Made by a program: the position numbers and the translations under genes. From positions 162,784,347 to 162,848,346 of the forward strand of contig BTPG01000007.1 of NCBI GenBank assembly GCA_036245525.1: 64,000 bases of DNA, in the 5' to 3' direction. The stretch comes from Semisulcospira habei. Taxonomy: Eukaryota > Mollusca > Gastropoda > Semisulcospiridae. Of this stretch, positions 1-64,000 are shown piece after piece (within the stretch, counting starts at the first letter, position 1; each line of letters begins with the position of its first letter). Below the pieces are notes generated by a model. That model worked only from the letters and a program-made list of their open reading frames with translations, ran no database searches and was not told the DNA's origin.

Positions 1-230
1 ACAACCACTGGGTCGGGTCTCCTATGCGCAGGATGTGGATACGCCTTCCAACGTATCCTTGGCACCGGTCGCTTGAGACCAGGACGTCCCTGTGGGAATC
101 CCCACACTGGATTCAGTGGACTAGTGCACGAAGTGGGCCTGGATCGATGAGGCCGCTTCCAGGAGGGAGCGCGCCCGGACTAAGACTTCCAAGAAGCCAT
201 GTCCACTTTCTGCCCCACTTGTCTCCAAGA

Positions 231-2790
231 AGCCCGCGGGATCCCGCTGGGGGTCCCCCTTACCGGCAAGAAAGCCCGCCTCCCTCGGAGCCCGGCTCAG
301 AGACATTCACGTGCACGTCCAGGGACTCTAGTAAGAATGCTCGTCTCCAAGGAAGCGGAGACTACTATCAACACAGTTCTGGGCCACCTCTCGTCCCGCT
401 CGCTCTGCGCGGCGCCAGAGTAGGGACCACTATCGGACTGCTGAGGACAGGCAAGCTATGCGGAGGCTTCCAGTGGCCGTCGGATAACCATACAGTCTGT
501 CTCCTGTGCGCTGGGTGTGCTTCCGACCACTCTTGTAACGTCTGTGCTACCTGGCCGGAGCTGCGATGGTCTAATCTCTGGAACTTTAGAGGAGGGAGAC
601 TCCTACCCTCTCGGGTACTTGAAGATTGCCGAGACGCCTTCTGCTGTGCCCCCGGCACCGGACGTGCGAGACCAGCTGGATCCGACACAGAAAACGCCAC
701 TGAGTAATCGAGGGATTAGTGCAGTGTGGGAGTTCGACCGTCAAGACCGCCTCAGTTAGAGAGCGCGCCCGGATACAGCTGGTGGAAAGAACCGCCTCTC
801 CCAAGAGCCTGGTTTGGTGGGACGCTCGTGGCGTCCCTCCTCCACCGTCGTTCCCCACTCATCTCTGAAGAAGCCGCCGGGATCCCGCTGGGGGTCCCCT
901 GGCCGGCAAGAAACCCGCCTCTCCCAAGAGCCTGGTTCACAGAGACATTCACGCACTCGTCCGGAACCTCCTGGTTGTGAAGAGCGTAGACACAGGGATT
1001 CTACTCGACGTTATCGCTCTCCCTCGCAAGATCATAAGAGGACCTTCCCGCTCGGGTGCTTGGAGTTGCCCAAGACGCCTTCCGCTGTGCCCCCGGCACC
1101 GGACGCGCGAAACCAACTTGATCCGACACAGAAGACGCCACTTGAGTATTCAACGGATTAGTGCACAGAAACCCGCCTCTCCCAAGAGCCTGGTTCGTTC
1201 CCCACTCATCTCTGGCCGCAGGGATCCCCTTGCCGGCAAGCAACCCGCCTCTCCCAAGAGCCTGGTTCACAGAGACTTACACGCACTCGTCCGGATCCTC
1301 CTGTTCGCGAGGATCGTAGGCGCTGGGATTCTACTCACTGTTATCGCTCTGCTTCGCAAGATCGTAGGAGGACCTTCTCCACTCATCGTTCGACGGATCA
1401 GGACTCCCTCGACTGGTTTCGCCTTCTTCGCGTTCCTCATCTCGTTCGGACTCCCGTTCGTCCCGTTCCTCCTCCCATCGACCGGCCACTTCCCCTTCCC
1501 TCGTCCTCTCCGTTCCGTTCCTCCTCGTCGCAGCCGTTCTCCTCGTCGGAACCCGCCTTCGGCAAACGGGAGAACCTCGCCGCGTCGCTCCGTCTTCGCT
1601 CTCCCCTTCGGAGGGAGTCTTCGACCTGCGGTTCGCCGTCAGCGGGATTCCCTCCCTCGGAGCCCTCCTCGGTCGCCGGTTCCAGACAGCGGGACTTTGA
1701 CACCCTGAGTTTGACGGCTGACGACCCCTCGGACTGGTTGCTCGGACGTCTCAGCCGTTTCTCCTCTTCCTCTTCTTCGGCTTCCAGTGCTGCGGTTCCA
1801 TCAGACCTGTTCTTCTGCGCGGATGGACACTCGGCCGGCGCTGGACGGGACATCCAAGCTCATCGCCGCCGCCCTGCTGCGGAAGTTGCCCGGCATCGCC
1901 CCTTGACTCACCGGGGGGTTCTCATCCATTGTGGACACTGGGGAACCAAGGCGCAGCCCCTTCTCCCTGACGTCTAACCATCTCGACAACTCTCGTTGGG
2001 CACCCGGGGGGTGCCGTACTTCGGACAGGTGGTACCGCTTGGCTGTGCTCGGGGTGGAGGCCTAGCCACTACACGGAGTCGAATCTACTCACCTTAGTCG
2101 TCTCTAAGCCCGGCTGCTGAAGCTACGCTTCCTACTTCCGTGATTCTTCTCGAGGTCCAACCCTCCGACCTTCGGACTTCGCGGACAAGAGCGTGCTTAG
2201 CTTGGATCTGACGCGGACTACTAGGCCTGCTTCTTCTGCTCGTGGGGGGAAGGATAGGTCACAGGAGCTTCTCCTCTTCGGCTACGCGACAGCGGAGGTG
2301 TTCTTCCAGGATCAGGGCAGCTGGCGATCCTCCGACCAGTGCATACCCCCTACCCTGGTGCTTGGGGAAAGAACTTCATCTCCCTCCGTGCGTGACGCTA
2401 CCTGGACCGACGGTAGATCTGGGCCAGTCTTCCCCGGTGGGACCAGTGGCTACACACGGAATACACCAGGACACCTTCGGAGGATCGGCGCATGAGACCA
2501 GGATGATCCTACGTTTTCAGTGGACTGGGGCACAGGATGGGGCCTTGACCGAGGCCGCTACCCGGATGGAGCGAGCCCGGACACAGCTTTTGAGAAGCAG
2601 AGAACTCGCCTCACAGAGCCCAGTTCAGAGAGTCGCGCTTGGCGACGTCCCACGTACAATCTCGGTACCCACTCGTCTCCAAGTAAGCCGCCGGGATCCT
2701 GCTGGGGGTCCACTTGCCGGCAGGAACCCGCCTCTCCTCAGAGCCCGGGTCGGAGAGACTTACACGCGCTCTTCCGGAGCCTCCTGTCGA
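231..2790 (+). repeat. Internally repeated module of DIRS element A
   Basis: A module of about 100 bp containing GGGATCCCGCTGGGGGTCC, then GCCGGCAAGAAACCCGCCTC and CACTCGTCCGGA recurs near 231-345, 860-965, 1165-1330 and 2680-2790. The copies are diverged and not in regular tandem. It explains the many overlapping GC-rich ORFs here, none of which I regard as a real gene. The same kind of internal duplication is seen in elements B, C and D. Confidence 0.7.
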
Positions 2791-3199
2791 CTCCCCTCGG
2801 GAGGAGTCATCGAATGCTACGTCTTGCCCTTGCAGCCATACGGCGCCTGAGGGATGTTGCCGTGGTGGATTGGTTAACGAGCTTCAGGAGCTACGCCTCA
2901 CCCTGTCTGCCTACAGTTCGAGGGAACAATTACGTACAGCTCCTCTCGGACCATACCTTACCTGGACCGCCGCGCCTTGGTCCACAGGTTCACCTTGCGC
3001 CCGCTTACGGGGCGCTATTCCACCAGGAGACCACGTAGCAAATCCCTGTACAAGCCTCACGGGTGCCTACGACATAGCCGTTCGCTTCGGACGCGCTCGC
3101 CTCTTTGCCGGTTCCGGCAGCACTGACGCTACATGCCGGACGTTCTTCCTGGTTAAGCTCAGTCATACGTTCTGAATTACAGGACCCCTCCCTCAGGGA

Positions 3200-3435
3200 G
3201 GTTAGAGGCTACAGGTACGTTATCAAGGCACTTGCAGGGCCACGAACGTCACATTCGTCAGGGACTGTACTGTCTTGCACTTCGTGGCTACTGGAGGCTG
3301 GCGGGCAGGATGACTTCGCCCGCCTCGATTGCAAAGCTCTGCCAGGCCAGAGAGACTCCTCGCTCTGGTGGAGGCCTTTTTGCGGGGGGCACAACTCCCT
3401 CCTGGCGCCTCAGCGCCGTAGGTATTCACCTACCT
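3200..3435 (+). pseudogene. Tyrosine recombinase C-terminus remnant (DIRS element A)
   Basis: Reading across frames gives GHERHIRQ, then a GWRA-like motif, then LPGQRDSS, in the same order as the intact recombinase ends of elements C and D ([32 protein letters not shown]). Frameshifts break it. The catalytic tyrosine region reads LYCK rather than FYLRD. Confidence 0.6.
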
Positions 3436-3524
3436 AGGGTCGTCGGAAGTTTGCGTTAGGGAGGACGGCCCTTGGGCCCTAAGGTGTGCTGGAGCGCGGC
3501 ACCCACCTCCTGTTCGCAATTCTT

Positions 3525-3888
3525 CCATTCAGTCATGTCATCGGTAATGTTTTTGAAGAAACAAATTCATTTTTCTTTAAAAGGTATTTTTTCGAAAAAT
3601 ACTTACCGATGACATGACTCAAACGACCCTCCCACCTGCCCCGCTTGCCGCTCGTGCGCCAAGTATCCTGACTGAGGGATTATGGGTACCCGGCTTCCGG
3701 GTGGTGGGTATAGGGAGACAACTCTTGGTCCCCTCGGGGTTCCCCGAGTGCCTCCCGGGTTGTGTCTTAACACAACTGGCTCTTAGGCTAGAATGAGTAA
3801 GTAGTAGACACTTCCATTCAGTCATGTCATCGGTAAGTATTTTTCGAAAAAATACCTTTTAAAGAAAAATGAATATTTTGTTTACAAA
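3525..3888. repeat. DIRS A internal complementary region and right inverted terminal repeat
   Basis: At 3525-3618 a near-palindrome begins CAGTCATGTCATCGGTAATG and ends TACTTACCGATGACATGACT. Its halves are complementary to the outer ends of the two terminal repeats, as expected for the DIRS internal complementary region. After about 200 bp, 3810-3888 repeats CAGTCATGTCATCGGTAAGT and ends the element. Known DIRS biology uses this region for circle formation; function here is inferred from structure. Confidence 0.78.
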
Positions 3889-3897
3889 AAAATGTTT

Positions 3898-4175
3898 TTT
3901 CCTCAAATACTAATCACAACTTTAAACCCTAACTTGGTACAAAGATACCTGATGGTAAGACCTTTCTATGCATACTAATTTGGTTGATTCCTTGGAAAGG
4001 TCAAGGGTCACAAGAGCTCAGGAAAGTTTTTTTTCTCAAATACTATTCACAACTTCAAACCCAAACTTGCTACAGAGATACCTGATGGTAAGACCTATCT
4101 ATGCATACTAATTTGGATGACCCTTCAGAAAGGTCGAGAGTCACAGGCTGGCAAATGTGTGTAAAATGCCACAGT
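3898..4175. repeat. Two-unit tandem repeat, about 133 bp, in NF1 intron
   Basis: Two diverged copies share CTCAAATACT, GATACCTGATGGTAAGACCT, CATACTAATTTGG and an AAAGGTC...GTCACA segment. The same family recurs at 61240-61930 and a relative forms the array at 8639-9190. Confidence 0.8.
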
Positions 4176-4227
4176 CCTAGCACAGTCGCGAGTTATTCAC
4201 TGTCACTTTTGTATCTCTTCACTCCAG

Positions 4228-4448
4228 AGAGCACAAAGCAGGTCCTGAAGCTGAGCCTGGCGGAGTTCTCTCTCCCCAAGTTCTACCAGCTGTTCGGCAT
4301 CAGCAAGGTGAAATCGGCAGCGGTGAGCGCATTCCGCACAGGCTACCGCCCCGGTGATCGCTCATTCACCATGTCACCGCCAGAGAATGAGAAAATGCCG
4401 CTCAGCTCTCTGGAGGCCATTGCAGACGCCTTGCTAGAAATTATGGAG
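4228..4448 (+). CDS. NF1: NF1 exon (first in window)
   Basis: The exon follows a pyrimidine-rich acceptor ending CACTCCAG and ends at GAG before GTAAAC. It starts with two bases of a split codon and ends in phase 0. The translation holds [20 protein letters not shown] and [15 protein letters not shown], nearly the vertebrate neurofibromin sequence. The acceptor could shift by two bases because AGAG follows the chosen AG. Between 1 and 4227 no earlier NF1 exon is visible, only retroelement and intronic repeat. Confidence 0.93.
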
Positions 4449-7400
4449 GTAAACATGCTATTTTTTTCAGAATACAAAACCTCACTGTGCATTTTTGTAT
4501 GTGTGCTGGTGTGTGATTTGGGACATTACATCTTCTGAGCTGTACCTGTATACATGTAGATCTGTATGTGAACAGACATTTCTGTCTGCTGCTAATGTCA
4601 CTTGTCAGCTCGCATACGTTGGTTGCCACATCAGTCTCAAAAATGGACAAACTTTTATGTCTTTAACCACTTAGCCCCGAGTCCCTACAGCAGGAGATTG
4701 ATTGACCCTGATAATTCAAGGGTAGTGCCAGATTAGCTTGGCGCCTGAAGGCGCCAAGCTTATCTGGCACTACCCTTGCATTATCATGGTCAATCCATTC
4801 CCTGCAACTGGTATAATAGTTGTTAGACAACACCTCCAAAATTTGAGAAATGGGACCTTGGGGCTAAAAGGGTTAAAGGACAAAGAACAAATTTGGAATC
4901 AGTGTTTCTAAGTACATTTTGAAACGGTTCATTTGTTCCCCAAATCGCGCTGTTCTCAAAATATTTGCAGAATTGTAGTCAATTTGAGATTGTGACTGCT
5001 ATAGATTATTGTATGGCGGCCCCTGGACTCTAGCTGAATTTCTGATTAGGCAGTTATTGAGCATGTTAAGATTTGTGTTGAAGACTTTAACCCTTTGGGT
5101 GTTGGTAGCGGTTTTAGTCGTGATGATCCCTGCAGGAATCATCGCGACTAAAACAGCTACCCACACTTACTTACTTACGCCTGTCACCCCTACCCGGGTA
5201 TAGGCCGTCGACGAGAGACCTCCAGCAACTCCTGTCCTGTGCTTCTCCTTCGATTCTACTCCAGGTGGTTCCCAGTCTCTTGATGTCTGCTTGGAGGTCT
5301 CGACGCCAGGAGTTTCTCGGCCTACCTCTTTTCCTCTTTCCCTGGGGGTTCCATGACAATGCCTGCCTAGTGATACTGGAAGCTGGCTTTCTCAGACTGT
5401 GACCGATCCATCTCCATCTTCTTCGCCCAATTTCATTCTCTGCTGTTATCTGCTCTGTTCTCTCCCAGAGTCTGACGTTGCTGATCTTCTCTGGCCAGTG
5501 GATTTTCAAAATTCTTCTAAGGCAACTGTTCATGAAGGTCTGTACTCTGTTGACTGTGGTTTTTGTCAATCTCCATGTCTCTGCTCCATATAGGAGAACT
5601 GCTTTTACATTGGAGTTGAAAATCCGGACTTTGGTGTGTTGTGACAGCTCTCTGGAACTCCACACTTTTTTCAACTGGAGAAAGGCTGCTCTGGCTTTAC
5701 CGATTCGTGCTCTGACATATGCATCAGTGCCGCCTTTTTTGTCTATGATGCTCCCGAGATAGGTGAAGGACTCCACCTCCTCCAACGGGGTGCCAGCAAG
5801 CAAGACTGGTTCTTCCCTGGTTGCGTTCAGCCTCATTGTCTTTGTTTTCTGTTTGTGAATGGTGAGGCCCACTTGGGACGAGATGTCAGCAAGCCTCGTG
5901 GTCTTGTCCTGCATTTGTTGATGAGTGTGGGACAGTAATGCCAAGTCGTCTGCAAAATCGAGGTCGTCAAGCTGTGTCCACAGTGTCCACTGTATTCCAC
6001 TTCGTCTGTGCTCTGTGGTCATCTTCATGACCCAGTCTATGGCCAGTAGGAAGAGGAACGGAGACAGCAGACACCCCTGCCTGACACCAGTTCTGACCTG
6101 GAGCTCTCTGGTGAACTGCCCTTCGTGGATCACGCGACATGTCATGCCATCATAGCTGCTCTTGATCAGGCGGACGAGCTTTGTGGGTACACCGTAGTGT
6201 CGTAGGAGTTTCCACAGAGTCTCTCGGTCCACGCTGTCAAATGCTTTCTCATAATCCACAAAGTTGACGTACAGCGGGGAGCTCCACTCCAGAGACTGTT
6301 CCACGATGGTGCGGAGAGTGGCGATCTGGTCTGTACATGATCGGTTCTTCCTGAATCCTGCTTGCTGGTCTCTCAGCTGGGGGTCAACGGAGCTCTTCAT
6401 TCTCTCTAGGATGATCCTGTTGAAGACCTTTCCTGGTACTGACAGCAAGGTGATTCCTCTGTAGTTGGAACACTTGCTGAGGTCGCCTTTCTTGGGAAGC
6501 TTGATTAGGTACCCCTCCTTCCAGTCAGCTGGCATCACCTCCTCTTCCCAGATCTTTCCAAACAGTGGGTACAGCATCTCAACTGTTGTCTCTAGGTCTG
6601 CTTTCAGAGACTCCGCTGGGATGCCATCTGGCCCTGCTGCTTTGCCATTCTTCAAAAATGCCACTGCTTTTCTGATCTCTTCCCGGCTGGGTCTGTCACA
6701 GCTGATGGGTAGGTCGGTCTCTGCCGGCTGGATGTCGGGGGGGTCGGGTGGGCTAGGTCTGTTCAGTAACTCTTCAAAATACTCGGCCCATCTGTCGAGT
6801 TGGTCTGCTCTGTCTGCAATAGGCTTGCCTTCTTTGTCTTTTACTGGTCTTTCTGTATGGCCATACTTACCCGACAATCTTCTGGTAATGACGTAGAGCT
6901 GTTTCATGTTGCCGCTGCCTGCTGCCTTTTCTGCCTCTGCTGCCAGGCTGTCTGTGTAGGCCCTCTTGTCTGCCCTGATACTCCTCTTCACCTCGCGGTT
7001 GGCTTCCGAGTATTCCCCCTGTGCCCTTACTTTGGCTGCTCTCATGCGACTGTTGTTGACCGCTGCTTTCTTCTGCTTCCTCGCTTCTATCTTCTTCAAG
7101 GTCTGTGCCGACAGCCAGTCCTTGTGGTGGTGTTTCCTGAACCCTACAGTGTCTTTGCAGGTTGAGTTCAGCGCCTCTCTAACTGCCTTCCACTGCTGCT
7201 CTGTGGTGACCGCCTCCTCTTCATTTACTAGCTCCTGTAGCGCTTGAAACCGGTTGGACAGCACCAGTTTGAACTCTTCTCTAACTCCAGTTTCTCTCAG
7301 GAGGCCTACATTATAGCGCTGTCTTCTTGTTGTCTCTGTGCGGCTTTTCTTTAGCTTGAGCTTCATTCTTGAGGTAAGCAGATGGTGGTCTGAGGCGACA

Positions 7401-10400
7401 TCTGCTCCCCTCCTCACTCGAACATCTTGAAGGGATCTTCTAAATTTCTTGCTAATGCAGATATGGTCTATTTGGTTCTCTGTTGTATGGTCAGGTGAGA
7501 CCCAAGTTGCTTTGTGTATTCTTCTGTGTGGGAAGATGCTGCCTCCAATGACAAGTCGGTTTAGAGCACAAAAGTCTACAAACCTCTCCCCGTTCTCACT
7601 CATCTCCGAGCCTAGTCCCTGTCTCCCCATCACCTCTTCGTATCCGGTGTTGTCCTCCCCTATTTTGGCATTAAAATCGCCCATGATGATGGTGATGTCT
7701 CGCTCCGCACATTTGTCCACGGCACTCTGGAGTCGGTCGTAGAACTCTTGTTTCTCTTCCTCGTCACTGTCATTGGTGGGCGCATAACACTGGATGACGT
7801 TCAGCTTGAGCTTTTTCTTGGTTCTAAAGGCTGCTGTTATAATTCTTGGCCCAAGAGGTTCCCAGCCCATCAGCGCTCTCTGTGCCACTGGTGACAGCAT
7901 GAGTGCTACTCCTTCTGTATGGGGGGCATTCTCCTCTTCATGACCTGAATACAGAACCATCTCCCCACTTAACAGCCTTTTCTGGCCAGACTGCGTCCAT
8001 CTGGCTTCACTGATGCCTAGCAGGGAAAGGTTGTACTTTTGCATTTCCGCTGCTATCTGGGCGGCCTTGCCGCTCTGGTACATGGTCTTGACGTTCCATG
8101 TGCCCATGGTTGTATCCCTGGATAGAGAGAGGCGGCTCGGTCCTGTGGCTTCCAAAGACTTCTGGCTTTCACCACAGGACGTCATAAGTCTTCTAGTAGA
8201 AGAACCTTCCTCCTCCAGGAAAGGAATTACTGTTAGTCTTTTCGTCGGCGTTTTTGTAGCTATTTCCTTTTTTGCAGGGTGGGGAAGCTACCCCCACGCC
8301 CAACCCCCTTACTAGGAGGACCAGGGGTTTTCTGTCGGGGTCACCTTCCCTTAGACCATGTTGGTTCACGGCACTTTATTTCATTCGGTGCACCCCTCTC
8401 ACGAGGGACCCCCTATCCACCACCCAGGGGACGCGCCTCAACGCCGTATGGTCCCAGCGCGAGGAGCTACCCACACGCAAAGGGTTAAAGATTCCATCGT
8501 CAGTTTCGTGTTTTGTGTGCAGGCATGTATGAAAGACATTCCAAGCTGTGAGTGGCTGCAGCAGTGGACCGACCTCTCCAGACGGTAATGATGCACTCTT
8601 TACTTCCTTGATGACCCCTTCACTGCTACTTGGCGAAAAAGACGTATTACAACGTGTCTTTTCCGCTTAGCAGTGTCATTGGATAATTTAGTTGACGCCT
8701 CTCAAAGGTCACAGTGTGTTGACAAATGTGTGAAAAATGGATTCATTTTGAGAAACTTGGATTTCCCTGGTATAAAGACGTATTACAACGTGTCTTTTCC
8801 ACTTAGCAGTGTCATTGGATAATTTTAGTTGACGCCTCGCAAAGGTCACAGGGTGTTGACAAATGTGTGAAAAATGGATTCATTTTGAGAAAACTTGAAT
8901 TTCCCTGGTATAAAGACGTATTACAACGTGTCTTTTCCGCTTAGCAGTGTCATTGGATAATTTAGTTGACGCCTCTCAAAGGTCACAGGGTGTTGACAAA
9001 TGTGTGAAAGATGGATTCATTTTGAGAAAACTTGGATTTGCCTGGTATAAAGACGTATTACAACGCATCTTTTCCGCTTAGCAGTGTCATTGGATAATTT
9101 TAGTTGACGCCTCGCAAAGGTCACAGGGTGTTGACAAATGTGTGAAAAATGGATTCATTTTGAGAAAACTTGTATTTCCCTGGTATAAAAGCCAACCCTT
9201 TATGTATGTTAAAGCACTGGAACACTTCAGTGGCCTGTCTGATAGTTTAACCCATTACATCATGAGGCCGATCTTTTTTTTAAAGATTTGCTTATTTTCC
9301 TATGAAGGCTGCATTATAGATTAGGAGACTGATCAACCGTTTTAGTTCAAGGGTGGTGCCAGAATAGCTTGGCGCCTGAGGCGCCACGCTATTCCGGCAC
9401 CACCCTTGAACTATCGGAGAGAAATTTATTTCAAGCAATCAGTGTATCAGGATGAAAAGGGTTAAGGTCACAAAGGTCAGGCTTACTGTGTTCATCAGTC
9501 GTACACATGAGCCATGCAGGCTTGGCCTTTCGTGTCGATTGTTGCATTCCAATGTGCTTATTCCCTGGCAGATTTGCATTCCAGTACAATCCTGCCCTGC
9601 AGCCGAGAGCCATCATCGTGTACGGGTGTATCAGCAAGACGGTCACCGACTCGGAGGTCAAGCAGCTGCTGAAGATCATGATGAAAGTCAGTGTCATGTC
9701 GGTGAGTCTCCACTCCCGTGCTTTATGAGTGTGGCGGTGAGCGATTCTTAGGTCAAGTGTTGAGGGGGTAGTGTGTAGACGGTGTATGCAGCGAGATTCA
9801 TGGTGAAAATCAGAGACTTTTTTTGTCCCAAGTCGTGAAAATATTTTTTGATCCAGGATGCGTGGATGGCTGTGTTAAGTTTGCCTGCAGTCACTCGGAT
9901 GATTTATTCAAAGGTATTGAGGTTAAAAATGCGAGCACCACCCGACTGCAAGAGGCAAAGAACCTCATGAGCCCCTGCAGATGCGGGGGCTCATGAGGCT
10001 CTTTGCCTTTTGCTGACGTCTATGTTCCTTGGATTAACGGGATTATTCAGTGATGACTTTGCCCTGCATTTTAGGACATGATTTTGGTAGTAAGGGGTTA
10101 AGAGGCAGAGATTCTGAAAAGCCCCTACTGCTGGTGGCGGGAAGGGGGGGGAGGGTGGGTATGGAGAATCCACACGCCTTGCTGGCAGAAATTTGTTGGC
10201 AGCAAGGGGTTTATTTGCACACAGTGTGTGACATGTGAAGAGGCAGTAACTCGAGTGAGCGAGTTGTTTGTAAGCAGTTGACCCTTTCATGTGTTTGGCA
10301 GCGAGTGGCGTGTTGAGATACATAACAACCCCAAACAATAAAACACAGTAGTACAAGGGAAGTGAGGATTCGTGCACAGGTAATTTGTCATAGTTTGTGT

Positions 10401-13400
10401 CGACACTTGCAGTATCATGAAGAGGCAGCTGATCCACCTAAGGAATACGCATTCAGTGGAGGTGCGCAAGAGGCATAAATCTTCATGAGCCCCCACAACT
10501 GCGGGGGCTCATGAGGATTCATGCCTCTTGCTATTCTCAATCGTACATGGTTCCCTGGTTGGAGCAACTGTGTTAAAGACCTGGAGGGGGGAGGGGGGGG
10601 TGGCGTGGGGGGGGGGGGAGGGCAGGGGGGGGGGGGGAAATCTATGCCTCCTTAAGATGGCTGCTGTTGGATACAGGATTGTATTATTGTGAATCTCAGT
10701 CTTAACACATTGGTTTTGTATCTCCAGGCTTTGGAGTCATACATTGATCTGACTCTTGTGGAAGCCGTCGTCATGTGTCTGACACGACTACAGCCGCTAC
10801 TCAGGCCTGTGAGTAACAAAAAGGCAAATATACTTGTTTGTCTGTTCATTCATTCATTCATTCATTCATTCATTCATTCATCCATTCATCCATCCATCCA
10901 ACCATCATTCATTTATTCATCCACCTATCTATCCATCCATTGAGCACTGCCTAAAGAAGTCCAGCGATTGAAAAAATTAATATGCAGTATATTTACAATT
11001 TTCTTATAAATCACTTAATGAATTAATTTATTTATTATTTATTTATTATTTATTATTGATTGATATACAGTGGACCCAAAGTTATGTTCTCTAATGTTCA
11101 AAGTTTATTATTAGCAGTTTAATTCCACACAGTGCAGTGTAATGTTTAGGTTGCATGTCTTTGGACCTCACACATCTTAATTCTTTCCCTGCCATGGGAC
11201 GCATATTTTGCTTCCCAAATCTGTGTTCATTGAAAGACCAAGAGCCACAACCATCCAAGGAACATGGATACCAGTTGGTCTCAGCAAGAGACATAGATCC
11301 TCATGAGCCCCCACAATCGCGGGGGCTCATGAGGATCTATGTCTATTTCAGTTGGATCGTGTTTACATTTTCTCGCTAGTGAAAGCGTTAAAAGCAGTAT
11401 GTCCATTGTTTAGAAAAGTCCTTTTGAAAAAAAAACAGATTTCCGTTGTATGAAATAAAAATCTCGCTTTTCTCAGTCAAAACTGTGCATGCTGGCTTTA
11501 GCCATGATGTCCATTTTTGAAAGAAAGTGAGATACAATGAAAATCTTGCTTTTCTCAAAACTAGACAGATATCTCTAACCCAGCAAGATCCAGAATCATA
11601 AATTATAACTCCTTTTTTTGTGGTCTGCTCCAGGACTTTCAATTTTGAATCTTGTGGCTCTAATCACACAGCGTCTCTTGATGCAGGACTCGCCAATTCA
11701 CAAGTTTCTGTTCTGGGTGGCCATCTCGGTGTTACAACTGGATGAGGTGTCGCTGTATGCTGCCGGTCTTGCTCTGCTGGAGCAGAACCTCCACACCCTC
11801 GATAACATGGGTCTCTTTGACAGAAAGGTCAGGCTGCACAAATAATAATACTGTTAGCGTGGGTGACAGTCTTCAGACTTGAAGATTGATTCAGCTTTTC
11901 AGAGTCCCAGAAAGCTGAGCTTTTGGGTTCAGACAGAACAGCCCTTCAGGCAGCGTGCTCCATTTGCAAGAGACATACATTCTCATGAGCCCCTGCATCT
12001 GCAGGGGCTCATGAGAATTTATGTCTCTTGCTGGCCATGGATTATAGGGCATAGTCCATGGACCATTTTTAGTCGTTGCTTTTCTGAAGGCACCATGGTA
12101 ATCTGGCACTCCCCTTAGACTATCTTGTCAAGATAATCTGCACTATCCTTGAACTGATGCGTCTCCCAGTGTTTCGTCATCTACAGGGTAAATGTGTTGA
12201 TTTATACTAATTATAAGTTTCTTCTTGTTAAAATTATTGTTGTTGTTGTTGTGACAGTCGTTGGAGCAGATCATGATGGAGACGCGGGAGCCGCTGGAAT
12301 GGCACTTCAAACAACTGGACCATGAGATGGGGCTCAGCTTCCGAACCAACTTCAACTTCGCTCTTGTTGGGCATCTCCTCAAAGGTCTGATGCACAACTC
12401 AAATTCACAAAAACCTATTGAACCCCCTTGAGCATGCATCAAACAGTACTGTCAACAGAACAGTTGGCTGCATGCAATAGGGGGGTTACTTTTCACAGTC
12501 CAGATCTAAACAGTTCCTGTGAAATGTGTAAAATATAAAATACTAAATATAACTTTGAAAGCAACACACATTTTATTATGAGAACTACAGTCATAAACAA
12601 GATAAATAATAAACTAAAGCTTTTTAACAACTTTCTGCAATATTTCAGGTTTCCGCCACATATCACCGACCACGGTGTCACGCACCATTCGTGTTCTGCA
12701 TCACTTGCTGGCCATCACTGTCAAACCAACCAACCGTGACAAGTTTGAGGTCACCACGGAAACTGTGGCCTACCTTGCAGGTATGGTAGCAGAAACTGCA
12801 AGTGTGTAGTTAAACCCCGTCACTGCTGACAAATCGTGAGTGCGACCCAGCTGCAAGAGACATTGATCCTCATGAGCCCCCGCAGTTGCGGGGGCTCATG
12901 AGGATCTAAGTCTCTTGCTGACGCCACTTTGTGTAAATGTTGGATGGCTGACACTGTTTGAGTTTGAATTTACGAAAAAGTTTAGAAACTCAATTTGTGC
13001 CCACTGGCAGTACAGGGGTGTGTCTTGGCTTTGCACAGGTGCAGTACAAAGGTGTTTACGCTGGTCTGTGATTTTGAACCTTATGGCACGTGCATAGTTT
13101 CATTAGTGAAAGTTGGAACATGTAAAGACAAAGTCTATGCATTCAAAATCGTGCATACGGAAATTTTCCTTTGTTTCCTCAAAATACGTTACCGATGGAA
13201 GATACACTTCGATTTCAGCCTAAAATTTGTTGTGTATACATACACAACCAGGGAGGCAACTCCAGGGAGCCGTCCTTCCCTCCTCATCCGGGCACATGTG
13301 CCGGGGAGTCATGCCATTCAAACGCTTAGCTTCCTAGTGATAGGTTGTGTTTTCGTGCTCAGCCTTAGATTCCTTGGATTTTCTCTCGGTTACTTCGTTT

Positions 13401-16400
13401 CTTCTCCCTTGGATTCTTGGATTTCTTTGTGGTGCTTTGTGCTTCCTCTCGGACTTAAGGGTGTAGCGGTTTAGCCACGTGTGCCTTTCAATTTTCACGT
13501 GGTGACTTGTGTTTCCGTGCAGGCTACACGTGGTTGGTGTGGCGGATTACTGGTCCTCCCTGGGTCTGTCTTTTCTCCTCGCTTGTCTTCCGTCACTTGA
13601 GGATATGGCCAGGTAAGGTCTCGGGGCATGCTTCGGCCGCTCAGGTTGCTGACTGGTCAACGCATTACTCGGATAAAGGCTGGTTCATTTGCAGCCGATT
13701 TTTGTGACACCGGTCGTGAGTTTCGCCCACGTGGCCCTTTGTTCTTGGGGCCACGTGCTGTTTTCTTTCATGCGTTTTGTTTTCTGTTACAGCGCAAAAC
13801 TCGGTACTTGCCCTAGGTGTAAAGGGTTCCAGTGGCCCTCGGACTCTCACACCTTGTGCCTCCCTTGCTCAGGCAGTTCTTCTGCACATCCGTGCGAGAG
13901 ATTTTCTTTGTGGAAGGAAGAACGGTGGTCCCAGTTGTCGAAGTTTTTCCCAGCGTAACCGGTCTTCTCTCCCCAGGGAACTCCCTCAACTGGCTTCCTC
14001 CTCGCCCCTTCGGCGGGCAACTTCTGATATGGTGGGTCTTTCTTCTCCACACGCACGGCTTGCCGCGGTTTCGTTGCCCCCACGTCTGTGCCCCTTCCTC
14101 ACCGAGCCGCGGAAGCTTTAAACAGCGCTCGGTGTGCCCTGACTACCGGCCGTCAGTACGTTCTAAGGTACGCTTGCTTAGACGCTCTCGTTCAGCCTCG
14201 GTGTCTCGCTCCCCATGGCCTCATTTGGCGACCCGAGACCCCTCGCTCTCGGCCTGTTTCAAGACAGAGCAGATACTAGAGTTCAGCAGGACCCACTCTG
14301 GCTACGGCACAAGTTTCAGCGGGACCCACTCTGGCTACGGCACAAGTCGGCTCCCCGTGACCGAGTGGAGCCTGCCGATCTGCAGTCCAGCTACAGCGCG
14401 GTGCCGCCGCCAGCGATCAGCGACAGGACCCAGCTGTGCTATAGCACAGACCTTCTTTCTCGTACGTACGGCGCTCCTCCGCGCTACAGTGCGGTGCCAC
14501 CGCCAGCATCATGCGACGGGACACAGCTGTGCTACGGCACAGACCTTCTTCCACGTACGTTCAGCGCTTCTCCGTGCTACAGCGCGGTGCCGCCGCCAGC
14601 CACCTGCCACAAGACCCAGCGGTGCTACAGTGCCAGCTTTCTTCCCATGACATGCGGCGCTCCCCCCGCGCTATGGCGCGGCGTCACCAGCGGGACTTTC
14701 ATGGTCTTTGGAACAGGTCAGTGCTCCCGATTCAGCGCCCTTCAGGGCTCCTCCTTCAGGTCTCTGACCCTGTTAGTGTCGTCTGCCTCGAGGATCCCGA
14801 CGACTTCCTTAGCCTCCTCCCGGTGGGCTTGACTTCTGCTGCTCTCCCCTCGCCCGATCCGACCCGCTTGAGCCCTTCCGTGTCCCTGGATTCCCGGTTC
14901 CGTGGGTGCGTTCGGTCTCACTCTTCCTCGCGGGGCCTTTACCCTGCGGACACATGCTGGCCGGCGGGCATCGACTTCCTCTTCTGACGGGACTGTTTGC
15001 GGGACACTCTCAGTCGTTGCCTACCCGCTTCCTCCAGTAGACCCAGCCGCGGAGATGTTGTGTGGAGGCCGACGAGCCCTTCAGCATAGCACCCCCTGCG
15101 AGCTCAACAACACGGTGACCCTGGTCCACATTTCCCTCGCCTGCACCAGGTTCTTGGGGCTAACGACGCAAGCCGTGCTCTTCTCGAGGAGTCCCTGGAG
15201 CGCCTGGATGCGGATGCCCGGAGTGATTGCCTAGCCTTGGCGGCCTTGGGCCTGCCGCCCGGTTTTCTGCGCGTCCCCTTCGCCCGCACCTCGGCCGCGA
15301 CTGTGACCTCGTGCACCGGATCCCTGGCTGGTTTTTGCCTTCTCCTACATGTGCCCTTCCTGCCGTCTTCCTGGTCGGTGGTGCTCCTTCTTTGACCTTT
15401 AGCGCCTCGTTGGGCTTCCTGGATTGTTTTCTTAAGTGCTTACCTTCGCGCCAGTGTGAGGATGGGATCCTTCTTCCCGTCACTCCGTTCGGCTGGCGCA
15501 CTCGCTGGGCCGCCTTCTCCTCAGCCACGCCTGGACCCTGCCCTTGTCCCCCCCCCCCCTCCCGCCCCCCCCCCCCCCCCCCCCCCCCCCCCCGCTCTTT
15601 ATGCGAGGCTGAGGGTTTAGTACGGTACTGGCCCCGGCGGACATTCCTTCTCCCAGGCCCTGAGCGGATTGCGTCTCGCGGGTGGACGTTGCCTGAGAGG
15701 GTGTGGGCTCGCCCTCTCCGCAGGAGTTTTCGCGCTTGTGGCAGTGGAGCCTTCCGGTGGCCGGCGGACCTTCATCGGCGTTGGTCGCGCGCGCGCGTGT
15801 TTTCGTGAGCCCCGCAGTGGCCAGCCTGGCAGACGGTCGGCTTCCTTCTGACACTTATTCCCGCGTCTGGTGTCAGCTCGCTGCGCGCACCCTCAGTGGT
15901 TTTGGCTTCTTCTCCAGTACAGCGTCTGGAGTCAGCGGGCTGCATGTGCTCGCAGTGGACCCGGCCTGTGCTTCACAGGGTTGATGGATGGCCGCCGGAA
16001 TCAGCCAATGGCCGTACCACGTGGAAGACACCGTTTCTCGTCTGGTCACCGAAGTTAAGCAACGTCGGGCTCGGTTAGTACTTGGATGGGTGACCGCCTG
16101 GGCTCTCGAAGTGCTGTTGGAAAGAATATGGCATGTACTCTCTGTGTGCCCGGCCTGTGCTCCAACACAGGGCCGATGGACGACGGCCGGATTCAGCATG
16201 CGGCATATACTCCTCGTGGACCCGGCCTGTGCTTTAGCACAGGGCTGATGGACGACAGCCGCAGGTGGCAAGCGACGTGAGCTCTCAGTGTACTCGGCCT
16301 GTGCTTCAGCACAGGGCGGATGGATGACCGCCGGAATCAGCATGCGGTATGTGCTCCTTGTGACTCTGACCTGTGCTTCAGCACAGGGCGGATGGATGAC

Positions 16401-19400
16401 CGCCGGAATCAGCATGCGGTATGTGCTCCTTGTGACTCTGACCTGTGCTTCAGCACAGGACTGATGGACGACAGCCGCAGACGGCGCGTGGTATGCGCTC
16501 TCAGTGTACCCGGCCTGTGTTTCAGCACAGGGCCGATGGATGACAGCCGCGGGTGGTGCGTGGCATGCGCTCTCAGTGTACTCGGCCTCTGCTTCAGCAC
16601 AGGGCCGATGGATGACTGCCGGAGTCAGCATGCGGTATGTGCTCCTCATGAACCCGGCCTGTGCTTCAGCACAGGGCTGATGGATGACGGCGCGCCTGTG
16701 CTTCAGCACAGGTCTGATGGATGACGGCGCGCGGTATGTGCTCTCAGTGTACCCAGCCTGTGCTTCAACACAGGGCCGATGGACGATAGCCGTGGGTGGT
16801 GCGTGGCATGCGCTCTGAGTGTACTCGGCTTGTGCTTCAGCACAGGGCCGATGGACGGCCGCCGGAATCTGTATGCGGCATGGGCTCTCCGTGGACCCAA
16901 CCTGTGCTTCAGCACAGGGCTGATGATGGCCGCCGGAATCAGCATGCGGCGTGCGCTCTTTGGGGACCCGGCCTGTGCTTCAGTACAGGGCCGATGGACG
17001 GCAGCCGCAGTCGGCGCGTGGCAGACTATCTGTGTTCCCGGTCTGTGCTACAGCACAGGGCCGATGGACGACCGCCGGACCCGGCAGGTGGCATGTGTTC
17101 TCCGTGGACTCGGTCTGTGCTTCAGCACAGGGCCGATGGTCGGCAGTCGCAGTCGGCGCGTGACATGCACTCTCACGGTTCCCGGCCTGTGCTTCAGCAC
17201 AGGTCCGAGGACCGGCCGCCGGAATCAGCATGCGGTTGCGCTCGCTGTGGACCTGACCTGTGCTATTGTGGCGGCTGTTGGGTGGCGGGCCAATTTCACC
17301 TTTGCCCACTTCTACCTCCGGGACCTCACGAGCCAGCGGGACAATCTGGCCTTGGTGGGGGACATCGCTGCAACGCAACACTCCCTCCCGGCGCCGTAAG
17401 GTACGCTTAGCCGAAATTGTCGGGAGGTTGCTGCTGTTCGCGACCGTTAAGCACGAGCGATGACGGGACCTAGCGGGCGCACGCCTTTACCACAGCTGAC
17501 ACTTAGTTCGCTCCTAGCTGCCAGAGAGATAAGGTGCGGCGAGGTCTAATTCCCCTCTCGCACGCTCATTCTATTTATATCGCACTTGCAATTGCCCGTT
17601 ACACGGCGTGTCGGGTGCTCTGCGCTATAACAACTACCTACACGTTTGTATTCATAACACATCTCTGCCTAAAGTGACTGTTGTGAAAGCAACATCGTTC
17701 AAAAGTTGAAATTCTCACCTACACACCCATACCAAACATGACAACATTATGACTTACACTTGTGTAGCAGATTATGGTGAAAATAAAGAGAACGAGAATT
17801 TGTTGATGTACGATGTCGGTGTTTGTTGTGAAATTGACAAAGTTCCCACAGCCATAACACAAAAACGTAACTTTTCCCAATGAAACACACTTGCATGCAT
17901 AAGGGTCAGCATACCTACAGTAAGTATCATTTACCGGATTTTCGCTACACGCTGGGGGACGGAAGCAGGAGGGTTGTTAATGAGGTCACTGACAAGTGTC
18001 GACAGACAAGTACCAAGCGCCTGCCTTTGTACACTCCCGGCCGAATCGGGGAAAGTGAGGGCTTAGTTACACGGATGCTATTGAGGAGATAGTCACTTTT
18101 CTTTCTCGGGAAATAGTGTAACACTAACAGTGAACCTTGTACGTGTACTTGTGATTTAACTTTTGATCATGATGGAGTCTGATGAAACGCATACAGTCTG
18201 TGTACACACAGGTGTGTTCCATGCACTGCGATTAAATACATAGTGCAGAATAGGTGGCGGGAGATCACAACAACAAAAAAAAAAACGGTGATAAAAAGTC
18301 ATATCTTTGTATCAAATATGAACACTTAATCCACAAGTGTTATTGAATTAATATCCAGGAAGACAAAGACGTGATGCACTCCAAAACAATGTGTAGGAGT
18401 TGCTATAGTCGGATGAAACGGATAGACTCTGAAGCACGCGTGTCTGCGGAGACAACGCAAAATGCGGCGTCTGATATTGCCTCATCACAACACATTTGGA
18501 CCATGTTCGATTCAAATACGAGTGTTGAAGAATGTGTCGCGTGTGTTCATTTCATGCAGCTAGGTAAAGGAGGACGACCAGCGAAGGGTGCACATGGGAA
18601 GAAATGACTGTTTCGATCTGTGGACAAAACAAAATTCTCGTATAACGCTGTTTACACGGAGTCGGTCTTGTGTATCTGTGAACAGAAACTCAGTATTGTT
18701 CTTGTGTCTAGTGTGTCGGCAAATGTGCTAAACTGCAAGGCCGTATATTTAAAAACACTGTTGAATACTGTGTCCTGTGATGGACTAATCGGATTTTAGT
18801 ACACGGAGGGCATTAGCAGTCTGTGGAGTACCGGGACTACGGGCGGGAAATGCCAGAACGCGACCTGTCAGTGACCTCATTAACCACCCTCCTGCTTCCG
18901 TCCCCCAGCGCGTAGCGAAAATCCGGTAAGTGATACTTACTGTAGGCATGCTAACCCTTATGCATGCAAGTGTGTTTCACTGGGAAAAGTTACGTCTTCG
19001 TGTTATAGCTGTGGGAACTTTGTCAATTTTACAACAAACACCGACATCGTACATCAACAAATTCTCGTTCTCTTTATTTTCACCATAATCTGCTACACAA
19101 GTGTAAGTCATAATGTTGTCATGTTTGGTATCGGTGTTTAGGTGAGAATTTCAACTTTTGAACGATGTTACTTTCACAACAGTCACTTTAGGCTGAGATG
19201 TGTTATGAATACAAACGTGTAGGTAGTTGTTATAGCGCAGAGCGCCGGACACGCTGTGTAGGACACAGTTGTAAGTGCGATATAAATAGAATGAGCGCGC
19301 GAGAGGGGAATTTGACCTCGCCGCGCCTTATCTCTCTGGCAGCCTGAAGCGAAAGTGCTACGCGCAAGCACTGGCTGGTAAAGCCGTGGGCGGCACCCTC

Positions 19401-22400
19401 CTCCTTTTCGCTATTCTTCCATACAGTAATGCCATTGGTAATGTATTTTGAGGAAACAAATGTATTTTCTCTAAAATGTATTTTGTTTCCTCAAAAACAT
19501 TACCGATGCCATTACTACAATGGAACAACCTATAGCTAGCGTAATTTTAGCCCCAAAACTTATGATGTGTACCTTTAGGGCCAGGGGAGGCCACCAGGGG
19601 TGCCATGACCTGGTACCCGGGTAGCCTCCCTTCCCACCTGTTACGGGTAACAGCCCGAGCAGCCAAGCCAAACCAGTTCTTTCCTTTAGCTTGCAGCGTA
19701 TAGACGTGTTACTTAGCCCTCTGCTGTGCGGCTGTGTATGGTTCAAGCTGAACTTGTATCTTCGTCGGTGGAATTTGTTCCTGGCCTGTGCTTTCGCCTT
19801 GCCTTGGAACTTTTCTGGCCTTGTGTGTACCGACGGCTGTGTATGGTTCAAGCCAGCTGAACTTGTATCTTCGTCAGTGGAATTCGTTCCCGGCCTGTGC
19901 TTTCGCCTTGCCTTGGAACTTTTCTGGCCTTGTGTGCACCGACGGCTGTGTATGGTTCAAGAGTACTTGGACTTTCGACAGTGGATTTCGTTCCCGGCCT
20001 GTGCTGTCGCCTAGCCTTGGAACTTTTCTGGCCTTGTTTGTACCGACGGCTGTATATGGTTCAGGAATACTTGGACTTTCGACAGTGGTTTCGTTCCCGG
20101 CCTGTGCTGTCGTCTTGCCTTGGAACCTTTCTGCCCATGTTGTAGCGTAGGGTCGTGTTCTTAGACCTCTACTGTGCTGCTTACGGCTGTGTATGGTTCT
20201 TGGAGCCCTTCGACTTTTCGATGGCGTGACTTCGTTCCCGGCTTGCGCGTCGCCTTCTGTGACTTTTAGGAAGTCTGTGTCTCTGGTGCTTCTGTGCGTC
20301 TCTGCCGGAAGATAGATCCCCGGGCCGTGGGGCCTGCCTTCGTCCCTCGTGGAAGCGCGGTCCTGCACCGGTTCTGGCGTTTAGAGACTTCGGCTTGTGC
20401 GGTGCCTCACGGAGCCTTCGACCTGGCGTCCGTTGTGCTCCTGCTTCAGTTTCGCCGGTCAAGTTCGCCGTTGCATGGACGGGACCTTCGTCGAGGACCC
20501 AGCCTTCCTCTTCCTGGATGCTTCTGGGCCTCTGCCGCGTGGGCGTTTCTTCTTCGTCTTCTTCTTCTGCTTCGGCTACAGGTGCTACCTTCCCCTGCCC
20601 CTTGCGAGATGTCCAGGTAAGGTCTCGATGTTTTTGCCAGCACCGCGCCTCTGACAGCGTGCGCCGGCATCATTTGCTATATCGTTGCTTGTTATTAAGG
20701 AAGCGATATTGCTCAGAACAGGATAGTGGGGAAGGGTGGAGAGTGTGTGCGGTTTTCGTTTCGAGAAACGTGGCCTTCTGCTATGACCAGTCGCTTCGTT
20801 GTTTCACTCTATGTTGCAGTGGTCAAGTCCGCACCTGCACACGATGTGGCGACTTGCAGTGGCCGAGTTACAAGCATGTGATCTACCTCCCTGGCGCTGG
20901 TTACGCTTCGGGACACTCCCGTGATGTCTGCGCTCTGGGTGGAGGACCTTGGGACACCCAGCTGCGGAGCCTACGGCGTGACAGATCGCCGCACCGCCCG
21001 CAGCCACAAGCATGCTTCGGCCCCGGATCCAGCAGAAACGCACTTCGCTGCCGTTGGGGGACGGCATACAAGGCTCCCCCCTTGCGCACCCACTCTCTCG
21101 AGTCAGGTCCGCAGCGAGTCCACTCGCCCCGCTCTGCGGAAAAAAAACCCAACTCTCTTCTTGGGGGACGCCTTGATCCCCCCTTGCGCACCAGCTCGCT
21201 CGAGCCAGGTCCGCAGCGAGCTAGCTCGCCCCGCCTTGCGGAACCCAAGCCTCACAAGACCTTCGGCAGCTCTGAACGCCGCTTCTCTCCGACGCCGGCG
21301 GCTTATGCGTACAACCCCCGACTTGCGGCCCCAAGTTCGCGACCGCCTGGACTCAGCTCCTCGCCCCTCGCCCGCGTACGCCCCTCGGACTTCGGCATCC
21401 TACTTCGGACCCGCAGTCCTGCGTCTTCGGTCCTCGCCTCCCGCCACTGGCTTTCTTCATTCTCTGCTCGAGAACCAGCTTCGCTCGCTGCTTCACACTT
21501 CGTGGACGTCTCACCCTCCTCGTCGGTCTTCCCCTCGGGCATCGCTGGTTCTTCTTCAAGTGTCTGCCTGGGTCGTCCGTTCTGCTCGCCCTCCGGCCTT
21601 GTCTTTCCCCCTCTCCTTCCCCGGGTCCCTTTCCCCACCTTCCCCGCTTCCCTCCCCTTCGTGCCGTCGACCACGTGCTCCGCCCCCCTTCGCTCGGACG
21701 CTCCGCTCATCGATCTTGTCGCCCGCGCCTTCTCAGCCGCTCGCCCTGGTCTCGCTCCGTCTGGCGGCGGCTCCTGCCTCTCCAGCCCCTCGTGCGTCGG
21801 CCTTCTGCACCACCCGTCGATGTGGTATAGCAGCTCTCAGCTCGCTCTGGCGGATTCCAACTCAGCTCCCTCCTACCGTTCAACCTCCACGCGCGCTCTT
21901 CTACACCCTTGGCCCTGCGTCCAGGACTTCCAGGACGGAGACCCTTCCCTCGCTCGACGCGCTGTGCTTCTGCTGTCTCGTGTCTTTCCCGAGCCTGGCG
22001 CCTTCCCCGTCGCCCGCTTGGACGTGGTTCTCGCCCCTAGAGGTTTGTCCCTGCCACGTCCCGAGGTTCAAGGGTTCGTGTCGTCTTCTCCGCCCCTGCA
22101 GCAGGTTTCAGGCTCCGACGCGGTTCTTTCTGTCACCATCGTTCGCTGGCTGGCGAACTGGACAGCGCCTTCAGCGCAGCTGAATGCCGGACACTCGCAG
22201 GCCTTGCTTCTGCCCTCCCCGCAGTGGATCCTGCCGCTCCGCAGCAGCTGGTGGAATTCATGCCTCCCGCCGTTGCATCCCCCCCCGTCTCCTCGGACGG
22301 CATTCCTCTTCCGCGGCGCTCGCGCCTGTACTGGATTCCTCGTCTGGGCCAAGCAGCGCTTGTCTTCCTTGTGGAGCTGGCTCTTCTCCTTCTTGCCGCT

Positions 22401-25400
22401 GTTACGGTCCCTCCTCACTCCGGCTGTGGGGAAGAAGTCCCGCCTTCCGGGCGGCGTGTCTACGCTCAGGTCCTCGTTTAGCCGCTGCCGCGCCCTGCTG
22501 TGCTCGTCGTCTGCCCGCATGACCTACGGAAACTGCTACGACAGGCTCCGCTCGGCGATCCCCTCCTCTTCGGTCCTGGCAGTCGATGAAGGATGCGTTG
22601 AGACCTCAGCCCTGCCCGCACCCGCCCTACCGGCATCGCCGCCTCCCCCGCGTGTCCCCGACGCCCACCGCGCCTGCCCCCCCCCCCCCCCCCCCCCCCC
22701 CCACCTGACCTTGCACGGCTTCAGGCGGCGTCCGATCATCGACCTTCAGCTTGGCACGGGTTCTTAGCAGCGACTTCCTTCCCTTGGGGACCGCCTGAGC
22801 CTTCGCGCCGCGGTTCCTCCCTTGGGCCTCTCTGTCAGCCTGGATCTAGCGGACGCCTACACTCCTGTTCCCGTTCATCTGGCTTCGACGGTGGCGTTAC
22901 CGTTCCACACCTTCCCCGTCCCCACAACCTCCACTGGGTTTCACCCGTCTCTTGGTCAACGTCTTCGCCACGGCCGTGCGGACTTCGTCGAGCCCCTCCT
23001 CGTACTACATCGACACTCTGCTCTGGCGCCTCCGGTCTGCACCCTCTCGGGATCTGCAATGGGACGCCTTCCTGGCCTCATCGACTCCCGCGGCCGCGTT
23101 GTCAACTTAGGCAAGTCGGATCTCGCACCGTCCCGCCGCTTCGCTCACCGTGGTCGGAGTCCTTTCAGACCTCGTCGGGTGTGGCTCCCGGAGCTGAGGA
23201 TCCAGAAGTTGGCTTCCTGGCTCGTCTTGGTGCGCAGGAGGAGACGGTCTCTGCCAGACTGGTTGCAGCCCTCAGGCCTGGGGAGCTCCACTGCAGATCC
23301 CCTTCCGCTTGGTAGGCTCGGCTTGCTCCCGCTTCACCTTCTTCTACTCCTTCACTGGCGCCCTCGACCGGAGACATAGAGGCTCCCGTTCCGGTTCCTC
23401 CCTTACTCGTTCCCTCCTCCGCCCCTGGGCGGTCCCTGCCTGGCTTGCACCTGGAGTCCCTCCCCTTCGCCTCCCCCCCGGTTGTCCCTTGCGTCGACGC
23501 CAGCCGTTCCGGCTGGGGTGCACTCCTGCTGCCGACGTGCCACGGCTTCCGGCAGCTGGCCACCGGTCCTTGCGTTCAAGCCTTCAACTGGTTGGAGTTA
23601 CAGGCGATACGGCAGCTCCCCTCGCTTTGGAATTGACTCTCGGACGTCGGGACTTGATCATCGTTCCGACGATTCTGCTGGCATGTCCTACGTACAGAAG
23701 CAGGACGGGACCTGCTCCCCCTCCTCTGCTTTCTTCTTTCCAGTGCCTCCGTTGGGCAAGGATCGCCGCATCTCTCCCCGAGCAAGATACTTCAACGGCC
23801 ACCTGCTTGACCTTGCGGACTCCCTCTCCCGGCATGGTCAGCGTCTCCATGCCAAGTGAGAAGAGAAGAGGAAGAGGCGCTTCGCCCGGACATCTTCCGG
23901 ATGATCTGCGCCTCGTGGGAGACCCCCCCCCCCCCCTTTCGTTCTTCGCGAGACAGGGTGGTACCTTCAGCTCCCCCTCCTCGTCTCACCCGTCCCGAAA
24001 CCCCTAGCCTGGGCGGCCGTTACGCTCCCCCTTCCCTGGGACGGCCCCTGCGCTTCCGCTTACCCTCCCTCAGTCCTTGACCCCAAGGTGCTTCTCTAGC
24101 GCAAGGGATGCTACGCGATCCTGTTGCTGGGGGCGCCATTCTGCTGGACCAGATCCTGCGCCACCGACCTCCCAACCTGGCCAGAGGTCCCTCACTGCGG
24201 CTTCCCTCTCCTCGCACGATGCTCTAGCTACCGCGCCAGGCGCTCTACCTTCCGTGCTCTGAGAGACTCCTGCTTCACGCTTGGAGATTGGATGGCAAGC
24301 CTTCGCCGCTGGAGTTCTCGAGTGAGGCAGTGACAGCTATTGCTTCAGGCCGTGGACCCTTGACCCTGCGTGTCTACGAGGGAAGGTGGAGAGTACTTGG
24401 AGCCTGGTGCCACCTCCGTCGCCTCTCCATCACTGATCTGAATTCCCCACCGCTGGCTGAGTTCCTTGTGGCTTTCGCCGAACAGCACTTGGCACCGATC
24501 ACCTCAGGGGCTACCTCGCTATGATCGCCGACACTTACCGGCACCCAGGCCGAGCGGAACCTGACAGTGTAGGACCTCGCTGACCTTGTGGCCCACTTCG
24601 GCACACAGCGACCTGCCCTTCACTCCCTGATCCCGTGCTGGGGCTTACCCTGGGTACTCTTCTGGATAAACGCTAGCGTTTCGAGCCGCTTTTCTAGCAT
24701 GCCTGGCCGACGCTACACGAAGACTTGCTTCTGCTCGCCGAAGCCACAGCCTCCAGAATGAGTGAGCTGCCCGCGCCTTCCGCGCCCCCGCCTGCCTGTA
24801 GTGCAGGTCGGATGACCCCGTGCAGCTACTACGGACCCGGCCTTTGGGGCCCTGAACCAGTCCCCGCTGACAGCCCCACAGGTGATCACTGGCGCCAATC
24901 GACTCCTACAAGGAAGTCGGACAACAGGACCCGGTGAGAGGCTTACGCGTGTACCTACACCGTACCAAGCCGCTCCGCCAGGGACGCACCTGCCTCTTTC
25001 TCTCTGTCCCCAGGTAGACAAGACATCTCAGCCCAGACGATCTTCCTGGCTAGATGGGTGATACGCTCCGCCTACCAGCACCTCTGCCCCGACGCTGCCA
25101 AGCGACTACACTTCCGGGCCCACGAGGTCAGAGCCATGGCTGCTAGCGTCACGTTTGACCGCAACTGCGCTGTCCGAGTCAGTCTGGCTGCCGTAGGCTG
25201 GCGGACCGAGTCGACCTTCACCCGGTTCTACCATCTCAGTACCCTGGTTGGCCAGCTAGACAACCTGGCCCTGGTGGGGGACATCGCGGCAGCGCAACAC
25301 TACCTCCCGGCACCTTCAGTGCCGTTGGTAATCCTTTAGTTAAAATTATTGGGAGCTTGCGCCAGGGAGGACGGGGCTGGCTAGTACAGTCAGTCACTTG

Positions 25401-28400
25401 GTTACGCGGCACCCTTATCCTCTTCGTTATTCTCCATTGTAGTAATGGCATCGGTAATGTTTTTGAGGAAACAAATTAATTTTTCTCTAAAATGTATTTT
25501 TTCGAAAAATACTTACTGATGCCATTACGCGGATGGTCCTCCCACCTGCCCCGCATGCCGCTCGCCAGCTAAACGAAAGAACTGGTTTGGCTTAGCTGCT
25601 CGGGCTGTTACCCGTAACGGGTGGGAAGGGAGGCTACCCGGGTACCAGGTCATGGCACCCCTGGTGGCCTCCCCTGGCCCTAAAGGTACACATTGTAAGT
25701 TTTTGGGCTAAAATTACGCTAGCTATAGGTTGTTCCATTGTAGTAATGGCATCGGTAAGTATTTTTCGAAAAAATACATTTTAGAGAAAAATTAATTTTT
25801 CGAAAAATACTTACCGATGGCATTACTCGAATGGCCCTCCCGCCTGCCCCGCATGCCGCCGGAGCGCTATAGCGTTCAAATGGCGTGACTCCCCGGCACA
25901 TGTGCCCGGATGAGGAGGGAAGGGAGGCTACTCGGGGGCCCTTGGTAAGGACGGGTCCCTGGAGTTGTTTCCCTGGTTGTGTATGTATACATAACAAATT
26001 TTAGGCTGAAATCATTAAGCTAAGTGTATCTTCCATACAGTAATGCCATCGGTAAGTATTTTTCAAAAAAATTACATATTTTCCAACTGGCACCATTATT
26101 TTAGTTGAATGGCAAACTCATTTCATGTCGATATTGGAGAATGCTTAACACATCCAGCCCTGATGCACTACAGCAGGAGATGGATCAACCATGATTATTC
26201 AAGGGTAGTGCCAGATAAGCTTTGTGCCAACAGGCGCCAAGCTTGTTTGGCACTACCCTTGAATTATCATGGTTGATCCATCTTCTGCAACTGGTGCATT
26301 GTCGTTAGCTGACGCCTCCAAAATTTGGGAAATACAGGTGTGGGGTTACTTACTTACTTACTTACGCCTGTCACCCCTACCCGGGTATAGGCCGTCGACG
26401 AGAGACCTCCAGCAACTCCTGTCCTGTGCTTCTCCCTCGATTCCACCCCAGGTGGCCCCCAGTCTCCCGATGTCCGCCCGGAGGTCTCGATGCCAGGAGC
26501 CTCTCGGCCCACCTCCCTTCCTCCCTCCCTGGGGGCTCCATGACAATGCCTGCCTAGTGATACTGGAAGCTGGCTTTCTCAGACCGTGACCGATCCATCC
26601 CCATCCCCTTCGCCCAACCCCATTCTCTGCCGTCATCTGCTCTGCTCTCTCCCAGAGTCTGACGTTGCTGATCTTCTCTGGCCAGTGGATTTCCAAAATT
26701 CTTCCAAGGCAACCGTTCATGAAGGTCCGCACTCTGTCGACTGTGGCTTCCGTCAATCTCCATGTCTCCGCTCCATACAGGAGAACTGCCCCTACATTGG
26801 AGTTGAAAATCCGGACCTTGGTGTGCTGTGACAGCTCTCTGGAACTCCATACTTTTTTCAACTGGAGAAAGGCCGCTCTGGCTTTACCGATTCGTGCTCT
26901 GACATCTGCATCAGTGCCGCCTTTTTTGCCCACGATGCTCCCGAGATAGGTGAAGGACTCCACCTCCCCCAACAGGGTGCCAGCAAGCAAGACTGGTTCT
27001 TCCCTGGTTGCGTTCAGCCTCATTGTCTCTGTTTTCTGTTTGTGAATGGTGAGGCCCACTTGGGACGAGATGTCAGCAAGCCTCGTGGTCTTGTCCTGCA
27101 TTTGTTGATGAGTGTGGGACAGTAATGCCAAGTCGTCTGCAAAATCGAGGTCGTCAAGCTGTGTCCACAGTGTCCACTGTATTCCACTTCGTCTGTGCTC
27201 TGTGGTCATCTTCATGACCCAGTCCATGGCCAGTAGGAAGAGGAACGGAGACAGCAGACACCCCTGCCTGACACCAGTTCTGACCTGGAGCTCTCTGATG
27301 AACTGCCCTTCGTGGATCACGCGACATGTCATGCCATCATAGCCGCTCCTGATCAGGCGGACGAGCTCTGTGGGTACACCGTAGTGTCGTAGGAGTTTCC
27401 ACAGAGTCTCTCGGTCCACGCTGTCAAATGCTCTCTCATAATCCACAAAGTTGACGTACAGCGGGGAGCTCCACTCCAGAGACTGTTCCACGATGATGCG
27501 GAGAGTGGCGATCTGGTCTGTACATGATCGGTTCTTCCTGAATCCCGCCTGCTGGCCTCCCAGCTGGGGGTCAACGGAGCTCCTCATTCTCTCTAGGATG
27601 ATCCTGTTGAAGACCTTTCCTGGTACTGACAGCAAGGTGATTCCTCTGTAGTTGGAACACTTGCTGAGGTCGCCTTTCTTGGGAAGCTTGATTAGGTACC
27701 CCTCCTTCCAGTCAGCCGGCATCACCTCCTCCTCCCAGATCTTTCCAAACAGTGGGTACAGCATCTCAACTGTTGTCTCTAGGTCTGCTTTCAGAGACTC
27801 CGCTGGGATGCCATCTGGCCCTGCTGCCCTGCCATTCTTCAAAAATGCCACTGCTTTTCTGATCTCTTCCCGGCCGGGTCTGTCACAGCTGATGGGTAGG
27901 TCGGTCTCTGCCGGCTGGATGTCGGGGGGGGGGGGGGGGTGTCGGGTGGGCTAGGTCTGTTCAGTAACTCTTCAAAATACTTGGCCCATCCGTCGAGTTC
28001 TGTCCCACACTCATCAACAAATGCAGGACAAGACCACGAGGCTTGCTGACATCTCGTCCCAAGTGGGCCTCACCATTCACAAACAGAAAACAAAGACAAT
28101 GAGGCTGAACGCAACCAGGGAAGAACCAGTCTTGCTTGCTGGCACCCCGTTGGAGGAGGTGGAGTCCTTCACCTATCTCGGGAGCATCATAGACAAAAAA
28201 GGCGGCACTGATGCAGATGTCAGAGCACGAATCGGTAAAGCCAGAGCAGCCTTTCTCCAGTTGAAAAAAGTGTGGAGTTCCAGAGAGCTGTCACAACACA
28301 CCAAAGTCCGGATTTTCAACTCCAGTGTAAAAGCAGTTCTCCTATATGGAGCAGAGACATGGAGATTGACAAAAACCACAGTCAACAGAGTACAGACCTT

Positions 28401-31400
28401 CATGAACAGTTGCCTTAGAAGAATTTTGAAAATCCACTGGCCAGAGAAGATCAGCAACGTCAGACTCTGGGAGAGAACAGAGCAGATAACAGCAGAGAAT
28501 GAAATTGGGCGAAGAAGATGGGGATGGATCGGTCACAGTCTGAGAAAGCCAGCTTCCAGTATCACTAGGCAGGCATTGTCATGGAACCCCCAGGGAAAGA
28601 GGAAAAGAGGTAGGCCGAGAAACTCCTGGCGTCGAGACCTCCAAGCAGACATCAAGAGACTGGGAACCACCTGGAGTAGAATCGAAGGAGAAGCACAGGA
28701 CAGGAGTTGCTGGAGGTCTCTCGTCGACGGCCTATACCCGGGTAGGGGTGACAGGCGTAAGTAAGTAAGTAAGTAATCCGTCGAGTTGGTCTGCTCTGTC
28801 TGCAATAGGCTTGCCTTCTTTGTCTTTTACTGGTCTTTCTGTATGGCCATACTTACCCGACAATCTTCTGGTAATGTCGTAGAGCTGTTTCATGTTGCCG
28901 CTGCCTGCTGCCTTTTCTGCCTCTGCTCTGCCTCGGCTGTCTGTGTAGGCCCTCTTGTCTGCCCTGATACTCCTCTTCACCTCGCGGTTGGCTTCCGAGC
29001 ATTCCCCTGTGCCCTTACTTTGGCTGCTCTCGTGCGACTGTTGTTGACCGCTGCTTTCTTCTGCTTCCTCGCTTCTATCTTCTTCAAGGTCTGTGCCGAC
29101 AGCCAGTCCTTGTGGTGGTGTTTCCTGAACCCTACAGTGTCTTTGCAGGTTGAGTTCAGCGCCTCTCTAACTGCCTTCCACTGCTGCTCTGTGGTGACCG
29201 CCTCCTCTTCATTTACTAGCTCCTGTAGCGCTTGAAACCGGTTGGACAGCACCAGTTTGAACTCTTCTCTAACTCCAGTTTCTCTCAGGAGGCCTACATT
29301 ATAGCGCTGTCTTCTTGTTGTCTCTGTGCTGCTTTTCTTTAGCTTGAGCTTCATTCTTAAGGTAAGCAGATGGTGGTCTAAGGCGACATCTGCTCCCCTC
29401 CTCACTCGAACATCTTGAAGGGATCTTCTCAATTTCTTGCTAATGCAGATATGGTCTATTTGGTTCTCTGTTGTATGGTCAGGTGAGACCCAAGTTGCTT
29501 TGTGTATTCTTCTGTGTGGGAAGATGCTGCCTCCAATGACAAGTCGGTTTAGAGCACAAAAGTCTACAAACCTCTCCCCGTTCTCACTCATCTCCAAGCC
29601 TAGTCCCTGTCTCCCCATCACCTCTTCGTATCCGGTGTTGTCCTCCCCTATTTTGGCATTAAAATCGCCCATGACGATGGTGATGTCTCGCTCCGCACAT
29701 TTGTCCACGGCACTCTGGAGTCGGTCGTAGAACTCTTGTTTCTCTTCCTCGTCACTGTCATTGGTGGGCGCATAACACTGGATGACGTTCAGCTTGAGCT
29801 TTTTCTTGGTTCTAAAGGCTGCTGTTATAATTCTTGGCCCAAGAGGTTCCCAGCCCATCAGCGCTCTCTGTGCCACTGGTGACAGCATGAGTGCTACTCC
29901 TTCTGTATGGGGGGCATTCTCCTCTTCATGACCTGAATACAGAATCATCTCCCCACTTAACAGCCTTTTCTGGCCAGACTGCGTCCATCTGGCTTCACTG
30001 ATGCCTAGCAGGGAAAGGTTGTACTTTTGCATTTCCGCTGCTATCTGGGCGGCCTTGCCGCTCTGGTACATGGTCTTGACGTTCCATGTGCCCATGGTTG
30101 TATCCCTGGATAGAGAGAGGCGGCTCGGTCCTGTGGCTTCCAAAGACTTCCGGCTTTCACCACAGGACGTCATAAGTCTTCTAGTAGAAGAACCTTCCTC
30201 CTCCAGGAAAGGAATTACTGTTAGTCTTTTCGTCGGCGTTTTTGTAGCTATTTCCTTTTTTGCAGGGTGGGGAAGCTACCCCCACGCCCAACCCCCTTAC
30301 TAGGAGGACCAGGGGTTTTCTGTCGGGGTCACCTTCCCTTAGACCATGTTGGTTCACGGCACCTTATTTCATTCGGTGCACCCCTCTCACGAGGGACCCC
30401 CTATCCACCACCCAGGAGACGCGCCTCAACGCCGTATGGTCCCAGCGCGAGGAGGTGTGGGGTTGAGTGAGTTAAAATAGAAAATGAAAAAAAAAAGCGT
30501 TTGAGAAATTTTATAATCCACATTTTTGTTTGTCACAGCGTTGGTGTCAGTGTCTGAGGAAGTTAGGAGCCGGTGTCACCTCAAGCACCGCACAGCTCAG
30601 TACATCATCGCCGACTCCCCTTCCAACGACAGCCTCAGCTCGGAACTTGCATCTTCATCTGGCATCTACGTCTCTCCCTCCATCTCCACATCAACCTTCA
30701 TCTCTTCAGCGTCCAGCACGACGGTCAGTTCCGTCAGCGGGCCGGGTCTCAGCCCTGGGGCCATCGGTGGGATTATTGGTGGGGGTCCATTGTCCGCTCC
30801 GCCCACCGGCACGTCCCTTGGGCGTCGCCAGAAGTCATGTGACCTCCTGGACCAGGCGGCCATGAGTCAGGCGCGCCAGGGGAAGAACGCGCAGCTGACA
30901 CAGAGTCAGGTAGGGGCGGAGAAGGCTTTGTCTTCTTTTTTCAGCAACTTTTTTATTTCGAGTCGGCCTCATTTTTTTTTCCCGCTATACTGCGGTATCT
31001 GATGTAACACGCACAGGTCTCTGGCTCCCACGGGGATGTCCAATGAGCAAAAGGTCCTCGGGCTGACGTCAGCCTTAGCTGGCCCGCGCACACACTGGCC
31101 CACGCACGGCTGTGCACGGGACAGCAAGGATGACGTCAGCTCAAGGACCTTTTGCTTTTGCCTGTTTTTCTTCTTCTTCACCAGTCTATGTAAATTCAGT
31201 ACTACGAATAACGCAATCACGAATAACGAATAACGCAGTGTGACTTGTGGCTCCTAGCGCCTTACATAGCTATTCTGGCACTACCCTTGAACTATTTTAG
31301 TCAAACATATTTCGCACACTGGTGTATTCCGAATGATAAGGGTTACCTGACCTGTATTACTCTAAATTGTTGTCATTCTTCTTTTCGGTATGTTGGTCTG

Positions 31401-34400
31401 AGATTTTGGACCTTATGGTGCTAGGGCAGCAACATCCAAAATTTTAGACCCCCACACATTTCTATGCCTTTCTGTTTTACATGCGAGTTTGACCAATATC
31501 TGTTCCTTCTGTTGTAATGCTTTGATTCCCTTGTATGCTTTGAATTATTTAATCTTTGGAGATTTGTTGGTTTCCTATTGTTTATTCCTTTGGCTATCAG
31601 TAGCACTTTTTTGTCAGTGTGATTCCTGCAGGAATCACCTTGTCAAAATGTGCCATTGACACCCGAAGGAATAAAAACTCTTCCACGCACGCAGTCAAGA
31701 AAACCTGACCTCTAGTAAGCGCACACCAGCATACCCCCTAAGCGCACGCCAATCTGTGGAGCAAGCATGATCTAAAACACTAAAAATTCCATTTCCCAAG
31801 ACTGCTTTTTGGACTCTTCCAGCTATAATGTACTTCTTCTACTAAAACTGAACAGGTTCCTTTCACCCTTGAAATACATAAAAGGAACAGAGTTACATAG
31901 GGGACATTTAGCATACTAAATGCAACTTGTAAACATTTAGTTCTCCCTTCCCCAAGTATCACTTATCACCACCCAAGCCAAGTTCCATCTAAACCAATTA
32001 CCTCCAATTTATCACACCTGACAAGGTTTATAAACATCTACACACTCTGACACTGGTTCCGTGGGAAAAATACAAGAAATATTATGAGAAAGGGGCTGTG
32101 TTGTACTGGGCTTGTTTTCCTGCCTGCGTGCACTCATTAGAAGTCATGAAATTTTGACTGCGTGCACTTGGAGGCTGGCTGCCCGTGCGTGGAAGAGTTA
32201 AATTAAGTGTTTGATGTTTTCCCCCTGTTATTGTTCCTTTCTGTTAATAATTGTTTCTATTAACCCAAAGCCACATGTCCCAGATTTTGGAGGCATCACC
32301 TAACAAAAATATACCATTTGCAGGAGATGGATCTACTGCGATAATTGAAGGGTAGTGCTGATGGTGCCAAGTTAATACCCTTGACACTACCCTTATCATG
32401 GTCGATCCATCTCTTTCTACCCTAAATTGGTTAATACTAATTTTGATATGTTTGTTTGCTTGATATTTAGAACTGTTGATGTCCCATGAGTTTCTTGTTT
32501 ATTTCATTTTATTGTGAATGTTTTTTGTTCTTTCATCTTAGTTGTGAATCTTTTCTCTCTTTTTTTTTCTATTTCTTTCTCCTGTTTTTGTTATTCACCT
32601 ATTTGTTTCCTCAAAATACATTACCGATGACATGACTATATGGAAGTGTCTACTACTTACTCAATTTTAGCCTAAGAACCTGTTGTGTTACCACACAGCC
32701 CGGGAGGCACTCGGGGAACCCCCAAAGGGGCCGAGAGTTGTCTCCCGTTCCTGCCCATCCGGTTCCGAGTGACGTGGTGACCAACCAGTCGAAATACTTA
32801 GCTCACGCTGTGCAGAGGTGTTTCAGCGTTAGCCTTCGGACCATGACTGTGTATGGTGTGACTGCTTTCGCCCAGTCGTCTTGACTTGTTTTAGCTTCGG
32901 ACTTGGTGCTTCACCTGCGTCGCTGCCTGTTCTGCCTTCTGGGAGAGCTTCGTTGTCTGTGCTACCGGCCTGTCTCTTCTGTGCCTTCCTAGAGTCGCCC
33001 AGTCTTTCGCGGCGCTGACTCTGTTGGGACCCCCCCCCCCCCCCCCCCTCGCCGTTGCGCATTGAGGGTGGTTTGGAGGTTTCTTCCCCCCGCCCCCGCT
33101 TCGACTGAGAGGTAAGGTAGCGATATTGGCCCTTGGCTGGCCCCCGGGCCGGGCGCCAGCTTCGTTCAGAGGCGTTTAGATTCGCGTGTACTTCGTTGTA
33201 CCATTGTGCGCCTGACGCTTGTCTTAGCTTGGCGGGGTCCCTCGTGCCCTCGCCGTTAGCGTGTTGTTAGTGCCAGCTTCATTCAGAGGCACTTTGTTTG
33301 CTTGTACTTGTTGTACCATTGTGCGCCCGATGCTCGTCTTAGCTTGGCGGGGCCCCTCGTGCCCTCGCGGTTGGCGTGTTGTTAGCGCCATCTGCGTTCA
33401 GAGGCGCTTCGTTTCGCTTGTACTTCATTGTACCATTGTGCGTCCGACTCTCATCTTAGCTTGACGGGGTCCCTCGTGCCCTCGCGGTTGGCGTGTTGTT
33501 AGCGCCATCTGCGTTCAGAGGCACTTCGTTTCGCTTGTACTTCATTGTACCATTGTGCGTCCGACTCTCATCTTAGCTTGACGGGGTCCCTCGTGCCCTC
33601 GCGGTTGGCGTGTTGTTAGCGCCATCTGCGTTCAGAGGCACTTCGTTTCGCTTGTACTTCATTGTACCATTGTGCGTCCGACTCTCATCTTAGCTTGACG
33701 GGGTCCCTCGTGCCCTCGCCGTTAGCGTGTTGTTAGCGCCAACTTTGTTCAGAGGCGCTTCGTTTCGCTTGTACTTCGTAGTACCATTGTGCGCCCGACG
33801 CTTGTCTTAGCTTGGCGGGGCCTCTCGTGCCCTCGCCGTTGTTTTGTGTCCGACATGTGGGGCAGCTGCGTCGACCAGAGGTGCTTCTTGCGCTCAGGTG
33901 GTGCTTCGCGGCGATCGCTCGATGTCGTTGGCGGGGCCTCTCGGTGCCCACGCACGGTCGCCTATTGTATCTGTTAAATGGTGCGGTTCTCACGGGCTCG
34001 CCTGCTCGCAGTGCGGCGACTGATGATGGCCGCAGGATAACCACTGCGGGACTGTGGCTCGTCTCTCCGTGCCTGGGATGTCTGCTCAACCTGGCACGAG
34101 CTATGGTGGCCTAAAGAAGGAAACGCCTGTGTACCTTGCTGGCGCGAGCTCTGTCGCCGTCTAGCGACCGGTCGGCCCTTTGCCGCCCCCCCCCCCCCCC
34201 TCCGTTCCGGAGGTGGGATTACACGCGCCCGCCCCAACCTTGTGGAATGGACGACACCTCATACACATATGCCCTGCACGTACCACAGGACTGCATTCAC
34301 TGCCAAGCCCGCTGACTCCTACGAGGGGTCGCATAGCCGGCAAAGTGCCCGCCTCACTGAGCCCGTCCTGCAGAGATGCGCTTTGCGCCTTATGTTGTAC

Positions 34401-35685
34401 ACTGGCAGTCCTGATATGTCTCTCCTCGACAAGCACGCTGACTCTTACGAGGGGTCATATAGCCGGCAGAGCGCCTGCCTCATTGAGCCCGGCCAGTAGA
34501 GACGACAGGTCTTGGCCCAGAGACCTCCCGCTACGCCATCAGCTCCACTTACGCCCAGCACTTACCACAGGACTGCCAAGCCCGCTGACTCTTACGAGGG
34601 GTCGTATAGCCGGCAGAGTGCCTGCCTCACGGAGCCCGTCCTGCAGAGATGCACTTCGCGCCTTACGCTGTACACTGGCAGTCCTGGTATGTCTCTCCTC
34701 GACAAGCACGCTGACTCTTACGAAGGGTCATATAGCCGGCAGAGTGCCCGCCTCATTGAACCCAGCCAGTAGAGACTTGTGCCCCATCGCCCATCGTGGC
34801 GCCCCCGCCCCCCCCCCCCCCCCTTCGCCCAGAGCAGCGACTACACGCGCCCTCACCGACCTTGTGGATCGGACGACACGCTGGAGACGTGTGAGCCCAG
34901 CTCTTCTAGCGAGACTGAAGCCACCCTGAAGCCCGCACGGTCAAGGAGACCGGCCTGCAGAGACGCGCTTCGCCCCGTCATTTGTCCTCTGGCTGTCCTG
35001 CCTTCTCTCGCCTCAGGAAGCTCGCTGACTCTTACGGGGAGATATAACCGGTTGAGGAGAGCCTGCCTTGCTGAGGCCAGCCAGCAGAGGCCTGTGTCCC
35101 TTCGTCCGCGGACTACTGGCAGACCTGTACCTGCCAGAAGCTCTAGACCTTCTCACTCGTCCGGGAACCAGCGTGGGAAGGACCGCGACGCGCAACACTC
35201 CAGCAGACTCGGCCTTCGGCCTTACCACGTTGAATACACCGGGTCTCGCCTGATCGCCGATGTCACGCGACGTCGGCGCTCCTGTCTACTACTGGCGGAC
35301 CTGTACCTGCCAGAAGCTCTAGACCCTCTCACTCGTCTGGGAACCAGCATGGGAAGGACCGCGACGCGCAACACTCCAGCAGACTCGGCCTTCGGCCTTA
35401 CCACGTTGAATACACCGGGTCTCGCCTGATCGCCGATGTCACGCGACGTCGGCGCTCCTGTCTTCGCAGTCACTTCCCCCGCTCTTGGCGCCAGCCTTGC
35501 TCCGCCCGCCTGTCGCCCCGGTGTGTCCCTCCATCGTCGTCGCCCTATCGTCTACAGTACTCCCCTCGGCCCGTCGCGATTGAGCTGTCGTCGCCTCCGT
35601 TCCCTGTCTTCTTCGGGTTCCCCCGTCTTCGCATGCTGGGACTCTTCTCTATTGTTCGCGGCAACGCTCCCCACTGAGCCCTGCT

Positions 35686-35718
<33 letters not shown>

Positions 35719-38700
35719 CTCAAGAGGTAGGTTCTACTTCTGGTAAAAAATGTCTGTACATCGCACACCACTATGTGATGGCTTGATGTCAGCAGCCATA
35801 TACCCTTATGACATTTCACAAATCAGTCACGTTTTGTATTTTTTGTCTGAGGTGTATTTCGGGCATGTTTAAGCCTTTATTGGCTAAGGGCTGCTTTAAT
35901 CAGCGTGCTGACCCTTTAGTTTTTTTTGAGTAAACCTTTGTTAGGTTTTTATGGTAGTTCGTTTTTAGTTCATTTTGTATTGTTCAAGTAGTTGATGAAT
36001 TCTCGCTGCCGTCACTGCCAATTGAAAGGGCTAGTGGCGAGTAGAAGATAATGTCGTCAGTCGGGGCTCAACCACTGCTAATTGTCTGAGCTAGTAGAGC
36101 GTAGATGGTTGTAGTTCAGTTTTATTTTTTCCACTGCCAATTGGTAGGGCTAGTGGGGAGTAGAAGAGCTGCTCTGTCGTGGAGCTTCCACTGCTAATTG
36201 TGAGAGCTAGTGGAATTTCCGGTTTTTGCGTTTTGGTTCTTTCTCTTCATGCAGTGCTGGTGGACGCTGTTCGAACATGACCTGCCAGCTCGGTTGTGAA
36301 AACTGCCGTCAACTGTGTAGCTTGATGCGGGTCCGTCACTTGACTGGTTATTTCTCTAGTTTGATTCGTGACTGGCTGCATACTAGGATGCGTCTTCTCG
36401 CACTGAGCGCGCCGGCCGGCGTGGTCCAGAAGTGTCGTGTGCAGCCGGTGAGCCGTATACTGTCTTATGTTGTGCCAACATAAGGATCAATAGGTCTGTT
36501 TCCTTATTTATAGGAAGGTAGTGGGGTTCACTCCGTTGTTGCTGTACTTTTCACATTCGGTCTGCCTGTATCTTGTCTCTGTCTTTGCCTTCAGTGGTTG
36601 TGTCGCCGAGGACCGTGCTTAGTAATATTGCTGTACTTTGTATTCATTACAGCAATACACCAAGACAAGGTTTAGTCTCAATGGGCTCAAGTTGCTTTTT
36701 TGTTTATTTTTTAAATTTTGTTGTTGTTGCGGGAATCCGTCTGCTCCTAGTGCTGAGATTGACACGATGTATATTTCCTTTTCATTGCTTTCATACCTTT
36801 CTGGTCTGGTGGCTATGTGTAGATGGTATATGGCACTATCTTTGGTTGATCTTGCTGTTTGTGCCTTGCTTGTTTTTGGGCCAGGTAGACTCAGTCAATG
36901 TTTCAGTGTGACTCGCTTGTTGCTGGGGCGTGTAGACTCGACTGTGTGTAATAAATGGTGCTCAAACACAACACACCTACAACACGTTCAGTAGCCTGTT
37001 TATTCTGGCTTGGCCGTATACACAAAGTTTTATGACACAGGTCTAGATATTGTTTCGTCACTCATTCCCTTCTGTATTTTGAGCACATTTTTGCTTGCAA
37101 TAAGCCAGGTACTGCTCTCGTCAGCGGACCCACCTAACCACAGCCGGCTGGTCACATCAAGCCATCACATAGTAGTGTGCGATGTACAGACATTTTTTTT
37201 ACCAAAAATAGGCTGATCCACCACAACTACACATTTAAGACTGCCTGGCTTGGTCACACTTTTATTAGTGGCACAGGTCTAGTCACACAACAATAACTCC
37301 CTCACCAACAAATAAAACAAACGGAAAAAAAAGTCGACGAAACAAGGCCCCATGAGGACCAATCAAATCAAACGTAACGGAGTACACAGGGCATGAACAA
37401 AGTGGCTAAACGAACACTCATTCTTGGTAGGCCGCGCGGCCCATACCATAGGAGCCCCAAAACACTTCTGCTCGCTAGTGTGCAACAGCGAACGCGCGGC
37501 ACCAATCAGAAGCTCCGTAACACATCCGCTCGCCAGCGCGAAAACAGCGAATGTGCGGCACCAATCAGAGAAAACGTACCAACCAATAAACGATTGCGTA
37601 ACAATGCCTATATACTGCGAGCGCCCACGGCAAAAAAACAGGAGATGAGCATTCAACTGATCACCAAAACAATGGCCTACTTAAACTTCACCTACGCAGT
37701 GGAGAACCAAGCAACGGAGGCAACTGAAGCGGAGCTCTTGGAACAACTCAACGAACCAATGGAGGAAAACGAGGAAACCACCCGGCAAGCCTCACTTACA
37801 GCTGCCCCGGACTTAACAGTGCAGCCCATGACACTGCAACCGGCACCCACCCCTGCACCAACAGAGCCAGACCCAGTAATTGAATTTTGGGACCGCCTAC
37901 ACCTCCTGTACCAAAACCACCTCAGCTGGGTGACGGTCCACAGGGGGCTAGAATATGAACGAAAGTTTGGGCGCCCGGCAGCTGCAGTGGAAATAACCTT
38001 CAAATCAAGGGCCACATTCAACGGGGACCGGAAGAGGTCCGAACAAGACCAAACTAGTCTCCAACGCAAGATAAAAGAGTTGAAAGACTCATCCCTAGGC
38101 TCCCCGCTCGCCTTTTCGAAGCAGAAAATTGAAGAGCGGACCAACGAACTAAACTTAGTTCATAAAGAAGCAGCCAGGAGACTACAAAACGAGGCACTCA
38201 AACAGCTGGAACAAAAGATGCTAGTGGCAGTGACGGACGAGGGCCTCAAGAAACAACGGTACGTGGACAAGCTCCACAAGCCAGAAACAGCCTGAACCTG
38301 GGCCCCTTTCGCCATAAAGCGAAAGCTGTAAAAACAGTCCTTGTGCAATACACAGGTCCTTTTCAGGACCACACACTTTCCCAAGAAAGGACAAACTAGT
38401 CCTCCAAAACTGATCATGGGGTTAACCAAAAGAATAAAGATTCATTTGACCTAACTAACGGGAGATGGGAATACTTGGACAGAACACCAAGGTACTATAA
38501 CAGAAACGAACAGACCCAACCAGAGTCAAACACAGGCAGCGATGACTTAACACGGCCAAACACGCCGCAAAACAAAAACAACAGACAATAGTGCTACCCG
38601 CACCCCCCCCCCCCCCCCCCAACAACGCAATGAATCGAAAAACAAAAAAGTGACACCAACAAATAGAAATTCACAGAACAGTCACAACAAAAAGAAAAGT

Positions 38701-41700
38701 TCTGTGTTAATCACCATTGTGGTTAGGTTGGTCCGCTGACGAGAGCAGTACCTAGCTTATTGCAAGCAAAAATTTGCTCGAAATACACAAGGGAACGAGT
38801 GACGAAACAAAATCTAGACCTGTGTCATAAAACTTTGTGTATGCGGCCAAGCCAGAATAAACAGGCTACCGAACGGGTTGTTGGTGTGCGATGTTTGAGC
38901 ACCATTTTATACACGCACACCAGACAATAACGGCAAACACATGGCCTAGAAACAACGAAAAGGATTCGTGAAACTTTGGGGAAGAATCATCCTCGGGCTG
39001 TGGAACGGGAGGTTGGGTGTGTGACGTTGAGCACAGTGTATACACACACAGCTCAAACCAAAAGCAGAAAATAACACGGCCTAAACAAAGCGCTTTATAA
39101 CAATGGCTTAAGCCAGAATAGAAACTGTGCGCGCGTAGACCTGAACCGAAGGCGTGGCATGGCTCATGCACACCAGACAAACGACGTGAAAATATGAGAC
39201 ACTGGGGAAGAATCCCCCGTAGCCGCCATCGCCAACAACAAATTAATCCCAACTAGGTTCGTGTAATGAATCACACCAAGGATGGCTTCAACTTGTTCGG
39301 GAAAAAAAAGCAAATACAACCTTCTTAACCCGGCAAACATATGGCCTAGAAACAACAAAAAGGATACGTGGACCGAAATATGAAACTTTGGGGAAGAATC
39401 ATTCTCAGGCTACAAAGTGAACAACACTAAGCTGTATAACAGCTTTTAACAAACAACTTAATGCAATGAATCGCAACTAAATGGCCCACTGAATCACGGA
39501 AACTGACTGGCTCAGCCGTGAGGGGAATGTACAACCTAAAACTGTACCCAAACAAATATGCCCAGAGAACGGGTTGTTAACACATGAACACACATGTGTA
39601 CAAAGATCTAACCAATATGGAAAGGCTGACACATAACTACGTGGGTCGTCCCAAAAAACACAAACAGTACATGTACAATAACTTGTGCCGAAAATGAACA
39701 TACACGTATGTAATTTCTCAAGCCCAGCTTTGAACTTGGAACGTGAATATGCTAACAGTTGGCGCGGGGGCTCAGCCACCCGAAGACCGATGACCAAACA
39801 TTATGCAACGGTACAGAGTAAAAATCACAAGGAGGGTACAGTCTTTGGAAGTGACTCACTAGCCGGGCCCGGCGTCACACTCTGACTCAAACCCTATAAA
39901 TCTATGAACACTCTGGGACTGTTGATACAGATCACAGATCAAAAAGACATGAATGCATAGAACTATGTTCAAACAATGTGCTTGTAAAGAAACACGCATC
40001 AACACAATCAAAGAGGCAACCCCCTCCCACCCTGCCCAGCTGCCTTGCAGAAACGGACACGGCTCGCGGCATGCATGCAATGGCAGCATGGTTGACCAAT
40101 CGACGCTCATGTCACGATGGGCAGCCGCAGGTCAACTACCCGTGAAGTTAGCGCGCCGAACCTCGCTAACCCACAGCCACCGCGCTAAACTCCAAAACTG
40201 GACACGCTATACAACCAAGAGGAGTAGCCTAAGCACGCGGCGAGCAGTGAACAGTCTGTAAACGCAATATTCTGGAACATGGAACACATCAGTAACGAGT
40301 GAAGGTGGACACAACAGACCTCGAACTTGATGTAACACAGACCAACGGCACCAAAAGGCCACCAGTCTACGACTGCCATGTCTCAAGGAAGGCCACGCTA
40401 AACACAAAGCAACAAACCGCGTTAACAAACGCACAACGGAGCTGTACCAAAAACACACCTCACAGCCAAGGCAAACCGGCTTAATACAAGGCCGACCAAA
40501 CACAACGAGCGCAAATCAGCGCACAACAAACGAGAACAAATAATAACACCGCCTAAACAGACGCGCATAACGGCACAGGGCCCACGATAACGGCACATGC
40601 CCCCCAAAAAAGAAACTGGGAGAGAGTGGACCTGAACCTAGGCATGGTATGAGGATGACTATGCACACCAGATAAATGATGCACAGTTTCAGAACCCAAC
40701 AACAACAAACGCAATGAGGCTGACGTAACCCGTCACAACTTGAAACCAGCCACAAAGAAATACAGAGACCCAACCAGAGGAGTTGCAGCAACAAAATAAA
40801 GCAACGTATAAGCGCCAGATTATCAAAATCAAAACGCATAACAGCACCTGGCCAAGGTAAGACTGGATTGAATCGCAAGCCCCCCGCCTTAACTCGGCAA
40901 ACCAAAGGCCTAGAAACATACTGGAAATAAGTATATGGGGACCAATCCTCCCCGCGGCCAACCGCGTTAACAAACGCACAATGGAGCTGCAAAGAAGTTT
41001 TCAGTTCCCCACCAATAGTTGCGTACAAGCACCACAAAAACCTAGGAGACCAGATCATCAGATCAAAACTCAAAACTGAGAACAGATGATCACACCGCCT
41101 AAAACAGACGCATACAATGACGCGGGGCCCACGACAACGGCACACGCCCTAAAAAAGAGAAACTGGGAGCGCGTGGACCTGAACCCAGGCGTGGTATGAA
41201 ATTGACCCATACACTCCAGATAAACAGCATCGACTACTGCAACTTTCTCCTTTCCGGCCTCGCTCACTCCACCACTTTCACTCTCCAGCGCGTCCAGAAC
41301 AATGCTGCCCGCCTCGTCCTCAGAAAGAAAAAATCCGACCACATCACTCCCCTGCTCAAACTCCTTTACTGGCTTCCCATCCCCCAAAGCATCCAATACA
41401 AGATTCTGTCTCTCTGCTACAAATCCCTGAACAACTGCGCTCCTGCCTATCTCTCAAACTTACTTCACCCCTACACTCCTCCCCGCTCCCTCCGCTCCGT
41501 CTCCGACCCTCTCCGCCTTCACATCCCCCACACCAAACTCGGCACTTTCGGCCCCCGCTCCTTCTCAGTATACGGTCCATCCACCTGGAACACTCTCCCA
41601 CTCTCTCTCCGTCAGAAACACTCTCTCTCCTCCTTCCAGTCCGCCCTCAAAACTCACCTCTTTCAACAGTTCTAGCACTATACCACCACACTCCCCATCC

Positions 41701-44440
41701 CAAGCTGACTGTCTTAATGTATTTCACTATTTGTGGTTCGTGAGTCGTTGTCTAAAGCGTGCGCATGCGTGCGCGAGTTGTGAGTGCGCGCTTAGAGTTA
41801 TAATTATTATAAGATAAGCGCATTATAAATACCGTAATTATTATTATTATTATAAACGACGCACAGTTTCAGAACCCAAACTGACAGGCAAACCTTTAAG
41901 GCCTGGACTGAACGGCAAGACCCTCCTAACACGCCAAAAAAAAAAAAGGCCTAGAAACATACTCATAACAACAAATGGGGAACAGGAGGATCAGGAAAAC
42001 AATTTCGATGGAACAATGCAATGAACCGAAACCGAAATGGATAGAACCTGTCACGCGCTGCGCGGAAAGGAAAGGAGGAATGATCAACCAATTATGCGCC
42101 AACAACAAAATTCACTGGTGTCTCACACTGGGCCGCGCTGCGGGTATAAAGAAGCATGCGGCCGCGCGCAAGAGTCATTCCGACACCCAACGCAACAGGA
42201 AACAGAAGCAAACAAACTGCCCCTAAACAACAACACGCAATGAAACACATTGACCCCACAACAAAAAAGAAAGAAGGAAACAACACAGGAACCAACGGAC
42301 TGTAATACAAGGTTGACTTCCCCACCAATAACAACGCACAAAAGTCGCAACAAAATTTGGGAATCCAAATTTACGCATACTAACAAATGCAAATACGGAG
42401 TCATCACTGCAACAGGAAACTGAGCCAAACAAACTGCCCCTAAACAACAACACGCAATGAAACACATTGACCCCACCAAAAAAAAAAAAAAAACAAGGAA
42501 AGAAACAACACGGTAATGAACAGACTGTAATACAATGTTGACTTCTCCACCAATACACAATGCACAAAAGTCACAAAAAAATTTGGGAATCCAAATTTAT
42601 GCATAGCAACAAATGCGAATACGAAGCACGCGCACACGAAAATGACCCAGGCATAAACAATGACTCAAGCACACCAGACAAAATGGCGCGTGGCTGAACT
42701 ATAATGCCACTGACGCAGTCAGTCGCAGTGAGGCGGGTGCAACCAAACCGAGCCAAAAAACAGTCACAAAAACGTCACTACCCAACCAAATGAATAAACA
42801 ACAGCCTAACAACCAGCGAGAAACAGGCAAACATATGAAGCCTGGATGGAACTACAGGACCTTCTTGGTCCGGCAAACAGATGGCTTAGAAACATACGAA
42901 AGTATATGTGGACCAGAAATGTCAAACAATGGGGAAGAATCCTCCTCGCAGCCTTCATCTTTACCAATGGCTTAAATCCAACCATCTTCATGAAATGGGC
43001 GGCCTTAAGAGATAACGCAGTCCAAAATCACTTTATGTACCTCTTCAAACTGTTCACAAGGAGGCAAATACAACAAAAACCTGTACTCATTTGACCTAAC
43101 CAACGGAAGATGAGAATATTTGGATGGAACAACAAGGTACTATAACAAAAACGAACAGACCCAATCAGAGTCAAACACAGGCAGACAATAGTGCTACCCG
43201 CACCCCCCCCCCCCCCTAACAACGCAATGAATCGAAAAACAAAAAAGTAACACCAACAAACAGAAATCCACAGAATGGTCACAACAAAAAGAAAAGTTCG
43301 GTGTTAATCACCATTGTGGTTAGGTGGGTCTGTTGACGAGAGCAGTACCTGGCTTATTGCAAGCAAAAGCAAAAATGTGCTCGAAATACACAAGGGAATG
43401 AGTGACGAAACAAAATCTAGACCTGTCATAAAACTTTGTGTATACGGCCAAGCCAGAATAAACAGGCTACCAAACGTATTGTAGGTGTGCGATATTTGAG
43501 CATTTTCTTCGTCCCTGCGATATTTGAGCATTATCTTCGTCCCTGCCTTTACCATCATCATTGTCTGTGGATGGAACACTCATTGGCTTCTCTGCAAGTG
43601 TGAGAAACCTGGGTGTTACACTTGACAGCGAGTTATCTATGTCACAGCATGTCAGTGCAGTGTGTAGATCCGCTTATCTGGAACTTCGTCGTATTAGTTC
43701 AGTTCGTCACCTGCTGACCGTGGAAGCCACTAAAACACTAGTTTGTGCATTTGTGCTGTCCAAGCTAGATTATTGTAACTCTTTGCTTTGTGGCTGCCCT
43801 CAGTATCTCATTGATCGCCTCCAAAAAATTCAGAACAATGCAGCCCGGCTTGTTGTGAGAGTCCGTAAGACTGAGCATGTCACACCCATCTTGAAGTCCC
43901 TTCACTGGCTACCTGTGTCCTCACGTATTCAATACAAAGTTATGTCAATCTGTTTTAACTGCCTTTCAGGCACCAGCCCAGAATACTTGTCCTCTTTGCT
44001 GCATGTGTATACACCCTCTCGTGAGCTCCGCTCCTCTTCTGATAAACGGAAGCTGTGTGTACCTTCTGTCAAAACTAAAACATTTGGTCAGCGCACTTTT
44101 GTTTATCAAGCCCCAGTGTTATGGAATACACTTCCTCTTGAGGTCAGAAACAGTGAGTCTGTCTCTGACTTCAGGAGGTCGTTGAAAACTCACCTCTTCA
44201 AGCTTTACTTTGAATGACTGCCAGTGTTTGATGCCTTAGTTGTAGTTCTGCAATCCTCCTTGTTTAGACTGAATGTTAATTAGAATATAAATTATTATTG
44301 TTGTTTAGTTTATTGTAAAAGTGGTGTGTTCGGGCATTGTGCTTTGTTTGTTATGTGCATATGTCATTGTATTTTATTTTTGTGTACAGATTGTAAAGCG
44401 CTTAGAGCTTTTGAGTAAGATTAAGCGCTATATAAATACC

Positions 44441-44471
<31 letters not shown>

Positions 44472-47400
44472 TCTTACACACAGGATGGCAGGTAAAGAGT
44501 GTCAAGTCGCTTCCACAGCCCTCTGGCTTTCAGGACCTTCGGGATGCCTTCCGCCCAGCTCCTACAGTCCGGCTTCTGGGACTACGACTTCGTCTCTGAC
44601 TGTCGCTGGCCGGCTGGACTCGACTTTGCCTTCGACAGGACTGGTTGGCGGCCCTCCCCAGTCCTCTCCTGCTCCCTTTCTACCTTGGACTCTCCGGCAC
44701 TAGTGCTTGATGGCGGCGCCGCTCTAGTCGACGCGCCCACCCCTGCGCCTTGGACAAGACTGCGTCACTCGTCCGGAACTCTTTGGCTTGCTCGGGTTTC
44801 CTGGAGCTGCTCACCCTAGCTTTCGCCGTGGTCGCCCTACTCGGAGATCTCCTCGCCCTCGTGGAAGTGGCCAACCGGGTGGCGTTTCTTCGTCGGTCAG
44901 CGCCTTGACTGCCGCCGCCGTGCGACCTGTTGCGTCAGCATGCCGTGCTTCTGACCTGCCACGGACTGCCCCCCGACCTGAGATACCGACGACCCCTGGA
45001 TACTCGATACCGTCGCAGAGCTCCTTCGGATCGCCTTGCGCTTGCCGCCGCTGCATTGCTCCGGCTGTGGTCTGAGATTCCGCCCAACGAGCTCAAGTCG
45101 ACGCCCTACGGGGAGAGGTCGCTGCGCTTCTACAGTGGGCCGCCTCGGAGGTCGGATTGCGCCACAACTTCCCAGCCTTCTACAGCCGCCTCTTCGTAGT
45201 ACCCAAGCCAGTCTTCGTTCGCTCTGCCATGCACGGGTTTTTGCATGGAGACCTCCAGGGCCCTCTGGGCTGCCATACAGCCCGTGGACTTCACTGTCGT
45301 CTGGTTCTTCCGACGCATTGCTCCACGTCCCCTTGCACCCCGCCTCCAGGAGGTATCTCCGCTTCGCCTTCGGCGGCGTGATTTTCCAGTTTTGGGCCCT
45401 CCCGTTCGGTCTCAACCTCGGCCCTTGGGTGGACGCCGTAGTTGCCTAGGCCCGGCAGTCTTCTTCCAGTCTGACGTTGATCTACCTGGACGACCTCCTC
45501 CTACGCATCCAATTGGAGGCTGACCTGATGTTGGACAGGGATGTGCTGATACGGCTGTAATCGCGTTTGGGCTTCCTGGTCATCGCAGGCAAGTCGGACA
45601 TCGCCCCTCTCGCCGCTTCATCCTCCTCAGCATGGTATCTGCTACCGACCTCGGCTTTAGCTCCGCGGTGGGATGAATGCGGTGGCGGGTCTCCTACCCC
45701 TAGGTTATCCCAGCTCCCGGTCGCTACAGCTCAACCTCCGGCTCCATTGGCATTCGTCCTCCGGCGACATAGCTGCCCTAGTGCCCATAACTCAGAGGCT
45801 TCGTCCCCATCTGTGGCGTTGGATGGACACGTCGTGGCTCGCATGGCCTCTCCGCCCCCTCAGTCGATGCAAGTCTCTCTGGATGGGGTGCCCACCTGCT
45901 ACCGCAGTTCCTAACGGCATCCGGCCCCTGGCCTCCAGAGCTAGTGGACAGACACATCAACTGCTTGGAGATGCAAGCGGTCTGGCACGCCCTCTTCGTG
46001 GGGGAAGCACACCTCCGTCACCTGCTCGTCCTCTCGGACAACGCGACGGTGGTTTCCTACATTCAGAAGCAGGGCAGTTCGCGCCCACCCGACCTGTGCA
46101 TGCTCCCCTTACCGTCAGATGCGCTGGTGCGAGGACCGCAGCTTTTCCTACGAGCTCGACACATTCCCGGCCACCTGAACGTCTTGGCCGACTCGCTCTC
46201 CTGGCGCGGTCCAGCTGCTACACACAGAGTGGACACTATGCAAGGACATCTTTCAGATGATCTGCGCTCCCTGGGAGACGCCTATGATCGACCTGTTCAC
46301 CACGAGGTGGAATCACCAGCTTCCCCTATTCGTCTCCCCAATTTCAGACCCCCTTGCCTGGGCAGTCGACACGCTCTCCATCCTGTGAGATGGCCTCTTC
46401 GCGTATGCGTACCCCCCCGACGGCCTTCGTTCCCAAAGTCCTCCTCTAGCTTCGAGGTTGCAATGCGGTTGTCTTGCTGGTAGCCCCGTTCTCCTGGAAC
46501 CGGTCTTGGACCACCGACCTCCTCAGCCTCGCCATGGGCCCCCCCCTTGCTGCTGCCCCCGCCGAGCTCGATGCTCAGGCAACCCCGCCAGCCGCTGTTC
46601 CACCTGTGCCCGGAGCGTCTCCTCCTTCACGCCTGGAGATTGTGCGGCAAGCCATCACCGCTAGAGGCTCCTCGAGTGCAGCAGTGGAAGTGATCGCTAC
46701 AGCCCTCAGACCCTCGTCCAGGCACGTCTGCGAGGGAATATGGCGAGTACTGTGGTCCTAGTGCGCTGACCAGCAACTCTCCCCCACCGAACTGACTACT
46801 CCCCAGCTCGCCGACTTCTTCCTCGGGCTCTTGGGGACCAAGGATTGGCCCCCTTCACGATCCGGGGATACCTGTCCATGATTGCTGACACAGACCAGCA
46901 CCTCGGCCGCCCGGACCCTGGCGACTGCAAGACCTTGCCGATCTTATGGCTCACTTCGGCCTGCAGCGCCCAGTCCCCGCTCACTCATTCCTGGCTGGGA
47001 CCTCCCGTGGATACTACCGTGGCTTAACTCCGACAGGTTCGAATTGCTGTCCTTGGCCCGCTTCGCGGATGTGACGCGTAAGACATGCTTCCTGGTGGCC
47101 CTTACCACGGCAGCCCGAGTAAGCGAGCTACACGCACTGTAAGCACGCCCTGCATGCCTGCAGTTCTGGACGGATGGTTCCATGCAGCTTCTCACGGACC
47201 CAGCCTTCCTTGCCAAGACTAGGTCTCCTTGACTGCGCCACAGGTGATTCCCTTACGGCTGCTGAGAGATGGGAACTTCCCCAGGAGTCCAGGCAACAAG
47301 ATCCTGTGCGCGCCCTACGCGTTACATATGCAGATCCAAAACTGTCCCGAGAGGACGCTCACGCCTCTTCCTGCCATTGCATCCAGGCAGAACTGACATA

Positions 47401-50400
47401 ACAGCCCAGATGATATCTTCCTGGCTACGCTGGGTCATAGGGTCCGCCCACCAGGACCTCTCCCCAGAGAGAGCAAAGAGGCTGAAGGTACGCGCACATG
47501 AGGTATGAGCCATGGCCACGAGCGTCGTGTTCGACCGGAACTGCGCTGTCACAGACTTCGTGGCAGCTGTGGGCTGGCGGGCAGAATCGACCTTCGCCCG
47601 CTTCTACCTCCGGGATCTGGCGGGCCAGCGAGACGACCTCGCTCTGATGGAGAACATCACCGCAGTGCGACACTCCCTCCCGGCGCCCCAGGTGCCGTAG
47701 ATACGCACTTAGCTAAAATTGTCGGGAGTTTGCGGCAGGGAGGACGGCTCTGACTATAACCAGTCTGCGGCGGTGTTTTGGGTGCGGCACCTTCCTCCTT
47801 CTTGCAATTCTTCCACATAGTCATGTCATCAGTAATGTATTTTGAGGAAACAAATAAATTTTTCCTCTAAAATGTATTTTTTCGAAAAATACTTAACGAT
47901 GACATGACTCGGAGGACCCTCCCACCTGTCCTGCTTGCCGCTGGTGAGCTAAGTATTCCGACTTGTTGGTCACCACATGACTCGGAACCGGATGGGCAGG
48001 AACAGGAGACAACTCTCGGCCCCTCTGGGGGTTCCCCGAGTGCGTCCCGGGTTGTGTGTAACACAACAGGTTCCTAGGCTAAAATTGAGTAAGTAGTAGA
48101 AACTTCCATATAGTCATGTCATCGGTAAGTATTTTTCGAAAAAATACATTTTAGAGGAAAAATTCATTTTTCCTGTGGAGTGTTTGATATTTGTGCATGT
48201 TGATATTCTCTCCAGCCCCACTTGCTGCAGGTGGCCAGCCCCAAAGCCTGGCAGAGTCTGGACTCGGTCGATCCCAACGCCCATCAACAGTCCCCCACCA
48301 CCGCCACAACGACCACCACCATCATCACTCCCACCATCACCACCACCCCTGCTGCCCTCACCACTACAAACACCAACGCCATCCGTCAACCCTGGTCCAA
48401 AACACGAAGCAGTTCCATGCCCACACCGGTGACAAAGAAAATGGAAGCGTCGAAAGCCACGTTGCCCCCACCGAGGAGTGGAAGAAGCTCAGTGTCGAAC
48501 GAGAATAACGTGTTGCTGGATCCGGAGATACTCATGGATTATCCCACACAAGCGCTGGTCTTGACTGTTCTGGTAAGTGGCCTTGGAGGAAAATGCCTAA
48601 CCCCTTTGCTGCTGAGCAAAACTGAACACGATCCAAGTGCAAGAGACATAGGTCCTTATGAGCCCCCACAGTTGCGGGGGCTCATGAGGATCTATGTTTC
48701 TTGTTGACATCACTTTGTATATCCATGTGCCTTCGACAACTTGTGCCTTTCGGTGTTAAATTAATGCAATTTTCAGAAACACAGTCTGCCTCCACTGACA
48801 GTGAAGGGGTTAATAAAATAATTTGCATCTTCGGGAGATGTCATCAGTGGCATAGAAATGTGCAAACCTCCACTGAAATTATTCACATCTAGTAAGGCAT
48901 GGGGGAAATTTTACTCCAGAAACTCTGGAATTTCTGAAACTATGAAGTCCTTTTCAGAATTTCGCATATTTTAAATTTTGAAAGCGCTGCTTTCATTCAT
49001 TATATTCTCAACATGTAATTTCTCTTCTTAGGTAGCAGGGATTTGCTTCAGTTATTGGCCAAAATTGTTTGAATTTGTAAAATTAGTCATTTTTCAGTGG
49101 TCATAGTTTCTCTGCTCGTGACATGTTTGCCAGACAGCTTTCCTGAAATCCAAAATTTCCAACTTTCAGGCATGAACAATGGATGACCTTTCACAACGTT
49201 CAGAGGTTCTTTACAGACTGTGTTTTAGCTTCTAAATTGTCACAAAATTTTGGCTTTTCCAGTACACGTACACTTCTATTGACTTGTCACTTTGAAAGTC
49301 GTAGGTACCTGCTTTGAAAGATGGATCAGGCATTATAGTTCAAGGGTAGTGCCAGATTAGCTTGGCTTCTGGAGATGCCAAGCTAATGTGCAGGGCTCCC
49401 AATTACCCACGGTTTCGCGGATTTCTGCGAAAAACAAAATGTCATGAAATTGACCTGCGACCCGCTAAAAAAAATTTCCAGGGGAAAATTTAAATAATGA
49501 AAATACGATGAACTGCGAGTTGCAGTCAGTCTCAGAGCAGATGACGGAAGTACCCAGAATGCGGCCGGAAGTTACAGATGCGCGCGCACCTCACGGCTAC
49601 CGCCATTTCGATCACAGCGCAAACATGTTGCGCGCAGACATTGTTGAGAACAGTTCTAGCAGAGCAAAGTATTTTTTCAGGGATTTTTAAGAATTTGTAT
49701 TTGGAGCCCTTAATTTGGCACTACCCTTAAATTATCTTGGACGTTCCATCTCCCACTGTTGTGTCTTGAGGGTGAGCGTGTCACAAAAGTTTTTAGTATA
49801 TACTAAGCAACATCAGTAAACATTATCGTTGTATTCGCCATTTGCCTGCTTACTTTTTTTTCATTTCATAATTGGCTCTTTATCTTTGTCGTGAGTTCAG
49901 CAAGATATGTTTATGTTTTTCCCATTGCAGGCCACGTTGGTGAGGAATACGACGGACGAGAACGAAGCAAGAATCCTTTATGAGTACCTTGCCGAAGCCT
50001 CTGTCGTGTTTCCCAAAGTATTTCCTGTCATGTAAGTAAAATCACATTTAACATTGAGCCCTGAGGTTGAAATCTGCAATTCAGTAGTTGTTACCTGAAA
50101 TTTAAAAATCAGTACAGGATAGTTCAAAGAATGAGTCAATGCGCATGGCGCCTCTATACCTCAAGCTATTTTGGCACTTTCCTTGAGCTTCACGGTTAAC
50201 CCATAACGTCCTGAGGCTGATTTTTAAAAATGTGCTAATTGCGCTATGAAGGCTACGTTACAGATTAGGAGATAGATCAACTATTTTAGTTTAAGGGTGG
50301 TGCTAGAACAGCTTGGTGCCTCAGGCGCCAAGCTATTCTGGCACCACCCTTGAACTGTCAGTCAAATGTATTTTTTTGCAATAGTGTATCAAGATGAAAA

Positions 50401-52015
50401 GGGTTAATACCGCTGCAGAGTGTCTGGACATAATGAGTTAATAGGGATCAAGGGTCCAAAGAGTCAAATGACAGGTACTTTTGCTATACAGATATCTCTT
50501 GCTAGTTGGGCGGCGTGTGCTAATTGGGCCGTTTTTGTCGCTTACAGTCACAGCCTGTTGGATGCCAAGATCAACAGCGTGCTGTCTTTGTGTCACGACC
50601 AGGCCATTCTCAACGCCGTGCAGTCCATCATTCAAAACATGATCGCCTGCGAGGACGCAACACAACAGCAGCTCTCCTACCTTCAAAGTAAGTCTCCAGT
50701 GTCCTGTAAGCATTTGTCATGAGATTAGCATCGTATTTGAAATTTACAGGAAATGTCATGTTTGGCAACCTGTCCTTGTGTTTGTCAGGTTACACCATAT
50801 GCCTACTTGAGAAAGAGAGGCTTTAGCCTCTCTTTCTCAAGTAGGCATATGACATAACCTGACAATTGCAAACATGTCAGTACTACAAGGTGCCTTCAAA
50901 TTTTGTTGGTAGCACCGCTGGTATAGCGCGGAATGCATCCCAAAAGCTCTATGTGAGGTTTCAGTATAAGAAGACAGACTAAGTTTGAAAAGGTAACAGT
51001 CTAACAAATTGTGCTTTACTTACTTTTTACTTTGCTGGCATCGCCAGATCTGAAGATGTGCAGAAATGCACTCAGTTGATATATATGTATGTGTTGTTTA
51101 TTTCAGGTATAGGATTCGGCGGGTTGTGGAGGTTTGCGGGTACTTTTACAAAGGTGAGGTTCATACATTTTTGCATTCACTCCCAAAAATGACAACTGTT
51201 GTAGGTGTCTTTAATGTGCACTAGTTGTGGGAGGTGGATCACTCATGACAGTTCAAGGATAGTGCCAGATTATCTTGATGCCTTCCCATGCTAATCTGGC
51301 ACTACCCTGCCTGAACCAGTTCATATTGTGGTGTATATCAGATGATTATGTTAAAAGATTGAAGTCAAACTTGCATAGGAAAAGGGTCATGCACAACAAA
51401 AGTAAGATATTTTTTGCAATCCCAACCACACATTTTCTGTTAAACACTTTGCCTGTTAACGGCATGAAAGTACTTTGCTTGTAAGAGATGAAAGATAGAG
51501 AAACAAACTCATCTGATGCAAACAGTGGGTTGAACTCGGACGAACAGGCAATATTACATGTTTGTCTGGACTTTTAGTCAACTGTTTTTGTTAAAACGCA
51601 AGCAATTTTGACCTACATCTGGTTTCAATATCTGTTCAGTTCCCATGGCAGTTTCTTGAAGTTCGTTATAATTAACATTTATATTTTCTGCTTTTGTCAA
51701 CAGTCAACGGGGTCAAGTGATATTGCAGAACTTTTTGTCAATTGCCTGGAAAAAGCCATGATGGTGGAGTCATGTCTCCCTGGCGATGACCTTGAGTCCT
51801 TGGCCATCTCTTCAACCTTGAACTTGTCCTCCTCCATGAGTTCCCTTTCCATGGGGTCAATGCACTCTCCCACAGACAAAGATGTGACGGAAAAAGGAGG
51901 GGGTGCCAACGGCGGTCGCATGAGACACTCCTCGGCCAATCAAATCGGATCTAAACCGCGCGGAGGTAGTTTCAAGCAGAAAGAGAAAAAGAAACAGTTG
52001 GATGTGTTGGAATAG
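4228..52015 (+). CDS. NF1: Neurofibromin (NF1) orthologue, C-terminal part, 13 exons (partial, 5' end outside window)
   Basis: Neurofibromin is a cytoplasmic and membrane-associated Ras GTPase-activating protein; its GAP and Sec14-PH domains would be encoded upstream of this window. The joined exons here encode about 729 residues of the C-terminal region, which in the family is a helical-repeat domain followed by a Ser-rich tail. Matches to vertebrate neurofibromin are unmistakable: [85 protein letters not shown] and [12 protein letters not shown]. Exons: 4228-4448, 8523-8584, 9572-9686 (or 9701), 10728-10808, 11687-11827, 12258-12384, 12649-12780, 30539-30909, 48231-48572, 49931-50031, 50548-50687, 51107-51153, 51704-52015. 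All junctions are GT-AG and all phases are consistent. Two introns (17.8 and 17.3 kb) are inflated by nested retroelements. No frameshift or stop is seen, so the gene looks functional. Confidence 0.96.
4670..4877. mobile_element. Palindromic MITE, family A
   Basis: A near-perfect hairpin (4700-4794) has arms containing CAAGGGTAGTGCCAGATTAG and TTGGCGCC around a three-base loop, with outer inverted ends TTAGCCCC and GGGGCTAA. This is the most abundant family in the window. Confidence 0.85.
5086..5166. mobile_element. Palindromic MITE, family C, split by the non-LTR insertion
   Basis: The left part begins AACCCTTTGGGTGTTGG and holds a palindrome centred on CCTGCAGG with arms GGTTTTAGTCGTGATGAT and ATCATCGCGACTAAAAC. 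The right end, GCAAAGGGTTAA, lies beyond the non-LTR element at 8477-8488. Joining the two halves reconstructs a TTAACCC...GGGTTAA element like that at 56183-56348. Confidence 0.8.
5167..8464 (-). mobile_element. Full-length non-LTR retrotransposon (RTE-like), copy 1
   Basis: The element is antisense to NF1 and about 3.3 kb long. It is flanked by a perfect 12-bp target-site duplication, AGCTACCCACAC, at 5155-5166 and 8465-8476. Its 3' end is a short (GTAA)n tail (TTACTTACTTAC on the + strand). Its 5' end, at GTCCCAGCGCGAGG read on +, is identical to that of copy 2, so both are full length. It contains one intact ORF and about 280 bp of 5' leader. Confidence 0.93.
5171..8185 (-). CDS. Endonuclease-reverse transcriptase of RTE-like non-LTR element, 1004 aa
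   Basis: A single ORF carries an N-terminal apurinic-type endonuclease (residues about 27-275) with [19 protein letters not shown] (168-176) and SDHH (265-268), followed by a reverse transcriptase (about 500-770). RT motifs seen are [48 protein letters not shown] (700-713) and the catalytic FADD (744-747). The C-terminus contains TYLGSI, AETWRLT and KRGRPRNSW, typical of RTE and related clades. The stop codon is supplied by the GTAA tail. No disabling change is seen, so this copy may be recent and competent. The start could be further upstream. Clade assignment is from general resemblance. Confidence 0.93.
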   Translation of the reverse strand: MTSCGESQKSLEATGPSRLSLSRDTTMGTWNVKTMYQSGKAAQIAAEMQKYNLSLLGISEARWTQSGQKRLLSGEMVLYSGHEEENAPHTEGVALMLSPVAQRALMGWEPLGPRIITAAFRTKKKLKLNVIQCYAPTNDSDEEEKQEFYDRLQSAVDKCAERDITIIMGDFNAKIGEDNTGYEEVMGRQGLGSEMSENGERFVDFCALNRLVIGGSIFPHRRIHKATWVSPDHTTENQIDHICISKKFRRSLQDVRVRRGADVASDHHLLTSRMKLKLKKSRTETTRRQRYNVGLLRETGVREEFKLVLSNRFQALQELVNEEEAVTTEQQWKAVREALNSTCKDTVGFRKHHHKDWLSAQTLKKIEARKQKKAAVNNSRMRAAKVRAQGEYSEANREVKRSIRADKRAYTDSLAAEAEKAAGSGNMKQLYVITRRLSGKYGHTERPVKDKEGKPIADRADQLDRWAEYFEELLNRPSPPDPPDIQPAETDLPISCDRPSREEIRKAVAFLKNGKAAGPDGIPAESLKADLETTVEMLYPLFGKIWEEEVMPADWKEGYLIKLPKKGDLSKCSNYRGITLLSVPGKVFNRIILERMKSSVDPQLRDQQAGFRKNRSCTDQIATLRTIVEQSLEWSSPLYVNFVDYEKAFDSVDRETLWKLLRHYGVPTKLVRLIKSSYDGMTCRVIHEGQFTRELQVRTGVRQGCLLSPFLFLLAIDWVMKMTTEHRRSGIQWTLWTQLDDLDFADDLALLSHTHQQMQDKTTRLADISSQVGLTIHKQKTKTMRLNATREEPVLLAGTPLEEVESFTYLGSIIDKKGGTDAYVRARIGKARAAFLQLKKVWSSRELSQHTKVRIFNSNVKAVLLYGAETWRLTKTTVNRVQTFMNSCLRRILKIHWPEKISNVRLWERTEQITAENEIGRRRWRWIGHSLRKPASSITRQALSWNPQGKRKRGRPRNSWRRDLQADIKRLGTTWSRIEGEAQDRSCWRSLVDGLYPGRGDRRK
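8523..8584 (+). CDS. NF1: NF1 exon (second in window)
   Basis: This 62-bp exon follows the acceptor GTGTGCAG and ends in CG before GTAATG. It encodes [20 protein letters not shown], matching the vertebrate segment at the same place. It ends with two bases of an Arg codon that the next exon completes. It lies only about 45 bp beyond the end of the non-LTR element and its host hairpin, so the insertion narrowly missed the splice acceptor. Confidence 0.95.
8639..9190. repeat. Tandem array, about 137-bp unit, about 4 copies
   Basis: Each unit starts near GACGTATTACAACG (8641, 8777, 8914, 9051) and includes CTTTTCCGCTTAGCAGTGTC and CAAAGGTCACAGGGTGTTGA. Copies are over 90 percent alike by eye. 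The array lies wholly inside the intron between the second and third NF1 exons. Confidence 0.92.
9247..9465. mobile_element. Palindromic MITE, family A (long variant)
   Basis: Ends are TTTAACCCATTACATC and GATGAAAAGGGTTAA. The inner hairpin (9336-9418) has the arm GTTCAAGGGTGGTGCCAGAA followed by TAGCTTGGCGCC. Four or more copies of this variant occur (50196, 59719, 60147). Confidence 0.87.
9572..9686 (+). CDS. NF1: NF1 exon (third in window), with alternative donor 15 bp downstream
   Basis: The acceptor is CCCTGGCAG and the first base completes the Arg codon from the previous exon. The exon encodes [19 protein letters not shown] and then [18 protein letters not shown]. Two in-frame donors exist: GTCAGT at 9687 gives the vertebrate-like junction K/ALES, and a stronger GTGAGT at 9702 adds the five residues VSVMS. 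Homology favours the first and splice strength favours the second. Both could be used. Confidence 0.88.
9948..10013. mobile_element. Palindromic MITE, family B hairpin
   Basis: The hairpin has arms GCAAGAGGCAAAGAACCTCA and TGAGCCCCTGCA against the reverse complement. Family B copies all share CTCATGAGCCCC...GGGGCTCATGAG. Confidence 0.85.
10466..10531. mobile_element. Palindromic MITE, family B hairpin
   Basis: GCAAGAGGCATAAATCTTCA and TGAGCCCCCAC pair with GGGGGCTCATGAGGATTCAT and GCCTCTTGC. About 400 bp separate it from the previous copy. Confidence 0.85.
10578..10638 (+). repeat. G-rich tract in NF1 intron
   Basis: Several runs of 6-13 G are separated by short spacers on the + strand. The pattern could form G-quadruplex in the pre-mRNA. 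Run lengths may be affected by sequencing error. Confidence 0.8.
10728..10808 (+). CDS. NF1: NF1 exon (fourth in window)
   Basis: Acceptor TATCTCCAG, donor GTGAGT, 81 bp, phase 0 at both ends. It encodes [20 protein letters not shown] followed by LQPLLRP, equivalent to the vertebrate stretch ALESCL...LTKLQPLL. An ATTC microsatellite follows within 40 bp of the donor. Confidence 0.94.
10849..10945. repeat. ATTC/ATCC tetranucleotide microsatellite
   Basis: CATT units grade into CATC units immediately after an NF1 exon donor. Confidence 0.92.
11284..11348. mobile_element. Palindromic MITE, family B hairpin
   Basis: Arms GCAAGAGACATAGATCCTCA and TGAGCCCCC with inverse complement, loop ACAATCG-type. 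Confidence 0.86.
11687..11827 (+). CDS. NF1: NF1 exon (fifth in window)
   Basis: It encodes [20 protein letters not shown], then [20 protein letters not shown] and MGLFDRK, closely matching vertebrate neurofibromin. I chose the acceptor TTGATGCAG because it gives the conserved start DSP.HK. An upstream in-frame AG at 11670-11671 would add RLLMQ. The donor is GTCAGG. Phase is 0 at both ends. Confidence 0.92.
11966..12031. mobile_element. Palindromic MITE, family B hairpin
   Basis: Arms GCAAGAGACATACATTCTCA and TGAGCCCCTGCA with inverse complement. It sits between two NF1 exons only 430 bp apart. Confidence 0.85.
12258..12384 (+). CDS. NF1: NF1 exon (sixth in window)
   Basis: The acceptor is TTGTGACAG after a GTT microsatellite and the donor is GTCTGA. 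It encodes [20 protein letters not shown] and then [20 protein letters not shown]. It ends with the first base of the Gly codon in LLKG, as in vertebrates. Confidence 0.94.
12419..12487. mobile_element. Palindromic MITE, family G
   Basis: An imperfect inverted repeat begins AACCCCCTTGAGCATGCA and ends TGCATGCAATAGGGGGGTTA. Related copies are at 52617, 55146 and 63062. Confidence 0.65.
12649..12780 (+). CDS. NF1: NF1 exon (seventh in window)
   Basis: Acceptor ATATTTCAG, donor GTATGG. It encodes [20 protein letters not shown] followed by [20 protein letters not shown] and YLA, matching the vertebrate RHPSPAIVARTVRILHTLL segment. The next intron is 17.8 kb and full of retroelements. Confidence 0.95.
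12853..12918. mobile_element. Palindromic MITE, family B hairpin
   Basis: Arms GCAAGAGACATTGATCCTCA and TGAGCCCCCGCA pair with their complement. Confidence 0.86.
13170..13345. repeat. DIRS B left inverted terminal repeat
   Basis: It starts TTGTTTCCTCAAAATACGTT and is complementary to 25860-26060, with a small deletion just after ACCGATG. Together with the right copy it defines the outer element. Confidence 0.82.
13798..15545 (+). pseudogene. DIRS B gag-like region with zinc finger (broken)
   Basis: A candidate 3' splice site (CTGTTACAG at about 13793) is followed by a zinc-finger segment [20 protein letters not shown] in two overlapping frames. The next 1.7 kb is Ser/Pro/Arg-rich, interrupted by frameshifts, with internal 96-110-bp repeats near 14380-14620 (TACAGCGCGGTGCCGCCGCC). 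It ends at a poly-C tract (15549-15593). A matching 5' splice site, CCAGGTAAGG, lies at about 13608-13617 and at the same place in element C, which suggests a spliced leader intron of the element. Confidence 0.6.
15549..15593 (+). repeat. Poly-C tract in DIRS B
   Basis: A run of about 45 bases is nearly all C. Similar runs mark elements C (22678-22703, 23925-23937) and D (33030-33049, 34186-34201, 34807-34825, 35690-35717). Confidence 0.9.
15955..17215 (+). repeat. 72-bp tandem array carrying an 18-bp palindrome, about 17 units
   Basis: Nearly every unit carries CCTGTGCTTCAGCACAGG or a one- or two-base variant, at about 15964, 16149, 16225, 16298, 16370, 16441, 16513, 16586, 16659, 16696, 16757, 16830, 16901, 16973, 17042, 17115 and 17186. 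Typical spacing is 71-73 bp. Two alternating spacer types occur (GACGACAGCCGCAG... and GACCGCCGGAATCAGCATGC). Long ORFs crossing the array are by-products of the repeat. The 5S-like sequence interrupts its first unit. Confidence 0.92.
16004..16120 (+). ncRNA. 5S rRNA-derived sequence inside DIRS element B
   Basis: This 117-bp stretch aligns end to end with animal 5S rRNA (usual length about 120 nt). The internal control region is essentially intact: A box GAAGTTAAGCAACGTCGGGC (16051-16070) and C box GGATGGGTGACCGCCTGGG (16084-16102), which bind TFIIIA in real 5S genes. Differences cluster in the terminal stem (the start reads GCCAATGGCCGTACCAC and the end GTGCTGTTGG). It lies in sense orientation within the first unit of the palindrome array, so it is probably a captured sequence rather than a working rRNA gene. 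Confidence 0.85.
17225..17399 (+). pseudogene. Tyrosine recombinase C-terminal remnant (DIRS B)
   Basis: It encodes [20 protein letters not shown], then [20 protein letters not shown] and HSLPAP, equal to the end of the recombinase in elements C and D, including the FYLRD catalytic-tyrosine region. Everything N-terminal is replaced by the tandem array, so it cannot be an enzyme. Confidence 0.8.
17507..19354. mobile_element. Fold-back / long-TIR DNA element nested in DIRS B
   Basis: The first about 490 bp (17507-18000) are the inverted complement of the last about 490 bp (18864-19354), at well over 90 percent by eye. Shared landmarks are CTGCCAGAGAGATAAGG at the outer end and TTAATGAGGTCACTGACA at the inner end. 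The central 860 bp is unique. Weaker similarity may extend to about 17484 and 19385. It interrupts the end of DIRS B just after the recombinase remnant. I see no transposase, so it is probably non-autonomous. Confidence 0.85.
18371..18607 (+). CDS. Small ORF in the centre of the fold-back element, unknown
   Basis: The 78-aa reading frame begins [20 protein letters not shown] and ends [13 protein letters not shown]. It has a CxxC pair and a basic Gly-rich tail resembling an AT-hook (GRPAKG). I do not recognise it. It could be a remnant of a larger transposon protein or a chance ORF. Confidence 0.35.
   Translation: MMHSKTMCRSCYSRMKRIDSEARVSAETTQNAASDIASSQHIWTMFDSNTSVEECVACVHFMQLGKGGRPAKGAHGKK
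19415..19515. repeat. Junction of DIRS B internal complementary region and left end of DIRS C
   Basis: CAGTAATGCCATTGGTAATG followed by TTTGAGGAAACAAA belongs to element B. From about 19487, TTGTTTCCTCAAAAACATTA starts element C. The two together form a palindrome. The missing other half of the B region is found at 25793-25830, beyond element C. Confidence 0.75.
19735..20150 (+). repeat. Tandem array, about 105 bp, four units, 5' region of DIRS C
   Basis: GGCCTGTGCTTTCGCCTTGC recurs at about 19779, 19891, 19997 and 20098, with TGTATGGTTCAAG between. It lies before the gag ORF. Confidence 0.88.
20395..22767 (+). pseudogene. DIRS C gag-like ORF region, 790 codons
   Basis: A long GC-rich frame includes [20 protein letters not shown] near codons 142-161, the counterpart of the zinc fingers in A and B. 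The segment before it probably contains an intron of the element (CCAGGTAAGG at about 20610, GTTGCAG at about 20819). The rest is Ser/Pro-rich with local repeats (CCCCCCTTGCGCACC near 21070 and 21178). The last part contains a poly-C tract (22678-22703). The ORF as printed is probably not one protein. Confidence 0.55.
22800..23160 (+). pseudogene. DIRS C reverse transcriptase remnant
   Basis: It reads [20 protein letters not shown], equivalent to the RT block before the LRFAFGG motif in element D. Further on, [17 protein letters not shown] matches the post-catalytic block of DIRS RT. The YLDD segment itself is lost by frameshift or deletion. Confidence 0.7.
23440..23860 (+). pseudogene. DIRS C RNase H remnant
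   Basis: [15 protein letters not shown], then FNWLELQAI, then [15 protein letters not shown] and a [14 protein letters not shown] motif occur in order across two frames. These are the core motifs of the DIRS RNase H, whose equivalents in D read [13 protein letters not shown] and NVLADSLSW. Confidence 0.75.
24285..25339 (+). pseudogene. DIRS C tyrosine recombinase remnant
   Basis: Across frames it carries an N-terminal SAM-like domain ([19 protein letters not shown]), a box with [12 protein letters not shown] equivalent to the catalytic Arg region, and a last exon-like block [38 protein letters not shown] and [17 protein letters not shown] with the His/Arg and Tyr residues. Stops and frameshifts separate the blocks. 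Confidence 0.78.
25430..25535. repeat. DIRS C internal complementary region
   Basis: Palindromic ends GTAATGGCATCGGTAATG and TACTTACTGATGCCATTAC enclose an A/T-rich centre with TTTTCTCTAAAATGTATTTT. It pairs with both element ends. Confidence 0.8.
25555..26075. repeat. Right inverted terminal repeats of DIRS C and then of DIRS B
   Basis: 25555-25792 is the complement of 19487-19690. After a B-derived internal complementary fragment (25793-25830), 25850-26075 is the complement of 13170-13345. The order confirms that C lies inside B. Confidence 0.82.
26139..26335. mobile_element. Palindromic MITE, family A, interrupted by non-LTR copy 2
   Basis: The hairpin 26183-26283 has arms with CAAGGGTAGTGCCAGATAAG. 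The right end was split by the non-LTR insertion; GAGTTAAA continues at about 30469. Confidence 0.82.
26358..27987 (-). pseudogene. RT and C-terminal part of non-LTR copy 2
   Basis: The frame is open from about 27850 to 26358 and keeps [39 protein letters not shown] and [10 protein letters not shown]. The C-terminus has many K-to-G/E, N-to-D/G and S-to-G changes; for example the basic [11 protein letters not shown] region reads [12 protein letters not shown]-run near 27927 adds a frameshift, and the nested insertion cuts the frame upstream. Confidence 0.85.
28000..28775 (+). mobile_element. 5'-truncated non-LTR copy nested in copy 2, opposite strand
   Basis: A 776-bp insert is flanked by a perfect 12-bp duplication ATCCGTCGAGTT (27988-27999 and 28776-28787) and ends in (GTAA)n. 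It covers the last quarter of the RTE-like ORF, from [20 protein letters not shown] to GRGDRRK (247 codons, open). It is nearly identical to copy 1, not to the A-to-G-changed host copy. Confidence 0.93.
28977..30173 (-). pseudogene. Endonuclease part of non-LTR copy 2
   Basis: The 398-codon frame matches residues 1-391 of the copy 1 ORF, with MGDFNAKIG and a DHH motif (A/L replacing S before it: VALDHHLL instead of VASDHHLL). A one-base deletion near 29000 shifts the frame. A second small frame (28786-28975) continues it. Confidence 0.88.
30539..30909 (+). CDS. NF1: NF1 exon (eighth in window)
   Basis: Acceptor TTTGTCACAG, donor GTAGGG, 371 bp. The first two bases complete an Ala codon; the product starts [20 protein letters not shown], as in vertebrates. 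The rest is Ser/Gly-rich and poorly conserved ([20 protein letters not shown]), then [14 protein letters not shown], which parallels the vertebrate GTRKSFDHL segment. It sits alone between two introns of about 17 kb and ends only 75 bp after the terminal duplication and hairpin remnant of the second non-LTR insertion. Confidence 0.93.
31046..31156. mobile_element. Inverted repeat with 27-bp arms
   Basis: Arms AGCAAAAGGTCCTCGGGCTG (then ACGTCA) and TGACGTCAGCTCAAGGACCT (then TTTGCT) surround a G/C-rich spacer with GGCCCGCGCACACACTGG. A degenerate relative is at 58640-58735. Confidence 0.75.
31256..31346. mobile_element. Family A MITE, right half only
   Basis: AGCTATTCTGGCACTACCCT then TGAACTAT and the GATAAGGGTTA end are present; the left arm is missing. 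Confidence 0.7.
31582..31674. mobile_element. Palindromic MITE, family C
   Basis: The centre is GTGATTCCTGCAGGAATCAC with flanking arms CACTTTTTTGTCA and TGTCAAAATGTG, and outer ends TTATTCCTT and AAGGAATAA. From here to 32260 I see only A/T-rich unique intron. Confidence 0.75.
32267..32442. mobile_element. Family A MITE, eroded
   Basis: GGAGATGGATC...AAGGGTAGTG pairs imperfectly with CACTACCCTTATCATGGTCG and ATCCATCTC. Central deletions shorten the arms. Confidence 0.75.
33165..33845 (+). repeat. Tandem array, about 113-118 bp, six units, in DIRS D
   Basis: Each unit carries TTCAGAGGCRCTTCGTTTCG, TTGTACCATTGTGCGYCCGA and CCTCGTGCCCTCGC. The units are very similar. The array follows a possible splice donor GAGGTAAGG at 33111. 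Confidence 0.9.
35217..35279 (+). ncRNA. 5S rRNA-derived fragment (first) in DIRS D
   Basis: CGGCCTTACCACGTTGAATA, then CACCGGGTCTCGCCTGATC and GCCGATGTCACGCGACGTCGG align with the first half of animal 5S rRNA (about 52 of 62 positions by eye), stopping within the A box. It sits at the end of a 176-bp direct repeat, so a second copy follows. Confidence 0.75.
35393..35454 (+). ncRNA. 5S rRNA-derived fragment (second) in DIRS D
   Basis: An identical copy of the 5S-like fragment lies in the second 176-bp direct repeat. The A box is degenerate and the C box is absent, so no pol III promoter is expected. Confidence 0.75.
36005..36215. repeat. Degenerate tandem repeat, about 55-60 bp, four units
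   Basis: Each unit has CCACTGCYAATTG and GAGCTAGTG-type halves, which are imperfectly complementary and could form small hairpins. Confidence 0.8.
36950..37200. repeat. Inverted copy of the 38720-38910 and 43300-43510 repeats
   Basis: CCTGTTTATTCTGGCTTGGC, ACACAAAGTTTTATGACA and GCAATAAGCCAGGTACTG are found here on + and, as reverse complement, in the other two locations. It flanks the histone-like gene on its left. Confidence 0.85.
37358..37616 (+). promoter_or_regulatory. Predicted histone-like promoter: CCAAT boxes and TATA box
   Basis: CCAAT motifs occur at 37358 (ACCAATCAAA), 37500 (CACCAATCAGA), 37559 (CACCAATCAGA) and 37582 (AACCAATAAA), followed by a TATA-like CCTATATACTG at 37608-37616. 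The repeated GCGGCACCAATCAG units are about 60 bp apart. Multiple CCAAT boxes ahead of TATA are typical of replication-dependent histone genes. Transcription would start near 37640. Confidence 0.65.
37672..38295 (+). CDS. Intronless gene of unknown function with histone-type 3' end (207 aa)
   Basis: I chose the ATG at 37672 because it has an excellent context (AAAACAATGG) and lies about 30 bp after the predicted start site; an in-frame ATG at 37645 would give 216 aa, and the open frame extends back to 37393 through the promoter. The protein begins [13 protein letters not shown], has an acidic segment ([21 protein letters not shown]), a Pro/Thr-rich linker ([14 protein letters not shown]), then [20 protein letters not shown] and a Lys/Glu-rich, probably coiled-coil C-terminal half ([30 protein letters not shown]). 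There is no signal peptide or membrane segment. It is not a histone and I do not recognise the family. A C-terminal DNA- or protein-binding role is only a guess. It lies in sense orientation inside the repeat block that interrupts DIRS D. Confidence 0.6.
   Translation: MAYLNFTYAVENQATEATEAELLEQLNEPMEENEETTRQASLTAAPDLTVQPMTLQPAPTPAPTEPDPVIEFWDRLHLLYQNHLSWVTVHRGLEYERKFGRPAAAVEITFKSRATFNGDRKRSEQDQTSLQRKIKELKDSSLGSPLAFSKQKIEERTNELNLVHKEAARRLQNEALKQLEQKMLVAVTDEGLKKQRYVDKLHKPETA
38355..38392 (+). terminator. Histone mRNA-type 3' stem-loop and downstream element
   Basis: GGTCCTTTTCAGGACC (38355-38370) has a 6-bp stem and four-base loop exactly matching the histone consensus GGYYYTTYTNARRRCC. It is followed by ACACACTTT and then CCAAGAAAGGA (38382-38392), matching the U7-binding histone downstream element. 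It lies 60 bp after the stop codon, the usual distance. A second hairpin, CTTTCGC/GCGAAAG, is at 38306-38325. An AATAAA lies further on at about 38433. Confidence 0.8.
38430..38910. repeat. Direct repeat, left copy (pair with 43085-43510)
   Basis: ATTCATTTGACCTAACTAAC, CAGACAATAGTGCTACCCGC with a poly-C tract, AATCACCATTGTGGTTAGG and GCCAAGCCAGAATAAACAGG occur in the same order in both copies. It may be an LTR-like or satellite-like repeat. Confidence 0.85.
38910..43085. repeat. Long A/C-rich region of degenerate dispersed repeats, no gene seen
   Basis: Short segments recur at irregular spacing: GGCCTAGAAACA (38945, 39345, 40908, 41950), GGACCTGAACC..AGGC (39140, 40630, 41175), GGGGAAGAATC (38975, 39205, 39395, 42930) and CACACCAGA (39170, 40660). 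The frames on both strands are low-complexity and lack recognisable domains. 42100-42620 holds a further duplicated segment with AAACAACAACACGCAATGAA and GGGAATCCAAATTTA. One non-LTR fragment interrupts it. Confidence 0.7.
41193..41856 (+). mobile_element. 5'-truncated non-LTR retrotransposon fragment with (ATT)n tail
   Basis: An open frame (41196-41675) encodes the end of a reverse transcriptase [43 protein letters not shown] and [12 protein letters not shown]. The 3' part ends AAGCGCATTATAAATACC and (TTA)n. The family looks CR1/Jockey-like rather than RTE-like. A short ATAAAC-type duplication may flank it. Confidence 0.85.
43085..43510. repeat. Direct repeat, right copy (pair with 38430-38910)
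   Basis: It is collinear with 38430-38910, including the poly-C tract at 43203-43217. It is the reverse complement of 36950-37130 in its last 200 bp. Confidence 0.85.
43517..44472 (+). mobile_element. Second 5'-truncated non-LTR retrotransposon fragment with (ATT)n tail
   Basis: The open frame 43561-44217 (218 codons) reads [66 protein letters not shown] and [11 protein letters not shown]. It belongs to the same broad group as the fragment at 41193 but a different family. The 3' end is AAGCGCTATATAAATACCC plus (ATT)n. Confidence 0.88.
44920..45670 (+). pseudogene. DIRS D reverse transcriptase (frameshifted)
   Basis: Blocks in order: [38 protein letters not shown], the catalytic LIYLDDLLL at 45478-45505, and [16 protein letters not shown]. 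These are diagnostic of DIRS-group RT. At least three frame changes and a stop separate the blocks. Confidence 0.85.
45780..46260 (+). pseudogene. DIRS D RNase H
   Basis: [59 protein letters not shown]. The best-preserved domain of the element; frame mostly open at 45944-46483. Confidence 0.85.
46440..47700 (+). pseudogene. DIRS D tyrosine recombinase (frameshifted)
   Basis: [33 protein letters not shown] (catalytic Arg region), [10 protein letters not shown] and then [40 protein letters not shown] with the catalytic Tyr. Stop codons lie between the blocks, including one directly after HEV. Confidence 0.85.
47810..48175. repeat. DIRS D internal complementary region and right inverted terminal repeat
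   Basis: Palindrome ends TAGTCATGTCATCAGTAATG and TACTTAACGATGACATGACT (47817-47910); right repeat ends TAGTCATGTCATCGGTAAGT and then ATTTTTCGAAAAAATACATT. It stops about 55 bp before an NF1 exon. Confidence 0.83.
48231..48572 (+). CDS. NF1: NF1 exon (ninth in window), Thr-rich insertion
   Basis: Acceptor CTTGCTGCAG, donor GTAAGT, 342 bp, phase 0 at both ends. An alternative acceptor at 48214-48215 would add PHLLQ. The product starts [14 protein letters not shown], then has a run very rich in Thr and Pro (positions about 48295-48390, CCACCACC-type codons) absent from vertebrate NF1. It ends with the conserved [17 protein letters not shown] and QALVLTVL. The acceptor lies only about 55 bp from the right end of DIRS element D. 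Confidence 0.92.
48639..48704. mobile_element. Palindromic MITE, family B hairpin
   Basis: GCAAGAGACATAGGTCCTTA and TGAGCCCCCACAG pair with GGGGGCTCATGAGGATC and TATGTTTCTTG. Confidence 0.84.
49322..49770. mobile_element. Family A MITE split by a hAT-like MITE
   Basis: The family A left arm (CAAGGGTAGTGCCAGATTAG) runs to 49390. The right arm resumes at 49710 (TTGGCACTACCCTTAAATTA). The upstream intron from 48705 to 49320 shows no further element. Confidence 0.82.
49391..49709. mobile_element. hAT-like MITE, about 319 bp
   Basis: Terminal inverted repeats are CAGGGCTCC and GGAGCCC. It is flanked by 8-bp direct repeats CTAATGTG and TTAATTTG, both derived from CTAATCTG in the family A arm. CAGGG ends with 8-bp duplications are the hallmark of hAT transposons. 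Confidence 0.8.
49931..50031 (+). CDS. NF1: NF1 exon (tenth in window)
   Basis: Acceptor CCCATTGCAG, donor GTAAGT, 101 bp. It encodes [20 protein letters not shown] and [13 protein letters not shown], almost identical to vertebrates. It ends with two bases of the Ile codon completed in the next exon. Confidence 0.96.
50196..50406. mobile_element. Palindromic MITE, family A (long variant)
   Basis: TTAACCCATAACGTCCTGAG to GATGAAAAGGGTTAA, hairpin 50271-50365. Confidence 0.88.
50548..50687 (+). CDS. NF1: NF1 exon (eleventh in window)
   Basis: Acceptor CGCTTACAG, donor GTAAGT, 140 bp. It encodes [20 protein letters not shown] and then [20 protein letters not shown], equivalent to the vertebrate LLDSKINTLLSLC region. 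The split Ser codon continues in the next exon. Confidence 0.95.
50782..50865. mobile_element. Palindromic element, family D
   Basis: Near-perfect 40-bp arms TTGTCAGGTTACACCATATG / CATATGACATAACCTGACAA with CTACTTGAGAAAGAGAGGC inside. Only one copy in the window. Confidence 0.85.
51107..51153 (+). CDS. NF1: NF1 exon (twelfth in window, 47 bp)
   Basis: A micro-exon too short to stand out as an ORF. Acceptor TTTATTTCAG, donor GTGAGG. It encodes the conserved [15 protein letters not shown] (vertebrate FGFNGLWRFAGPFSK). Phases fit on both sides. Confidence 0.94.
51230..51316. mobile_element. Family A MITE, eroded
   Basis: CAAGGATAGTGCCAGATTAT pairs with ATGCTAATCTGGCACTACCC. Arms are less perfect than in other copies. 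Confidence 0.78.
51704..52015 (+). CDS. NF1: NF1 last coding exon with stop
   Basis: Acceptor TTTTGTCAACAG. It encodes [20 protein letters not shown], then [20 protein letters not shown] and a basic tail with [21 protein letters not shown], ending LDVLE and TAG at 52013-52015. The vertebrate C-terminus has the same order: YAELIVKFLDALID, LNLSNSMTSL, GRTRHGSASQ, GSFKRNSIKK. The 3' UTR follows; no certain poly(A) signal can be assigned. Confidence 0.95.
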   Translation, partial: STGSSDIAELFVNCLEKAMMVESCLPGDDLESLAISSTLNLSSSMSSLSMGSMHSPTDKDVTEKGGGANGGRMRHSSANQIGSKPRGGSFKQKEKKKQLDVLE

Positions 52016-52240
52016 TAGTTTGCGTGAGAGCGAGAGAGACTGAGACATTTATTCAAGGATGTGGAAATGAGTGAGAGAGAGAGAGAGAGAGAGAGCGAGC
52101 CGTGTGAGAGAGAGTGAACAGATCTGTAGAAAGGACAGTTGAGACACAAAGAGACTTGACAACTGAGTGACTATCAAACAAAAAAGCAAGGACAGACTGA
52201 GAGAGACAGGTGAATGTTTGCACGCAAGGGCATATATAGT

Positions 52241-52328
52241 GACAAGCAAAAGAAATGCAACTTTTATTGAATCATCAGAAACACGTGTTTCCGATGATTC
52301 CAAAGAAGTTGCATTTCTTATGCTTGTC
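52241..52328. mobile_element. Palindromic element, family E
   Basis: Arms GACAAGCAAAAGAAATGCAA and TTGCATTTCTTATGCTTGTC, centre AACACGTGTT. A partial relative with the same ends is at 55076-55142. Confidence 0.82.
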
Positions 52329-52616
52329 AGTATACTTGTATTTGTGTGTGGGAGAGAAGAGAAAGAGCATCTCTGGTTTTGTGTGTGTGTGTGTATGTAA
52401 ACAAGCGTATGCGTTTGTGTAGACAAAGAGCATGCTTGCGATCAGAACTGATTTAATGGAGATCAGACAGCATGTGTTCAAACGACATTACATTTCAAAT
52501 TATATCCAGAGACTTGCTACCAATTTCATGTTGACTGATAACGTGATATATTCAACACTATACTGTTCATCGTAACACTTGCGCTGTTGTGTTCATGTCA
52601 CCTTATGTGAAATATC

Positions 52617-52674
52617 AACCCCTTGAGCTAGCAGCCATCGGTACTGGAACTGGCTGCATGCACAAGGGGTTAAC
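52617..52674. mobile_element. Palindromic MITE, family G
   Basis: AACCCCTTGAGCTAGCAGCC pairs imperfectly with GGCTGCATGCACAAGGGGTT. Confidence 0.72.
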
Positions 52675-52929
52675 TTTTTGTTACCCTTTTAGGTTTGTGC
52701 TGAGCAACATCATGTCGAAAAATCTGTTCTGTTGGGAACACTTGAGTTTTGCAATCATGCGTTGTGATCAATAGTGCGTCATAATTATTTTCCGAAAGCT
52801 AGTGACACAGAAATGAAAAAAAGGCATGGCAAATATGGGGGCTTCTCAGTAATTTTGGATCATGCAGCTTGAAGCTGTGAGGTTTAAATCACAGACCAGC
52901 CCACAGTTTGTACTGGAGGCTTGATTGTT

Positions 52930-53045
52930 TTCTATCCAGGTTGGATTTGAGTGTCAAGGGTAGTGCCAGATTAGCTTGGCACCATCAGGTGCCAAGCTAA
53001 TCTGCCACTACCCTTGAACTATTATGGCTGATCCATCTTCAGCTG
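52930..53045. mobile_element. Family A MITE
   Basis: Hairpin arms TCAAGGGTAGTGCCAGATTA and CTAATCTGCCACTACCCTTG with loop ATCAG. Between 53045 and 53570 nothing recognisable is seen. Confidence 0.84.
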
Positions 53046-53575
53046 ATGTGTCGTAAAATGGTAAATATGCTGTTAACCAGATTTGTTGTAAGGACGAAGA
53101 GCTTGTATAATTATTTTGACCACAATAAGTGATGCACTGATTGTAGAGATGGCTGTTCTTACTTGTATCGTGATTCCCCGTTGTGGAGTATTTGAAGGAA
53201 AAAAAACAAACATCTGGTGTTTTTGTTGATTTGGAGACCACAGTTCTCTTTGTGAATCATCGATGTTGTTGTGAACAAGGAAATTATATACAATTGACTG
53301 ACAAGCTTATACCTGTCATTTTTCACCGTTATTTTTGTGCGTTACCGTTAGTGTTGTTTAGCGATTGCTGCAGTCGAGTTACTGTTTCCATGTTGAAAGT
53401 GAACGCAGTATCTGTGATATTGTTCTCATGTTTTCCTCTCCATTTAGCTCTGTGTACTTGTGGCTGCTTACCAGAGAAAAGATGTTAGATTCATTAAATT
53501 GCCGATGTTAAGATTTGTGTTTCATTACTCATTCTGCACCCCTTCACTGACGAAAAAAAATGAACGCTATCCATC

Positions 53576-53638
53576 AGCAAGCGGTGTAGATCCTCATTAG
53601 CCCCCGCAGTTGCTCACGAGGATCTACACCACTTGCTG
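53576..53638. mobile_element. Family B hairpin, shortened
   Basis: AGCAAGCGGTGTAGATCCTC pairs with GAGGATCTACACCACTTGCT; the inner GGGGGCTCATGAG arm is partly deleted. Confidence 0.8.
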
Positions 53639-54029
53639 AAAGCACCTTATGTCTATGTTCTTTACCAAGCTGGGGATCGTTGAATTTGAATTGACGATAA
53701 TTTCACAACACAATCTGCATCCACTGTCCGTGAAGGGCTTCATACTGCTTCTGTTCCTTCCAGAGTGAAAAGACTTAAATTTTGTAATCATTTGTGAATG
53801 ATTTGATTTCTGAGGTAAACGCGGGCCTTGTTATCAGACGACTAGGCGGAGACAAACTGTCAAGGCAGCCACCTTTGTATCGCAACCGCCTGTCTTAGCA
53901 GGCCATTTTAGTGGGCCTCATGGTCTCCATACTGTTACATAGAAGTGTTAGGAGACCGCCTGCCCACAGTGACCGCTTTTGGGGTGGTTGCCTTGCACAG
54001 TTTTGATGGTAGTTAGAAATGTGTACAAG

Positions 54030-54245
54030 ATTAACCCCCTTCCCTGCCGAGAAAAAGTTGACACGATCCAACTGCAAGAGACATAGATCCTCATGAGCCC
54101 CTGCTGTCGCAGGGGCTCATGAGGATCTATGTCTCTTGCTGAGGCCACTTTGTGTCCATGATCCTTGAATGGCTGGAGCCCTTTGGCGCTGAATAAAGGA
54201 AGATCGCAGAAACACGATCTGCGTCCACTGGCAGTGAAAGGGATT
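54030..54245. mobile_element. Family B MITE, full unit
   Basis: TTAACCCCCTTCCCTGCCGA at the left and GCAGTGAAAGGGATT at the right flank the hairpin 54074-54139. This copy shows the whole unit, about 215 bp, of which the perfect palindrome is the centre. Confidence 0.85.
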
Positions 54246-54487
54246 GGCCCCTTCCCAGCCGCTGTACGTACACGCTCGTTTCTGAAATCTTGGTCCATTC
54301 CCCGACCAAACAGCCAACACTGAGAAACGTGGATGCAAGTTGGTGTCGGCGAGAGGCATAGATCCTCATGAGTCCCCCGGCAGTCGTAGGGGGGGGGGGG
54401 GGGGGGGGGGGGGGGCTCATGAGGATCTGTGTCTCTAGCAGTTGGATCGCGTTCTCTTGTTTTTTCCGCGGCGGTGCAGGGGTTAAA
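54245..54487. mobile_element. Family B MITE with poly-G loop
   Basis: The unit continues directly from the preceding one (CCCCTTCCCAGCC...GCAGGGGTTAAA). The hairpin (54348-54440) has a run of about 26 G at 54390-54415 in place of the usual short loop. Confidence 0.82.
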
Positions 54488-54604
54488 TGCATTGCATCTT
54501 ACCTTTCCTCTGTTTACACGTGGACAGCGAAACTGACCTAGGACTCTCTGAAACAAATCTGTTTGCATGCATCATTTTTCTTCATTCATATCACCAACTT
54601 TGGG

Positions 54605-54715
54605 AGAGGCATTTACCTTGACAGTTCAGGGGTAGTGTTTAATTAGTGTGGTGCCACAGGCACCAAGCTAATCAGGCACTACCCTTGAATTTTCAAGTTC
54701 TAGCCTTCTCCTGCG
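54605..54715. mobile_element. Family A MITE
   Basis: CAGGGGTAGTGTTTAATTAG pairs with CTAATCAGGCACTACCCTTG; ends are eroded. 54715-55075 is unique A/T-rich DNA. Confidence 0.8.
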
Positions 54716-55075
54716 ATTTGTGTGTGTAGTGCTTTGCTGTTGACATTGAGATGTGTACGTTTGCCTGTGCAAGTGAACCGATTGTGAAGTTAATTCTGTG
54801 TTCGAGCACACTGCATGTTCAAATGGTATCAAAGAGTTTGACGTTCTCAGGTATTAATTCGTCGACTGAAAGAATTGTAGTCACATCATGGTGGAAGTAT
54901 TTTTTCACAAACGTAGGCATTATATTTCAACTCACCCCATCGCAGTTAAAGCATTACATTCGACAAGATCTAAAATTGCGTATCTTTTGGCATTATTTTA
55001 TTTCACTATTATTATGTTGCTTGATGATAATTTGTATGTAATCAAGACCAAACACTGTAGTTAGTATTCTGTACT

Positions 55076-55217
55076 GACGAGCAAAAGAATCTTCGGAAAC
55101 ACTTCACGACGATTCCCATACCATTGCATTTCTTTTGCTCAGTGTAGTTAACCCCAGGAGTGTGCAGCCCACAAGTACTGTATACACTACTGGTGGCTGC
55201 ATACACAAAAGGGTTAA
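55076..55217. mobile_element. Partial family E element followed by family G MITE
   Basis: CTGACGAGCAAAAGAATC...GCATTTCTTTTGCTCAGTG, then TTAACCCCAGGAGTGTGCAG to CATACACAAAAGGGTTAA at 55146-55217. Confidence 0.7.
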
Positions 55218-55415
55218 CTCATTCTGCCCGCGACACACCACAGCAAGATATGGCTCAACCATGATAGTTCAGGGTGGTGGCAAAATAGCTTGGCGCCTAT
55301 AGGCGCCAAGCTATTCTGCCACCACCCTTGAACTATCATGGTCGATCTGTCTCCTGAAATTGCAGTGCAGTCAGCCAAAATTTGGGTATTTTGTACCTCA
55401 GGCACAATGAGTTAA
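55213..55415. mobile_element. Family A MITE sharing its TTAA with the preceding family G MITE
   Basis: TTAACTCATTCTGCCCGCGA to CAGGCACAATGAGTTAA, with hairpin 55253-55345. The left TTAA is also the right end of the previous element. Confidence 0.85.
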
Positions 55416-55474
55416 TAATGTCTTGAATTTGGATGGTCTGAAGTCACCGACCAGCACCGTCCTGACAGTACATG

Positions 55475-55578
55475 AACCCTATGGCTGTGAGTAGCGTTTT
55501 TGTTTTTGTTGTGGCAATGATTCCGGCAGGAATCATTTGCCACAACAAAAACGAAAACACTACTGACAGCCATAGGAT
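55475..55578. mobile_element. Palindromic MITE, family C
   Basis: Arms GTTTTTGTTGTGGCAATGAT and ATCATTTGCCACAACAAAAA around TCCGGCAGGA; outer GGCTGT/ACAGCC. 55580-56180 has no recognisable feature beyond T-rich runs. Confidence 0.84.
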
Positions 55579-56182
55579 CAATTTGCGATGTATTTCATGC
55601 TCTGTTGATGAGATATATTACAACTAAACTATGTTGGGTTTTTTTCTCTTGATAACGGGAGGGGGATAAAAGGGGTGTCTGTGGGGGTGACATGATAGTG
55701 AGTGATAGAGGGTTCACACAAACAATTGGTGCTTATTATTGTTACAGTTACAGTTAATTCTTAGATTTAACACATTGTGGTATAGCTTGAACCTAAATTG
55801 TTAGACCAAAATTGTGTATGTTATTTCTATCCATTTCTTCTTCTTTGTCTTTTTCTTATTTTTATTTTTCAAATTTTTATCTTCTTCATATTTTATTATT
55901 CAGCATAACATTATCACAGTTTGTCATGTCATCAGTGATCAGTATTATATACATATAGAGTACATGAATATATTCTTTATGAAAAAGATGTATTGCAGTT
56001 TGTAAGGTTCATTCAAGAAAGTCATTCATTTTATTGATCTGAGAGAAGGTAGATTGTGTATCCGTATGTGTGAGCAGACGTGTTTATGTATGTGTGTGTG
56101 TGTACGCATATGTGTTTGCAGGTGCATGTACATTTGCATATGTTATGATACAATTTACAAAATCTCAGATGCACCAAGTTCT

Positions 56183-56348
56183 TTAACCCTTTGCGTCTCG
56201 GTAGTGGTTTTTGTTGCAGTGATTCCTGTAAGAATCATCGCAACAAAAAACGCTCCCAGCACGCAAAGGCTTGCGTGCCGGTAGCAGTTTTAGTGATTCC
56301 CATAAGAATCAATGCAACAAGAACTGCTACCAACACACAAAGGGTTAA
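56183..56348. mobile_element. Tandem pair of family C MITEs
   Basis: TTAACCCTTTGCGTCTCGGT...CAACAAAAAACGCTCC and a second palindrome GCGTGCCGGTAGCAGTTTTA...GAACTGCTACCAACAC end at AAAGGGTTAA. Two palindromes share one set of TTAA ends. Confidence 0.86.
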
Positions 56349-56717
56349 AACTTAGGTACTTTTTCTCCCAGTGCTACTAGAATTTAAATTTTTAAAGTTT
56401 AGATTCACCCCCTTGTGCGTGCAGCCACTGCTAATTCAGAGAGGGAGAGGACTGGTCATTTAACTTAATTAACACATACTGTTGTGCTGCGACTACAGTT
56501 TGTGCAGATGAATATTTTGTCAGTCTTTTGTCAACTTTGCATCTGTCTGAAGAATGGTTCGTGATGGAGGAATTACATCTTATCGTGATACCTATCGCTT
56601 CACGCTTGTCAACAATTGTTCCCTAAGAATTTCTCTTTATGCCCGGTTAATATTTGTATGATTTCTCCACCAGGTTCCAGTTTACAATTTTGTGTGCATT
56701 GTGTGTAAGTCATAGGA

Positions 56718-56826
56718 AATGGATTCACCATGATAGTTCAAGGGTGGTGCCTGAACAGCTTGGCACCTTCGGGTGCCAACCTGTCCAGGCACCACCCTTA
56801 ACTTGCCGTGGTCAATCCATCCCCCA
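56718..56826. mobile_element. Family A MITE
   Basis: ATGGATTCACCATGATAGTT and CAAGGGTGGTGCCTG pair with CAGGCACCACCCTTAACTTG and CCGTGGTCAATCCAT. From 56830 to 57600 there is no recognisable element; 57240-57440 is rich in TGTG-type repeats. Confidence 0.85.
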
Positions 56827-57607
56827 CAGGTGACACTGGTGGTGAATTGTTAAACTTGAAGTAACATGTAAATGTTGAGAAGATTGTATGTCTCGTACAT
56901 CCTGATGTGTTTTATACAGAGCCTGATTCGTGTTCGTTGAGTGACGTTTTAGGCATTGTGGAAACGGACCCATTCTCTGGGCAACTCATGTTACTGTATC
57001 GTTGGGTGACCCATTACCTGGCAACCCATGTTCACTTAGGCTCGCGTTACATTATCCTTGGGGGACATTCCAGGTTGGGTGGAAAGTGACCTGTTGCCTG
57101 GCAACCCTTGTTCATGTAAGCTCACATTACTGTGTTGTTACTCTCTGACAAAATCATGTAAAAATTCAAGCTGGAGAGATGAGAGGTTGATTTTTCAGAT
57201 TTATGTTGTACAAGCTAAAGAAGCTATTTTACAACAAAAAAGAGTATCTAATATCTTTATGTTTGCATGTGAATTTGTGTTTGATGTGAGCATGTGTTTG
57301 TGTGCTTGTGTGCGTGCATGCATGTTTGATACAATTTCTCTCAGAGAGTACGCATTTGAAAGGTGCGTGTGTGTTTTCCTGTGTACATGCTTCTGTGTAT
57401 GTGCATGCATGTGTGTACTGTATATGTGTTTTAATATTTGTCCATCCATGAAATTGTGAATGTGTTGTTTTATTCTTAAGTATCAACTTACATCAAATGT
57501 GTACATTTCAAACTGTTAGTTACAATTACAACAGTGATAGTACAAAAAAAATTAAATAAAATTTACATGTATGAGATACCAGTTGTTACTGATCATTCAT
57601 TTTGTGT

Positions 57608-57668
57608 GCTGGTCTGTGATTTTGGAGCATATGGCTCATGCAGTAGGGTCTAAAATCACAGACCATTT
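57608..57668. mobile_element. Palindromic element, family F
   Basis: TGGTCTGTGATTTTGGAGCA pairs with GGGTCTAAAATCACAGACCA-type sequence. Half copies occur near 13066 and 31395. Confidence 0.72.
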
Positions 57669-57739
57669 GCAGAGTCTTTTGACTGCATGTACATTTTGCA
57701 TTACAATCTGGCTGCTGCTGTATCACTTGCGTTTAGGAG

Positions 57740-57816
57740 CTTTTTTTTTTCCCTACTTTTTTTTTTTTTTTTGGGGGGGGGGGGTGTGGGGGGGGGGGGG
57801 GGGAGGGGAAGGGGGT
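57740..57816 (+). repeat. T-run followed by poly-G tract
   Basis: Ten to seventeen T runs followed by about 45 bases almost all G. Confidence 0.85.
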
Positions 57817-57992
57817 TATTGTTTTGGGTTTCTCTTCTAAATGTTTCATGTTCAATTTGCGCGCTGTGCTTGATTCTGGACTTTACATCTGTAGGTCGCA
57901 AGGTCCAGAATCGTGTTCCAGCGTCTGTTTGGCATTAGTGATATTTGTTTGATGTTATTCGGCTGTACCACATGAAAGTGTTTCCTCGTAAT

Positions 57993-58210
57993 TAACCCCT
58001 TCAGTGAAGAGAAAATTTGAACATCACCCACTTGCAAGAGGCATAGATCCTCATGAGCCCCCGCAGTCGCGGGGGCTCATGAGGATCTATACCTCTTGCT
58101 GAAACTACTTTGTGTCTATGCTCTGTTGACGGCTGAGGATCTTTGAGGGTGAATTTACGATTTAAAAAAAAAAAATATATGGATACATCCCCTGGGAGTG
58201 ATGGGGTGAA
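57993..58210. mobile_element. Family B MITE, full unit
   Basis: TTAACCCCTTCAGTGAAGAG to GAGTGATGGGGTGAA with hairpin 58034-58099. Confidence 0.85.
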
Positions 58211-58301
58211 GGACCCTTGCAGTACTCAGTGACCAGATGTATGCTGGCCAGCGATTTGTACCCCTTCAGTCAAAAAGTACAAAGTTCCAGACAAGCTCAC
58301 T

Positions 58302-58354
58302 AACCCGTTGGCTGTCGGTATCGGTCTTTGACAAAGACTGATACCGACAGCCAT
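58302..58354. mobile_element. Short palindromic element related to family C
   Basis: GGCTGTCGGTATCGGTCTTT pairs with AAAGACTGATACCGACAGCC. Loop of two to four bases. A diverged relative of the 31046 repeat follows at 58640-58735; 58735-59200 shows nothing else. Confidence 0.82.
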
Positions 58355-59200
58355 CAAAAATAGTACAACTTGTCAGGCCTCAGGATTTCATATCATGCAC
58401 AGTTAGGGACGTAGAACAAAATCCAGGGAACAAAGAGTAACAGTAGAAACTAGGTACGAAACTTACTCGGTGAGACCACAATGCTAAATTAGGTTGTGCC
58501 AAAATATTCTTCTGGCCATCGTTTTGTAAACGTGATGTCACACGTTGCATGTGTGATGGCCATATATAACATTCACCAGTTTTCAAGATAAACATGTCAT
58601 GGAGTTCTCACTCAAAGACAAATCCAAACAACCCCAGTAGCAAAACGTCTTCAGGCCCATGGCACCCCATTGGGCCCGCGCACAGCTTTGCGCAGGCCCA
58701 CTGCAGCCGTTGTGGGCCCGAGGACCTTTGCTTTCTGTGAAGTGTATCCGGTATGATTTGTTTCATCTGGTTTGACAGGGTTTTTTTCTTCACATTTACA
58801 ACAAAACAGATAATAGAATTTTTTAAAGAAATCTTGACATTTAAAATTGCGGGAGGTTTACTGAGTAGGTTTTATAAATATAAATTCTACTGTTACAGTT
58901 ACTTCTGTTGTTCAGTGTTGGAATTTCACAGTTTGCTTACACTAATATACCAAAATTAAAACCTTATAGTTTGTTTTTTTGTTTTGTTGCACGTTTTGAC
59001 CATTATAAGGCGAGGCTATGACTCGTTTATTCAGGTCAGAATTCCATGGCCATAAGACAGGTAACAACTATAAATGCAGCATATTACCTGGTACATGCTG
59101 TCAGTATATATTGTCAGCTTTTTTTTTTTTTTTTTTCTTTCTTTTTTTCCCCATCCCTTAAAAAGTTAATAGATCAGTTTGTTTTATTATTGAATTTGTT

Positions 59201-59398
59201 TAACCCGCTCACTGTCAAGAAAAATTGAATAACACTCAGCCACAAGAGGCACAGATCCTCATGAGCCCCTGCAGTCACGGGGGCCCATGACGATCTATGT
59301 CTCTTGTGGAAACCTCTTTGTATTCCTGTTCCTCGGACATCTGGGGATCTTTATGATTTCCAAAGTTCAATCCGATTCCACTGGCATTGATGGGGTTA
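59201..59398. mobile_element. Family B MITE, eroded
   Basis: TTAACCCGCTCACTGTCAAG to GCATTGATGGGGTTA, hairpin 59245-59310 with mismatches. A still more degenerate copy lies at 59548-59625. Confidence 0.8.
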
Positions 59399-59718
59399 GT
59401 TTCATTGTTAGTTTACTGTCAGCTTTACGTCGATTGGTATTGTGGCTGTGAATCGGTATATCAGTGAATTGTGCTAAACACAAACATGAATTGTTAAATT
59501 TGAGGCATACAGCGGAGAATGTTTAACATTATTTCTTCTTTCACTGATCAAATGCAAAAAGGCGTAGATTCTGATGGGTCCCTGCAGAACATGGAGGCTC
59601 ATGATAATCTGTATCGTTTGTTTCACAGGCAGAGTAGGTATTTGGTTTTCAATATAGGTCTGCCCAGATAAGAAGGCATAAAGTCCACTTTTGTGGAAAG
59701 CAAGATTTTCATTGTGTT

Positions 59719-59926
59719 TAACCTATTACACCCTGAGGCTGATTTTGTAAAATTCACTTACGGTCTTATGATGGCTATATTACAGATTATGAGATAGATC
59801 AACTGTTTAGTTCAAGGGTGGTGCCAGAATAGCTTGGCGCCTGAGGCGCCAAGCTATTCTGGCACCACCCTTGACTATCAGTCAAATTTATTTCAAGCAA
59901 TGGGTGCATCAGGATGAAAAGGGTTA
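59719..59926. mobile_element. Palindromic MITE, family A (long variant)
   Basis: TTTAACCTATTACACCCTGA to GATGAAAAGGGTTA; hairpin 59796-59880 nearly perfect. Confidence 0.88.
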
Positions 59927-60027
59927 CAATAAAATCTTTTCATTGCAACAAAAATTGACTTGCAGTTTTGGGGGATTTTGTTGCTGTCAGATATTGCATT
60001 TTATTTATTTTATATTTCAACCGTAAT

Positions 60028-60075
60028 GGAAAGCAAGATTTTCACTGTATTACAATGAAATCTTGCTTTTCACAA
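60028..60075. mobile_element. Palindromic element, family H
   Basis: GAAAGCAAGATTTTCACTGT pairs with ACAATGAAATCTTGCTTTTC. Related halves occur near 11445-11560, 59690 and 63315-63360. Confidence 0.72.
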
Positions 60076-60146
60076 AAATGGACTTGCAGTCTTTTGCCTT
60101 CCTGGGGCAGAAGTGTGCAGGTCTTAGATTCTGGGCCCTATGTTCT

Positions 60147-60342
60147 AACCCATTACATCCTGAGATTTGCTTACTGTCCTATGAAGGCTACATTACAGAT
60201 CTGGAGATAGATCAACCGTTTTAGTTCAAGGGTGGTGCCAGAATAGCTTGGTGTGAAGCGCCAAGCTATTCTGGCACCACCCTTGAACTACCATAGTCAA
60301 ATTTATCTCGAGCAATGGGTGTATCAGGATCAAAAAGGTTAA
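60147..60342. mobile_element. Palindromic MITE, family A (long variant)
   Basis: TAACCCATTACATCCTGAGA to GATCAAAAAGGTTAA; hairpin 60216-60293. It shares its layout with the copy 430 bp upstream. Confidence 0.86.
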
Positions 60343-60726
60343 GCCGTAAGGTTCCAAATAACAGACCAACACACAATTCTGACTATTGTGTTCTCAGTTT
60401 TATTGAATTTACTGTCAAACTAGATGGCCAAGTAAGGTTTTGTCAGATGTTTTATTTTATATTTCAACAGTAATGAAAGGATGTTGTGTAAACTTTTGTT
60501 GGTACGTGTACATTGTATTGTGTTTATGGTGATTCTATTTTGTGCTTTGTTTTTAGCTCACTGAACGAACTGGATAAATGTGCATCATTTTACATCATCA
60601 TGCCTTGTCCACATGAACGTGAAGTTAATGTTACGCTGGGTGGTTGTCTGTGGCGAATCCTATGTTGGTGTCATTTTCTGTGCGCTGTGTTTTATGATGT
60701 TGTCGAATTACGAGACGTGGCATTAC

Positions 60727-60732
60727 AATAAA
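60727..60732 (+). promoter_or_regulatory. Candidate distal poly(A) signal AATAAA
   Basis: AATAAA is followed within 30 bp by a T/GT-rich stretch (GATGTTTTTTGTGTGTGTG), a good poly(A) site context. If it served NF1 the 3' UTR would be 8.7 kb, which is long; assignment is speculative. Confidence 0.35.
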
Positions 60733-61189
60733 TGAGAAACAAAACGTGATGTTTTTTGTGTGTGTGCGTGCAACTCGTCGAAAACCTACAGTGAGTTTAA
60801 TGTTTTTTATTTCAACAGAGTAATTACATGCCGATTTTATCATGCATAAAGTTTACTTCTCATACATGGGTGTCCACCCATTTGTTTCTTTATCCATAAA
60901 ACAGATGAGAAGTGCAAAACCACAGAACAGAATCCCTTTTCCTGCAGTTTTGTGATGATTTGCGAGCCTCAAATTTGTTTCGACACAGTTCTGGCTCCGA
61001 GGCAGATTTAAGAGCCTCAAATTTCTTTTGACACACAGTTCTGGCTCTTGAGGCAGAGAAATTTTCGGCTCGTAAATCGTCATCAATGGTATAATGTATT
61101 GAACCCACTGTCCTACGATCCCTGTTTTATGTCATTATGGTGGGATTGACTCAACAGAGCCTACACAAGTGCTTTGTTTGCTTTTGTTT

Positions 61190-61935
61190 TTTTGCTCACG
61201 TGTGAAGCAAAAGTGAGTATGTTCTGGGCCAGTGGTCATCCGTCCATCGTCCGTGATAAACTTTAACGTTGGCATTTTCTCGGAGACTATTCAAGCTACA
61301 GTCTTCAAACTTGGCCCAAGGATACTTTGTAGCAAGACCTTTCTAAACATACCAATTTCAGTGACCTCTCACAAAGGTCAAAGTTAAAGGGGATCAGGAA
61401 ATGTCTCAAAAATAGCTATTTTTGGACATAATTTATATTTTCTCAAATACTATTCACAACTTCAAACCTCAACTTGGTACAAAGATACCTGATGGTAAGA
61501 CCTTTATACACACACTAATTTGGTTGATCCCTCAGAAAGGTCACGGGTCACAAGAGCTCAACAAATAGGTCCAAAATCGCCATATTTTGACAAAAGATTT
61601 TTTTTTTCAATTACTATTCACAAATTTCAAAGCCCAAATTGCTACAGAGATACCTGGTGGTAAATACCTATCTAGGCATACTAATTTGGATGACCCCTCG
61701 GAAAGGTCAAGGGCCGCAAGAGGTCGACAAATGTGTAAAATGCCAATAATTGTAGTTATCAACATTTTTGCAAACTTTCAGTCAAATTTGGCACAAAGGC
61801 AGCTGATCATAAACCTTCCTATGTATCCTAATTTAGTCGACTCAGTGCAAAGGTCAAGGGTCACGGGGGTTTCACAGATGTGCGAAAACTGATTAAATTT
61901 TGAGAAAACGTGGATTTTGTTAGTGCAGAAGCCAT
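61190..61935. repeat. Dispersed tandem-repeat family, about 155-bp units, four copies
   Basis: CTCACAAAGGTCAAAG, CTCAGAAAGGTCACGGGTCA, CTCGGAAAGGTCAAGGG and GTGCAAAGGTCAAGGGTCAC mark units at about 61370, 61530, 61695 and 61845. It starts with a TTTGCTCACGTGTGAAGC segment. It is the same family as 3898-4175. 61935-62795 shows no feature I can support. Confidence 0.8.
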
Positions 61936-62796
61936 CTCTTTACTCACTGTCAGACGTGTGGATCGGTCAAACACGTGAGCCATAAGGGCTTTGTCTTCCT
62001 TGTCTTATAATAACCCTGAAAGGGCCTCCCTGATGCAAAGTCCCATGGCTGTGACGTCAACTATTTTTTATCAAGGTCCATGGTGATGTCAACAATTCGT
62101 GTTGGGATGCTGTTTGAGAAATTACATCCAGTGTGGCCGTGTAGAGTTCGATAGGCCACATGGTCACAAAATGCCAGCACATAGGGCATAGTTGCGGAAC
62201 ACAAAGTTGACACAGATTGTACTCAAGCAGATATGACATGTAAAGATACAGGGAAATCTCGCCAACATTGGGATAATAAATGGATACACACACTCTGATT
62301 CACACCCTCCATCTTCCACCAACAACAATGCACATAAGATGTCTAATGTCACAAACAATGTATTACTATTAATCCTGTGAAATGTGAAAAGTACACTTGG
62401 AAAAAGATAACAATTACAATAATCATAACAAAGATGATCACAATGCCTGTGGAGAAAATATACATCATATTTGTATATTTAATTTGAATTTGTAAAAGGT
62501 TCAACAAAACACAAAGTCATCTCCTCCGATATAACAGACTATCAATAATGTCTTGCCGAGTCTAAGACTCTTGTACCCTTCCTTTCATGATCCACGAGGA
62601 GGCACACGAAACAGAAGTTTTCTACTACCCCTTGTGCGTAATGCAAAAACTCTCTGTGTACAAAGTAGAAGACGAGCAAAATAATTAAAACTGATGACAT
62701 TCAAACTTACAAAGTTTTGTTAGACCTTTCTCGAGAACATTTATAAAGAAGTTATTGTCGAGTATTAACCCTTTGTAGCCTGGAGCTGGTCCCTTT

Positions 62797-62954
62797 AACC
62801 CATTTAACCCCACAGTTGGAGATGGATTGATCATGATAATTCAAGGCTAGTGCCAGATTAGCTTGGCGCCTTCAGGCGCCAAGCTAATCTGGCACTAGCC
62901 TTGAATTATCATGATCAATCAAATATGCTGCTGTAGGGGCTAAATGGGTCAATA
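62797..62954. mobile_element. Palindromic MITE, family A
   Basis: Almost perfect hairpin 62822-62927: TTGATCATGATAATTCAAGG, CTAGTGCCAGATTAGCTTGG, CGCC then loop TTCA. Outer ends TTAACCCATTTAACCCC and GGGGCTAAATGGGTCAA. Confidence 0.9.
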
Positions 62955-63061
62955 TGAACATAATGTACACAAGAACTGTCAATATAAAAGTTGCAAAAAC
63001 ACTTTCCTTGATTAGGAATACAAAAATATGGTGCTTTTTCAAGGCAAGATAATCAAAGTCA

Positions 63062-63126
63062 CACCCTTGTGCAGGTAGCCACTAGTACCATAAAGAGTTC
63101 CAGAGGCTGCATGGTCAAGGGGGTTT
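63062..63126. mobile_element. Palindromic MITE, family G, eroded
   Basis: CACCCTTGTGCAGGTAGCCA pairs weakly with GGCTGCATGGTCAAGGGGG. 63130-63520 has one partial family H element and nothing else. Confidence 0.6.
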
Positions 63127-63529
63127 AGATATGAAAAGTTGAAGGCGCTGGATGGCTAATTGTGCACTGATGTAAGATTTCATTTTTTCAGGTGAATTAT
63201 AAAGCAACACAGACATATAGCCTTTCCAAGCCACACCTTTCAAATCGTGTAAGTCCTTGGCGTGTAAAGATTTCTTTGGGAAAACATCTGCTTTAATTCG
63301 GCAAAAGCCAGTATTCTCATTGTAAAAAGCAAAATTTTCAAAATGTTGCTTTTCACAAAAATGGACATTCTCACTTTGGCCAACTCACAGCAGACATGTT
63401 ACATCAATCTACACCTGATGAGAACCTTTGACATCATGGTAGCACCCCTATTCCATTCTTTCATCCCCAGTAGACATTCGGAAATCTAAATTAGGTCAAA
63501 ATTACACATTTCAATGAAAACAGTAGATT

Positions 63530-63775
63530 AAAATTGATTGATTGATTGTACATTGCTTAACGTCCCGACAGCAACAAGGCTTTCTCAGGACGTGCCTGCA
63601 CTGCTTGTGAAAAAAAACAAACTAAACAGAACATTGAATGTATGTCGCCAGCCAGTCAAATACATTAAATAAACCTAACACATGGGCCTAAATAAAGCTC
63701 TGCCGTGAGATGGCCTTAGTCGCCTGCTCGGCGTTAAACCCAAATAACTAAACCTAAATAAAGCTAAGACCATTT
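63530..63775. repeat. Dispersed SINE-like repeat fragment
   Basis: TGATTGATTGTACATTGCTT, AACGTCCC and a later GTCGCCTGCTCGGCGTTAAA, CCCAAATAAC with repeated CCTAAATAAAGC look like the tail of a tRNA-derived or mollusc-type short interspersed repeat. Promoter boxes are not clear. 63775-64000 is unremarkable. Confidence 0.5.
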
Positions 63776-64000
63776 AGCAACACACATCCAATATCAAGAG
63801 CTACAGGCAGTGCAGACAGTAGGGAGAGTTTTAAAAAGGCAAATACAGGTGAATGGACAAAGGGTAGACAGAAACACATGCCCCAGAATAGAGAGATAAA
63901 CCCACCCTGTGGGGCTGACCAGGGTGACCCTGGGAACTAAAAAATACCTAACCCCACCCAAGTCCCCCAGGGCAGACCCGGGTGGGGCAGTAGATTAAAA

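Follow-up and report, generated by a model that had tools for sequence, protein, structure and literature searches.

The intronless open reading frame (ORF) in the window, the 64-kb stretch of DNA analysed here (G000:C7:162784347-162848346), is best explained as ORF1 of a Penelope-like retroelement family in which a histone-type 3' end separates ORF1 from a reverse transcriptase (RT) ORF, with putative use of this ending in S phase. We give this reading a probability of about 0.7. The layout of the element is complete in one genomic copy, and the order ORF1, stem-loop and RT is present in 12 copies. This order is shared by diverged subfamilies, the stem-loop is conserved, and ORF1 has evolved under selection. 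Judged from sequence, the histone-type ending would be in use, with SLBP and U7 acting on an S-phase transcript that lacks poly(A).

Histone-type layout of the window copy

The initial annotation described a histone-type gene layout at this ORF, and the description holds: four CCAAT motifs and TATATA precede an intronless frame, which is followed by a stem-loop and a purine-rich element (Table 1). The Rfam model RF00032 matches positions 38350-38394 with 36.2 bits, its gathering score being 34; calculated over the complete window and every family, E is 6.9e-7. This is its single match in the 64 kb at the gathering threshold. The match extends over the whole model, from the letters specific to histone genes and the loop to the A-rich flank and the distance to the purine element. 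The bare consensus GGYYYTTHTNARRRCC, searched with at most one mismatch, occurs once in the window (with no mismatch) compared with 1.19 expected occurrences. Because about one occurrence is expected by chance, the bare pattern alone is not significant, and the weight of evidence therefore lies on the covariance-model score and on the comparison with other copies. A chance hairpin is ruled out by the RF00032 score together with the recurrence of the stem-loop in 39 of 41 loci, as compared with shuffled sequences. Four CCAAT motifs per 250 nt is the maximum in the 64 kb and is attained in 2 of 6375 overlapping intervals of the plus strand.

Table 1 Features of the window copy and of related pieces of the element (positions in the window)
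Feature	Position	Strand	Basis
Inverted piece of the element 3' tail	36943..37142	-	200 nt, 92% complementary to 38718-38917
5' region and promoter, homologous to the L015 5' region	37212..37644	+	Motif positions; alignment to L015
CCAAT motifs (start positions)	37359, 37502, 37561, 37583	+	Motif scan
TATATA	37609-37614	+	Motif scan
ORF1, 216 aa from the family start codon; TGA early relative to the family	37645..38295	+	
In-frame continuation of 11 codons to TAA 38329-38331; matches the basic tail of relatives	38296..38331	+	
Histone-type 3' stem-loop GGTCCT-TTTC-AGGACC (GGTCCTTTTCAGGACC)	38355..38370	+	Rfam RF00032
Predicted purine-rich, U7-type histone downstream element CCAAGAAAGGA	38381..38391	+	Sequence
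AATAAA polyadenylation signal, 3' of the stem-loop	38433..38438	+	Sequence
End of ORF3 and 3' tail of the element, joined directly to the ORF1 unit, RT region missing	38442..38917	+	
Piece of another copy with an ORF3 remnant (42813-43218) and the tail	42813..43502	+	

The frame of 207 aa proposed earlier is open from ATG 37672, but the family start codon lies upstream at ATG 37645 (MSIQLIT...), as in relatives, and the TGA at 38293-38295 comes early. The related protein P0001 has a sense codon there and continues with WAPFAKKRKL. The distance of about 60 bp between stop codon and stem-loop is right for the early TGA (59 nt) but shrinks to 23 nt when it is counted from the TAA of the continuation. 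The alignment to L015, another genomic copy, covers 37212-37346 and then 37369 onward, and the inverted tail piece is the same as the 3' ends of other copies. RT queries give no match in the 64-kb window. Because the RT is absent and the TGA removes the KKRKL-type basic tail that relatives keep, the window copy is a non-autonomous derivative, in which ORF1 and its signals have been fused to the tail, the RT has been lost and ORF1 has been shortened. It is perhaps no longer fully functional. The places found by the genome search with P0001 include other long copies that have no internal stop.

ORF1 does not encode a histone, in agreement with the initial annotation: five histone queries give no match in the window (best E 0.20), and the protein has no noteworthy Pfam match. 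The alternative offered by the annotation, capture of a histone locus followed by replacement of its coding part, was rejected as the main reading because no histone remnant is present in the window. Moreover, ORF, stem-loop and RT occur in one and the same order even between subfamilies whose proteins are about 70% different, which speaks against capture and makes the arrangement look old.

Some other features of the window lie outside this unit. A 5S rRNA-like sequence at 16004-16122 (RF00001, 76.3 bits), mollusc-like in appearance and perhaps a 5S-derived SINE, is located amid other repeats. LINE copies are found at 5171-8185 on the minus strand and at 26358-30173, one of them with an intact endonuclease/RT frame of 1004 aa (Pfam); we take them to be RTE-like. 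An 8-nt inverted match flanking the gene was set aside, its size being that expected by chance according to our estimate.

ORF1 family in the genome

Search of the genome (1,983,391,078 bases, 1.98 Gb) with P0001 gives 150 scored places among 369 candidates, all with E 8e-11 or better. These are places rather than copies, because several rows are parts of one copy, and they comprise two sets of long copies, one with 46-59% and the other with 26-33% identity, as well as many short fragments. Forty longer loci, chosen for length and not randomly, were studied together with the window copy (L009), making 41 loci. On the basis of the stem-loop and the purine element, L007-L032 form subfamily A and the remainder subfamilies B and C. 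ORF1 protein identity is 26-29% between A and either B or C (four pairs) and 46% between B and C (one pair). A lineage-specific host gene was dropped as an explanation, given the multi-copy family in the genome and the RT ORF downstream.

Nine loci of subfamily A (L010, L011, L012, L013, L022, L024, L026, L027 and L032) are ORF1-only copies that lie on several contigs and match L010 at about 94-99%. Several of them share the same tail, and none has an RT within the stretch examined; apparently this set is the most recently active of the loci studied. At 32-1231 (+) of L010, a proline-rich frame of 399 aa lies directly upstream of the very young ORF1 copy. This frame has no Pfam match at E<=1, and its DNA recurs beside other copies, including L007 and L020. 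A left boundary of the element at the start codon, as L010 suggested, was rejected: it is peculiar to L010, and other copies keep the TATATAA region.

ORF1 protein

Among 5.8 billion proteins, the relatives of ORF1 are P0001 (220 aa, 54% identity, source jgi) and P0002 (168 aa, 63% identity, source lgn), the terminal residues of which look like a frameshift of the family sequence. An alignment-based search over the best 7997 candidates and a search with part of P0001 give no additional relatives, and comparison with Pfam, NCBIfam, PHROGs and PDB gives nothing at a meaningful level. No relative was found in the viral contigs, phages, plasmids and prokaryote genomes searched, and a viral origin was rejected on this basis. 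The bare 16-mer stem-loop is present in six viral contigs (L001-L006), which we take for chance.

The protein is acidic over residues 1-70 (net charge -12.5 in the window protein and -11.5 in P0001) and basic from residue 121 on (+5.0 and +8.0, respectively). AlphaFold models are poor (mean pLDDT 54.2 and 55.6, pTM 0.22), and these low-confidence models suggest a long helix at the C-terminus. Fold searches with the models return nothing at E<=0.001; an Alba-like fold, with rows at E of about 1 only, was set aside.

ORF1 is under purifying selection. Of 17 chosen pairs, 16 have a dN/dS ratio of 0.11-0.19, and one (L011/L013) has a ratio of 0.40. The values for distant pairs are rough because dS reaches 0.5-1.5 there, and some pairs may include a few codons before the start, since each frame was taken from its first in-frame ATG. 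Simulated neutral drift of the window frame to 54% identity produces a mean of 5.1 stops, and none of 300 runs stayed open.

Conservation of the stem-loop across copies

In the region 1900-2600 of the oriented loci, the consensus stem-loop is found with 0-2 mismatches in 39 of 41 loci and is exact in 31; at this threshold it was not found in L023 and L041. In 20 rounds of mononucleotide shuffling, the mean is 1.55 of 41 loci (maximum 4) with no exact match. Equal-length stretches give 0 of 41 upstream and 2 of 41 downstream, again with no exact match. Read on the reverse strand, the region 1900-2600 itself gives 35 of 41 at up to two mismatches and no exact match, since the hairpin differs little from its reverse complement. 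The initial annotation had called for more copies of the ORF with its stem-loop and had named a lack of stem-loop conservation among them as evidence against its reading; with the 150 scored places in the genome and the stem-loop kept beside the ORF in 39 of the 41 longer loci, the adoption of a histone-type layout by a repeat element is supported. These counts cover the longer loci. Among the short fragments, the scan took in the L048 stretch (C4:143299000-143306999). It belongs to an array whose units, about 5.7 kb each, carry ORF1 fragments (residues ~73-192 of the L010 ORF1), and its 8 kb, with three ORF1 fragments, hold no stem-loop at up to two mismatches with six pairs.

RF00032 scores above the gathering threshold in 5 of the 40 further loci (L014, L040, L045, L046 and L047) and below it in 35; at a relaxed E-value, all nine long ORF1 loci among 13 sources searched match with 29.3-40.9 bits (E 1.2e-8 to 2.5e-4), the other four sources containing no long copy. 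The main type in subfamily A is GGTCCT-TTTY-AGGACC with a purine element CAAGAAAGG or CGAGAAGGG-like, and that in B and C is GGCCCT-TTTA-AGGGCC, followed by CCACAGAG in B and by CAAGAACGG in C. The purine element is thus present in the window and in subfamilies A and C and poor in B, and CCAAGAAAGG and CGAGAAGGG are candidate sequences for pairing with U7.

Base pairing was analysed in 28 distinct sequences, all preselected for 0-2 mismatches to the consensus. Standard pairs occupy 97.6% of pair cells, compared with 93.0% (sd 0.8) in shuffles and 10.7-57.1% in slid versions. At the third stem pair, 16 of the sequences have U-A and 12 have C-G. Two of the five pair measures do not rise above the shuffles, namely the pairs with a double change (2, attained by 63 of 500 shuffles) and the further pair types (5, attained by 485 of 500). 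The change between U-A and C-G sets subfamily A apart from the other two and may have happened a single time.

Mean identity among 12 subfamily-A copies is 0.94 in the stem-loop, 0.83 in the spacer and 0.82 in the purine element. The flanks are at 0.67 (-90..-41), 0.72 (-40..-1), 0.77 (+37..+76) and 0.42 (+84..+129), and AATAAA, at 0.58, is not well conserved. This signal lies 3' of the stem-loop in 21 of 26 A copies and in 2 of 15 copies of B and C. Polyadenylated ORF1 mRNA may be produced because AATAAA follows the stem-loop in so many A copies, as would be expected if a histone 3' end had been acquired once, the mRNAs now terminated at AATAAA and the hairpin were drifting. Such a relic is very improbable, since the stem-loop is the best conserved part of the 220 nt compared, even though silent sites in the more distant pairs are near saturation (dS about 0.7-1.5).

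Of 39 loci for which a frame was listed, 28 have a stop codon 24-70 nt 5' of the stem; in the other 11, the frame passes the stem-loop in six, stops far before it in three and has no stem-loop in two. Both this placement and the match to the whole RF00032 model argue against the idea that the stem-loop is the element's own signal, for example an RT start site or a packaging signal, which resembles the histone hairpin by convergence and involves neither SLBP nor U7. ACACAC or a similar sequence is found 3' of the stem in many copies, and a Penelope-like RT is described, in passages of PMC11167929, as starting in vitro within an AC-rich stem-loop of its own RNA, so that convergence has some basis; we nevertheless regard it as quite unlikely.

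Upstream of ORF1, CCAAT occurs on average 1.15 times in 400 nt, compared with 0.52 (sd 0.12) in shuffles and 0.44 in a downstream stretch. The enrichment comes mostly from subfamily A including the window; there are few in B and C, whose start fits the tested stretch less well.

Reverse transcriptase and element structure

An RT-like ORF is located downstream of the stem-loop on the same strand in 12 of 41 loci, namely eight of A (L014-L018, L020, L021 and L030), one of B (L036) and three of C (L040, L042 and L045); L017 and L020 hold only the beginning of this ORF. RT identity between A and C is 51-53%. One complete copy, L015+L053, contains ORF1, stem-loop, RT frame, ORF3 and tail in a partial tandem, and its RT frame, which includes GCAMGQVPSPSCSD and YRDD, is unbroken over 724 codons. 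Among Pfam families, RVT_1 alone matches at E<=1, with E 0.0014 for the full frame, 0.0004 for the second half of this frame and 0.0024 for the corresponding half from another copy; all these matches are below the curated cut-off. The first halves alone give no noteworthy match, an RT piece with YRDD at L052 gives no RVT_1 match at E<=1, and the second half gives nothing at E<=1 against PDB. The motifs KADK, LPKTHK, GRPIIS and YRDD are presumably of the Penelope-like RT type, and the motifs and layout of the element as a whole resemble, as we take it, Penelope-like elements.

L015+L053 is a partial head-to-tail tandem: direct repeats at 1-801 and 5352-6149 are 99% identical and are followed by a truncated copy starting inside the RT. 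With its ends placed by the repeat, the L015 copy would span 802-6149 (about 5.35 kb). The other pair checked, L018+L055, has no terminal repeats within the stretch examined. These repeats and the 92% inverted arms in the window are the tandem or pseudo-LTR structure and the inverted ends looked for in Penelope-like elements. ORF3, at 5384-5881 of L015+L053 (joined minus strand), is 166 aa long from its first ATG and is also present in L018+L055; its match to DUF7752 is weak (E 0.0082, below cut-off). A GIY-YIG domain was found neither at E<=1 in one full RT frame nor at E<=5 in ORF3, and a hammerhead ribozyme neither at E<=0.5 in 13 sources nor at E<=1 in 5 sources. We read the ORF as ORF1 of a Penelope-like family without an endonuclease domain, a probable placement that draws on sequence motifs, the array structure and a weak RVT_1 match.

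ORF1 may also be conceived as a host multigene family with histone-type expression that was captured and spread as mere cargo between Penelope-like terminal repeats. The remaining 29 of the 41 loci have no RT within the stretch examined, the ORF1-only copies are highly alike across several contigs, and Penelope elements are reported in passages of PMC3846280 to capture host genes between pseudo-LTRs. However, the order of ORF1, stem-loop and RT on one strand recurs despite the low identity of ORF1 (26-29%) and RT (~51-53%) between subfamilies. Host cargo would need either repeated capture or one very old capture turned into a part of the element, and we consider it unlikely.

Comparison with known systems

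A class of Penelope-like elements with two ORFs and no endonuclease domain is known (PMC6431247, in the passages available). The family described here is like this class in having an RT-like ORF with YRDD and presumably Penelope-type motifs, an upstream ORF1 and no GIY-YIG match, as well as partial tandem and inverted fragments. As far as the same passages describe the class, the present family differs in that a stem-loop of histone type and a purine element lie between ORF1 and RT, in the extra ORF3, in the lack of a detected hammerhead and in having many copies well inside chromosome-length contigs. Partial head-to-tail tandems of Penelope-like elements are described in parts of PMC11167929 and PMC3846280. 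According to the former, canonical Penelope/Poseidon elements share with the present family an RT and tandem or partial-tandem arrays forming pseudo-LTRs, but have one ORF with RT and GIY-YIG and, in the element studied, a hammerhead, neither of which was found here.

Invertebrate histone genes have a double termination signal, in which the stem-loop and purine element are followed by AATAAA (PMC2270838, in the portions available). The intronless frame, stem-loop, purine-rich element and downstream AATAAA are like those of the replication-dependent histone genes in this source, and TATA and CCAAT as in these genes are seen in the window and some A copies only. Unlike the histone genes described there, the present units encode a non-histone protein, occur as repeat copies and have an RT ORF downstream in 12 of 41 loci. 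In the open-licence papers searched, judged by titles, abstract starts and the passages cited, no transposable element is described as having a histone 3' end.

Possible mechanism and implications

The order of the element would be ORF1, then stem-loop, purine element and AATAAA, then the RT ORF, the small ORF3 and the tail. In S phase, SLBP and U7 snRNP would cleave the transcript 3' of the stem-loop, and the product would be a short ORF1 mRNA without poly(A), synthesised and degraded like histone mRNA. The double termination signal of stem-loop with purine element and AATAAA, in which AATAAA is present in 21 of 26 A copies, speaks in favour of this. The RT ORF would be carried by uncut or later-ending transcripts, which would also be the template. 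ORF1, with its acidic N-terminus, tentatively modelled C-terminal helix and basic KKRKL end, may act in the nucleus to package the RNA of the element or to deliver it. Free DNA ends are required by an RT without an endonuclease. Expression timed to chromosome replication would coincide with free 3' DNA ends being available to an RT that lacks an endonuclease domain; we conjecture that this supply of ends is most likely the reason for the histone-type timing. We see about even chances that the family has made the histone mRNA pathway part of its life cycle in this manner, with SLBP and U7 cutting a short S-phase ORF1 mRNA from a multi-ORF element, so that the protein would be produced exclusively during DNA replication.

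To our knowledge, the histone 3' RNA ending is confined to histone genes. If our reading is true, no earlier group of animal mRNAs outside the histones would have a conserved ending of this kind, and a mobile element with such an end would break the histone-only rule. It would also allow the contribution of the stem-loop by itself to be assessed in a natural setting, and would give a handle on the timing and priming of insertion in endonuclease-less Penelope-like elements.
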